From contig VXCM01000300.1 of the NCBI GenBank assembly GCA_014773175.1, positions 122,665 to 186,664 on the forward strand: a stretch of DNA of 64,000 nucleotides. Reading direction: 5' to 3'. The position numbers and the translations under genes are program-made. This stretch comes from Lucifuga dentata (lineage: Eukaryota; Chordata; Actinopteri; Ophidiiformes; Bythitidae). The notes below the pieces were generated by a model that did not search any database, was not told the origin of the DNA, and saw only the letters and a list, made by a program, of their open reading frames with translations. Below are positions 1-64,000 of this stretch, piece by piece; within the stretch, counting starts at the first letter, position 1, and each line of letters starts with the position of its first letter.

Positions 1-810
1 AATCTCGAAATGAAATGTGCCATTATGAAAAACGGTGCTGTGAAATAAAAGAGGCTTTTGAAAAATGGGTCATTATGCAATAAAAGTGTTATTATGAAAT
101 AAGATTTCATGATAAAAATGATTTTTGCATAGAGTTAATTATTTAATAATGTCATTTTTTTTATTGAAGTTTGGTGCATTTGGTGTTCCATAGTTTGAGG
201 GGGAAAAGCAGGATTTAAAAATAAACCGTACTTGGGTAAAAGCAGAAATAAGTAATTTAAAAAATTACTTTGTTGCAAGTAAATGTGTCCATTAGAAAAA
301 TAATTAACATACAACAAACCCACACGCAAAAATTAAGACCTGCTTCAGTTCAGTGATAAATTTCAGCAATATGAAATCTGGGCGACATTTAAAACTTCCC
401 CCCACCCNACCCCCACCCCCAGCGCTATTGCACTATGGAGGTTACAATACACTTTAAACGGTTATTTTAGTGTGCCAGTCTTTTAAAAGGAGTATCTATA
501 AAGCAGAATGTATGTATCCTTTGCCAATTTGTGGATTTAAAACCAGATAAATCAGGATAAATGTTGGCTGATAAATATGCAGCAGCTCATTAACATACTG
601 ATCTTCATTGGCTTTTACCTGTCACACCTCACAGAAACGCTACCTTCATGTGACAAAGGTGCACTGGTTATCATAAGAGAAGTTTTATGAATGACNTTTT
701 TTTTTTTTTTTTTTTTTAATTAATCTGGGCCATTGAGTGTATTCACTTAGGAAGAAAAAAAACAAAACAAAACAAAACACCAATAAAACCCCTCATGGTT
801 CCTACTGTAC
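1..810 (-). other. chst14 intron 1 (partial)
   Basis: This is the stretch downstream, on the minus strand, of the chst14-like exon, and it is presumed to be part of that gene's first intron. It is AT-rich and holds a C-rich tract broken by an N at 408, a poly-T run broken by an N at 696, and an A-rich simple repeat at about 752-778. I see no convincing exon in either strand; the 64-residue minus-strand reading frame at 135-329 lacks any recognisable feature. Confidence 0.5.
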
Positions 811-1080
811 CTGGGAATCCACGTCCGCAGTAGCCGGGCTGTGTTTCACTGCCTGGCGCATATAGTTGGACCTTTTGCCGATTCCCCGAGGTGATGGCGT
901 CTCCATACTGTTCAGCATTCCTTTCTCTATCATAAGCAACAGGCCTCCTGACGCTACGATCACCAGGAACGTCAGAACCGAAGGCAGCACGGCGGAGCTG
1001 CGGCGCCCAGAGCTCACCATTGTCCTAAAGTTCATAACGGCCCGTTTTACGCCGTAGTCTTGCTGCTTGCGGGGAAACAT
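811..1080 (-). CDS. chst14: chst14-like dermatan 4-O-sulfotransferase, first coding exon (partial)
   Basis: The exon encodes 90 residues starting MFPRKQQDYG. A single hydrophobic segment, about residues 32-52 (VLTFLVIVASGGLLLMIEKG), follows a basic stretch. This is the layout of a type II Golgi membrane anchor. The segment closely resembles the anchor I remember for CHST14 (D4ST1), which transfers sulfate to O-4 of GalNAc in dermatan sulfate. The reading frame meets a stop just after CAG|GTACAG, which works as a splice donor, so the catalytic domain with the PAPS-binding motifs should lie beyond the left edge. Human CHST14 is, as far as I recall, a single-exon gene, so the intron would be a difference. 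Only the N-terminus is visible, so another member of the HNK1-type sulfotransferase family is possible. Confidence 0.6.
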
Positions 1081-3449
1081 TCTCTCTGTCTATCCAGAAG
1101 TTGTTGGGCTATTTTAAAACGTTTACAGCCGCTGTACAAAAACCGTTTACCTACCACGTACCCATAGTTAAACTTCAAAACTGTGAGGCTTGCAAGATTT
1201 AAATGGAGCATTTCCTGTATGGATTTCAAAATAAAGCTGTATTGATTGACTTTTTCCAACGTATCTGTCTGAAGCAAATGACAAAGATGAAAATGAATAC
1301 GACATTCAAGAAAGAAAATGAAAATAATATCGTTCCTCTTTAAAATTTCCTCTCAGTGTTTTCTATAAACCGAAAACATTAGCGTCAAGTAAATACGATT
1401 TTAAAAAAGGACGTCCGGTCAACGTTTTCAATATAAAATCCTCTCTGACACCTCTGTATATTAAGGTTGAGAAACAAAAACCGAATTTAAAAAGCGGTAG
1501 TAAGTAGTTTAAAAACAACCTTTTGCTATAGTATTTTAATAAACATATATTCACAGCCCAAAGGATTTATGTGAGGATTTTTGAAGATGGCATGCATCCA
1601 AATTCATCCATCCATTTTCTTATTGCCTATGTGGATGAGTGCAGACATTCTTGCCTCCAGCAATTTCACCTTTGATTTTATCTTCTTAGTCTTATGGAAA
1701 TTGCTTGTGGTCAAAAATTTGACATTTGTTTCGTGTGTTGTTTTATGAGCTTTCATTTTATAGCACTGCTCTTCTTTACACACTGAAAGGCTAACGTAGT
1801 CTAAAAGATGAGAGATATTTTCAACTTAGCGATCAGACACAGACACGTCTTTAAACAGCAGCAATGGAACAAGTTTCCCAATTCTTGATTTATAATAGTC
1901 CAGTTGATTCGCTTTGCATGAGTCACAAAGCTCCTTGTTTTAGCATCGGATGCTTCCCGCTTCTGCTGCATTCATGTCAGAAGAACTGGAGGAAATGAAT
2001 TTTGTTGCCTCTCTATGCAAGTCCTTAACATGTATAAGCTACTAGATCCAAATTTGTACTCAAAGTCGAAAGAACTGAAATGTATATCGATCTAGACGAG
2101 GCGTACTGCACTACAGATGTTACTGTGTTGAAAACAAAATATGTTTCAATCACTTTTGAGTTCAAATGAAATTGCTTTGGCCACAGAATGTGTATTGGAA
2201 ATAACATTTCTTTTTCAATATGGTTGCGTCACATTATCTGCTTCCCTCTCTAGGGTATAAATGAATCTTATCTTTGTCATTATTGAGCATTAATGATGAG
2301 CTCACAGCACTGTCTTTATTATAATAGCCTGATTTAGCACTTGCATTAGTGCAACCACTCATCTGACCAACAATTAAGCCTACGTTTTTACTTTTATTAC
2401 ATAAATATAAATAGATATTTACTTAGTTCATTGCTTGAAGGTGACAACATACCAGAACATTTCTATTTGTTTCTGTTTGGAACAGTTGCTGACTGCTCAG
2501 CCTTAGCGAAGCAGCCCTGCAGGATCTTCACCACAACCATATCATACTGATCTGATAAGACCAAAATGTTGACATCATCAGTATAAAAGCAGATATACCA
2601 TCCTAATATTATATACTTCAGGCCCTGGCTGCAAATGTCCTGTCCTGTCCATGAAACGAGCAGGATGTTGGTCAGTTTCTTCTCAAAAGTTAATGTAGTG
2701 TTTTGACATCCTCTTTTAAAAATGTTTAATGTACATTTTTAATAATGCAATCTGAAAGATCAGCCTCTCAGTGAGATGATTGATGCACTTTTATTGGTAG
2801 GCAGATATCACGTGTTCTATCTGATTTATAAATCTAGATTGTGGATTGGAAGATGGTAAAGCTGGTAAATCGCCTATTAATATTTTAAGCAATTCTTGCA
2901 ACTGATGCTTTATTAATTTAATTAATTTATATCTAAAGTTGACGATCTGTCATTAAAAAGTCTAAATTTCGTCAGTCTTCTTATGTTTTAATGCTAACAC
3001 CGAAAAATGTTCATATTGTGTAATACAGATCTAAAGTGTCACAAAAGTTAAATTCCCGCTTTGAGACTGGAATGCTAAAACAAGCTTACATTGGGGATTA
3101 TAGTTTATATGTGCACTTTAACAGCAAAAAGGTTAAACTTTGGACCTAAAAGTGGCCATGAGGATTATAATTCCTTAGTGCCAGGGATAATAGCTGTTTA
3201 AGTTTTGGGAAGCATTTTATTGGAGGATCGAGAACTGAAATGGCAAGTTTTATCTTTTTTATAGGCCCATAAGGCATGAAATTAAACCTTTTCAAACCTG
3301 AATAAACAAGCAGCAATATGAAACAAATTGTAGGCGAATGACATGCCATCATGATTAGATGACTGTCAACGTCTATTTTCCACAGAGGCACTAAATCTCG
3401 GTGGGAATATTGCACGGTGATTTGTCATTAGGGAGGATCAGCTGCTCGT
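1081..3449. other. Intergenic region upstream of chst14
   Basis: This gap separates chst14 (minus) from the cracd side (plus). It is AT-rich and contains no reading frame with recognisable protein features. The chst14 5' untranslated region and promoter presumably lie in the first few hundred bases, but I see no clear TATA or CCAAT element to fix a start site. Confidence 0.4.
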
Positions 3450-3735
3450 GTCTTTAAGGACTTCCCCAAAAACACGGTCTTACGTCCCACTAACGTGCAC
3501 GCATCGTGACCGGGGCGCATATGTTTGCTGTGCCGTGTGTGTCCGCTTGGCTTTCCGTTGCAGCCACACCCTCCGTATCCATCTCTCACGCGTGCAGCTG
3601 TGCGGGAGTCTGTCGGTGCGCTGAACTGTGCGTGCGTCTCCCCGTCGGGCACCCGCAGCATCAGCAACACAAAAGGGTCGGAGGCGCCGTGAGCTGCTTC
3701 CACGCTGATCGGCAGGAGGAATCGCGCTAAAATAA
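3450..3735. promoter_or_regulatory. CpG-rich patch, possible cracd promoter or 5' exon
   Basis: About 285 bases are clearly richer in G+C and CpG than the AT-rich surroundings, with many CG dinucleotides such as ACGCGTGC and CCCCGTCGGGC. Three overlapping reading frames on both strands stay open here, as expected by chance in CpG-rich DNA; none resembles a known protein. An isolated CpG patch upstream of a vertebrate gene often marks a promoter. The nearest plus-strand gene is cracd, whose first recognised coding exon is at 13.2 kb, so this could hold a distant non-coding first exon. That is inference. Confidence 0.35.
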
Positions 3736-6356
3736 AAAAGGAGGTGTGATTTTTTTTTTTTATTGTTTCTTCCATTGATGCTGCTTGTGGTGATTAGTGT
3801 TTTCCGTGACCTTGTCACAGTATCCCCTCATTTTTCATCGACCTGCACGGATCTATCTAACGCTCCATCCTTCGCAGATGTGTGTGCTGGAAATGGGACT
3901 GGGACTTAGAATTTGATCTGGCTGTAAAAAAAAAAAAAAAAAAAAAAAAAAATGCGCAAACGACGATGTCAACAGGCCAAAAGCGTAATAATGAATCGTT
4001 ATTTATTTATTTATTTATTTTTGATCAAAATATAACCACGAGCCCATTTAACGCCATCTGCGATTTTCATTCGCAATCTGTGACAATATGTGAGAAATCC
4101 AAAGGCCAGATTCTTTGTTCTGTGTGTGCGCCTTTTAGGCTGCAATTATTAGAGTGTAATCCATGTGCAGCACCGATCCGTTCATCCGCCACCCACGGTT
4201 ACTCATTGATCTGTGTGTCTGGGTTACAGTTGTAGTTTTTCACCCCAGCACTCAGTCTCTTCCTCAAAATTATTGACAATACAGCCTTTCAAACATGAAG
4301 GTGTTTTTTGAGTCAGACGGGATATCACGTACAGGCCGTACGGCGTGGGCCTGCACGAGCGACAAAATGAAATTATGGTTTTATGTTTTCACGCGTCATT
4401 GAATTGAACTGTAAGAGGGTTTAAATCAATGCTGCATTACTGTCATCGTCAATGGAGTTTGGTGCTGAGACACAGGAGCAGGGAGGGAGGGGAGAAAAAA
4501 ATGGCATTTAGCCAGAAGAGAATTGGCACGGAAGGAATCCTGCTGGTGTTGGATTTATGGTGCTGGGTGAGAAAACTGGTGGATTTTCTGGTTGGCTTCA
4601 TGCACCTAAAGGGAAATATAGATTGTTGTTATCACCGACAGGCTGGCCACATGCACTCTGATGCTTGAATGATGAGAAATTGTTTTGCCTTATGCCATTT
4701 GCAGTAGATCTGTGGCTCCTGAATGATTCAGTATCCTTTATAAAATATCACAATGGTCAATTCTAGTGATGAGAAGGTTTGGATTCTATTAAGTTACTAT
4801 GTTATCATCACCACCCAAATGGTGACTAATGAACATGTGTGGAGCACCTCCACAAAGTCTGTAGGGATAAACATCCATTTAATGTGAATCATGCACCAAT
4901 ATACCTTCAGAAAAACTGCAACTATGGATTTGAATTTAATCACAGTGACAAAAGACAGTCTGGCTCATTGTTTTTGTGTATAGATTGATTTGGAGATAGA
5001 TGAAAAAGCTAGACATGCATCCTAGATTTGGCTCCTTAAAAAAAGCACTGTAAAGAAAGAAAGTGTTAAATAAAATTCCTTGCAATTATGTTAGTGAGCA
5101 GTATATGAAAAGTGAAAATATTCTATCTGAGATATTTGCCCCTTCAGGATGCTAAATCATTGATGGTGTAACCTGTAGGTGTAGGTGATCTAATGGCCGG
5201 AAATACGTTTGATTAGTTTCTATTAGTGTATTTTTTTAGGATCTTATTGTATATTTTTTGCATGTAAAACACCAGCCAGTAATTAGGAGTCAGATAATGG
5301 ATTTAAAGTGTCTCAGAAATTCAAAGTAGCACCATACATGTTGATATTGGCTATTTGTTCATGCTGTGCTGTGTGACACAGTATTTTAATGCTAATAATA
5401 GTATACATAATAATATCCAGACATTAATATTTGTATCAGTGTTGCCTTAATCTAAAATATAAAATGTAATTACACTTTACCACTTTCAAAGTCTGCCCTC
5501 ATTTATTCATTCCTCTGCTGTGTAAGCTGCATCTTTTCAGAAATATAGTCCAAGATAACGTAATACATATGTATGTAATACATCAACACTCCTAATAATA
5601 TTTATATTCTATACATTCTTTATGAAAAGATTTTTAAAAATATTACCTTGTTGAGGAATATAGGTGAATTCAGCTGTTTCAGTATGGAATAACGACAAAA
5701 TGCAGCAATTTGATCTAATATTTCATCTCACTGCAGCATGGAAAGCATTAGCCTGTTACCCACACTGAAATTAGCATCAGTCCCCCCATCTTGTTCTTAT
5801 TGTAGCTGTTGTATCATCAATAGATGTATTAACATATTATCATATGTACATATTAGGGATTTAATAGACTAGTCAACATGTCACAGTGGGCAGTCGTGGA
5901 CAGTTTTTATCAGCAAATATTAATGTCTGTGTACATATATCATTATTCTATAGCAATGTTGTAGTGTAGTATTCCTACAGCAAATACATATTTCATATTG
6001 CAAAAATGACACTTAAGCAGTGGCATTCTTTTTTTAAAGGTCAGCGATGATTACTGTGGTGTTTTACATGCAAAAAAAAAAAAAAAAAAAAAAAAAANTA
6101 AAAAAAAAAAAAAAAATCTCTATTGGTGAATTTCTTTACTATATACAACCATGATCTGTAAATATATTTCAAATCAATATATTTAAATCAGAATCAACTT
6201 ATTTAGGCATATATAACATGTTCCTACTCCTTGAAAATTATGAATGGATGTTTTACTATACTCGTTCAGTGGCTTCAACTGTATCATTGAGAGATGCTGA
6301 GGGTGTTTGAATCTTTGCCTCAAGTAGAGTTATGAAGACTCAGTTTCCCTTCATGG

Positions 6357-6358
<2 letters not shown>
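3736..6358. other. Non-coding region with simple repeats
   Basis: No gene recognised. The stretch contains a poly-A run at about 3926-3951, a short TTTA run at about 4001-4020, and a long poly-A tract at 6072-6116 broken by an N at 6098. The remainder is AT-rich unique-looking sequence. Confidence 0.5.

Positions 6359-6362
<4 letters not shown>

Positions 6363-6422
<60 letters not shown>
6363..6422. repeat. (TG)n microsatellite
   Basis: About 30 nearly uninterrupted TG dinucleotides. This is a typical length-variable teleost microsatellite. Confidence 0.95.
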
Positions 6423-6423
<1 letters not shown>

Positions 6424-6699
6424 ATGTTTGTACTAGTGAACTGGGAGATTCTATTTATGTACAGAGTCAGTCAGAGAGCAGTCTGTCTTTGAAGTGCTGT
6501 GCTGCTGTAATGTAGACAGCATCCAGGTTGGTAAAGCCCCGTCATTACCATTTCCCTGTGAGGCTGCAGTGTGATCTTGCCAAAACTGGAATGTGGGGGG
6601 TGGGGGATGCGGGGGAAGCAGTAACACTGTGCTGGTATTCATCCATTACAGCCAGATGAGACAGTCTAGCTATGACATGAGGATGAAACTTAGTCATTA

Positions 6700-7625
6700 G
6701 GATCAAACTTAGTCACTGATTTTCCGATTAATTGCGATTCAAATTTAAAAAATTCCAATATGGATTCATAAAATTAAAAAAAAAGATCCTTTAAATAGTC
6801 TGATTTTTAATTGAGTTTTAGTTGTGTAAGTAACGCTACTAGCATAAGTAACGCTAGTAGCATAAGTAAAGCTACTAGCATAATTAACTAGCGCAACTTG
6901 TCAGTAACATGAGTTCTGTGTGACGTAGCGGAAAGTGCAGAAGATCAGGCTTGTATTAAAAACAACATGGCAAATGTTTAGAGCAGATGATGTTTGGACT
7001 CATTTTGGTTTTCAAAAGTAAAAGGACAAAAATGAGCCTGACAAAAGTAAGGCCATTTGCAAAATATGTAACTCGGAAGTAAAATTTTGTGGCTACACAA
7101 TGAACTTGTGGAACCTCTTGATGAGGCGTCACATCACTGCCACAAAGTGTGAATGAATGAACAAAGACAGATGATGGTAGAAAACGCATCAACCAGCAAG
7201 CTGCCATCTGCCTCATATCCAGCTAAAAAAATAATCGAGTCCGTTGCTATTTGTATATGCAAGGATACGCAGCCTTACAGCGTCATGGACAAAGAGAAAT
7301 TTAGGAACATCCTTAAAATGCTGCTGTGCCCACACAACAACACATTAGTGAGGCGGCTACACAGAGCTTTAGGTGGATGTCAAAGAGAGCATCAGAGCCT
7401 CTCAGTCGACCAAAAGGTCAAAGGTTAACCTGAACCTGTTTCCTTTAATACATTCATTAAGTTCTCAACATATATTTTGAAAAAATGTTCTTTTTATACA
7501 GTAATGTAATTTAGAAGATATAACCCTAACAGAATTTTCCAGAATTTAACCAAATCAAATCAAATCGAAATGAATCGGGGCTTTGAAAATTTAATTGAAT
7601 CGGGAGATCAGAATTGATATCCAGC
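6700..7625 (+). mobile_element. Decayed hAT-family transposon with ZBED zinc-finger relic
   Basis: Read on the plus strand from about 6990, the DNA translates to a BED-finger-like segment: VWTHFGFQK, a stop, then KAICKICNSEV and LLMRRHITATKCE. This keeps the CxxC pair and one histidine of a C2H2-type BED finger. Further on, the frame at 7153-7428 reads IESVAICICKDTQPYSVMDK, like the early part of hAT transposases. In-frame stops and missing downstream domains show it is dead. Flanking sequences at about 6705-6780 and 7540-7625 are rich in GATT/AATC motifs in opposite orientation and may be the element's ends. It is a pseudogene-type relic, not a host ZBED gene. Confidence 0.6.
6832..6890. repeat. 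Short tandem repeat, about 20-bp unit, three copies
   Basis: Three diverged copies of a unit of the form TAAGTAACGCTACTAGCA follow each other directly. The second copy carries CTAGTAG where the others have CTACTAG, and the third has AAAGC for AACGC. The array lies at the edge of the hAT relic. Confidence 0.75.
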
Positions 7626-9949
7626 CTTACATTTGGTCTGGGGCTACCAGATAAACTAAGCTGTTTCTCTTGTAACAAGAAATATTAATGACGTTTGCCC
7701 GTATATAACACCAGTCCATCGGCATATATTGTACAGACGTCGGCTCTGAAGGCCAAGAGCTCCAAAGGACAGACTGATAGACGTTTGTGACCATAACATT
7801 ATTAAGCATTTGTGGCTTACTACATTACGAACCATTCTCATTGCACATGTGCACCCACATTTGCTGTTAAGTCACAAAGAAAGCCTTTGTGCGCATCAGC
7901 CAGTTGAAATGCTGAATGCCGCTCTGTTCTCCTGCACTGGTTATCTGGCCAAGAAACAAAGTGTCACTTTGTGCCTCCTCAACACAGCAGCAGCAACAGA
8001 CACAGTAGAACGCGCCCATCTCTCTTCGCTCGGTGCTCACACTACCCTGATCACTACCGACGCACACCTTCTCCCCTCAGGCTGTCCGACTGTACATGTG
8101 CTCATTCCAACACATATCAGCAGTCGTGAACCCATGGGTTCACGTCTGCTCATGACCATGAGACATGCGTTTTCATTCCTGAGTGTGGCACCACCACGCA
8201 GGGCAATCAAATTTTCAATGATGCAAAAATAGCAAAGGATGTTACCCTCTTATGTGCTTACACACTCACACACACTCACACACACAAAACTAGCCCTCAC
8301 TGCATGTGACACCTGACTCCAGGTAATGCCCTAGTTCCACAGTGACAGCAGGCAGGTGGAACGGCCACACACTCATAGATACCCTCGCACACAGAGCCCT
8401 TTGCACGAAGGTAAGAAGGCATTCTGATGCAGTAACATATGAACAGTCATCTTTTAGATTAGCATGGAATGCTTGTGTTCATTCTCATTGTTGTCAGTTG
8501 CCTGTTTCAAGTTTGCATGTATGTTTTCGGCGTGTCGACTGGCTCTCTGTGGCATGATGAAGCCATTATGAGCAGCAGTGCAGTGAAGTGTATCAATATT
8601 ACTGCACCACTTTACACATTTTTTGGTGAAAAATTTGTATTATATGCTAACTATGAATGTCAGACATTGTCATGGTTGTGTATGATGCTGTCAGTCAGCA
8701 GACTAAGGCCTCTGTTGTTGTTTGTTGCCATTAAGTTACACACTTGAACGTTATTTGTTAACTCTTGGCTCGTGTGGAAACTATAACCCTGGTCATGTGA
8801 TAGATGTTCCATGTAACTCGTGCACACGCACACACCCTTCAGATGCAGATGGAGTAGATGACATAAGAACACCTTACAACAGAATGCAATCCAATACAAC
8901 ATTTCACACTCCCTCAAATATTATCATCGATTTAAATCTGCATTGATCTGGCTCAACATAATTGAACATCGAGGAGTCTTGATTTTCCTGTTATTTTGTC
9001 CAGTAAGTCATGTGCTGATGTTTTTATGATCGTTATGACTCAACTCTTGCCTTGATTAGATTTCATTGATGATATATGTAGGGTTGAGTCTGACAGACTA
9101 AACAGGCCTTGTTCAACACATGGCTCTGACTTTCATTAGTCAGTTTATTTGTGTGCTCTGGGCAACACATATGGCACTAAGGTGAGAGGAGAAGGGATCT
9201 GCATGTAAATGAGGCAGCAAAAGGTGAGATATTTTAGTGAAAATTTCACGTTCGAAATTGTACTGAGACTAGATGTCTGAGGATCGGCTCTGTTTTCGCT
9301 TCATTCGCTTGATAATTTTGCATGCGCAAACCAAATGCTTGACAGAAACATGCAAAAATTATATAATCATGCTGATTAATAAATGAATTCTTTCATTAGG
9401 CACTCTGCAACCAGCAGACACATTTATATCAAACTCAAAACTACAAATTATACACAATTGTAGGCAGAATGCAGGTAAAGTAGTCTATTCTAGGATAAAC
9501 ATTAGTCCAAGATTGTTTCCATAACTGCTTCTAGACTGTATGAAAGCTTTGCCTTCAGTAGATAAAATTCCTACAGCCACTTGAAGGTAGCACGGCTGAT
9601 ACATGTGTGTCTTTGAAAAGGTCCATGTCAAAACACAAAAATTTTACGCATAATGTGTAACAACACCAAACTGCTGCAAAATAACCACACAAAAACTTAA
9701 TTTACACACAGATTAGATTTTAGTCAGATTAGTTTTTAATTATCCAGTATTTATCCAGCTTATGTAGTTGGAACTGTCAGGTCCAGGGGATGCACGCAGG
9801 TTACATAGTAAATAAATAATAAAGTCAGTTAAAAGTTCATCCTCCTCTCCATCACTCAACATCCTCAGGACCGGCCAGTTTCTACCAATCCTCTCTGTAT
9901 CCTCATTCTGAAATACCAGGTTACCAGGGGCAACAGCTGCATGTGTCAT

Positions 9950-9979
9950 GCTGCTTGATCCTGCAAAGGATCAAGCAGC
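9950..9979. repeat. Perfect inverted repeat, 13-bp arms with 4-nt loop
   Basis: The arm GCTGCTTGATCCT is followed by the loop GCAA and by AGGATCAAGCAGC, its exact reverse complement. It could fold as a stem-loop in RNA or be the tip of an old palindromic element. No gene association is evident. Confidence 0.85.
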
Positions 9980-10110
9980 CTAGAGTTGGATTTTTAATCT
10001 TTAAAGCACATTTTCAGTTTCAACATACAGTATAATAATAGCTGCAAATAACTGGTTAAATTTGGTGAGCCAAGAAAGTAGTTATGTTACTAAAAATATA
10101 CACAAATGTG

Positions 10111-10111
<1 letters not shown>

Positions 10112-10151
<40 letters not shown>
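10112..10151. repeat. (ATT)n microsatellite
   Basis: About 13 tandem TTA/ATT units in the non-coding upstream region. Confidence 0.95.
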
Positions 10152-10152
<1 letters not shown>

Positions 10153-10349
10153 TTCATTATTATGTGTTATTGTTTCTTATAAACATACAACAGTAGCATT
10201 TTCTTTTAGCTTTTTTATGCGTTGCTTTCTTTATTCTACATAATCCGTTACTACACAGAGAGGTTATTGGGTGATCACAAGCATCATAAGCAAATGTAAA
10301 ATCAGCTTAAAAAGCTGCATCAGTTGCCTTTGGCATTGTGTATGTTGTG

Positions 10350-10880
10350 ATATAGATTCAAGTCGCATGACTTAGATTTGACTTGAACTCAAGTAAGAAC
10401 CTTGCTGACTTTGATATAGCAAAAAAAGACTGGCCGCTCGACTTGGACTTTGACAATAATGCCTTGAACCTGATGACAGACTTGATATCAAAACCTAAAA
10501 GTTTTACAATTAAAAGGTGTGCAGCAAAGAAAGGTTTTTTACAAGTTTTTTCTTAATTTTGAACAAAATCTTAAGGCAAAGGATTATGTGAAAACAGCCT
10601 AAATATACCGTTTCATGACATTGCTCTGCAATACAACGTGTTTATGGTGTTTCATCTAAATATGAGGTTTATCTGCCAAGAAATAAATACAGATTTAAAA
10701 AAAAAAATCCATGATTTGTGCAAACTGACTATATCAGTTCTTAGTCTGGCAATGAATTTGGTATAGAGTGCATTACTGCTTCTTTAGAACCCAAACTCAA
10801 AGTTTAGGACCTTTGGCTTGACTTGGACCTGTCAGCCTTTACTCGTGACTTGAATTGTGACTTCCATGTTTTGACTTTCG
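10350..10880. repeat. ACTTG-rich interspersed repeat
   Basis: Both ends of this stretch are dense in GACTTG/CAAGTC words (for example around 10358-10400 and 10800-10870), like a dispersed fish repeat built of gactt-ggactt motifs. Exact ends and class are unclear. A library search would be needed to name it. Confidence 0.3.
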
Positions 10881-13220
10881 ACATGAGCGCCAATTCTCAC
10901 CTGGCCACAGTGGACATTCTGTTTCCCTACATGGAGAAGTTGGTGGGTGCTCTGCTGTCTTTTTTATTTTTGTTTTATTTTATTTTTTTTATGATCCATT
11001 ATCGTTGTGCTCCAACGTGAATGGCACAGCTATTTAAAAGCAATTTAGTGAGAAGTAATATGTCTTGCTGAGAGGATAATAATCAACCACACCCCTCTTA
11101 TTTAAACCCCACTTCAGCCAAATCATATGAAATAACAGATGGTTACGCCCTCATTGTCCTTGCTTGCACACATAATCTGCTGTTATGAGCCCAAAATGAA
11201 CCACAAGAGCAGCGATTGCCTATATGCAAGTGTCTGCACAACTGTGTTTATAGTGATAAGGGATAAGCCTAGTGTGAGTTGATTTTCTACATTTTTTTCC
11301 CTCCATCACTGGCACAAGCATGTCGCCATGGAAACCAGAAGATGCTAAAACTTCCGAGAAAGGCAAAGAATGAGACTGGGACAAAGAGTTGGCGCTGATG
11401 AGTCATTAGCCCTTTTGGGCGGCTTGCTGCAATATAGATCAATAGTTTTTAATTCATTCATAGATCCTGATAGATCTGTTTTGCTGTTTAGAAATGCTTC
11501 CTCATCCACCCTCTCCACCTGCCCCCCTCCATGCCACTCTCATTTTCCTCCATCATGTTCCTCCTGATGCTGCATAACAAACCTAACAAAACCCAATCCT
11601 GCTGTTTTTGTCTCTGTTCTGTATTTATTTCATCGTTTTTTGTNCCCCCCCCCCCCCCTCCAAAGCCACAGCGGAAGCGGCAGCGACGTTCGTCTGGGTA
11701 AAACGAGCTTTGTGCATAAGAGCAGATCGATGTTCCCTAAGGTTTTACTGCAGTGGTACGCAGCCATCTCGAGCTGTGCAGCTGAAATAGGTAAACCGTT
11801 CCACAGCCACCACGTCTGTCTGCTTTGTCAGCAAGCTCTATTTGTGCTATAAGGTTATGGCACTCGGCTGACACCACACTGCTCCAGCGCTAAGCTCTGC
11901 CATTGGACTTTGGTAGTTGTCTCGGCCACTTTGGTGCAGAGCCACGTTGCCATCAAATGACGCTGAGCTGCTAGGTTGTTTGACAGCGCTGCGACGCAGC
12001 ATCGTGTTATGCATCCGTCATACTCCGATGCAGCTGTATTCCTCCGCTTCTGTAGCACATGGCTGCTTGTCGTGCTTCTCTCATTCCATCTCTAGCTCTG
12101 CTCCCCAAGTCTTTCAGCAGCCATAGAGCTACACACACATCACACACACCCATCAATTATAATTTAACAGAAACAACAAGGCACTTTTTTTCCTGATTCA
12201 CACATGCAGCAAGAAAAGAGAATCCACAATATCTCTCTGTAAACACACAGACAACCACATACAGTTTCTCTCCTGTGTCTCACACACACATACACTGTTA
12301 GTATTCACACACTCATACATGCTTGTTTGCTCCTTGTTCTGCATTGGCTGGAGCCAGACAGGACAAAGAGCCTTTTTTGGGTGAGACATTTCTGAGAGGG
12401 TCTGTCCAGCTCTGTCACCCTCAGGAAGGAAGCCCACGGCATGCTGATCCCACAGGAGACAGCGAGCTTCTCTCCGTCTCTCTCAGTACTGTCTCGCTGT
12501 CTGGTCGTACATTGAGCGCTTGTAGTTTCCGCCATACATCTGAAAACCTCTGGCTCGGCCATACTGGAGGCAGGTGTTGAGTGTTGTGTAGAGACTGTGG
12601 GCCTCGGTGTGAAGGAGCTGCCAGGGTTTGCTGGTTAATGTCAATTTATGGTAGCACATGATAGTAAAAGGTTGCTGATGTGGTTTCACAAAGAGGATGT
12701 GATGTTGTTGATAATGCTCATGGAGGATATCAAATCAAACGCACTGAACGTGTTACACGCATCTGTTATAAATGGTTGGGATGAGACAAATTAAATGTCT
12801 TTCTCTTTCAACCTGGGTTCTAAACAATAATTTATGTTGCTTGTTTTATTTGTAGATACAGTTAGGTGTGCACTATCATTGAAGAAGTATATTTTGACTT
12901 TTTAAGATCACCATTTCTGCACCAACAAGCCAGAAAAGTGTATGCTTTTCTCAAAACAGCAAAGGCTTTAACAATCAGATCACTGAGAACTTGGACAGAA
13001 AAGTTTGGAGGCAGTGAGAGAAAAATTAAAAAAAAACACACATGTGGCAGTCAGACAGCAGTTCTTGCTTCACCCTGATACCGATCTCTCGTGTTTCTCT
13101 TCTCTCTCTTCCCTCTGTTAAAGCCTCTTACTTGCTCTCTTACTCTTGCAGTAAAGCAGATAACAACATTGCCATGTTGGCTTCCTTCTTTTCTCACCAC
13201 AGCCAAGGTGTGCAGTAACC

Positions 13221-14043
13221 ATGGCAACCAACGCCAAGGAAACTATACGTGACATGCATTTAGAGGTAACCAAATCCAAAGGCCCAGGTAAATAGGAAAA
13301 AAAAAAGTGTGCTTTTAGTTACATCTTAAAGAGACAGTGCTTAAAATGCAAGATAACACCATGGAGATGAAATGATCCCTGTTTATCTGAATGTGCTGAT
13401 GCTGTCTCTTTAAGAACTGCATGGTGTGGTGATGGTTTGACATGATAGAAGAGATTTAGATCTTTAGATGTGTTGTGTGCTGTGTTCAAGTTTCTAACTT
13501 GTGACATCTTTCTCTAGTTATTATTTGGTCGTGAGGATGCAGTAGAGATTAATAATATGTTAATAATTAGAAGGACGCTCGATCATACCTCCGCCAAGGC
13601 TGAACAAGCCTAGACAAAATTAATCTTGGTCTGTTTTTTTAAATACTGTAAATCCTTCAACACTTCTGTGGTGAAATTCTTCCTCAGCATTTGATCCATT
13701 TTAAATCATAGGATGGGGAGACAATGGAAACTACAGAAAGGACCAGGGCCGGCATGAGGGTTCAAACCCATAATCTTTTTACTTCTTGCCCATAACTTTC
13801 TTGGAGGCAACAGTGCTAACCACTGTGCCACTATATGAAGGAGAAGGTGAGAAGAGGAGACTATAATAGTAATAATGTAATTTAATTTAACTGTATTTGT
13901 CATTTGTCAAACAGCCTTAAAAATGGATCCAGATCAAGTACAAATTGCACTATTGATAGACTATCAATACACCTTTTTTTCATTGAGACTGGTGTACTTC
14001 TTTTGAGGAAAATAGAAAACAATATTTCTAAAAAAAAATACTC

Positions 14044-14075
<32 letters not shown>

Positions 14076-16744
14076 TGGATCCGGACCTGCACCAAAATCT
14101 AATGTTTCTCCCACCCTTACACCAAGTTGTGTCAAAATCGGTTCAAAACTTTTAAAATACTGCTACTCACAAACAAACAAGCAAACCAGCAGATGAACAC
14201 AGGCAAAAACATAACGTCCTTGGTGGAGGTAATAAAACAATAATAAGTTAAAGTGGTGTGCAAGACTTGTCTACGTAAAAACTTAAATTTCACTTTAGTG
14301 ATCTATATCTGCCTTAAGAACTGGAGCTTTCTTTTACTCTACAGCCAATATCCTGAATAATATTACACACACATCACACCACAATATCACTCCCTGTACT
14401 GAGAGAGAGTGAGAGTGGGTCTGACAGAGTCCGGAGCATCGATTTGATCAGCATGCTAAACAAGTTATCTCCTGTGTTTGTTGTACTGATATTGACAGAT
14501 GAGAAGCAAAGCCTCTGATGAAGCCTTAGGAAAATCTCAAACATGCACAGATTCCTGGAAATCTAAGTTTGTGGAGATGATGTGTATGAAAACATGATAA
14601 ATAGGGTTAAGACTGATAACTCTAGTCTGAGCAGATTCAATTGATTTCTGCTGTTTGTCAGATGAGATTGATGTGGTTATGAGTCATGTTTGACACACCA
14701 AATAATAAACCTTTACTCCCTTTTACTTTAACTACAGCATGATGCCCCAATTTACACAAACCAGTACTAAGTTTGTACTCAATCAATGAAAGAAAATAAT
14801 ATGACAAACACTTTCCCACACTGTATATTTATGGTCAGTGTTGTTAGTTGCACATGGTAAAAACAAACACTACTTGAACTCATCTTTAGTCTCCCACACT
14901 AAAATAAATATACTTTAGAGTTCAGGATCTAAGTGGGGAAATGAGTTTACTGTATATTTCCCATAATGCTCCTGGTTTGCAGCATAACTGAAATCCCACA
15001 CCAGTTGCTACTTTTAGCTCTGAAAGGGATACCCACAGAGTCCCGAGGAAGCTTCTCTGCACAACGGTGTAGAGTAGCTTTGTAATCTCACCCACTTAGT
15101 TCATCCAGCGGACCTCCACAAGTACACAGACAAAAACAAAACACACAGCCCTGACATACATGGGCAGAGAAAAGTGGCATGAAAGATACACAACGTGCAT
15201 TCTTCCCCTTACAAACCCCCACATATTTTACTACTAAATTCAGTCTCCTTTAATCTGTTCTCATAGCTCAAATGTCAAATTATAAGTAAGTAAGATGATT
15301 ACATAAATGTCAACAAATCTTGTTTTTTGGGCTCTGGAGAAAACAGTGGGACAGGGTTTATAACCTTTTGGCTTGAATGATGATGAAGTTCAGTTGTGTC
15401 AACTGTGAAAAGCATTAATGACTAGAACTAAGTTTTTCTACCACTACTTTGCTTTTTTCGTACATTTACTCTTAACACGTTTATATCTTTGGCTCCTTCT
15501 TAGTGTTTATAGTCATAATTTGGCAGTAACAGCAGAAACTGCCTGATTGACAAACAAGTCAGGGAGTATGCCAGAGTAATTAGTTGTTTTATATCAGTCA
15601 TTAAGTAGCAATGAGAGTTGCGTGCTTTGGTTTTGCATCAGGGAGTATGTGTGTAATACTTTGAGAGTTATCTGTTATCTTTTGGAGCATTCAGATATTG
15701 CAGGTCAACACGCATTAGACACGCATAAGAATTGAACTATGCCATGTTGGACAGGATATTGGGTGTGGGTTTGCACAAGTTCTTGCTTTATCTTCTCTCT
15801 TCAGTGAGGATGACATTGCCAGCCTCGTCCTGTTTTCAGGCAGTAATTTAAAGATTTGTTCAGTTTTACCATATTTCAAAAAGTGCTGTGAATGCGAGCG
15901 CTCCTTTTAATATTCAGTGTTTGTTTTTTCCACTTCTATGGACAAAAGAGCCAAGGTTTTCTTTTCATTCCATCTGCTATTTTTAATTTTTCTTTTGAGT
16001 CAGCCCTTTCCATTTCATTATTTATTCCAACACACCAACATGCACACCCACCCATAAGCACAGTCCTGCTATTTATCGAGGAAGAGAGGAAGAGATATAA
16101 AGATTGATGATCTGATTACGTGAGCCGTAGTTATCATCTCCCTTTTTGCCAACAGAGAGGAGGCAACAGGGCAAATTCCAGCCCTTCAGACGACTGTTTG
16201 GAAAGAAGAAGAAGAGGGAGGCTAAGGGGGGCTTTGATGGAGCAGAGCTAAAGGCTAGTTTCTCTACCGGGGAAGTGTGCAATGGAGCTGTATCTGACGA
16301 TGAGGAGACCAATCAAAATCTGAGGTAACTACAAATATAGATTCACATATTTCTCTGTGTAACAGGTGATAAAGGCTGTGTCAAAAACGGTATAATATAC
16401 AATCAATCAGCTACCAATAATTTAATGTAATAGAGTTTATAGAATTTCTTGGCCTTCATGTTAGATCAAGCCTTCTTCAAGACCAATGATGCCTTCATAA
16501 CACTATAACGCCACTTGTGTCACATTTGATAGATGATTTTCTGAGACCTCTACATCATCAACATGATCAGTTATTAACCAAAAACGCCTATTATATCGTA
16601 TCTAAAAAACAAAAAAAATGTTCCAGTTTAGATCCTGTTGAGTTACATAAATGCCTGATATGACAAATGTGATACAAAAAAACCCAACCATACATGCAAA
16701 AAACATTTCAGAATTCTTTTTTTTTTTTTTTTTTTTTTTTTTTN

Positions 16745-16777
<33 letters not shown>

Positions 16778-19700
16778 GAATTTTCTGATGATTATTTTAT
16801 GGGTCAGGCTTTACAGTCGGATTTTATGCAAATCACAACTTGGGTTCCCAGTTATGACTTTGGCTGTTGATTCATCCATGGCAGTGTAATAGATAGTCTT
16901 CATTGAGCACAAAGTGTTACGATGGACTCTCATAAATGCTGCAAGTTGAGGTTACACAATCTAGTGAGGGAAGGGGTGCAGCTCTGCTCGTATACAGTTA
17001 TAAAAGGCCTAACAGGATTTGAGCCATTAATTGGTGTGTAGAGATGTCATTCATTTCTTTGTGTACATGGATTTACTCAGTGATGCTACACCCGGCTCAT
17101 GATAAATGAATGAATGAATGACAGTAATGACATGCTGCAACACTCTTATGCAGGGAGTTGAATCCCATCGGATCTCGAGCTCTCTCACACGACAGCATCT
17201 TTATCCCAGAGGAGCCAGTGACGGAGGCCAGTCGAGATCACACCATGTCCCAGGAAAACATTTCCGATAAAGTTAGGAACCTGCAGGTGAGCCATGCAGC
17301 ACCAGTGCTCAATTGAGGATCCTTGCTCTTTTGTCTAAAAATAAATCTCTTTTGGTTGATAAAACAGAGGCAGATAGCACAAAGTATAAAGTTTGGCCAG
17401 AAGCCTCCGTCTCTGAGGAAGAGTGAAGGAGATGACGTCAGTTCAGATGAGGAAGAGGTTCTCCGTAGCCCTATGAAGGTGATGGCTCAGGTAGAAGCTG
17501 AACCAGCAAAAACAGAGCCAAAGGTAATGACTTACTGATCTCTTCTGATGATAATATTTCTTTGGGTCCATGCTGTATATTTATGATTAAGCAACAATAT
17601 CAAAATCAGATGTGCATCAGATTAAGTGGTTCTCTTAATGTGACAAAAACAGGTCCAAGGGGCCCAACAGGCCGGAACACACAGCACTCCGGTGAAGTCC
17701 CCGAGGTCCAAACGAGTTCTTCCACCCACTGGTACTATTGAGTCCATCAACCTGGATGCTGTTCCACAGTCTGCTCCCCGCTTAGACAACACTGCTGCCA
17801 AGCATAAACTGTCAGTCAAACCCAAGAATCAGAGGATTTCCCGCAAGCACCGGCGGTTTACACAGGTAAGCGAGCTCAAAGCTGAAGATGAGGGTCTTTT
17901 TGTAAAACAGACAAAAAAAAAAAAAAAAANAAAAAAAATAATAATCATATTGCTCAATTTCCAGGACCTCCAAGAGGTGTCTATTCCTGGTGTGCTGCAA
18001 GAGGACCAAGAGGTAGCTGGTGTCTCCACAGATGGACAATGCAGGACAGCTGCTAAAGAGTCTCACTATGACCCACTAGAAAGCTTGAAGAAACAGAGAC
18101 AGCATGAGGAAGAAAGACAGGAGACCAGGAGGAAGCGAGAGCTTGAAGAGCAGAGGCTGAGACAGGAGGAAGAGGAGAACAAGAGACGGGCAGAGGAGTT
18201 GAGGCTACGCGAACTAGAAGAGGAGAGGTGTCGTAAACAAGAGGAAGAACACATACATAAAGAGGAGGAAAGAAAGCTTCGAGAGGAGGCTGAGAGAAGA
18301 AGGGAGGAAGAGGAGAGAAGGATTAGGGAAGAAGAAGAAGAAAGGAGAAGGCGAGAGGAGGAAGAGCGGGTGCGGAGGGAGGAAGAGGAGAGGAGGATGC
18401 GAGAAGAACAGGAGCGTCGACGACGGGAAGAGGAGGAGAAAAGACACTTGGAAGAGCAGAGGAGGAAAGAGGAGGAGAGGAAGAAGCGAGAGGAAGAGGA
18501 ATGGGAAAAGATGCAGCAGGAGATTGAGGCAGAGCGTCTCCACGCAGAGAAGAAGCTGAGAGAGGAAGAAGAGCAAAGAAAGAGAAACGAGGAAGCAGAG
18601 AAGCAGAAGCTGCAGGAGATGGAAGAAAGGAGGAAAATGGAAGCGGAGGAAAGAAAAAGGCAAGACAAGGAGCTGCAGCGAAGGCTGTCACAAGAGGACC
18701 CTGATGGCAGCTCTGACTCACAGGAGAGGAAGAGGAGAGCTGAGGAGCTGCGATGGAGAGAGATGGAGGAGAGACAGAGGCCATTCTCTTTCAAAGTCTC
18801 CTCTGGGGAAAAACAGATTTTATTCCAGAAGGTCAATCTCACACCTGTTATGCCTGCCTCCGGCCACCAGAGCAGCACCGTAGTTGACCAAAGAGAAAGC
18901 ACTAAGGCTTCCTCCTCTGATGGAGCGGATTCTCCAAACCTGCCAACATCTCCTTATGTTCCCCATACGGCCATCTTGGTGACAGGAGCCCAGCTCTGCG
19001 GGACGGCCGTCAACTTAGACCAGATCAAAGACACAGCTTGCAAGTCCCTGCTTGGTTTGGGAGAGGACAGAAAGGCCCAGGGAACACCACCAACCAAGGG
19101 AAAGACCTCACCAGACCGCAAGTCTGGCAAAACCAAATCACTCAATGAGTCCATGCTCTCTTCAGACCAGTCCAGTGCGGCTGTCCTGGCAGAATGGGCG
19201 AGTATTAGATCCAAGATATTCAAGGGAGTAGAAGAGGGGAAGTATGATGATTACGCAGAGCCAAGCAGAAATCAGACTCAGCCCGGCGGTGAAGAACAAC
19301 CTCCGTTTTCACACACTAACCTCAGAAAAACAGTGTCAGCCAGCGCCAAGTTCTCCATCACTCCTGCGAAGAAGAAATTTGGAGATTCAAATAGGAACTC
19401 TGAGGTGTTCAGTCAGGATGACAGGGAACCAGGAGAAGAAGCTAGTCCATTGGACTCATATGGCCCCACTGCAGCCTCGCCAAGTCCGACCAGTAAAGCT
19501 CAGAACAGGACAAGTAAAACTGTCCGCATTGTAGACAGAGGGTCAGAGGAGTGTATGTTTGCCAAAGACCTTCCCTCTTTCCTGGTTCCCAGCCCTGGAA
19601 CCAAAAGTGATGCGGCAGAGATGAGGAGCAGGAGTCAGGGTGACTCAGAGGCATCTGAAAGCAAAGAGACAGAAGAAGACAGGAGCCTGGACAGCGAGGA

Positions 19701-21258
19701 CAAACCCTCTCCTTTTGGCATAAAGCTGAGGAGGACCAACTATTCCCTTCGCTTCCACAGTGAACAGTCAACAGAGAAAAGGAAGAAACGCTACAGCGCT
19801 GGGGACAGCTTTGACGGGATTCCGTCCCCTCTCACGCCCATTGAACCTGATTCTGATACTTCCTCTGTCTTTTCTGATAAATCAAGTCCCACGTCGCCTC
19901 AAAAAGAGGGTGTGGCTGGCAAGTATTTACACACAGCTGCCTCCCCAGCTATCCCTCGGGCCAAATCCGGTAGGTCTGCCAGCGCAGTCACACCCAGCGA
20001 AGGTGAGAAAGTGTTTTCCAAGCCACCTCTCTACCAAAGACCCACAACGTCACCCAAACCTTCTGGAGCAGTCCCTACCCCTCCACCCTCGCCACTACCT
20101 AAAGTGGCCCGTGGTGCTCCCAGTGATGCCATAATCCAGAGAATAGGGGGTNCCCTCGCCACTACCTAAAGTGGCCCGTGGTGCTCCCAGTGATGCCATA
20201 ATCCAGAGAATAGGGGGTGCAGATTCATCTAGCCAGGAGCACACACACAGGAGTGAGGAACCATCAGCAGTGGACCAGTTGCAAAGGAGCAGCCAAGGAC
20301 AGATTCAAGGGGAAGAGGAGCCTAAGGAGAAGAGATCCTTCTTCCCCTCCATTAACATCCCATGGAGAGAGAAGGCAGACAGAAAGACAGAGCTCATCAG
20401 GAGAGGTAAGTGTCATTTGGAGGTGTAGAGTCAATCAGGACTTGTTCTCCAAAAAGTGACTTAGAAGGGGTTTCAATTCCAATCTCAGCTTTTTTGAAGC
20501 AAATCTTTGCATGGCTTTATGTGACTTTGAGTGTATTATTACAATATTCATGTGTTCCCCCTATAGAAAAACCATCACTACAGAGCAGGCACTCACTGGA
20601 TAGCACAAGGGTCCAAGAGAAGGAGGCAGGGCCTCTGTGGATCACACTGGCGCTGCAGAAGCAGAAAGGCTTCAGGGAGCAGCAGCAGACCCGAGAGGAT
20701 CGTCGTAGCCAAAGAGAGGCCAAACTGGCAGAGAAACAGGCCAGGGAGAGAGAAAGTGTATGCGCCTTTCTAAATGTTTCTGCTGATCACACACAGTTTC
20801 ATACTCTTCAGGTAATCATATCAATACATCGTTTTCAGGTTACATTGGCCAGCCCCACAGATAGCAAAGGAAACGGAAGCAGCAGTCCATCTAATCCTCC
20901 AACACCAGAGGAGCCCAAAAGACCCGACAGCCTCCTGGGACGCTTTGAGCACAGAGAACAGCTGAAAAAGGCCAACACTCTTCCCAGCTCTGTCACAGGT
21001 AAGAACACGATCAATCAGGATGCCGCTAACATCTTTCCTAAAATGTCTTTACGGTGTAAAGAACAGAGTTGGAACTGATTTTTGTTCTGGGCTTCAGTTG
21101 AAATTGCAGACTTGACACCATCACCACTTGCTGTCAAGGAGGTGTCAAAACGCTTCCCCACCAGTGACTCTCCACAGGTGTCCACAGAGCCGGCCTGGCT
21201 GGCCCTGGCCAAACGAAAGGCCAAAGCCTGGAGCGACTGTCCTCAGATCATCAAATAA
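13221..21258 (+). CDS. cracd: Capping protein-inhibiting regulator of actin dynamics (CRACD/KIAA1211)
   Basis: CRACD restrains actin filament capping and so supports F-actin assembly in the cytoplasm. Nine coding exons: 13221-13287, 16156-16324, 17154-17286, 17368-17523, 17653-17865, 17965-20405, 20567-20757, 20839-20998, 21098-21258. Without a 67-base assembly artefact at 20152 they give 1207 residues; the human protein is of similar size. Residues about 29-43 are basic (FQPFRRLFGKKKKRE). RALSHDSIFIPEEP and SQENISDKV match the human start. GTIESINLDAVP and RLDNTAAKHKL lie in the conserved N-terminal region. Residues about 287-518 are an E/R/K-rich coiled coil. AILVTGAQLCGTAVNLDQIK, PFGIKLRRTNYSLRF and WLALAKRKAKAWSDCPQIIK (C-terminus) are family hallmarks. 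The first two exons extend the N-terminus beyond the human start I remember; their phases join cleanly. Location beside aasdh favours cracd over its paralogue cracdl. Confidence 0.9.
13585..14235. mobile_element. Short dispersed element with inverted ends, copy 1
   Basis: Lies in cracd intron 1. The left end reads ATACCTCCGCCAAGG and the right end CCTTGGTGGAGGTAAT, its near-perfect reverse complement, so about 15-bp terminal inverted repeats are visible. Inside are CTGGATCCGGACC and a poly-A run at 14043-14071. A second copy in the opposite orientation occurs at 62.05-62.79 kb. It is a non-autonomous DNA transposon-like repeat; a SINE fragment sits inside it. Confidence 0.55.
13713..13835 (-). 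mobile_element. tRNA-like SINE fragment (5' part, minus strand)
   Basis: On the minus strand it reads GTGGCACAGTGGTTAGCACT, GTTGCCT, then GGGTTTGAACCC. These are the A-box and B-box regions of the common teleost SINE-like repeat whose full copy is at 56357-56696. Only the head is present. Confidence 0.65.
16719..16775. repeat. Poly-T/N/poly-A junction
   Basis: A run of about 25 T ends at an N (16744) and is followed by a run of about 30 A. It lies in a cracd intron. The sudden switch of strand composition at a single N suggests two contig ends placed together through homopolymers rather than a natural palindrome. Confidence 0.7.
20086..20218. other. Assembly artefact: 66-base contig overlap written twice
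   Basis: Bases 20086-20151 and 20153-20218 are identical, separated by a single N at 20152. The repeated unit is part of the large cracd coding exon. Removing one copy and the N (67 bases) restores one continuous frame through SPLPKVARGAPSDAIIQRIG and on to the splice donor at 20405. The apparent stop at 20167 is therefore not real. Confidence 0.9.
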
Positions 21259-22014
21259 CATCTCCGACATGTAACCCAGCTTCAGACTAGCCCACATTGA
21301 GACTGCACACTGCCCACAGATCATGATGCACCTGAAGAGTCAGCATCACCTGTCCTCCAGACTTTACCCTGCACCACGAAAACCTTGCTGACAACAAGTA
21401 AAGCCCTCCGTCATCTCGTAATCCTACACTGGCTGGTACTATTATCATATGAAATTACGCTTCACATTCAAATACTCAAATACAATTGCACAACTATGTA
21501 AACAATTGCTGTAAGCATGCACATACTGTATACAAACACGTAGTATATGTCCTAAAAGACACAAAAAGTAGCAAAGCTGTTTGCAATCAACCCTGAATAC
21601 GTCGCAGTCAGGGACTGCAGAATCTTAAGCAGCCAATCACAACCATGGCTGGCCACTGCAATAGCCAACCCCAGTTTTTTGATTTTGTAGCCAATTGTGT
21701 CACCATGGTTGTAAATAAATCACATGCTTAACACAATACAAGGTTAGACACTTATGAAGTAGAGTGATGAACTCAGAGCTCCGACAGATGACAGGGTTTA
21801 ATCAACAAGAGGGAGATTGAATTGTGTCTTAAGGGCTACCAGTTACATTATCTCCACACGACCCTGTTGAATCTTTTTGTGACAGTTTATAGAAGTGTTA
21901 ACGGGCGTATTCTGTGCCGTATTCCCTTGTTGGTATTATTTAAAACAAAGGATTTAACAATGTTGGAACGGTAGATACCGTAACGCTTCACTGAGCCTTG
22001 CTTGTCATGTACAA

Positions 22015-22020
22015 AATAAA
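22015..22020 (+). promoter_or_regulatory. Polyadenylation signal AATAAA, cracd
   Basis: Canonical hexamer about 0.76 kb after the cracd stop codon. The A-rich sequence following it is genomic and interrupted by an N. Confidence 0.6.
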
Positions 22021-22966
22021 AAGCCTTTTAAAAAAAAACAAAAAAAACAAAACAAAAAAAAAAAAAAAAAAANAAAAAAAAAAAAAAAAAAAACTCATAC
22101 TAGAAACCTGTACTCAGCATAACAATTCTCACTGTGTCCGTGATGACTGTGATAGCTGTCAGGAAAGCTATTGTACAATTTGCCATTATAAAGTTTCAGA
22201 TTCTGTTTGTAAAGCAACACTAAGAAAAATCTGTTGTAATTAGATGGTGGGTGCACCTAAACACAGCACTGAGGACCACAAGTGCTATTGGGCATTTACA
22301 CTGAACTACACATTCTCTTCACGGCTGTGTGATGATGTCATTTGGGTTTTGCTATGGAGACAGACACTACCTGCTTGCTGTAACATACAATTCTTGTAGC
22401 TGTCCTCCTGTAACACTACTGTTTGTAGGCTCACGCCATCACTTCCTCGTAAAAGTGACATGATCTGGTTAGCCTGAAGTAAGCATTTCCTCTGTAAAAA
22501 TCTTTTCATCTTCTACCACATTTCTCATTTAAAGATCTGTATGTATGCAAGAATGAAGTGTATGTAAGTGAGAGGTGTTACCAGAGCTTTGGTCAGAAAG
22601 GGGCCCATAAGGCTTAGTCACTTTGTCATTTTGTTTCTAACTTTTTTGGTCGTGCACAATAGTGTAGTGTACGCAGTGTTACATGTAAAAACAAAACAAA
22701 ACAAAAAAAAAAAAAAAANAAAAAAAAAAAAAAATAGAAAAAGAAAAACGTTTGGTATTATTTGCACTTTGTCCCACTTAGAGATATTCATGAGAAAATC
22801 CTTAAAGAGAAACAAATGTTATGAATAAAGTAAATTAAATACTGATGTCTGAACTAAAGGCCCATGGATTTATTATTTCGCTGTTCTAGTTTTAGATATG
22901 GACTTTAATTAAATCTTGTTTCCAAAAGCACTGAAACAGTGGATTGCTACAGAAAATATAAAAGTG

Positions 22967-22972
22967 TTTATT
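22967..22972 (-). promoter_or_regulatory. Polyadenylation signal AATAAA, aasdh
   Basis: TTTATT on the plus strand gives AATAAA on the minus strand, about 32 bases beyond the aasdh stop codon. The 3' UTR would be very short. Confidence 0.6.
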
Positions 22973-23003
22973 TACAATTAGTGTAAAAATACACAGTATT
23001 CAT

Positions 23004-26000
23004 CTATGTTTCCTTTTTCACTATCAGCTTTAAACAATACACATAGTCATTGCGACACCCGACCACGAGGGAATGCTCCCACACCACCGGGGATGAAAAC
23101 AGCTCCCCAGGAAGAGTGAATGAGGCCACCAATAGTCCATCTTGACCATCCAGGATCCAGATTGTGCCATCTGTGGAGGCCAGAGCCACAAGAAGCCCTC
23201 TTCTCCCAAAAGCAGAGCCATCAAACACACATGGACTGGAGTAGACCCTGCCAGATGTCTGGAAAGTCCAAACCAACGAGCCGTCAGCACTATTCAAACA
23301 GTACAGGCAACCATCGTGCGATCCACACAGAACATTCTTCCGGTCTGGTGTGAAAGATGGGGATGAGAAGACGGGTCCCTTCGTCAAAAACTGCCAAATC
23401 TGCAAAGATGTCAGATGCAGAATGTCAGAGAAGTAGTAACGTAATACACAGGGAAGAACTGAGCTGAGCTTTTCACCATTTTTCCCATGTTGCTAAAGCA
23501 ACAGATGTTTCCATCGACCGAGCCGATCACAACATCGCCACTGGAGACAACTGGTGACGAGAAAAATGGAACGTCTCTATGGTGCAACCACAGGACCTCT
23601 CCACTGTCCTGTCATAGGAAAACGACCAAGCAAAAACCCTGTCTAAACATTTCTTAATGAACGAAATGGCAAAATGGTTTCCTGAAGGACTGTGCTCCAC
23701 TCACAGGGTTGAGACAGAGTAGGTGTCCTCGCAGTGATGCTACGTAAAGCCGTCTGTGGGCAGAATGAAGGCATGGAGAGGAAAACACAGCCCCACCCCC
23801 ACAGTGACGCTTCCAAACACACTGATGAACCTAGAAAACACAATACATATTTAATTTATCATCACACTACTGTAACGTACCAAACTGATTTTTTACACCT
23901 GGTATCCCATCTGTTCATGTCAGACAAACACACTCACTTTTGGGTTCAGGGCATAAACATGTCCATCATGTGAGCCCACTATCACCAGACCTGTGAGGGG
24001 ATCTACAGTGGGACTGCTCTTCACAGCATCTCCTGTCTCAAATGCCCACCGTGTCTCTCCAGAGGAAGCACACAAGAAATACACATGACCATCATAGCAA
24101 CCTGAGACAAAAACACAAAAATAATCCACAAAACCATAATTTAGGGGAAATTTTTAAAAAAAAGAAGCAGCTTGAGTGCTGATACTGACCTATAATCACA
24201 AGGGTCCCACACTGAGACACAGCAGCTGAGGCCTCGATTCTGTCACCCAGGACTCTTTCCCACAGAAGGTCACCCGTGTCTAAGTCTATGGCCTGCATCC
24301 TGTGAGAGTGCGAGCCAATGAACACAGTCATTTTGGCCAAATCTGACCTTTGACCTACTTCTTCTTGCACTAGAAGAACTGGAGAGGCATCCACACATCT
24401 GCCTGTGTCTGAAGACCAGCTCAGACTCAGTTCCAAAGATCTGGACTCCACATGAGGAGAGCTAAAATCAGTAAAACCCTGTTCACCAGCACTTGCTGCC
24501 AAGCATCTGTCGTGTATTTTCACACTGGAATCAGACCAAAAGCTTTTATTCGTGTCTGGATTTCTAATCTCTATTTCTATCACCTCACTCGCTCTCCTTA
24601 TAACTTTCACAGGCTGTTTCTCAGAAGAATCTTCATCCTCCTGAAAGCTCCCTGCTGCTGTGGAGTCTTTGCATTCTCTCTTTGCTGCTTCCACAGAGAG
24701 ATATTCCACAGTGGGCCGTTTCTTGGCTTCAGACGTTGATGACGAGTTTTTCTCGAATGGCACCATCAGTGTTGCTCTCAAAACATGGCGCAGTATGTCT
24801 GAAAAGGTCCCATCCAAAATGACCTCCAAAAGTTCCGGTAAGGTCACTTCTTCGACTGAAGTTGCGATGTCTTCGCAGAGACGCAAGGCCTTCAGAGAAT
24901 CTCCTCCACTGAAAAGGAATCTGGATTCATCCTCAACGGCCGCATCTGCAGCAAGACCCAGAGAATCCTGTGAAGAGTTAGTTCATACTGTAACTAGCTA
25001 CATATTCAGACAACAAAATATGGAGATGCATTATCATACTGTAACTAATGAAAAACTGTGCATACCTGCCATAAAGATTGAAGGGTTTGCTTTAATTTTT
25101 CCACGTCTCCATGTGAAGAACCAGACTTTAAACGCAGCCTCTGTCTTTGGTATATTTTCATGAGTGCATCCATGTCTACTTTGCCTGCAAAATAACAAAA
25201 GGGCCAATGAACTGACATGAGGATTTGTGAAAACAGAAATGGAATAAGCTCCTCAGGGCAAAAGTCTGAAACCACAAGGCTAATGCTCACCATGAGGAGA
25301 AAGGGATAAAGCCGGGACAAGCACCAGCGCGTCTGGAATGCTGTAGGAGGGCAGAAGCAGGGAAAGCTGCTTCACAATGAGTCTTCTCAGGTGTCTGTCT
25401 GCACTGGATGTCTCCTCGTGATGTTTAACAGATGGGGAGATGTCTTCCTGATGCTCAGCACAAGCAGAGGGGATTTGATCCACACACTCTTGTGCAGATG
25501 TGAGGGGAAAAGCGGTGTTTTGGTTTACAGATGTCGATGCCACAACAAAGGCAAGCAGTCGAGAGCTTTCATCGAGACCCACAGCGCAGGCCTCCACATC
25601 AGGCAGACTTAATATGACCTGAAGGAGGCAGTATGACAGAATAAAATACAAGTGACAATCATCTGACAAATGAATAACATTCCAGATGAATCGTGATCCT
25701 TTACTGGTGCAGTCTGAGAAAAGCTGTTAAGGTGCTAAGACAGATTCAAATTTGGTTATTCCAAGTGCAGGTGGCCTCCTGTAAGGCTGATAAAATGTAA
25801 ACTTACCTGTTTTTTAGCTGTTTGTTAATAACCCCAACTCCAATACAGTTACAATACCAGCCATTTTCATTTTTAAATTCAGTTGAAGATTACTCTAGAG
25901 TAACATTTGGAAACTTTACATATATTCATGGCTGTCGAGATAGAACAAGCAGTTTTTTTCTTATTTTCCTGAAAAGTTGTAATGTGGAGATGCAAGATTT

Positions 26001-29000
26001 TTACATGCAAACAGCACCATCTCTGCATCTTTAGCACTGCCTTCAGTGGGGTACGGAGGACCTTTAATATATTTTGATTGCTTTCAAAGTGTGTATGTTG
26101 TTGTGTATTACGCTATATACAATTTCTGTGAATCACGTGAGGGAGCGACATTCACTTTTTTACATGACATTTGAGTTGGATTTATACAATTTTTTCTCTT
26201 GCAAATTTTGCATTTTTAATTTCTATAGCATTTCATTTTTGCAAAATAGTTTAGTTTATTTGTTTTCACTTATATCAAAATAAATTTAAAAAAAAAAGAA
26301 ATTTCAGAAAAGAAAAAGAAAAAGAAAATGTGAGGAAGAGCTGCAAAAAACCCTCAAGGGGCTTGAACAAGGCAGTTCTCCAGTAGATAAATGACAATAT
26401 TTAAATTATAAGACAATTTGAAAAAGGAAAATCAGAAAAATAAAAATAAACAGCAAAGCAAAACAATAAAAGAACATTTGGAATTTCTTGGAATAATACT
26501 GGCAAAATACCAGACTCCAAAGGCAACACACAAAAAAGAGTTTAAAGCGAAAGTCCATTTCGCTTTAAACTCTTTTTTGTGTGTATATACAAAAATAATT
26601 AAACAGAAACAGTAAAGATGTCTTACTTGCTGCAAACAGTTCAGATTGACCCGTTTTCCGTGCCGTTTGATCAGCCTGTCTCTCCGTCCCAGGTAGTACA
26701 ACTGCGAGTCTTTAACCTTCACCCAGTCTCCAGTTGCTCGCATCGTCATGGGGACAACAATGTCTTCATCATCTAGGAGACACACTCTGTCCTTTCCACC
26801 TACACGAAAGATTGGAAAGATTTACACAGATTTTAGTCACCTCAGTATGAGACACATGTGTTGCATATCTGTCACCAAAATCTAACCCACCTATGAACAC
26901 TTGTCCTTCACCCTCTGTGACAATGCAACCATGTTCATCTCTTATTTCCACAACTGTGTCCATCAGAGTGGTCCCAAGAGGCACAGAGGTCTGTAAAGAT
27001 CTGTAATGTTCAATGATGATGTAAAGATGTATTAACCACACATCTGGACAGATGCTTATTTGCAGTTGTTAAAGAGAAAATCCAAACAGGAAACACTCAC
27101 AGGACATCAGACTGCAATAGAGCTTCAGGGATTTTGTAACAGCAGGCCCAGCATGAAACCTCAGTAATACCATAAATATTATAGATGTTTGTTTTGTTGT
27201 TCTCATGTCTCCAGCTTCTCAGCAGAGCTGGTGACGGACAGGCCTCTCCACCCAGAGCCAAAACACGCAATGAAGAGCCAGCAGACAACACCTCCTGTTT
27301 TAAAATATGGCACCCGAATCGGCCAAGCAGGGTCGGTGTCACCTGTGAAAATAAGAAAATACATCATCAAACTAAAAGAAATGATTATCTTTAGACTCCA
27401 GCTGTGATTTTCGTCTCTAAGGATAAGTTATCTGAGCCAAACATTTACCTGTAACACAGTCGTTTTGTGATTCTTGAACAGCAGCTGAGCCAATCGTTTG
27501 GGCATTTTCTTGATCACAGCGGGGACAATGAGGAGCTGAGCCCCTGACGATAAGGCCAGGAAAATCTCCACCACAGAAGGGTCAAAGGTTAAAGGGGAGG
27601 CAAGGAAAACCACATCGTCTGCATTCATTTGGAACAAAGACCTGAGCACAAAGGGTGCTATTCATCAATAACAACTTCCAGTGCATTTAAATCAAGATAA
27701 TAATGATGATCTTGAGAAAGCAGCAGCGACAAAAAGGTATAAGTACTGACCTAAGGTGCAGTATATTGGGTACGATACACTTGTGTGGTACCCTCACAAT
27801 CTTTGGAAGGCCTGTTGTTCCAGATGTGTGTAGCACATATGCCAAATCTGCCTGTCCAGTGTTATTTACCACAGCGATGGAAGCGGAGAGATGGAGGTCA
27901 TCCACAATCCTGACTTCATTTTCTTCTGCTCCTTGGTTGTGTGCAGCAATTGGCAGTGGCTTCACCTGAATCAGGGTTAACTTGTATCTGGGCAACATCT
28001 CACATAGATCCACACTCATGTAACTGATGAGAGATGTCTGGAATTGCTTGATGGGAAAGAGAATAAAGGAAAATATATTCTAACATGGACAAACAGAGAA
28101 GACATCAATGCATTACAAATATGTGTTAATATTGAAAAAACTAAAGCTATGATCTATGATCTGGTAAACAACAGGAGTGGTGCTAGGGGTGGGCTTACAG
28201 GGCTTAAGCCCTGGATGTTTTCCACAAAGCCCCAAATCTTTTTTGTAATTAGTGTGTTTTGAATTTTCTGTAGCGTTTTTGCAGTTACCCAAATTCATCT
28301 CCAAGGTGGAACCACAGTGTTGTGAACAGATCAGTCGGACCGATTTGGTGGACGGAACAGACATAACACACCATAAAGCTCCACTGTTTAGATCATTGTA
28401 AAGGTTTTTGTTTTAAAACATTTTAAACTTCATATAACTTTTTAAAAGATGTAACATGATTTGTTACATTTTTTTAAGCATTTCTCAAAATTTATATTTA
28501 GCTTTGGTAGATGTAAAATAGCTTTGAACTGGGCTAAGATCTGGGCTAAGCCCTGGATCTCCACTTACTCTAGATCCGCCCCTGGTAAACAATATATTAA
28601 AATCTGCCCCAAATTATGATGTTCCATATACTAAATCCCTCATAATTTCTCCTGCTATTTTGTTTTACAGTGACAGTAATAATTACAAATTTTAACCTGG
28701 AGCAGTTCAGTCTGCACAGCACAGTAGTGGATGCCATTCTGTCTCATGATGCGGGCAGAAAGAAACCCTGGAGCATCTGGATCCAGTGGTACGTAGGCTG
28801 CAGGTGACTGGAGGATCCTAACAAACAAAACATAAGATGATCAACCAACCTTCCTAATATGGATATTAATGATTTCACGTGTCTGATATGACAGACAGCT
28901 CACCCCAGAATCCAGACGGGTAAATACAAATCAGCATGGCAATAAAGCGCGATCAGGCTGTTATGAAGAAAACAGTTCGTCCGTAGAACATGAGATAATT

Positions 29001-29157
29001 CGTTTACAAGTGCAACAACATCACTGTATAGCAGAGACACAGAGTTCCCAGACACGGAGCCGCAGTCATGTGTCACCGCCACTCTGGAAGCGTGCAGAGA
29101 GGCAGCGGCAGCTACAAGTTCCTGCAGTGTCCTGGAATCCATGGGTGACCTGTTCAT
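23004..29157 (-). CDS. aasdh: AASDH (ACSF4, beta-alanine-activating enzyme)
   Basis: The protein belongs to the adenylate-forming family and joins an adenylation domain, a phosphopantetheine carrier and a PQQ-type beta-propeller. Fourteen exons: 29157-28904, 28817-28697, 28046-27751, 27641-27449, 27342-27101, 27000-26891, 26799-26627, 25618-25291, 25184-25066, 24967-24190, 24101-23938, 23830-23705, 23608-23477, 23399-23004. Sum 3432 bases, 1143 residues (human about 1098). AMP-binding motif HTSGTTGLPK lies near residue 205, followed by YGITEV, TGDWVKVKD and the A10-type lysine in SPHGKVD. The carrier serine is about residue 636 (FSGGDSL). From about residue 780 on, propeller blades repeat motifs such as VFIGSHSHRMQAIDL and VIVGSHDGHVYALNP. 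The start may be Met at 29157 or at 29142 (MDSRTLQELV, nearer the human start). The gene is divergent from hjurp and convergent with cracd. Confidence 0.95.
26526..26584. repeat. Perfect 27-bp inverted repeat with 5-nt loop
   Basis: The left arm at 26526-26552 and the right arm at 26558-26584 are exact reverse complements (core AAAGAGTTTAAAGCGAAA), with the loop GTCCA. It lies in aasdh intron 7, about 43 bases from the end of exon 7 (26627). No N is present at the centre. Confidence 0.9.
28172..28584. mobile_element. hAT-type MITE with perfect 8-bp target duplication
   Basis: The element begins CAGGAGTGGTGCTAGGGG and ends TCTAGATCCGCCCCTG, which are imperfect terminal inverted repeats (CAGGRGYGG...). 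It is flanked on both sides by the 8-mer GTAAACAA (28164-28171 and 28585-28592). An 8-bp target duplication with CAGG...CCTG ends is the signature of a hAT insertion. It has no coding capacity. It sits in aasdh intron 2. Confidence 0.85.
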
Positions 29158-29736
29158 TCCATCTATTCTGAGAAACAATTTATAATAAAACCATTATTCT
29201 ATATTAATAAATTATGATCGAGAACATTTTCATATTTAGGCAGACCCATGTTATTACGATTGTTTGTCGCGTGTAGATGACACAACACACGAAAACATTA
29301 CGTCGCATCAATGCTGCAGTTGGGTGCACAGCATACGGTCGTTAATCTCAGCATCATAAACTCCGACATCATTCCGATTAGTTATGGTTGCGATAATATG
29401 TGTTGATGTCTTTAATGTGTATGCTCCAAATGTTGCTGCACAGAAACACATTAGAAGTGCAAAACTTTGACGCCTTCCATAGTATTTCGTTTTGTTGGGT
29501 CTTCCCATTGCTTTTTTGTTTTTTTTAATTTCATCTTTTTTTTTTTTTGTCATAGAACTGAAATTCCCCAGGTACAGCGAAGGCACCACATTCCTCCCGT
29601 CCAATCATCGCTCACTGTTTCGAGGCAGAAATTTTGAACCGAAGTGCGCCTTTCTTTCTTAACGACCGAACTGCAGCTCGATGTTCTAAGACACTTTTTG
29701 CTTTCAGCATTTAGTAAACGTCACTTCTATTTGCAA
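29158..29736. promoter_or_regulatory. Bidirectional promoter between aasdh and hjurp
   Basis: The aasdh start (29157, minus) and the hjurp start (29737, plus) face away from each other with 579 bases between them. A CCAAT box is at 29601-29605 and a TTTGAA (CHR-like) element at 29633-29638 on the plus strand, about 100 bases before the hjurp ATG. CCAAT plus a downstream CHR is the arrangement of genes expressed in G2/M. The aasdh mRNA appears to have a 5' UTR intron, since a splice acceptor lies a few bases upstream of the candidate start. Confidence 0.55.
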
Positions 29737-30034
29737 ATGGACAACGTGGACGAGGACCTTAAAATGAAATTTTACGAAAATGGACTTATCTTCAAGAAGA
29801 CACTGGAACAAATCATCGAAAAGGTGTGTGAATGTTATTTGAAGCAGTCGAGGCGCAGCTACGTTTGTACATAAATGTGGGTCTCTTCATAGCTGCTAGC
29901 TAAAAGTAAGTATTCGGTATAAATGAGGTGTATTCTGTTTTCATGTTTTCAACAGTATTCAAAGCTGCAGTATCAAGATCGAGGGATAGACGTGGACCTA
30001 GAGACAACAAAAATGCGAGGTCAGTTAACGCTAC

Positions 30035-30098
<64 letters not shown>

Positions 30099-31359
30099 GT
30101 TTCAGCTCCAAAGCAGAAGTGCTTATGTGCAACAGGGGTCAGAAATAAAAAATAAAACACAACGTGCTGGCTTTCCAAAACAATCAAGTATACATAATTC
30201 ATAAATTGTAGTTTTGTGCGTATGCTTAAACGGTAGTTGTGCCTGTAAATTGGTTTCATTCTGTCCCCTCTGTCTTCTTGCATGATGAAGAGATGAAACA
30301 TTACATGAAGCTGTCAAAAAAGAAGCTGACGGAGTTGGATTCAAAGGTTTGGCTATTTATGATCAAATACATCTGACGCACAAAACGCAAAATACAACAA
30401 TAACACTATTACAGACTGGTACCTGCTTGTGTTTTACATTCATGTGGGAAATGACCCCTCTGTAAGCCATTACAGTTTTAACAGTTTCAATAGAATGCTG
30501 TTTTGATTTTGTATTTTCAATGTAGATGTGAAATGACAATAACTATCATTCACACCAAATGAAAGATTAGACTGATGTTTTCTGATCAATTAAATGTCAA
30601 AAAACAATTTAAAAATGCCTATCACAATGCATTTTTTTTTAGAAGTTTTTAGATGGCCTATTTTGAGAAACTAGAATCAGATACTGTTTGGCTTTTTACT
30701 TGATAAGTCACAAATGATGACATACTGTGTAAGGAGTTGATTTTCTGTCAACTATTTTGATTAACTATCTTGAGTCCATTGTAAATTATTATGCTCCAGT
30801 CCTCCAGCAACTGAGCTTAAAGGTGTGGTCATGAATTAAAAAACAAAAAACAAAAATAGAACCCAACTTATTTATTTTTGTCACTTTGTCACTGAATTCT
30901 GGAATAAATATGACATCACTGTGCAGCTTTTACAATGAAAACATGTTGTCTTTTCCTCAGAGCCTGATGGATTTGAGAGAGCAGTCACTAAGAGGTCAGT
31001 ATCTGTAACACCTGATAGCTATGGTGATGTTTATTATCGTGCTCTGTATATTTCATCTAAAGCAATTATTTTAATATTTCTTCCACCACAGCCCAGGACA
31101 TCACAAGCAACACACAGGTAAATGTACTTAATGATGTTACGGTGTTATCTCAGTTACCTCGTGTATCTTTTCCATAATTCTTTTAGTTTATTTTCAACAG
31201 GTGTACTTATCACATGAAGATGATGCAGCTGATGAATCTTGTATGTCCAGTACACATTTTGGTGTGCAGGATGATGGTGAGAGTAACAAGCAAACTTAAT
31301 TCATGTCAACAGATATTTAAGTCTTTGTGTAGTTGGAGAAACGTCAATCTAAAAGAAGT

Positions 31360-31398
<39 letters not shown>

Positions 31399-33398
31399 AC
31401 TAACTTGTATTTCTTATGAAAGTAAACTAACTGTGCTTGTCCCTGTGTGTCTCCCGTAGCGATATTTGAAAAAAACAATACTGAGCAGACTGGGAGCTTG
31501 TCAGATGAGAGACAGAGGAACATTTCAGGGGCAGAGCTCCAGCCCGAGGAGGAAGACGAGGAACTGGAAAACTCTCTGAGAAGTCAAGGCATCTCTTTAG
31601 TGGAACTCTACCCTAGCATTATCAGCCAAATAGGGCAGGCCTGGCATCGACAGGAAGTCTACAACGCTGCCGACTCGGTGCGGAGGAGGTACCGCAGATG
31701 GCGATGTCTGCCTAGCAGAAGCAACCTCAATCGCACCTTTGATGTCCCACTGAGAGATGCGAATGCCAAACCAAAAAAGATGAACAGCAAAGCCACGTCA
31801 AAGAAGACCTTCACTCGTTCTCCAAAAAGGAAACTCCCAGAAACACTCGTCAAACGCACTGAAACTGCTCCGCAAGTAACCAATCTGCAGGGCTGGCAAG
31901 CAGGGCAGTGGTCTCCTGACAAGAAGCAAGGTTCTCTGAGAAGAGGTCAGCATCAGCCTGTCCTGGTGATGGACTTCTCTTGTATCAATTCATCTGAGCT
32001 GGAGAATTCTAAGCTAGGAGATGTCTCAACAGAGCAGACCTTTACTGTGCCTGAAGTTTCCCTTCTTTCTACCTCCTCACAGCCGATAGAACAGCCCTCT
32101 GCATTCATTGTCAGTCCCACATGGCCTTGGTATCCCACCTTGAAAGCGTCTGTGGACTCCCCTTTGAAGCCTAACTGGTTTTCTCAGTCCCCACGCACAG
32201 TGCAGAAGCCCAGGTATCCCATCTATGCCTTAGAAACCTCTGCTGTCACAGGAGATCCCTCCATCCACAACTCCCCAGTCAGACAAAGTCCCTTAAAAAC
32301 ACACCTGATGCTCAGGGATCACGCCGGATCGCCTCATGCTTTACCCAGAAGCCCCAAGCCAGAGTCTGCAGGAAGCTGTTGTAAAAAGTTGAGGAAGTCC
32401 AGCCTGATGGCCCCTTTTCTATCCTCTCCTCTGTCCTCTTCTCGACAAAATCCTACTGTGTTCCCAAGGAGGCTTTTTCCTCAAGACTCCTACCATTTAT
32501 TCATGTCACAATTGCACTCACCACAGACAGCCTCAGCGTCCAGTCATCACAGGCCCAAGCGGCGCCTCTCCTTTGATTCCTCCCGACCAGTGAGCACCAC
32601 CTCTTATTCTCCGAAACAGCTCGAGGACGAGTTCACAAAAGTCTACCACAAGTACGTCTGCCTGGGCAAATCATCTCCCTCCGGCCCTCCTTGCCACATG
32701 TGTGCGAGAAGCTCTCGGGCCAGCAGAGGTCACTCTTCCTCAGTGTTGGCGGCTCTCATCTTGTCTCCCCACCGATCCATGCTAAGGAAGCGCCACAGGA
32801 ACTCGGACTGCAGCANCTCTCATCTTGTCTCCCCACCGATCCATGCTAAGGAAGCGCCACAGGAACTCGGACTGCAGCAGCAGTCCCCTGTGCAAACAAT
32901 CCAGGTACGAGCACTTTGGATACTCCCCAGGATCCAAACGCCAAGCCAAAGAGATGCTCCAGCACCGTCTGTCTCCATCAGGGTTAGAGGCATCTCATTA
33001 TGACCTCCCCCAGATCTGCAGCAAACATGCCACAGCTCAGAGGTTCACCCCCCAGCGGCCTTCACGAGAAGGACAACAGGAAGGCTGGATGTCTAAGGGC
33101 CAACCTGTACATCAGAGTCTTCTGACCTCGGTAAGGGTCCTATGGAAAAGCTTTACCTTGCAGTACCAGATCATTTATTTCCTGTCAGGTTAAATGTTTG
33201 TGACGCTGAATCCTGTGATCCTTGTTTCCTAAGGTAAGGTTTTTTTTTCTACCCTTAACAGGATCGTTTGACAGAGCAAAATGGCAGTGATTTGTTTTCT
33301 TCAAGGTAATGTATTTTTGTGTGTGTGTTTTTTTTAATTCTCACAGCAGGCTCCTTTTAATTCCTCTTCTTTCTCCAACATGTGCAGAAAGTTGCTGA
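29737..33398 (+). CDS. hjurp: Probable Holliday junction recognition protein (HJURP/Scm3-type CENP-A chaperone)
   Basis: HJURP binds CENP-A/H4 and deposits it at centromeres. Proposed exons: 29737-29823, 29956-30019, 30291-30346, 30961-30994, 31092-31117, 31201-31276, 31460-33130, 33262-33305, 33347-33398. About 681 residues remain after removing a 64-base artefact at 32816. Residues 26-50 (IIEKYS, then DRGIDVDLETTKMR) resemble the Scm3 CENP-A-binding motif. Residues about 159-207 (ISLVELY, RRRYRRW, NLNRTF) resemble the HJURP middle domain. Residues about 501-517 (EDEFTKVYHKYVCL) resemble the HJURP C-terminal repeat (human EEFDKLHQKYCL). Between these the chain is Ser/Pro/Lys-rich and probably disordered. 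The last two exons are uncertain, because a different acceptor would change the final residues. An upstream in-frame GTG is not used as a start. Human HJURP lies elsewhere (2q37). Confidence 0.75.
30039..30098. repeat. (CT)n-(CA)n compound microsatellite
   Basis: About 22 CT units run directly into about 8 CA units. The tract lies about 20 bases after the donor of hjurp exon 2, on the intron side. Confidence 0.95.
32753..32879. other. Assembly artefact: 63-base contig overlap written twice
   Basis: Bases 32753-32815 and 32817-32879 are identical around the N at 32816. The unit lies in the large hjurp exon. Dropping one copy plus the N (64 bases) restores a single frame reading RSMLRKRHRNSDCSSSPLCK to the splice donor at 33130, with phase 0 as needed. 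Confidence 0.9.
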
Positions 33399-34578
33399 AT
33401 AGAGATGAAGGCTCCCATGGGAAAGCTCGCCCACATCACTTCATCTGCCACTAGTGGTGAAAATGGTTGATCCTCATTTAATAAAGATGTTTGTGTTAAA
33501 GTGTTTTGAAGGAGTTGGGCAACAAATGTCATGTCATGTTAAACAAAGCACCTCTGTTGAAAATGTGATGACTGTATAGCTAATGGTGGAAACGTGAACA
33601 TCATCAAATGCATAACATTGTTACTTTATCAAAACTGATTTTAGAATCTGCTACCACCAAAGTGGATATGGATACATAATGCAAGTTATTGTAGTCCACC
33701 TCATGTTGTTTTAATAATAGTTTTAACTGCTTTTTATGAATGTTTGATTTTAAGTAACTGCAAAACCCCTTCAATTTGTTTTGGATTGTTGTTTGGATTG
33801 TTATTTCTGTAGCTCAGTGGTGTGTTGCCATCACTGAGGTACTGCATGTTTGTCTTATTAATCTGTTTAGTATTACCTTCAAAATAAACTTATTCTCGTA
33901 ATACTTAAACTCAACTGTGCTATTCTCTGATATGTCAAAACACATTAAAAATATTTTTATTATTGCAGTCTGTTTAACACATTTAGTTTTTCTTTTATTC
34001 ATGGTAAAAAGCATCAGGACCAGGACATTAATGATGTCCATAGAAAGTTTACAACTAAATAAAAAAATGAAGATATCCAGCCATTAGACCCTTCAGGCAG
34101 ATTTATAACTGAGTACAGTGGTTAGTACCGAGTAAACATCTCAACATATCTGATAACGTAAGTTAAGACACTTTTGGTAGCTAGACTTGTGCGTTTACTT
34201 ACATGGTAAATTCTAACAAAAATCCTCCTTGACACAAAGTCTTGGAATGTTAAGATGTGCAAAATGTGTATTCAGACCTGTATGAAAATATATTTACAAG
34301 AGACATCTAAAAGACTTTTAGCAGGAATATCGCAGAGTAGAGGAAAAAAAAAAAAAAANGAAAAAAAAAAAAAACACTGGTGTATTCATTACATTCGTCT
34401 GTCCCAGATAGCAGTGCTTGATAAGAGGCATTTCTTGGTTTCATTCTTGAGAAATCGCAAAAATAACAAGGATCGGCTGTGGAGCTCAGGAAAATACGGA
34501 TGCTTGCAGTAAATCCACAGTGCTGTTGCTGCTGCAGTTAGATGTCTCGTGGCCGGCGGTGGTGTGTTGGCACAGCAA
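33399..34578. other. hjurp 3' UTR and ppat 3' UTR, convergent genes
   Basis: No protein-coding exon seen. The hjurp 3' UTR carries an AATAAA at 33480-33485. The ppat 3' UTR enters from the right; TTTATT on the plus strand near 33992 could be its polyadenylation signal. A poly-A tract with an N at 34359 is present. Confidence 0.5.
33480..33485 (+). promoter_or_regulatory. Polyadenylation signal AATAAA, hjurp
   Basis: Canonical hexamer about 80 bases after the proposed hjurp stop codon. Confidence 0.55.
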
Positions 34579-37500
34579 TTACCACTCAAGCTCTACTGGA
34601 TATTTCCCAGTCAGACAGGCAGTGCAGTGGCCGACTCTCCTGCCGGGCTTGTTACTAGAAGTGATCATCTTATCCTTCTCTTGGATGAAGTCAATTCCCT
34701 CCTGAACAGCTGATACCAGGCCTTCCACAGTCAAATACTGAACGCTGTCAGCACCTGCACAACAGGTAGAGTGTTTACTGATGTGTAGTGAACAAACCAA
34801 GGACATGATAAGGCACTTTAAGTCAGGAAATGCTTAAACGATTAAATTTGTCCTGGCACAGTGTATATGAGCTTTGTTATAAGGCTTTGGCAACAAAAAA
34901 AAAAACATTCTGAGCAGTAGGCTGGAATTGTGTAATGGTTAGCCTCAGTTTATGAAACTTAAGAAATCTACTTCACTTTGCAAAAGTCAGAACAGAAGAA
35001 TTTGAGGGATTTGAAAATATCTTCTTAAGTTTTGTTTTCTAAAAGTTGGTGTTTTCTTTGAAAACTGAGAATCAAATGTAAATGCAAATAAAAAAATGTA
35101 CAAATTATCACATGAAAAGAGACAAACTGGGGTTACTGTGTCTGCAACACCATGTCTCAGCAACAACACCGTGTCTGTTAGTACTGGTACTTACCAATAT
35201 ATCCAGCAATATCCTGAAATTCTGGTTTGTTGGCAATGAGCTCTTCCTTGGTGGGAATGTTTATGCCCATGTAACAAGGGAACCTGATAGGTGGAGAGGC
35301 GACTCTGATGTGGACCTGTCACAGAGGAATTACAGATCAGTACTCTCAAGTCATCCTGCCACAAAGACCAATGTCAGACATTTGACTGGTTGAAAGTGAT
35401 GACTGGCACATTTATGGTTACAGGGGATGTTAAGTAAAATTCATCGAGGGTGTGAAAATTTGAAGGGGGGGNGGGGGGGGGGGGGGAAGAGCAAAAAGTC
35501 TGTCAGATAAACAGCACCCTAACCCTGCACAAAAATGTGCCCACGTGTGCAGTATCCATGACAATTTGCCAAGCTCCATTCAACAAACCTCTGTTGCCCC
35601 TGCTTCCTTCAGCAGCCGTATTATTGGTGAGATGGTGTTGCCCCTGACAATAGAGTCATCAATTAGCACCACTCGTTTCCCAGCAAAGTTGTCTGTCAGT
35701 GCCCCAAACTTCTTGGCAACTCCTAACTGCCTCAAACGGGTGTTCGGTTGAATGAATGTTCTCCCAACGTAGCGGTTCTTGCACAAAACCTCTATGTAGG
35801 GCAGCCCAGACTGCAAGAAGAGGACAAGAGGAGGCCAGTTTAGGAGGGTAGAGGCCTGTTAGGAGACTTGTTTATTTCCAGCGTGTACTGCAGACAGACC
35901 TGCTGAGCGTATCCCAGAGCAGCAGGCGTTGCAGATTCTGGCACAGTGCTGACCACGTCTGCGTCTGTTGGAGCCTCGATGGCTAACTGCCGGCCGCAGC
36001 GCTGCCTGACAGTGTAGACCATCTGCCCTGTAACGCAACAAAGTACAACATGTGTATATACATATGTGTAACATGCTTACACTTTAATTGTAAGAGATCT
36101 ACAGGGATGACAGTATTAAAAAAAAAAAAAAAAAAAAAACACAGATTAGAAAAGATAACTAGGACTGAATCAATTAAAAAAAAATTAACTAATCGCACAG
36201 ATTTCTGTGATTAATCGTGATTAATTGCAGAAACTTGTAATTATACATTTAATCACCAAATTAATGTAGATTAATTCCCTGTTAAAAATCCTTGTTTACT
36301 GTATATGCTTTATAATATCTTTATAACATCTCAGACCTCTTACAGTCCTATATCTTCAAGAGATCCCTTAGGTCTTCAGGTCAGAGGTTACTGGAGGTGC
36401 CCCGTACCTGTTTGAGGACTCGTGGAAATCGTGCTTTTCAAGTGGTTGCTCCTAAACTGTGGAATGAGCTCCTATCCTCCCTCCACTCCATTGATTCTGA
36501 GGTCGCTTTTAAAAGGCAGCTAAAGACTTTCTTTAGCTTGGATAGTATTTTAAATCTGTGGTATTGATGGTCTGTATTTCTATGAATTTTCATTTGTTTT
36601 GTTTGTTTTATGTTACTCATTTTTTTTTTTATCTGTGAAGCACTTTGTGACTTTTGTCTATACAGGGCTATATAAATAAATTTTACTTACTTACTATTAA
36701 ACTGTTTCTTTAGTTTGTCACAGAAATAAGAAGCTCCACAACTTAATTTATTTTATCTTAAAGGAGTAACTTCACTTTATAATAGATCCATTGCATTTAT
36801 TTTATTTATTTTGGGCTAACTAACACTTTCATTGAGTTCAGAGAAGAAACTACCTTGGTTGACATGTTAAAAGATGTTTTCATGTTATTCATGGCTTCAG
36901 CCACAAGGTGGCATGTCAAGGTTGACATGTTCTTGTAAGGAAAATCATCTTATTCTGAAAATCTGACTTTGTTCAAGGGAAAGTCCTTCTTATTCTGAAA
37001 AGACTGAATCCTGTTTTTGTTGAGTTATTTAACCTTAGCTTGAATGTATCAGGTGCAGATACGGAGAAAAACGCAACGCAGTAAAGCTAAAGTGAGACTA
37101 AAAAGCTGTGAGGTTATTTTTGTTGTTTCTATGTTTTTGATTAATAAAGTTACATCTGAAAACGACACGTTGGTGAGCAACTGAGTTTGTGTGTGGTTTC
37201 AACAAGAGCCATCTGGTAACTTTTTAAAACAGAATTTTCCATCTAAAAGTCTTATCTTTTTCTTTCTCCATAATTAGTGTGAGCATATAACGTTAGCCAT
37301 AGGAAGTGGGGGAAAAACGAAAACATTAGCATAGCTTCAGGAAGTGAAAAAACGGATACGTTAATAGCATTATTTTTTGTTTAACGCGTTAAACATCCAT
37401 ATTAATTGTAAAAATTAATGCATTAATTTTCCAAGCCCTAATAATAATGCATACCCACTAACACATTTCTTACCTTCAAATATAGAGTCTGGTCTGGCAA

Positions 37501-40500
37501 AGTAAACGTATTCAAAAATGCAGAAGGCAGGGGGATCTCCCCCAGGGCGAGAGACGACACTCAGAGACTTGATTCCGTGTTTGGAAATCTGGACTATCTC
37601 TCCTGGTAGGACCTCCCTGTAATACCTGAGAATCAGGAGGGTAAAGAGAAAAAGTTATAACACACACAGGACCAGAATGGAATTACAATAAGGAAGATGT
37701 TGTGTGTGTGATGAACATTTACTTTGCTCCAATGGACTGAAAGCTGCAGGACTCTGATGAAACAACCCAGCCCTCAGTGTCTTCCTCTCCAGCACCTGAC
37801 CAAGGGACAAAGGATGTAGTTAATTATCCACAAGCTTTGACCCCTGACCTCTGATGAAATCTTGCTCACCCATGTGACATCAAAAGTGCAGAGGCTAGAA
37901 TGCTGATAACTTCATGTGAGGACTCCTCTTTATCAGCACAGGAATGTGGATATTTTTAAGGACATTTTTAAGGATATTTTTAAGTGTTTCTGATGCAACT
38001 GGAAAGCATGGAAACACTCGTATACCTGGACTGTGCAGTTTAGAAATGGGAACGAGCCGTCCGATGCAGAGGGGTCGATTCCCGTAAGGGTCGCGCACAG
38101 CATAGATAACATCTTTGTGCATCATCAGCAGCGAGTAAGACGTAGGGGTCTCTGTCATCAGATTTTTAATTCTGTAACACAAAAAAGCAATCATTTAAAT
38201 TGATTTGCAGAAAGTAAGTAATGATTTTAGGCAACATTATGGCATAACACTCACCTGGCGACCCAGTTTGGCGCGTCCACTTCCTCCATAGGAGGAGTTA
38301 AAGCCAGCAGCTGGGTGATGAGTTCGCTGTCTGAGCTGGTGGACAGTCCGACACCATGACGCATCACCTGTAGGACGCATTTAAGAGATTTATGCATCAC
38401 ACACACACACTGAGGGTTAATTAATTACATCCGTTTCCAAGCATATTGCTCATACTGTAAAAAAAAAAAAAAAAAAAAACGGTTAAAGGACCATACCTGT
38501 GATTTTGCATGTTAAGCCCAATATACAGTATAAACCCACATACATGTTATGTTACTGACAGCTAATTTCCGAAACATAAAACCATGTTTTAGTTTTCCTG
38601 ACATATTTTTCGAAATCCCCCATCCTTTCAAAATCAAATATTAAGGTGATACATCCACCGTAAAATTCAACATTCTAACACTTATGCATGATTGTACAGG
38701 ACACGGTTGTTTTAATTTTTCTGTAAAAGCTGTCTTCTCCTGGCATTATATTTCCTGGTGGAGACATATATGGTGCTCTGTGCAGCGCCGTGTTAGACTG
38801 GTTAAATAAAGTTACTTTGACAAAATATGTAATAGAAAAAGTGTTCGTTGTGATGTATTACTCATCTCAAGCACGTTTTAATAGTCTACAAGTTGATTTT
38901 AATAGCGTACTGGAATGAACTGAAACCAATGGTAGTGTGGAAGGTAGGAAAAACAATTCAAATATTTAACTCTCCAGTAGTTTATTTTGGGAAATGGTTG
39001 TCAGTAACATAATGTGTATGTGGGTTGTATATATTGGGCTCATACATGCTATATCGCTGGTATTGTCACAGATAGCTAGAAGCACACAAATTTCACCGCC
39101 TACAATGTCACCACCTCCTGTATTGTTGTGCACGTGACAATAAAAATCATGAATCTTAAGGAGATCATGTTAATACATCTGGTTGAGCATGGACACCCTC
39201 ACCTTTTTCCGCAGGGCCTGAGCATTTATCAGCTCTCCGTTATGCGCTACAGCAATCTTGCCGTGGAGCGTGTCCACTACAAACGGCTGACAGTTCTGCA
39301 GCTCTGAGTTTCCCGTGGTTGAATAGCGCGTGTGGCCAATACCAAGGTTACTGTACCGAAGCTTCAGAAGAGCCTCGGCTGGGAAAGCAACGCTCACTAG
39401 CCCCATCCCCTACAAGAAGAGAAAAGAAACCAGTCAGGAATGTCACCCATGCTGTGCACAAAAAAAAGCTAAGAAAGCAGGAATATGCAGGAGTGTGATA
39501 AAGTGAAGTCAATCAGAAAACACTCAATAAAAGGCATTAATGGCATGCTGAATAGCTGAAATGCATAAACAGCTATGTGATTTTAAGGAATATATTTAAG
39601 GGAATATATTTCATTACAATGTCACATTTTTTGGATAGAAAAGGAGAAATGATCCTTTCTTGTCTACATTTTGTAAGATGGTGCTTCTGTCATATTTTTG
39701 TTTTCACAAGATGCTTCTGCTACCTGATTTAATGTTACCTTGAGGGTTGTGTATGTGGGAGGGCTGGCTCCATTACTTGTGACAATTCCGGCGCTCTCCT
39801 GACCCCTATGTGGATAAACAAGTACAAGTTAACAATAAGCCAGTGCAAAGTGAGTGCCTAAAATCTCTCACTCTGTTTGCTGCAACAAGAATAAACTTGT
39901 TCAATTCCAACAGTCTGATTGTGAGGCTAAAGGCAACCAAACCAGTTTGAGTCTATCAAAGCAGGAATGGAGGGCAAAGCAATAAAAAACAACATGTCTG
40001 CTTCTCAGCGGTGGGGGCTGCCTTATATGGAGAGTCGTCTTGCTGCAGTTCCAGCCTATTTACCAAGCTGCTTCTCGGATTACACTTTGTCCCGCCCCCT
40101 CAGCACACAGCTTAAGCCAGTAGTAAGGCTGCTTTTCTGCATGGAGGCGTTGCTTTCAGGCTTAGCCGCCTGGTTGCCTAGGGAACCAGGCAGCAGAGAG
40201 AGACGGGCTGGGGGGAAAAGAAAGCGTTTCCAGGTCAGCTCAAACATGGAGAGAGGAGCAGAGAGACAAAGAGGAGGTGATAGGGAGGTGGTGGAAGTGA
40301 AAGCCGTGGTGGAAAGAGAGTGGGGGGAGGCAGAGGTTCTGGCTCTTGTGACCGTGTGGGACGAAGTGGGAGCTCAGCACACGGCTGAGAGCAGGGCCAC
40401 ATTCGAGTTGATCTCAGAGCGTCTGAGAAGGCTCAGCGTCGTGCGCAGCTGGTGGGAGTGTCAGGCTAAGTGCAGGAGCCTGGGCCTGCAGAGCAGGAAG

Positions 40501-42943
40501 ACTGAGGCTGCAGGCACATCAGCAAACTACAGCTCAGGAGTGGAGGGAAGGCCAGCACAGGGCTGGGAGGAAGAGGACGAAGATGTGGGTAGTCAAAGAG
40601 GAATCTACTCTTCTCCAGTCACTGTTCCAATGCAGGAAGGTAATTGTAGGTTGAAACCCAACCATGGTGATGATCAAAATAGGACAATGCTCAACACATT
40701 TTAAAAAACTCAGATGCCAGAGGGGAAAAACATGCCTCAATATATCTGAGCCTCTTAATTGAACCAGGAAATGATCTGTGGATTAATTTTGCTCGCTCTA
40801 AAATTTTAAATCTCATTCTAAACTCAGATTAAATATTTTTTTTTTAAAAGTGGATGCTGAGTCTAATCTGTGATTATTACAAAACTAAATGCCCATTTAA
40901 TCTCATGAAAAATACCGTGTGTATTTGTGTGTGCAGGAATTAAGAGTCGAATTCACGGAGCTCTCCCTTATTCTCAGTGTGTGACTGAAGAAGGGGGCCG
41001 CCACTGGACCGATGAGGAGGTGCGGGCGCTGCTGTGCGTCTGGGCTGACCGAGGCGTTCGAGAGCGCCTCAAATGCACATTGCGTAACAAGTCCATCTTC
41101 CAGGAGATGGCGCGGCAGATGCAGAGAAACTTTGGGGTGGTGCGTAACTGGAAGCAATGTCGAACAAAATATAAAAACTTAAAATACGAGTACAAGACCG
41201 CCAGGAGTGCGCAAGCTTCTGGAACCAGCGGTNTATAAAAACTTAAAATACGAGTACAAGACCGCCAGGAGTGCGCAAGCTTCTGGAACCAGCGGTGGTG
41301 GAGGAGGCCCAGGGAAGTATATGAAGTTCTTTGATGAGGTGGAAGCCATTCTGCTTGACCGTGGACTGGATGAAGGGACTCTGGACATGCAGAAGAGGTT
41401 GTATGATGGAGATTTGGGAGCAGAGAGGCTGCAGACAGCAGCGCAGGCAGCAGCTGCAGAAAGTGAAGTTGTCATTGAAATCGACGATGGTATGTATTCG
41501 GTCTGTACTGCACATAGCAATAGTAACATATCAGAGATAATGAATATTAAAACTACATTTTTTTACAATTTTATTTTCAGATGACAACAGTGATGATTAC
41601 GATATGGATGGGGAGATGGATGCAAAATGGAGAGGAGCAGGTATGCTGCATTAAATAACCCGTACAATTTATCTGTTTTTTTATATGTATAATGCTTTCT
41701 TTCCTTTTCATTCACTCCAGACGCCTCCCACCTAACAGCCGTAGATCCATCCAGCTCAGACCAGTTCTACGTGGTCACAGTGGCAGACACCGGACGAAAC
41801 TGGAGCGACCAGGAGGTGCGAGCACTGATTCAAGTCTGGTCCGACGAGCGCGTGTGCAAACAATTGGAGAGCTCAACCAGGAAGAGAGACATCTTTGTCC
41901 AGATCTCCAACAGGTTGATGCAGCAGGGCATCGAGCGCGACTGGAAGCAGTGCCACACCAAGTACAAAAACCTCAAATACCTTTACCGCTCCCTCCAGAG
42001 GGGCAAGACTAACGAAACTGATCCACGGCGCCTATTAAGGTACTACGATGAGGTGGCTGCCATCATGAACCGCACGACTAGTGGATCACCGCACGACGGA
42101 GTGCCTGCGGACCACCGAGCAGAGTCAGGTGGACGCACTGTGTTGGAGGGCTGTGAAAAGAATGGCCACATAGACGTCTACTTGACAAATTCAGACACGG
42201 TAACAACCGTGCCAGGGGAAACTGAGGAAAGAACTTGCAGCTCTGATTCCGTCTCATCCATCAGCATCGAGGTTCCACCAAACAATACAGAACCGAGACA
42301 GCATACAGGCAAGCCGCACTGCATGGATCAACAGCAGATTCATTATTGAGCCCATCATAATAATTAAATCATATCTAGGATGTAGTTGTGAGATAATTTA
42401 TAGAAGAGAGCTACCCAAACTTCTACCAATTTAAACTTTAATGAAACTGAGGAAAATTGTTCAAATAGGTCTATAGGAGCATAAACAGAATAAACAACCA
42501 AATTTAAGATGTATGAACGATAAAATTCATTTGGAGCACCTCTAAAAATGTTTCAGTAAGTCACAGTTGTAAGTATTTTAAGTCTATCTTTTAGCCATTG
42601 TGTCCAACTTGAAGCACACACGTGACATTAACTAACAGTAAGTTTTTGTTTTATGTTTCAGGTCCGTCTGAAACTCAGACAGATAAAGAGGACACCTTGG
42701 TAGGAAACAGACTAATGAAGAGGAAATTTGTGGATGAAGGTTTGAAATGTGCCTCCTTGTGTAATTATTTTGCATGTCACAAGATTAGAGTTTCGATTCC
42801 ACAGGTCACAGAAGACGTTGCAATGTCTTACTCTGTGGCTCAGTCCCATGATTTGCCATGGAGCTTCATAATGAAATTATGGTAAAGGGGTCAGTTGCAA
42901 AAGCTAACAGCACAGTCCATGATAAACTTTATTATCAGACTAG

Positions 42944-42975
<32 letters not shown>

Positions 42976-44273
42976 CCTTAAAGATCTAGAATATTCATAA
43001 TAACTGATTCACTTTAAAAATAAGCCATGTTCTCAGGAATAATCTAAACTTTAACCCATTTGTATCTTATTTACAGACACCACACTCCCGTCTCCAGCCA
43101 AAAAACTTCACACTGGCTCTGACTTGACTGATAACAAGGGGATCCAGTGTAAAGAAGAGCAAGATCACATCCCAATAATATCGATCAATTCAGTCTGTTC
43201 AATGGCATCCCCTAGTCTGACCCCAGAGAACCAGGTAATCTAAACTAATCCCATACAAAATTTACAAACTGCAGGAAGTGTTGTTATCAGGCTGCAGGAG
43301 CTCAGGAAAGGCATGAGGCTGCTCTGCTGATGAGATGTTGTAAATTCAGGAATTCTAACAGCCTTTATAACCTTATTTACAAATTCCTTGGGAGGACCTC
43401 AGACTGGTCACTCAGTATCTTCTTTTAAGCCTGTCTTAAAACTTATTTTTATCATATGGCCTTCCCCTAACTGTGCTAACTGTTTAGCTTATTTTATTCT
43501 ATCTCTACTTTTTAAAAAATGTTTAATGGTGTGGCTTAAATTGTTTTAAACTGTAATTTCATTGTGTGTTAAACTCGGCTATATTGTTAAGCACCTTGTA
43601 ACTTTGTTTTGAAAGGTACTATATAAATCAAGTTATTATTTTAGGATAGGGTGGGTGTATCGCCACGGGAGTGTGTAGTATTGTGTAGTGTGCAGTGAGA
43701 ATACTAACACATTCGTGCAGCATTTGTATATTTTTTTCACGCTCACGTGACAGCTGTTTGTTGGCTATATCGCGCTTTTATGAACACAATTCAGACAGTT
43801 TTGCTCTTAAACAAGGTGCATCTAGTTATGCGTTTATCAGCCGTCATTTCGTCGCGTTAAGTTTATAATTCACCTAAAACACTCGGTGACGCAAAGAAAT
43901 TCCTGTAGCAACAATGGCGTTGCTGTTTTGTTTACAAAGTGTCATTTTTTGTAGTTTTTTCCGGTTTGTTTTCCTGTATTTCCATATTGTGAACCTGAGT
44001 TTACATTTTCAACCCAAATTTCGAATATCGAATGAGAAACAAAATGACGTCACTTTTACAGAAATTTAATTACATTCGGCCTCCAAACTGGCCTCTTTGT
44101 TGTTTTTTATCGGTTATTTGAGGAGCTAAAACTCCCGTTACCTACCTGTGCTGCAACGCCACAAGTCCCAAAGTTAAGACCTGAGCCACCTCCAGCTGAG
44201 TGGGCCACTCTCCGGCAGCCACGCAGCCGAAAACCCCGCACTCTTCCCCGATACCCGACTCCTCAAACTCCAT
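34579..44273 (-). CDS. ppat: Amidophosphoribosyltransferase (PPAT), first enzyme of de novo purine synthesis
   Basis: PPAT makes 5-phosphoribosylamine from PRPP and glutamine in the cytosol. Eleven exons: 44273-44146, 39805-39739, 39409-39203, 38367-38255, 38171-38026, 37795-37723, 37625-37474, 36027-35900, 35810-35589, 35315-35195, 34754-34579. Sum 1533 bases, 510 residues (human 517). The N-terminal [17 protein letters not shown] shows an 11-residue propeptide before the catalytic cysteine Cys12 of class II glutaminases. [16 protein letters not shown] joins exons 1 and 2. The PRPP-binding loop [13 protein letters not shown] is at about residues 385-397. Cysteines in AFCIFE, FPCYMG and GHCTACLTG fit the iron-sulfur cluster ligands. 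Intron 1 is about 4.3 kb and holds a complete gene on the other strand. The gene shares a divergent promoter region with paics. Confidence 0.97.
36162..37440. mobile_element. Putative non-autonomous DNA transposon with nested LINE fragment
   Basis: In ppat intron 7. The left edge begins TAGGACTGAATCAATTAA and is rich in GATTAATCG words. The right edge ends TTAATTTTCCAAGCCCTA; its reverse complement begins TAGGGCTTGGAAAATTAATG and is rich in TTAACGCGTTAA-type words. Such AT-rich palindromic ends are common in fish hAT-like non-autonomous elements. A LINE tail occupies 36300-36690 within it. I could not confirm a target duplication. Confidence 0.4.
36300..36690 (+). mobile_element. LINE 3' fragment (L2/CR1-like C-terminus and tail)
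   Basis: The plus strand encodes, with interruptions, the C-terminal end of a LINE reverse-transcriptase protein: [20 protein letters not shown], then [11 protein letters not shown] and [11 protein letters not shown]. It ends in a 3' tail with GAAGCACTTTGTGAC and CTATATAAATAAA. The 5' end is truncated, which is usual for LINE copies. Confidence 0.75.
40141..43243 (+). CDS. Gene with three Myb/SANT-like (trihelix) domains, nested in ppat intron 1
   Basis: Exons: 40141-40639, 40937-41489, 41581-41640, 41721-42308, 42662-42739, 43077-43243. After removing a 64-base artefact at 41233 they sum to 1881 bases, 626 residues. Three Myb_DNA-bind_4-like helix bundles begin at about Trp61 ([19 protein letters not shown]), Trp190 ([19 protein letters not shown]) and Trp377 ([19 protein letters not shown]). 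The second and third keep the [14 protein letters not shown] / [14 protein letters not shown] third helix; the first is degenerate. An acidic linker (about 340-355) separates domains 2 and 3. The fourth intron has a GC-AG donor (ACAG|GCAAGC). The start could be Met at 40141, 40246 or the upstream in-frame 39967. The end is an in-frame TAA just beyond a possible donor. Probably a nuclear DNA-binding factor; I do not recognise a named orthologue. Confidence 0.75.
41170..41296. other. Assembly artefact: 63-base contig overlap written twice
   Basis: Bases 41170-41232 and 41234-41296 are identical on both sides of the N at 41233. They lie in the second exon of the nested Myb/SANT gene. Dropping one copy plus the N restores a continuous frame through [20 protein letters not shown]. 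Confidence 0.9.
43380..43645 (+). mobile_element. LINE-type 3' tail fragment
   Basis: It ends with TAAGCACCTTGTAACTTTG and GGTACTATATAAATCAAG, close to the 3' tail of the LINE fragment at 36.3-36.7 kb. The preceding sequence (for example TCTTTTAAGCCTGTCTTAAA) fits the eroded C-terminus of the same kind of element. It lies in ppat intron 1 after the nested gene. Confidence 0.5.
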
Positions 44274-45029
44274 GTCTCCGCTCTATGTGCGTTCGTTCCC
44301 GGAATCCCGGCTGACCGCACCGACGGTCTCGTACCTAGGTCCTTCGGCTACCAGCGCGTGCGTGTCTCTACTACGCTGTGCGTGGCTAGCGAGCGACCAC
44401 GTGCCACAAAGTTTGACTACGATACAAACCTGGTCCGTTAAATCAATACAAACTCAGCTGACATTTTTGAACCTTCTGTGAACTCACGAGTCCGTGCAAA
44501 ACGCGATACGTGACTAGAAAACACCACAGCTTTAATAAAAAATAAAAATTAAAAAAAAGGGTTTGGCTTTGTCAACAAAATGAAACTAAATAAATACGAC
44601 TGATGCAACACACTAAACACATGTGGTTGCTCGTTTACGATGAGGGGGAAAGGGGAATGACGAAACACTCGTTTCTGTCAAATGACACAGTTTCTCCTTC
44701 TTAAAGTCTGCTTTAACGGATCAATCTTCAGAAAAGATCAAATTTTGGGGAGATGCGCGATAGACCCGAAAAAGTTTCAGTCTTTGCAAATTTATGATGG
44801 AGACTTTTCGTCCCACGTGGTTAGCAAAGCTCTGATGTGATTGGGTGTACGAATCGTTAGAGGGACGTGATTGGTTATTAGAGCACGTAAGACTGAGTCA
44901 ACTTCCCTCTTTTGCTGGTCGTGTGTTCTGTCTGCATCATCAGGTTAGCAACTTTTAAGAATCCTTAAAAGTTTGCATTTATTCACACTGTGCGTTATCT
45001 TATAGGACTTCAGCTTGACAAAGACTACG
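44274..45029. promoter_or_regulatory. Divergent ppat/paics promoter region
   Basis: Between the two start codons there are 756 bases. Two canonical CACGTG E-boxes occur, at 44398-44403 and 44814-44819. Two inverted CCAAT boxes (ATTGG) lie at 44840-44844 and 44870-44874, 30 bases apart. The ppat-proximal part is CpG-rich. The head-to-head arrangement of PPAT and PAICS is known in other vertebrates, and purine-synthesis genes are known MYC targets. Actual factor binding here is inference. Confidence 0.7.
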
Positions 45030-48000
45030 ATGGCCTCAACACCAGGTACAGTATAACAAGCAGCTGTTTCGCGTATAACTTAAAAGTATGGTATTATTGC
45101 GCAGCGTCGGTCTGATTTTTTTATTTTTTTTTTCCTCCTGTGGCTTAGAGTTGAAGATCGGCCAGAAACTCAATGAGGGAAAGACAAAGCAAATCTTTGA
45201 GCTGGTGGACCAGCCCGGACTGGTTCTGGTCCAGTCTAAGGACCAGATCACGGCTGGAAATGCTGTGAGGAAAGACCAAATGGAGGGAAAGGCTGCCATC
45301 GCCAATAAAACAACCAGCTGCGTGTTCAAGCTGCTTCAGGAATCTGGTGAGGGCTTGGATAAGAACTATTTAAGTTGTTAAAGTAGTTCTGATTCCTTCA
45401 AAAGGCTGTTAGAGTAACTATGAGGGGGTGGAGCTGTGGGGACAGTCACCCTCAGGTAAATTTCCACTTGCATCTTTGCAGTTTTAAGAATGATGGATAA
45501 AAGCCAAGACAAAATAATTGCTAAGAAAGGAAATTCACTAACACAGCCTGCCTTTTTAATCAGGCTAGTCCAAGTGAAAAGCTGCTACCATCCTTAATCT
45601 ATCGTTTAAAATGTGTTTAATTTGATGTACAAAATCACTCATAATCTTGCACCAACCCTCCCACTTGTGTGCTATCACTGTCCATGGACAGAAGTCAGTT
45701 GACCATTGTTGCATTGATAATCTGCCCTTTTTTGTTATGGTAATTACAAAATTAAACAGGTTTATAATTTTAAAGACAAATTTGAAGCTAACAAGTTTGA
45801 AACTATGCCCAAAACCACACATTTACATTTTAACATATTGTTGCTTTTGCTTTAACAAATTTCAGATTTAACTGTTTGAGTATGTACAAGTGAGCCTCAT
45901 ATTTACTACTGTATTTTGGAATTATAGTTGATTTGCTGGCCAGGGAGTACAAACACAAGTTATCTCTGCTAATTCTGGTTTAATGTCCATCCTACCCTTA
46001 ATTAACAAAAAACAGTTTGAAAATTGAATCCAGTTATGCAATATCCAGAATTTATTCGACTTCATATGTGTATGGCCACAATTGACCATGACGAAGTCCA
46101 AAAAAAGACCAGATTCCAAATGACTCTCCATCTTGCACTAATTTAAAACTAACTGGGTAAGTATAACCCATATGCCACTCATAAGAGTAACGTGTGTCAA
46201 CCAGACTGTGTTAATGGATGTCTTGTGACTTGAAACCCTTCTCTTTCATCGAATTCACTAGATGGTGACTAACCACATCCCCCTTCGCTTAACTTTCATC
46301 CAAGTATAGTAACTAATCTTTAAGATAATCTTTGATACAGATTTAATATAGAGTTGGATTGCAGACACTTCTTGAGTATGTTTTGGAGAGTAGTGGTATG
46401 GCCTGAGATTTACTTAATGTCTTCTGTTTTCCAGGTATTAAAACTGCTTTTGTGAAGCAGCACTCAGACACAGCTTTCATCGCAGCACATTGTGAGATGA
46501 TTCCCATTGAGTGGGTATGTCGGAGAGTGGCAACTGGATCTTTCCTCAAGAGGAATCCAGGAGTCAAGGAAGGCTATCGCTTTTCTCCCCTGAAGATGGA
46601 GATGTTTTTCAAAGTATGATCTGTCTCCTGTCACTTAAAGCAAACGAAAGCCCAAATCTGCCTCAGTTTCCAACAAACATTATGTGATTACTTGCGTTTT
46701 AATTTAGGATGATGCCAACAATGATCCTCAGTGGTCAGAGGAGCAGCTGCTGGAGGCCAAATTTAATCTCGCTGGGCTCACTGTTGATCAGTGTGAGGTC
46801 GACATCATGAATCGTAGCACTGTGGCCATTTTTGAGATACTAGAGAAAGCCTGGGCCACTCAGAACTGCACGCTGGTGGACATGAAGGTAAATGGTGCAG
46901 CGTTGCCCTCTGCTGGTTAATTTGGGATCATGCTGTCCAAGTGTGAGTTTTGATGAGAAAAGGACTGTATTTTTGCTTATAGATTGAGTTTGGTGTGAAT
47001 GTGAAGACTCAAGAGATTGTCCTGGCTGATGTGATCGACAACGATTCATGGAGGCTGTGGCCATCTGGAGATCGAAGCCAGCAAAAAGATAAGCAAGTAA
47101 GGGTTTCTCTTGTCCTCAGCCTTTTTACTTAGATTTTTCAAAAATTTTAACAAACTTTTTATTTTTAGATGAATGCTGGAAGAAATAACATTTGCCCCTC
47201 AACAGGTATATAGAGACCTTAAAGAAGTCACACCTGAAGCAATGCAAATGGTGAAGAGAAACTTTGAGTGGGTTGCTGAAAGGGTCAAGGTACACCTATC
47301 CTGTTTTCTCAATCAAACATCAAGCAGTGACCTGTGACCTTTTCCTTATCAGGACAGGCAGCTTTTGTTTGCGTTTAAGCAACAACATGTTCAACATCGA
47401 CTAGTTAACTGAGCTTTGGTGCATTGTTGGGTTGTCTGTTAGCTTTAGTTCAATAATTCAATAATTTCTGAAATATATTGCTTTAATGAGTGCTGTGTTG
47501 TCCCTCCAGCTGCTGCTGGAGCCCCAGGCCAGCGGCAGGGTTGTGGTTCTGATGGGCTCTACTTCAGACATGGCCCAGTGTGAAAAAATCAAGAAGTCCT
47601 GTACCTCTTATGGGATTCCCTGCATCCTGAGAGTCACATCAGCACACAAAGGACCAGATGAAACACTCCGTATCAAAGCAGAATATGAAGGTATACTGTA
47701 ATTATTGAGAGAAGCTTTACCAGATTTAATTTTAGACGGGGCAGGGGTTTGAGGAATAATTCAGGCTATAATCATGTTGAAAAACATATTATAAAAGTCA
47801 GTGGGAATAAGTCTTTCAATGGGAATCCGTGTCTAAAAATGAAAAAGTTAAATTTGGCACTAAAAGAGTTTTCCAGTGTTTCGAATAAATGCCACATCCT
47901 GTTTTGTTTTGTTTTTTTTTTTCCTCTTAACCTTTGTCACATCTGATTCTTTATGCACTTCTCCCTTTGTAGGATCTTATCTATTATTTCATAATTATAG

Positions 48001-48440
48001 ACTGATCACGTTTTTCCACAGGCGATGGCATACCCACCGTGTTTGTGGCTGTAGCGGGCAGAAGCAACGGCCTCGGTCCAGTGATGTCGGGAAACACTGC
48101 TTATCCCGTCATCAACTGTCCCCCCCTCACTCCAGACTGGGGTTCCCAAGATGTCTGGTCATCCCTTCGTTTGCCAAGCGGTAAGCACAGCGAGAAGTGT
48201 TTAAGGTATTCAGTGTTAAAAGTCAAATTTGAATTAATATTTAACACTTTGCTCTGTTAATTTTCCCCTGCAGGTCTTGGCTGTTCCACAGTCCTTTCAC
48301 CAGAGGCCGCCGCTCAGTTTGCTGCCCAGATTTTTGGGTTAACTGACCACCTGGTGTGGAGCAAACTGAGGGCCTCCATGCTCAAGACCTGGGTGTCTCT
48401 GAAACTGGCTGACAAGAAGTTACAGGCCTGCAGCCTCTGA
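45030..48440 (+). CDS. paics: Bifunctional PAICS: SAICAR synthetase and AIR carboxylase
   Basis: PAICS carboxylates AIR to CAIR and then joins aspartate to form SAICAR in de novo purine synthesis (cytosol). Nine exons: 45030-45045, 45149-45346, 46435-46613, 46708-46887, 46983-47096, 47206-47289, 47510-47690, 48022-48180, 48274-48440. Sum 1278 bases, 425 residues, the same length as the human enzyme. The N-terminal SAICAR synthetase domain starts [17 protein letters not shown] and contains [12 protein letters not shown] and [17 protein letters not shown]. The C-terminal class II AIR carboxylase begins at about residue 268 with [11 protein letters not shown], followed by [32 protein letters not shown] and [19 protein letters not shown]. 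The first coding exon is only 16 bases. Divergent from ppat. An ATTAAA about 145 bases after the stop may serve for polyadenylation. Confidence 0.97.
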
Positions 48441-50490
48441 AGCATCTCAAGACCTTTTGAACCTAACATGCTCTTTTAGGGTTCCACACTCTTTCGGTGT
48501 CATGTTTTTTGTTTACCACGAAAAGCCCACTAACAGTAGATTAAATCTATGCTGACTTCAAAAATCATTCCATTAATGACAAAATTAAAGCTTCTTAATT
48601 AAAAGCATCTGTGATCTTTGGTGTTATTATTCTCAGCACATCAGTTCTAAGTCTTTCAATGGAGCAGATTTGTTATTACTCAGTGTAAAGAGGAAAACTC
48701 AAAAATGTTAATCAGACCAATTTTCATCAGCCCTTTCATGATGGTGGAGAGAGGGTAATGCATGTAACAATAGTTCCTGGCTAGAATTGAATTTCAGTAT
48801 ATTTGCCAGTGATGGACAGTCTGTATATGACATGAAGCTTATAAATACTCCCAAATTATACAGCTGATGATAAATCTTTAACCAACCAAGCAGCAGCAGG
48901 AAACTCAAGTTTCTAATCTGAAAGTACAGTTCCAATCATCGGTATGTTTTTCTTGCTGGTGCTCAGTTTGTGCCTACATTCACATGAGGAGCCTTTGAAC
49001 AGTTCAGTGGAATTTTGAAATATTTCATAAAATACGCTGTCAGAGTGATGAGTTTGTCAGTGCCCATTATTCGATTTTTATTGTCACGAATTGTATGTTT
49101 ATTGTCCTAATTCAGCTGCACTTGTGTTTTTTTTTTTTTTTTTTTTTTTTTTGCTACTTGCTGATCATTACAACTCACTACAATCACAGCTCCTGGCATC
49201 CTCCAGATTGCAGAAAATCTGTTGAGTGTATGATAATCTTTCCTTCATATCTGGTATTAGAGCCTCAGCTGGGTAACCTCAACTCAGCCACAAGAGGGAG
49301 CCTATACCCCACTGAGAATCCTCAATCTACTGTAATATTTAATCCAGTTCAGTAGTTTGTAGCCAAGGGAATGAGTCAGAATGGCATGCCACAATTTTAT
49401 TTTATTTTTCCCATTACAGCACATCTCTGCCTTTGAAAAACATAATGGCAGTAATGACCTATGATGTGCTAAATCTTTTGTCCGTGTGGGTGGAAGTGGG
49501 AGGATGGAAGTGCTGAGGGTAGATGGTGCAGATGAATTGAGGATAGTTGATATCTGACAAAATTCTTCATTTCATTGTAGAATGTAGCATTTTACACTAA
49601 TAAAATACGATTTCCTGTGTGCCAGTCAGTTTTCCACCTAATCTGTATGCAATGTAAACAAAAGACAAGCAGTCACAGCTGAAATGGATGTAGTATGTAT
49701 GTCATGGGTCTCCTTGACAACTGTAACGTGGCAACCATGATCCTATATACCATAATCTGCCTTTCCTTTACTATGCATTCTCTTATTGCTGCACCGTTGT
49801 CTGTAAGTTCCAGTTTTATCTCCCTTTTTAATTTCCTTCCCACCTTGCTGGCCTTTTAGTATTTCATTGCTTACCATCTCCATGGATACCACAATATCTG
49901 ACACTAAAAAAGTATTCTCATAATGTGAGTCATCAGCAAAGTCAAACCAACTAAAAAGTTAGAAATATGTGTGGCGATGTTTTTTCCTGTGCACTGCAGC
50001 TTAATATTGCCATTGCTTTACTAATAATCAAAATATGAAAAGAAACAACAATGAAGATAACAAATATGCAATAACCCTCTTAAGACTGAAAAAAGCAATT
50101 TATTTTGTTCTTAAAACAATGAAGGTGGCAATTGAGCATCACTACTTCAGTCTATTTACATGTGTTCCACAATAGTACTGTAATGTTCCTTACTTAAGTG
50201 TTTTTAACTTGTATATGAAATTTCTATCCTATGCATAAACATCATCATCATCATCAGTAACTTCTTTTGTCATTCTGCCTGCTTTCCTCTGCTGAGTACA
50301 CATGATGTTCACTGACAAATTTGTCTTGCCTTCAGTCTGACGCCTTCACATTCATACATCTTCTGCAACTTATTCACATCTTTGTCTCGTCCATCATTTG
50401 CTCTTTTAACTCTGTTTCTCTTTCTGTGCATTACTTTCAGCTGTCTCCGGTAACAATCTAACCATTAAAGTCCTCACAGCACCGGTTGCG
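48441..50490. other. Intergenic gap between paics and rem2
   Basis: Beyond the paics 3' UTR this stretch contains poly-T (49129-49151) and a short CAT run near 50250, but no recognised gene. TTTATT at about 50098 on the plus strand is a candidate rem2 polyadenylation signal. The human 4q12-like block on the left and the 14q11.2-like block on the right meet here. Confidence 0.45.
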
Positions 50491-53340
50491 TCACAGCGCT
50501 CCCAGGTCATGGCAAGAGCGGGACTTCTGCCTCAGGAACTTGCCCACCTCTCGCTCTCTTTCCCGTGGGTACCGGGGGACGAGGCTGGACAGGAAACGTT
50601 TGGCACGGGAGGTGATGCTTTCACGCTGGCCTCCACACATGTCCTCAGCACTGGTTCCTGGGGGCCACGGGTCCTGGCCCCTGGCAAGTCGCACTGCGCA
50701 CTCCAAGAGCTCTGGGGTCCGGTGATCCAGAGAGGCAGAGATCTCTAGATACAGACAGTTAAAGAGGGCTGCGCTGGACATGGCCTCTGAAAGGAGGAGG
50801 GTGATCAGTGTAGGGACAAGAGGAGTGAAAAGAGGTGGCAAGAGAAGAGAGGAAAGATACAAACAGGTTTAAAGAATGACATGTACTGCACCCCTTCTGG
50901 CACACATACATGCACAGACAGCACAGTTCAATTCTAATTTAGGCATTATTTGTCAATTACATTGGGTGGCCAAAATAACAGGAACACTTGACAGCGCCCT
51001 TAAAATACTAATTTGATGAAGGCAATAGTATTTTTGAGACTGTCTGGGATCCCAGTCTCCCACAGTCTAGTGGAGCAGAAACTCTAATTTAAATTTCTCA
51101 TATTTCACTGCACATTAATGTCAACTGACAGAAATACAGAGCTGAAAATAGGAAACAATATGGCTATATCACAGGAAATATGATTGAAGGGGCATCATGT
51201 GCAGCAAGACGTCTTACCTTGAAAAGTGACCTCACGTGAGCGAACGAGGTCACTTTTGTTTCCCACGAGGATGATGGGAGTTTGGGGCTGAGTCTCCCTC
51301 AGGAGGAGTCGGAGTTGAGCGGTGCGGTGGAAGCTACGCCTGTCTGTCACCGAAAACACCAGGACACACACCTCGCACTGCAGAGCTGACAAGTCCTGAG
51401 GGATGCACAGAGGCAGTCGTGCTTTACAACATTTCCCATTAAAATGTCAAATTATGATCAGTGCTGCATGAGAAACAAATGACTAAAGTTTGTAAAGCAG
51501 TTTTCAAAAGCCTGTTGTGTAGTAAAACAGTCGAAGAACAGCAAAGATTAAAAGCAGACAGCTGAATCTCTCTGTAGACCCCTGTAGTTTTTAAAGACTA
51601 ATAACAACTATACTTAGCACCAATTATAATTCACTTTGGTGACACAAACACTCATCCTCTCCAAACAATGCAGAGACAAAAAAAAAAAAAAAAAAAAAAA
51701 CTTAAAATAATTCAGATAACTGCCAATCATTGAAATTTCATTTAATTTGCAGCAGGAAAGTGAACACAAACCAACCTAAGGTGGATAAACTAATATAGTT
51801 ATATAAGTACGTTCCTTATAAGGGACTATGGCATTAAAAAAAGCCTCATTTGACATACAATGCCTGCATTAAGAAGACAGATAGTATGGTGAGGGTGTGT
51901 GTGTTTAGTGTTTCCAAACATCATCCTTAAGCAGAAACAGTAATAGTGAGATAATAATGCAGTCACTTGGCACACAGTGGCTCTGTGGGCAGCATTTTCT
52001 CTCTCTCTCACATCCACACACAGATGCCTCTGAAGTATGCTCAAGGGAAAAGAGGAAAAAGTGCAGAAAACAACCTGATAATGAGCTTTTCCACAGCCAG
52101 GCAGATGCAGAAGCGCAGGCACATTCTCATCTCATTGTTGACTTAAATGATGCTAAAATTATTGCTTTTGCCATTCTATCTGTACTGTCTTCAAGTACAA
52201 AACAGGTACAATTTCTTTTGAAAATACTCGACACTCTTCTTTTTATCATTGCCTGGTTTAATTGCCTATGTATATTACAGCTTCCCTTGTTTTCAGGTTC
52301 ATGAATTATGCTGGTGACCATGGTGTACCCTAATCTCTGCCCAGTGTATGCTGGGATTGGCTAAACTCCCGTGATACTGAATAAGAATAAGCTGGAAAAT
52401 GGAGGGATGGATAGATGGATGCGGATGCTGTCACTTGTTGACAAAGAATTATTTAATCATTCAGCTAGAAACCCCGGCATAACTTCCTCAGCTTATTTCC
52501 TGCTAGTGCTCCAGCAACACTATGACTACAGATGAATAACCAGTCAGTCCATAAGTCATTGTAATCGTTAACACACTTTTGCATGACAAAACCAAATCAA
52601 GTAAAGTAAATCAAAAGCGCAAAAGGACAGGTAAAATAAAGATCAAATCTGAAAAAGCCACGTCTTGAGCTCTATTTTAACACAGTGCATGGATTCGGCA
52701 GCCCTCGGGCCTTCTCCTGTCTGCCACCAAACTGAAATGACAGAAGCAGCTGAGTAGTGCAGGAGAGGACTCTCAGTGGCCTAATGAGGGAGCAGGGAGT
52801 GTGGGAGCAGCGAGCTGTTGTTTGGCTCACCTGTCTCCAGTTATCAAAGATAATGATGGTGCTCTCCTCATCATCCACGGTGACTGTGCGCACGTAACCT
52901 TCCCCTGTGGACAGGGAGAGCAGCAGTTAGGTCTCAGATGGGAGATATGTGCTGTGACTTATTTACCTGTTGTGCACTACGAAAGAGATGACACTAAAGG
53001 ACACCATTAGGCTCTCTGTGTTTAAGCTGTCACACACACCATCAGAATCCACAGACGCAGTCTTGTCCATGTCCCCAGCGAGGGCGATGGCCAAGGATGA
53101 CTTCCCCACCCCATTCTGTCCCAGCAGGGCAATCCGCAAGGGCCCTTCAGATCTACCTTCTATAGCCACGGTCAAAGTGTCATCCAAGGCTGGGCTGAAG
53201 CTGATTGGTGACGGAGAAGGTCCAGCCGCCCCTGATGTCCAGTCACAGTCATCATGGACAGCCTCTTCTCGTCTGAGTTGATGCTTGATGGGTAGAGGAG
53301 TGCTTCCTCTGCGGACAGTTGGGGTGCTGGACAGAGTCAT
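50491..53340 (-). CDS. rem2: REM2-like RGK family GTPase
   Basis: RGK proteins are Ras-like and inhibit voltage-gated calcium channels. Four coding exons: 53340-53040, 52904-52831, 51395-51218, 50786-50491. Sum 849 bases, 282 residues. Near the N-terminus LPIKHQLRREEAV and CDW match REM2 (human VPYKHQLRRAQAV...LDW). The P-loop GQNGVGKSS is at 74-82, the G3 region is the atypical FDNWRQ ending at 125, FSVTDRRSF is at 139-147, and NKSD at 171-174. The C-terminus is basic, with AKRFLSSLVPR and the RGK-specific SRSCHDLGAL tail, and has no prenylation CAAX. The segment between DNWRQ and VFSVTD is about 8 residues shorter than in human REM2. A splice acceptor just upstream of the ATG indicates a non-coding first exon further right. 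Confidence 0.88.
51668..51702. repeat. Poly-A tract in rem2 intron 2
   Basis: About 29 A residues, uninterrupted by N. The rest of the 1.4-kb intron (51396-52830) is unique-looking apart from a SINE tail. Confidence 0.8.
52310..52423 (+). mobile_element. SINE 3' fragment
   Basis: Contains GGTGTACCC, CCAGTGTATGCTGGGATTGG, AATAAGCTGG and the tail GGATGGATAGATGGATG. This is the 3' half of the same SINE-like family as 56357-56696. It is 5'-truncated and lies in rem2 intron 2. Confidence 0.7.
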
Positions 53341-53601
53341 AGCGTCACACTGGGGAGAGATGAACAGGGACACACACTTTTATCATCATATAACATCACC
53401 AAACCTCTCTTTTCAGATATCATATTCCTCATATATCATACAAGAGAGAATCCACTCAACAAGTCACATTAAGTTGGCAGTTCAAGTCAGTCAGTACAGC
53501 TGAATGAAGCAGCAAACCAGCCAAATTTCTAATTAGCTCTTAAAATGTAAAACACACTGATAATGATAATATGCTATTACTTTATTCTGTCTGACACACT
53601 T

Positions 53602-53631
53602 GCGCGCGCGCGCGCACACACACACGCCCCT
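53602..53631. repeat. (CG)n-(CA)n microsatellite
   Basis: A short alternating purine-pyrimidine run, GCGCGCGCGCGC followed by ACACACACAC, lies upstream of rem2. Such tracts can adopt Z-DNA. Confidence 0.8.
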
Positions 53632-53700
53632 CCATTAAACCGACAATTAGAATATCAAACACTCTCTCCCTGATCTGATTGGCTAATTGATTATTCGATA

Positions 53701-53863
53701 ATGGACTTGTTTCTCCGCTCTGGCGGGTCCGTTCAGCCTACCGTGGTCGGCTTTTCCTCGTCGTTGAGCCTGTCTTCGGGCACATCTGTCGGCATCTGCA
53801 ATCTGAAATCAAGCGATCTGAATAAAGACTCCGGAGAGACAAAAACTCCTTCCCCCATCAAAG
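53701..53863 (+). CDS. Possible first coding exon of an unidentified plus-strand gene
   Basis: An ATG-initiated frame of 54 codons (MDLFLRSGGSVQPTVV..., ending TPSPIK) runs to a good donor, AAAG|GTGTGT. The base composition is more balanced and CpG-richer than the neighbourhood, and an ATTGG lies just upstream. The peptide is Ser-rich with no known domain, and I do not recognise it. No matching second exon was found between here and nrl, so it may equally be the rem2 promoter or 5' UTR region seen from the other strand. Confidence 0.3.
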
Positions 53864-53978
53864 GTGTGTACCCACCCACTCACTTTATCAATTCCGACCA
53901 ACCAGCGCAGTGTGATCTCTCACCTGTCACACTACGACTCACGGCAACTCTCAAGTAAGCTCTGTCTCTTCCCTCCCT

Positions 53979-53982
<4 letters not shown>

Positions 53983-54037
<55 letters not shown>

Positions 54038-54038
54038 N

Positions 54039-54078
<40 letters not shown>
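53983..54078. repeat. (CT)n, N, (GA)n microsatellite junction
   Basis: A CT run ends at an N at 54038 and a GA run begins at once. CT to GA is a strand flip at a single N, which makes the join doubtful. Confidence 0.85.
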
Positions 54079-54080
<2 letters not shown>

Positions 54081-54187
54081 AGGTGCTACTGCTGCTGCCC
54101 ACACAGTTTTCCTGCCACCACACTAATACAGCATTGATCCTGTCCAGCTCTGCGGTCAGCACTGACCTTCATCACCTCACTCCTGAC

Positions 54188-54254
54188 AGTGTGTGTGTGC
54201 GTGCGTGCATACGTGCGTGTGTATGTGTGTGTTTGTGTGTGTGTGTGTGTGTAG
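54188..54254. repeat. (GT)n microsatellite
   Basis: Imperfect GT/GC-GT run of about 65 bases. Confidence 0.9.
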
Positions 54255-54326
54255 AGATACAGAGAGAGGGAGAGAGTGTGTGAGAGAGAGAGCGAGAGAG
54301 GTGAAAAATGAGACACACATACACAC

Positions 54327-54340
54327 GCACACACACACAA

Positions 54341-54381
<41 letters not shown>

Positions 54382-54396
54382 NGCACACACACACAA

Positions 54397-54437
<41 letters not shown>
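54327..54437. other. Duplicated CA/GA microsatellite at contig overlap
   Basis: The block GCACACACACACAAACACAG plus a GA run (54327-54381) is repeated after the N at 54382 (54383-54437). As at the three coding artefacts, this looks like one locus written twice. Confidence 0.75.
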
Positions 54438-54439
<2 letters not shown>

Positions 54440-54442
<3 letters not shown>

Positions 54443-55500
54443 TGTTTTCTGCACGTGCATTCAGCTCAGATAGCGTAATGAAAAATAATGTGATGATGTG
54501 ATGCAGGCAGAGCAGCTCTCATTGACCTCTGGAAGACTAGAGATGATTTGGAAACCCGCCGCTAGGGGGCAGCATGACACAAGTCTTTTCTTAGGTATGT
54601 GTGTTTCCTGGGAGATATACATTTTACAATACATGCTTAAAATGTGTCATTTGGGTATTAATTGTACAGGAAGAAGCTTTACACCCNCCCCCCAATCTTT
54701 CTTATCTTTCCCGCTGAAGACACATGCTACCTTTTCAGAGGCTGATTTACTAAAATTCACTTAATCAACATATTTCTTTTCCCTCACCAGGAGTGTATTT
54801 GTGCATATTTTATGTCAGAATGTGAATATGGCCATGAGTGAGTGGAGTGATGGTGTGTCCCTCCCACACACAATGCCACAATAGACTCCGGCAGTGAGCA
54901 GCCAGGGCGCTATTATAGCCCTAATCCTGCCCCTATTATACAGACCAGAGAGAGAGAGACCCACACACACACATATAGAGAGAGAGGTAGAGCTGAAGAT
55001 GAGGTCATCCCAAACAGCACACACCCAGGGTCACTGCCTCACTATAGAGGGACAAAGAAAGAGAAAGAGGGAAGAGAAAAGGCCAGTGGAAGACTGAAAA
55101 TGGCTCAGAGAAGTGAATGAGATGAGTACAAAAACACATTGCAGCTCGTCAGGGATGGTAAAGTAATTTGTTTATTTCATATGCATATGAAATCACACTA
55201 CAATATGAGCAGGAAACCATAATAATGGCCATCATTGTCATTACTGAATTAATGTTAATTCTAAGCATGATCAGATAAAGTAATAAACTGTGGGGAAAGT
55301 AAAAATACACACTAAGGGGATAAAATGAGAAACCAGAGAAGTAAAATAAATTGGAATCAGAACATAAATAAACAATAAATAGTGAATAAATAGTGAATAA
55401 ATAAAACAAAGGAATACATTTGATGAATCTATGCTCAAACAAAATAAATAGCTCTAATGCATGTATCCTGGAGATTTTTTCTTTTTCTTTTCTTTTTTTT

Positions 55501-55531
<31 letters not shown>

Positions 55532-57458
55532 TGCACCCACAGTACCTGAATCCACAGTGACCAGCTCTGTGGTGCTGCATGTTGCATTAGTATGATCATT
55601 CCTGTAACTGAGGTGTTCATTCGATCCAAAAATAGCTTCTCTAGCCTTCAGATCTGGACACAACCACACAAATCATGCCACACTATTTTGCTGGTTTCTC
55701 TTTTTGTTCATTGTCATTTTTTCTGAGCACACAAACTCCACTTTTTCTCACGTAGAACCACTTTTGACTGTGGAGCCATAATTGAATGCAGATTAGCCTC
55801 TTGGTATATTAACAGAAACATCAGTCACAGACAGCAAACAGCATGTATTTCTCCGTTTCTGTTAATAGCTGGAAGTTATGCCATTTCCAACTAACTAAAG
55901 GTTAATTTCTCAACAGCATTTTCTAACTATTCATTAATACAATCACTGGAATAATCCCAGGAAAGCTATCCTTGTACATTCTTTATCCTGTGATTATTCA
56001 TATTACAAAGAATAAGTCTTGGTGAGCTTAAACACTTTGATAGGCAACTGTGAAAAATTAGCTGGCAAATACAACTGCATGCCATGGATACTTTATCCAA
56101 ACCCATACCACTCCACATCCAGCACCACTGCACTACTTAGACCTCTGTAGCTTTAGCAGCTTATTTAAAATAAATAAATAAATAAATAAAACTACATTTT
56201 GAGCATCGACCACTCATTTGGAGAGTAAATTGCAGCTATGTCAGGTATAGAATATTGCATAGATGATATGCTCAGCAGAGCATATTTAACTGATAGAGTT
56301 AAAGGGGGACTCTGCCTATTTTACACACCAAATTCAGCATATTGGTTTATTCAGCAGGGCGGGACGGTGGCTTAGTGGTTAACACTGTTGCCTAACAGGA
56401 AGATCCCAGCTTTGAATTCGACTGGATCCTTTCTGTGTGGAGTTCTCATGTTCTTCTCGTGTCTGCTTGGGTTTCGGTAACCGGAGGAAAAGCTCCGGTT
56501 TCCTCCCACCTCCAAAGACATGCAGAGTAGATAAATTTGAAACTCTAATTGACTGTAGATTTGAATGAGTTTATCAGTCCTGTGATAGGCTAGCAATCTG
56601 TCCAGGACACACCCTGCATCTTGTTAAATGACTGCTGGGATAGGCTCCAGCCCCCTGCGACCCTAATTAGGATAAGCGGTGTGGAAGATGGATGGATGGT
56701 TTATTCAGCACTATTCAACAACTCTGTAAAGGCTTTTGTGGCTATGCAAAGTCAGAGAAACTGACCCCTATGACATCACACGGGTTACTTCCTGTTAGTG
56801 CTGAAGAAGACAAGTTTGCAAATTAAAGCTCTCCTAGAAGTTTGATTGAATTCTCTAAAAGGTCAATTCAAGCTTTTGTAAAATTGTAATCGAGCACCAA
56901 CACAAAACCGAGGCTCTCATCTTGATTCTCAAGACCCACACCACTCAATTAAGTCAGTTTAGCCAGTTAAAGTCTGGGAAATACCAACTCTTTATCAAGT
57001 GAACACACCTGATTTAGCTGATCAGGTGTTGATAGAGATGGGAAAGATGGAAAATATGGAGTGCTGTGGGTTCTGAAAACTATGGGTCTAAAGCACCAGC
57101 AGGAAGTTGTGATGTCATAGAGATCCTTCCTTGACTTTTCACATCTCCCTCTACAATCACAAAAGCCTTTAAAAAGTTGTTTTCACTCAATGCTCCCCAA
57201 GACCAAGAAACTGAATTTGATGTGTTAAACTGGTGGAGTCTTCCATTACTGCATGACAAAGTCTTTAATTTCACATATGATCTTGGGCCAAGAGGCTGTT
57301 TGTTCACCACTGCACTACTAGGTGAGGTCTGGAAGCTTCTCAGTCAGTCTTTGTGCAACTATTAGCTTCACAGTGAAGTAAAACTGAGTCCATGAAGCAA
57401 ATAAAATGAACCTGATGCATATACAGTCAATCCACTCAGTTACTCAGATATTGTCAGC

Positions 57459-57491
<33 letters not shown>

Positions 57492-57636
57492 GCACATACA
57501 CACACATGCGCATGTACACACAGATGCACACACATAACTCTCCTTGCTGTCTTCCCCAAGTTCAGTTACTCATCATCGATTGCTCCATTTGTGCTGTCCC
57601 GTTCTTCATGTTGTCTTGACTTCTCTCTGGTTAAAA
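54440..57636. other. Intergenic region between the rem2 upstream side and the nrl 3' end
   Basis: No recognised coding exon. Contents: a C-rich tract with an N at 54687, a T-rich run at 55479-55526, a small AAAT repeat near 56169-56190, a full SINE, and a CT/CA run at 57460-57492. The nrl 3' UTR occupies the right end. Confidence 0.5.
56357..56696 (+). mobile_element. Full-length tRNA-related SINE with 14-bp target duplication
   Basis: It starts GGGCGGGACGGTGGCTTAGT, and the GTGGCTTAGTGGTTA stretch resembles a tRNA A-box. A degenerate B-box follows (TTTGAATTCGACT). The body has TTTCTGTGTGGAG and TTTCCTCCCACC, and the tail is GATAAGCGGTGTGG and GATGGATGG. The 14-mer TGGTTTATTCAGCA occurs on both sides (56343-56356 and 56697-56710), a target-site duplication. 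Fragments of the same family are at 13.7 and 52.3 kb. Confidence 0.85.
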
Positions 57637-60600
57637 TCAGAGGAAGTAGTCGGGGGGTGGGGAAGGTGGGTTGCCGGTGTAGGTTGGCGGGGCGTTGCCG
57701 GAGCTCTGGTTTGTGCTGAGCAGCTTCTCATAACGAGCCTTGTAGGCGTCTCTCTCCCTCAGCACTCGAGTCAGCTCACACTGTAGCTGGTCCAGCTGAA
57801 CAGAAAAGCGAGATTTTTAGTTTTATGCGTTTTGAGCCACATTGCAGTGTATAAATCAACTGCCTAGTCTAGAGATATTCCCTTATTGTTAATGCCATAT
57901 GCTGTCTCATATTTTTATTTTATATTATATTATATTAAAGGGCCAGTTTATGAAATTTACAAAGAAATATGTCTCCCTTATCACTATGACTATCTCTATG
58001 TGAACCAATTTCAATAAAATCAATTTCTGCTGAAGAAATAGTCCAAAAAAAAAAAAAAAAAAAAAAAACTGTTCATAGTTGCACAGTAAATGAGACATAG
58101 TTTTTGTAAAGACAAAGAGATGTTTTCCAAATGTTATTGTTTTATTCATCTCCATTGATATTTTCAGACATAAACAAAAGTACAAGTACACATGCTGGAT
58201 ACCACAAGGTATAACAGAGATGTTTTTTTTTAGTAACAAATTGGGTGAACTTGCACTTTAAAAGGGACATATTACTCAGAGTTCCTGTTCTTATTTTCAT
58301 TCAGGGGTCCATTTTGAAACCTTTGAAATGCTTTAATATGCAAAAAAAAAAAAAAAAANAAAAAAAAAAAAAAACAAAACAAAACAAAAAAAAAATTCTC
58401 TCCCATGCTGCAGCATCGCCTTGAGCACTGAGTGAAAAGAGGTCACTTTAGGTAGTGTGTCTTTAAGATCCACTCTCAAAAAGCCTGCTCTGTTCTGATT
58501 GGCCAGCTGCATCAGGCCTGAGGCAGAAACACCGGCAGACTATGAAACAAGGATGTTAGCCAAACACTTGCTAGCTTCATACGTCATGGCTGTGTCTCAC
58601 CAGGTGTGGCGAGGCAATGTTACGTGTTGATATAAACATGTTACAAAAAGACAATCAAATATTAAGCTTTCTAGGGCAGTTCAGGACTTATTGGTTTGAC
58701 TCATTGGATGCATTTCTATCGGCATCAGTCTCAAACTTTGACAATGTTCACACACTTCCTGTTATATTACACTATACACTGTACACTATAAAAATGAGGG
58801 AAAAATAACAAAACACTACAGTATGTCCCCTTTAAGATGAGGGAATTTAGGAATGTCAGACTGCCAAATGCTGATGTGTTTCTGTCTGTTCATGCATTTC
58901 TGTGCATTTGGTAAATCCAATTTAAAGGTTGATATTTGGAGTTGAGAAGGCTGGTTTAACACATAAACTGAAGGTTGATATGAGGTTTGGGGTTTAGGAA
59001 TAACACACTCATTGAGAATGATAATGTGTTGATGTTTGTACCTGTTGAGTGAGCACATGCTTCTCAGACTCCAGAGCGTGGCGGTGCTGTAAGCGCTTAT
59101 AGCGGCAGGACTGGGCATAGCCACGGTTCTTTAGTGTGCGTCTTTTCTGCTTCAAGTGAACCAACTCATCCTTACTCACTCCACGCAGGTGTCGGTTCAA
59201 CTCCCGCACTGACAGATTCACCAGCTGCTCATCGGAGAAACGCTCGTTCACCCCGCACTGTTAACAGATGGTGAAAAAACACAGAGAATATCTTATCTCT
59301 GAATGTTAATTTGCCACAAAGTGACAACAACAGATGAATATGAAGGGAACATATGTAATGGAGGTCACGTCAGAGTCTGAATTTCATGTTTTGCATTATG
59401 GCTTGTGTAGGGCCTACATGTGATGCGGGTGTGTATGTGGTGTGTGAGCATGCCTGTCTGTCAGGGGACACATTTCAGCACCACATGTCCATAATCTGTC
59501 ATGTAATCTGACTAAGTGTGGTTGACAGTTATCAGGATTACACATGGCAATAACAGCAGATATTATCATAAGCTCACATCATGTTCCATATACTGCATGG
59601 AGAGATCTCAATAGACTCAGAACACAGATTACAGAGGAGTGGTTATTAAAGGTTAGGAGCAACTTAAAGTATCGGCAGGTACAAATGCTAAATCTCACCA
59701 CAGCATGCATGAGGAAGTATCCAGATTTTTACGGGAGAACAAAGTGAAAGATGTAACTTCACTTGTTGTTATGACGGACAGGCATTCATAACCATGTTCT
59801 AATGGCCTAATCCTAATCCTTCACTGTACAATCCCATGTGCCACTTGTTTTACACATTGATTAATTCCCCGTCTTTTAATAATCAACACTTCTTTTTTCT
59901 CAAGACCATATCTCTGGTTTGACAGACTGCATGGATCTATAGCAGGGTTCCCCAACTAGTTTGCCCCCAAGGGCCAAATTATGTCAAGCATGCCAAGGGC
60001 CACATGTAGCATTCACAATGTTTTATAATCGGCATTTCTCAATCAAATGGAGATATGTATCTATGGAAAGCTTAGCTTCTCCTGAACAAAATGAGCCCAA
60101 GCATGACATTTTATGACCACACAATCCCGAGATAAGTGCGACTAAAGTACAAGATTTTTATTTATTTTTTTATTTTATTGGAGAAGCCATCTGAGGGCCT
60201 GATGGATAGGACCTGTGGGCCACATTTAGCCCATGGGCCGCCAGTTGGGGATCCCTGGTCTAGAGGCATTTCATTGTGTACCTGACTGACTTGGAGGTGG
60301 TGATGATGGTGATGACTGCCATGCATGGGGTGGTGCGGGTGGTGCTGATGGTGGTGATGCTGCTGATGATGGTGATGCAGGTGACCCTGTGGGCTAAGTG
60401 GTTGTGGGTAGGGTGCTGAGGCTGGGGCAGCGTTGGGGATTGAGGGAGGAGCTGATGAGAGATAGACTAGTGGGCGATGACACATGTCTGTCCCTTTGGG
60501 GCAGGAGATGTCACCTCCGCTATCACTGCTGGAGTCTCCCAGGTTGCTACTCGAACTCTGAGAAAGACCTGGAAACTGAAGAGGAGAGGCGAGAAACAAA

Positions 60601-61343
60601 GGTGTTGAAGTGGCAGAGGACACAAGGAAGGAAGTGTTTCGTGCCTTTTTTTTNTTTTTTTTTTTTTTGACAACATTGTCAAAGACAGACTGTTCATGAC
60701 CTTAGATAAGACAGATTGTTACCTGTGAGCTGACGGCTGCAGCAGCAGCAGAGTTCAGTAAAGCCTCCACAGCATCCTCGCAGCCCAGGAAGCCATTGAC
60801 AGACCCCCTCTCTCTGTCTCCTCGCTCTGGCACCCCACCCAAGGCTCCCAACAAAGTGGCAGGTCCTGTCACTTCACCTCCAAACTGCTGCTGTAGTGCT
60901 GCCAGCCAGATCAGGTCCTCCAGCGAGGCTGGGGTGGGACCCTGAGACCCACCATGGACCGGGCTGCCCTCCACATTGCCCTGAGAGCTGGAGCTGATGC
61001 CAGAGGTGAAGCTGTTCGAGATGGAGAGGGGGAAGGAGATGGACGAGGATGATGAAGAAAGGGAGGAAGAGCCTGAAGGTGGGGGGTGGGCATCACTGAG
61101 TGTTGGCGAGGGTGGCAGCGAGTTGTAAGGACTGGAGCTCAAACTGGAATCCTGGGGAGGGTGACCAGTGTATGGAGAGCTGGAGGGGTCATGGGGGAGG
61201 CCAGATTTGGGAAACACACAGGGAGGATTGAGTGGAGGAGTGTCCGATTTCATCTCAAATTTGAGGAGATCAAAGTCGTTGAGATACTCCATGGCCAGAG
61301 GGCTCGGAGGGAGAGAAGTTATGGGGATGCGAGGAGATGACAT
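57637..61343 (-). CDS. nrl: Neural retina leucine zipper protein (NRL), large Maf bZIP factor
   Basis: NRL drives rod photoreceptor genes. Four coding exons: 61343-60723, 60575-60282, 59257-59042, 57795-57637. Sum 1290 bases, 429 residues. The minimal transactivation domain is at about residues 12-32 ([20 protein letters not shown]), followed by Ser-rich sequence and [17 protein letters not shown] His-rich block lies at about 274-300. The extended homology region [20 protein letters not shown] starts at about 310, and the basic region [20 protein letters not shown] at about 341-360. The leucine zipper continues in the last exon ([19 protein letters not shown]). The protein ends PPPDYFL. Introns and the FL end favour nrl, since mafa and mafb are intronless; the His run resembles other large Mafs. 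A splice acceptor just upstream of the ATG implies a non-coding first exon. Confidence 0.85.
58042..58068. repeat. Poly-A tract in nrl intron 3
   Basis: About 25 A residues. A second, N-broken poly-A tract is at 58342-58390 (N at 58359). The rest of the 1.2-kb intron holds no recognised feature. Confidence 0.75.
59943..60257. mobile_element. hAT-like MITE in nrl intron 2
   Basis: It begins CAGGGTTCCCCAACTAGTTT; its right end, read as reverse complement, begins CAGGGATCCCCAACTGGCGG. These are terminal inverted repeats of about 30 bp. Flanking 8-mers are ATCTATAG (left) and GTCTAGAG (right), which agree at 6 of 8 positions and fit the hAT target pattern with central CTA. The interior has repeated GGGCCA motifs and no coding capacity. 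Its right end is 24 bases from the donor of nrl coding exon 2. Confidence 0.75.
60645..60669. repeat. Poly-T tract with N in nrl intron 1
   Basis: A T run interrupted by an N at 60654 inside the short intron (60576-60722). Its true length is unknown. Confidence 0.8.
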
Positions 61344-62051
61344 TGTGTCTGCAGATGGCGGGAGTAGAAAATAATTTGTCTTTGTGTCAGGAGTGTGTGA
61401 GGGTCCACTCTTCTTTCTTAGTGCAGCTCATAGACAGCAGCAGTGGTGACGTCAGGAAATGGACTGGATGCGTTTCCTCTGTAAGAAACTTTGCGTCCTC
61501 ATGTCTGTGTCTCTTTCTCCCGAGTCCTGAAGGAAATAAGAGAAATAATCCAAAATAATGTTATATGATCTATGATTAAAAAGATATTCTTGTAATAGAC
61601 ACTTCAATATGACCGGTTTGTAGATTTGTTTAAGTGTAAAACAACTCAGAAAATTGGGGTTCAAACATAATCATACCACAAAAGTCACGACACACACATC
61701 ATTCAAACTTCATGTGACAATTTAGAATGTGTGTGTGTGGTGAGCCTGTTAAATTAATAAGAATTAAATAAAAACAAGCAACTATTGCAACAAGCAACTG
61801 GATATGTTTGTGTGGTATGTATGAAATAAACCAATCATTAATTTATGCATTTAAGAAACTACTATTCTGTAACAGAATCTCTCTGCTGCCTCATGTACAT
61901 ACACATCTACATCGTATAATCACATTTGCACATGTATGTGTGTGTAAAACTCCATGCAGCATCTTCTTTTTAGAACTGCTTATGTCTTCACAATTAGTGT
62001 GTCACTGTGCAAGTTCATTCGGTGCATTTTCTGGGAGGTTATGTTTGAGTG

Positions 62052-62790
62052 TATACCTCCACTGATTTGATTGTTTGATAGCAAGATAACTGAAAAAGTT
62101 CTGAACTGATTCTGACAAAACTTGGTGGAAGGGTGGGGCATGGTGGGGTAAGAGAAGAACCTGAAGAATTAAATTTCTGTGTGGATCCAGTTGGAGGGGT
62201 GGATCCAGGAATTAAAAAAAAAAAAAAAAAANAAAAAAAAAAAAAAAAAGATTCATTATGATTGTTTAATCATTTTATATTGTAGGTAGCCTTTTTATCA
62301 CCTTGGCATGGGACTATGGATGAAAATTAGTTAACTTTGGCTAAATCTGGCATATTTACATTTGATTGCATATATGAATTCTCCCAATTAAATACAAATT
62401 GTAAAATTGTAAAATTAACATGAGGCAGAGTGTTTTTCTATATTTTTGTCAAATTTCTTCAAAAGTAACACATCAATTTCAATGGAGGAAAAAAATCAGG
62501 CATATTTATCCCATGATAGATAATTAAAAGGTGCAATTTGGTCCAGATCCATATAATTGTTTTTAAACAGTTACTTTCTTTATGACAAATTAACTCCTGT
62601 TATTATTATAGTTCCTTTGCCTTGCCTCAAAGCAAGAAGGTCATGAGTTTCTATGTTCTTATATCCTAGTAACTATACATATGGCTCAAGTGCAGAGGAA
62701 GAGTTTCAAAGTGTGGCATCAATAGAATTCTTATTATTAGAACAAGACAAATATTTGTCTCGGCTTGTTCAGCCTCAGCAGAGATATGCA
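62052..62790. mobile_element. Short dispersed element with inverted ends, copy 2
   Basis: It shares with 13585-14235, in opposite orientation, the words ACAAAACTTGGTGGAAGGGT, GATCCAGGAATT, GGCTTGTTCAGCCT and the AGAGATATG end. A poly-A tract with an N at 62232 lies inside. Left boundary TATACCTCCAC resembles the ACCTCC terminal motif of copy 1. Confidence 0.5.
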
Positions 62791-63667
62791 ATTTATTGAA
62801 TCTACTGGCCTTTTAGTTCTGTAAAAGTGACCAACGTGGTCCTCATATCACCTCTTTGTAGCCCACAGTACAACAACACCTTCCTGTTAAAAAGCAGAAA
62901 AACTTTTTTTTTTTGTTCAAGTTAAAATGATGATTATGTTCTGCCTTGTGCTGTTTATCATTATGACATAGAAATAGCTGCATGTCAGAACATAATTCAA
63001 AATATTTCTAGACGGTTCTGCAAACTGAACACATAACCAACTCAAGTGGAAGAATTTAGAAGACTTAATTAGGTTTGACAGAAAGATTCAAACACTCAGG
63101 AGAAGAAATCCAATTATCATTCATTTCAGGGTTTAATGCAGATCCCCAGACTTTCTAAAATATTTGAACCCCTGATTGAATAACGCTAAATTTCATTTCA
63201 ACAAGGTGATGTTGACCTTAAATATCTGATGTAGATATGACAACTTCTCTTCTTCTCAGTTCTTGTCAGTTTTTTTTTTTTTTAAATCTAGGATAATAAA
63301 AATTAAGACTGAAAATTTAAATTAAAAACACAAATTCACCAAACAAATAAAAATATTGTTAACTTAAACTTAAAACATTATGAACACAGTGCAGCTCCTC
63401 AGCATATAACTTTATATTTTAAATATTTTAAATACGATATAATGGTGTCTACATCAGAATAGAAGCATGTAGCTGCTTCATCTAATAACACTAATTAGAG
63501 GCAGATATAATAGTTATCTAATTAAAAATCCATCTCTCCTGTGCTGCTCGTTAAATTTGCCCCCCATGGTTCAAAGAGGATGGTAACAGAAAACAAACTG
63601 TGCCAGGGCTCCATGGAGGCCTCAGCCTGGATCAGGACCAGAGAGATGGCAAAAAGCCCAAACAAGC

Positions 63668-63668
<1 letters not shown>

Positions 63669-63707
<39 letters not shown>
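63669..63707. repeat. (GA)n microsatellite
   Basis: About 19 uninterrupted GA units in the nrl upstream region. Confidence 0.95.
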
Positions 63708-63710
<3 letters not shown>

Positions 63711-64000
63711 GGAAAGAGAGAGAAAAATGTAGAATAAAGCAGAGAAAGGAAAATGGCCTGACATGAGAGTGAATGAAATGATCTTACCGTCAGTCATAGA
63801 GATGAAGGATGATTTTGAGCTCTGTTCAACATCCCCCCCTCACACCCACACACACTCACACACAAAAATCATCAACTGACAGGTTTAGAAAGAGACACAG
63901 AGAGAGAACAGAGAGTGTGTGTGCACACATGTGAGTGTGTAAAGCACTCTGAGAGCCACTGCCCCCCTTGCTGCAAATCCCTGTTTGGAACAATTCCCAC

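Follow-up and report, generated by a model that had tools for sequence, protein, structure and literature searches.

The Lucifuga dentata gene at 29737-33454 (plus strand) of the window, by which we mean the whole 64,000-nucleotide stretch of DNA analyzed, is composed of nine exons, lies between aasdh and ppat and, judged by sequence comparison, is very probably (at roughly 95%) the orthologue of HJURP/Scm3, corresponding to zebrafish si:dkeyp-117h8.4. HJURP loads the centromere-marking histone CENP-A and, to our knowledge, fish were long held to be without this chaperone. Its supposed absence in fish was ended by work on zebrafish, in which si:dkeyp-117h8.4 (NP_001076347.1) was identified as HJURP (Hollis et al. 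2026, Sci Adv, PMC13322267). According to that article, the zebrafish protein favors CENP-A/H4 over H3/H4 in pull-down assay and is found at centromeres in interphase, while in CRISPants chromosome segregation fails and the centromeric CENP-A signal is down by ~65%. The article also describes a motif preceding the DNA-binding region and a moderate homology of the R2 region as common to teleost and tetrapod HJURP, and reports one strong HJURP match in most deuterostome genomes. The islands picked out in the first-pass annotation fit this description of the motif and the R2 region. A literature search for si:dkeyp-117h8.4 returned only the work of Hollis et al., as preprint and paper. Teleost HJURP as a class is, thus, already published and no longer new; added here are an ophidiiform member, a correction of its deposited protein model, its position between aasdh and ppat, and the observation of a single repeat. 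The first-pass annotation had read the gene as an HJURP/Scm3-type chaperone, and this identity was upheld by a match to the Scm3 profile, by three islands collinear with mammalian HJURP and by orthology, through its name, to the zebrafish gene.

Homologues were collected by a search of 5.8 billion proteins (7987 candidates scored, cut-off E≤1), which returned 103 proteins including that of Lucifuga itself, the weakest at E 6.1e-47. All homologues named by species were teleosts, with zebrafish not among them. The name si:dkeyp-117h8.4 was carried by at least 32 of the 103, and orthology to the zebrafish gene is drawn from these NCBI names. Nearly all of the named homologues are deposited as 'hypothetical' or 'uncharacterized' protein, just as had been predicted for automated annotation of this gene. 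A length of 560-760 residues was found for 68 of the 103 proteins; 61 of these had [KT]YS within the first 50 residues, and the other seven, models without the Scm3 start, were excluded. The teleost alignment was built from 50 of the 61 full-length proteins and contains no zebrafish sequence. Conservation of Y-S at residues 30-31 of this alignment is by construction, because its members were selected on [KT]YS; K precedes the Y-S in 49 of the 50 rows. When the protein database was searched with the profile of this alignment, 96 proteins were detected, none of them bearing a name from zebrafish, gar, coelacanth or any tetrapod, and one protein (P0104) was new relative to the earlier search. The C-terminal motif listed in Table 1 is nearly invariant at most positions across the 50 rows, and the seven full-length proteins that lack its pattern include the deposited Lucifuga protein (P0001).

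The N-terminal region of the Lucifuga protein displays the features of an Scm3 domain at residues 6-47 (IIEKYSK...GIDVDLE), namely a helix, a KY pair and alternating acidic and aliphatic residues. Pfam Scm3 matched residues 17-47 with an E-value of 0.013, short of its gathering cut-off (15.6 vs 24.3 bits), a score that is a curation threshold and not a biological feature. The same profile matched 45 of the 50 aligned teleost proteins at E≤1 (best 2e-05), and precomputed PF10384 assignments were present on three of the 103 homologues (P0022, P0048 and P0085). Searches of PDB sequences retrieved no HJURP or Scm3 chain, either with the N-terminal 114 residues (two matches, E 0.98 and 1.3) or with the 50-row profile (five matches, E 0.83 to 2.7). 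We considered whether the gene might instead encode a DAXX-like chaperone of another H3 variant, with a helix that is merely similar to Scm3. Pfam DAXX_hist_bd does fall weakly on the same N-terminal helix (residues 5-32, E 0.15) and, at E≤1, on 17 of the 50 relatives. In Lucifuga the match is partial, covering only the final 28 of the 84 profile positions, and misses its cut-off (12.4 vs 27 bits); the likeness is limited to one helix, and Scm3 is better supported. Since Scm3 outscores DAXX_hist_bd and is present in 45 of the 50 relatives, the middle and R2 islands keep the order they have in HJURP, and the zebrafish protein prefers CENP-A/H4 to H3/H4 in the pull-down of PMC13322267, we regard a DAXX-like identity as highly improbable.

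An AlphaFold2 (AF2) model of P0001 was mostly disordered (pTM 0.27, with pLDDT below 50 at 411 of 640 residues). Its main helices spanned residues 6-34, 49-68, 71-81, 143-156, 161-197 and 499-516 and include the Scm3 helix and a further helix after Scm3, as well as those of the middle island and of the R2-like repeat. Foldseek returned no match with this model, a result that is uninformative in either direction given the disorder.

For comparison with mammals, a search with human HJURP gave 181 matches, with the names among the 120 listed all being of placental mammals, and 31 mammalian HJURPs were aligned. The best three local matches of hhalign between the teleost and mammalian alignments were the Scm3 region, which ranked first (columns 2-31 to 15-44), a middle island (158-219 to 261-324) and an R2 island (482-500 to 578-595), arranged in collinear order. 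The LIEKY/IIEKY helix, the SDLYAGML/VELYPSII middle island and the DEIKEEFDKLHQKYC/LEDEFTKVYHKYVC repeat correspond to each other in this comparison of mammals and teleosts and come in the same order. In 300 column shuffles the summed score of the three islands (82.7) was never reached, the shuffle maximum being 66.5. The best (Scm3) score was reached once, and the second and third scores not at all. The middle island scored 28.8 compared to a second-best shuffle maximum of 23.4, and 21.9 under another choice of columns; the R2 island scored 22.2 compared to a third-best maximum of 19.9, and 28.6 under the other choice. Column choice shifted the order of these two islands by score, while their positions agreed. 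Only 14 of the 300 shuffles gave three or more matches, such that for most of them there was no third score to compare with, and a collinear top three occurred in 3 of the 300. None of the three island scores was reached in a smaller run of 48 shuffles. A control with the teleost alignment reversed gave scores of 22.9 and 19.7.

Single-profile searches between fish and mammals were weak. The probability assigned by hhalign itself to the best fish-mammal match was 4.3%. With HMMER, the mammalian profile detected none of 105 fish-side proteins (104 search matches plus the Lucifuga model) at E<1, its best E-value being 1.6 and that of the reversed control 1.4; two of the 105 had a lone domain at the Scm3 helix (E 0.079 and 0.53). 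In the opposite direction, the fish profile matched 13 of 120 mammalian proteins at E<1 (best 0.014) and no reversed sequences, and three domains were individually below E 1, each at the Scm3 helix. Pfam HJURP_mid and HJURP_C matched none of the 50 aligned teleost proteins. The middle-domain-like and HJURP_C-like segments noted in the first-pass annotation were recovered, in collinear order, by profile-profile comparison only, and of the three Pfam families it had named for a search, Scm3 alone was found (at the below-cut-off E of 0.013, with 45 of the 50 relatives). These weak searches, together with the 411 of 640 residues modeled below pLDDT 50, would fit an unrelated, fast-evolving, disordered nuclear protein, with short HJURP-like motifs that arose by chance or convergence. 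Against this stand the summed score of three collinear islands, which exceeds 300 of 300 shuffles, and the zebrafish product of si:dkeyp-117h8.4, which is centromeric and whose loss reduces centromeric CENP-A by ~65% (PMC13322267); we give this explanation very little credence.

The gene model of nine exons encodes 686 residues, with GT-AG borders at all eight introns (8/8), compatible exon phases and joins in frame (Table 1). A range of 29737 to 33398 had been noted for the gene; its start stands, and its end is replaced by 33454, where the restored frame closes. As had been described, the second exon carries most of the KYS segment: it reads YSKLQYQDRGIDVDLETTKMR, the preceding K of KY being supplied by exon 1, and the segments KYS...DRGIDVDLETTKMR and EDEFTKVYHKYVCL were both found in the model. 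The large exon also contains LEDEFTKVYHKYVCL. The idea that human HJURP shares this exon border was not supported, as the human isoforms compared show none at the KY pair.

Table 1. Features of the HJURP locus of Lucifuga dentata and its neighbors, in positions of the window.
Feature	Positions	Strand	Remarks
aasdh	23010..29142	-	head to head with the HJURP gene; start codon at 29142 inferred
CCAAT box and TTTGAA (CHR-like) element	29601..29638	+	spacing 27 bp; the pair stops 99 bp upstream of the HJURP start codon
Exon 1	29737..29823	+	MDNVDEDLKMKFYENGLIFKKTLEQIIEK; Scm3 alpha helix; last residue is the K of KY
Exon 2	29956..30019	+	YSKLQYQDRGIDVDLETTKMR; remainder of the Scm3 domain (acidic/aliphatic segment)
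Exon 3	30291..30346	+	second helix directly C-terminal to Scm3; helix 49-68 (AF2)
Exon 4	30961..30994	+	agrees with P0001
Exon 5	31092..31117	+	agrees with P0001
Exon 6	31201..31276	+	agrees with P0001
Exon 7 (large)	31460..33130	+	open frame only with the 63-bp duplicate counted once
Middle-domain-like island, LVELYPSII...NRTFDVP...	31597..31776	+	about residues 161-220; aligned by hhalign to mammalian columns 261-322/261-324
R2/HJURP_C-like repeat, single, PKQLEDEFTKVYHKYVCLG	32611..32667	+	residues 499-517; aligned by hhalign to mammalian R2
Teleost C-terminal motif, HSSSVLAALILSPHRSMLRKRHR	32731..32799	+	54 of the 61 full-length teleost proteins carry the pattern
Stretch omitted from LDENG_00052840	32731..32932	+	46 residues with the duplicate counted once
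Assembly artefact (apparent)	32753..32879		exact 63-bp copy on either side of one N at 32816
Exon 8	33262..33305	+	gene model, comparison with P0001
Exon 9, includes stop codon	33388..33454	+	gene model, comparison with P0001
ppat	34582..39409	-	downstream; Pfam domains found at 35583-35858 and 39173-39409; outer boundaries taken from ORFs only

When the large exon was read literally, the frame was found to break and stops were met after 32816. This position is a single N between two exact 63-bp copies (32753-32815 and 32817-32879), and counting the duplicate once restored the frame to the stop in exon 9. The window holds 19 single Ns. Exact 63-bp copies flank those at 32816 and 41233, a 66-bp copy flanks that at 20152 and a 55-bp copy within a simple repeat flanks that at 54382; four of the 19 lie in homopolymers (15-19 bp) and 11 have no flanking copy. 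The 63-bp duplication, thus, looks like an assembly artefact, which we read as two contig ends that shared a common assembler word and were joined without being merged. The closest database match of our model was the hypothetical protein LDENG_00052840 of Lucifuga dentata (P0001), all 640 residues of which (640/640) were identical to the 686-residue model, with 46 model residues absent. The missing residues start with HSSSVLAALILSPHRSMLRKRHR, and the omitted stretch includes the duplicate, which the deposited model thereby skips; the 46-residue gap is false, and LDENG_00052840 is damaged by the artefact. A decayed pseudogene, as suggested by the frameshift and stops past 32816 in the literal reading of the large exon, has a negligible chance of being correct, since the frame is lost at a single-N join flanked by an exact 63-bp duplicate (an arrangement that two other joins of the window also show) and the exon, with the duplicate counted once, is open to the exon 9 stop and retains the motif of 54 of the 61 teleost proteins. 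The Lucifuga HJURP gene is real and is intact apart from the assembly artefact.

The position of the gene between aasdh and ppat, as given in the first-pass annotation, was confirmed by Pfam domains of both neighbors matched on the minus strand. On the aasdh side (23.0-28.1 kb) the expected domains were detected in five of seven stretches, and on the ppat side (35.6-39.4 kb) in two of three, in both cases at E≤0.01. The aasdh exons included Beta-prop_ACSF4 and AMP-binding domains, ACSF4 being AASDH. The first exon of aasdh (28903-29193) has no Pfam match, and its start codon is for this reason inferred; by this assignment the start codons of aasdh and the HJURP gene are 594 bp apart. Beyond ppat, two Myb/SANT-like frames are followed by paics on the plus strand. 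Human AASDH and PPAT lie at 4q12. Human HJURP, which had been placed at 2q37, maps to 2q37.1 according to the abstract of PMC10070699, whereas the Lucifuga gene is instead found between aasdh and ppat. The literature matches listed for HJURP with aasdh or ppat were all on other matters. Upstream of the gene, a CCAAT box and a TTTGAA element were identified (Table 1); a CCAAT box with a CHR-like element has a role in G2/M promoters. That this pair may serve as the G2/M promoter of the HJURP gene is only suggestive, because such pairs occur three times in the window compared to a mean of 1.35 (range 0-5) in 20 random 64-kb sequences.

Going by the NCBI names of the relatives, the Lucifuga gene is the same as the one published for zebrafish, whose product, as described in PMC13322267, has an N-terminal Scm3 domain, an extra helix following Scm3, a motif ahead of the DNA-binding region, and an R2-like region. 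It differs in belonging to another species and in that its deposited protein, named only as hypothetical, contains a false gap. The present analysis establishes gene structure, homology and collinearity; by analogy, the Lucifuga protein would act like zebrafish HJURP, and we infer what each island does in fish as follows. The N-terminal helix, together with the acidic/aliphatic segment past the KY pair, would clamp a CENP-A/H4 dimer, the middle island and the basic tail attached to it would touch DNA, and the C-terminal R2-like helix would bind the Mis18 complex, such that new CENP-A would be deposited at centromeres in interphase.

Teleosts and mammals differ in that one R-type repeat is detectable in the former compared to two in the latter, and in that the 50 aligned teleost proteins have no Pfam HJURP_mid or HJURP_C match. 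The repeats were compared by use of the 50 teleost proteins, without zebrafish, and of mammals alone. Among mammals, the R1 block detected R2 in the remaining alignment with a score of 72.3, and R2 detected R1 with 64.8. By contrast, the teleost repeat block gave a best score of 16.0 against the remaining alignment of the 50 proteins, and nothing comparable to a second repeat was detected. The teleost block scored 18.3 against mammalian R2 and 13.9 against R1; when compared to the whole fish profile, mammalian R2 fell on the fish repeat (19.0) and R1 fell elsewhere (18.2). These scores give modest support for the teleost repeat being of R2 type, and a second teleost repeat may have diverged past detection.

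In human HJURP, two repeats are reported to be necessary for recruitment to the centromere (Pan et al.). If the single repeat is true, fish must consequently reach the dosage otherwise. It is conceivable, at somewhat worse than even odds, that teleost HJURP functions with a single Mis18-binding repeat and that the dosage is met through HJURP dimers, an altered stoichiometry of Mis18 or a second docking element. Such an element could be the widely conserved ALAALALSPHRSxLRKR motif, which is possibly CENP-C-facing and CDK-controlled; this teleost motif was unaligned to mammalian HJURP in the hhalign runs. No discussion of one versus two repeats was seen in the accessible portion of PMC13322267. 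With the one-repeat architecture of teleost HJURP, it becomes a concrete, testable question whether vertebrates in general require two Mis18-binding repeats.

Exact duplicates of 63-66 bp were found to flank single-N joins at three positions in the window (20152, 32816 and 41233), the second of which lies within the large exon of HJURP. The joins at 20152 and 41233 are likewise inside long open frames (an 841-aa ORF and a Myb/SANT-like ORF, respectively), and the gene models at these two sites, like that of HJURP, may be broken by the duplicated joins. The pair of Myb/SANT-like frames is located between ppat and paics. The Ras-like GTPase region on the minus strand is perhaps of the RGK kind.

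Additional features of the window, with profile matches.
Feature	Position	Strand	Evidence
841-aa ORF	17644-20166
Two Myb/SANT-like DNA-binding frames	40909-42346	+	Myb_DNA-bind_4, E 4.5e-17 and 2.3e-16
Myb/SANT-like ORF with join	40909-41235
Ras-like GTPase region	51198-53379	-	exon match plus weak P-loop match
Ras-like GTPase exon	51198-51446	-	Ras profile, E 1.1e-10
P-loop segment	52966-53379	-	weak match
Large Maf transcription factor	59012-61427	-	bZIP_Maf E 2.8e-27; Maf_N E 2.1e-05

Among the homologues of Lucifuga HJURP, the protein of the other cusk-eel relative, Genypterus blacodes (P0010), was seen by eye to have its SPHRVQKA...PRRLFP stretch duplicated internally. More than one HJURP-like protein was detected in each of two croakers, namely P0065 and P0069 of Collichthys lucidus and P0047, P0054, P0093 and P0101 of Larimichthys crocea. 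Both Collichthys lucidus proteins, encoded on equally long contigs, carry repeated copies of a stretch past the middle island (QPNRSYVNNTFIVP...) and a precomputed PF15311 (HYLS1_C) domain annotation. The croaker proteins suggest either that the gene has been duplicated and its internal repeats have expanded, or that there are problems of assembly and annotation.
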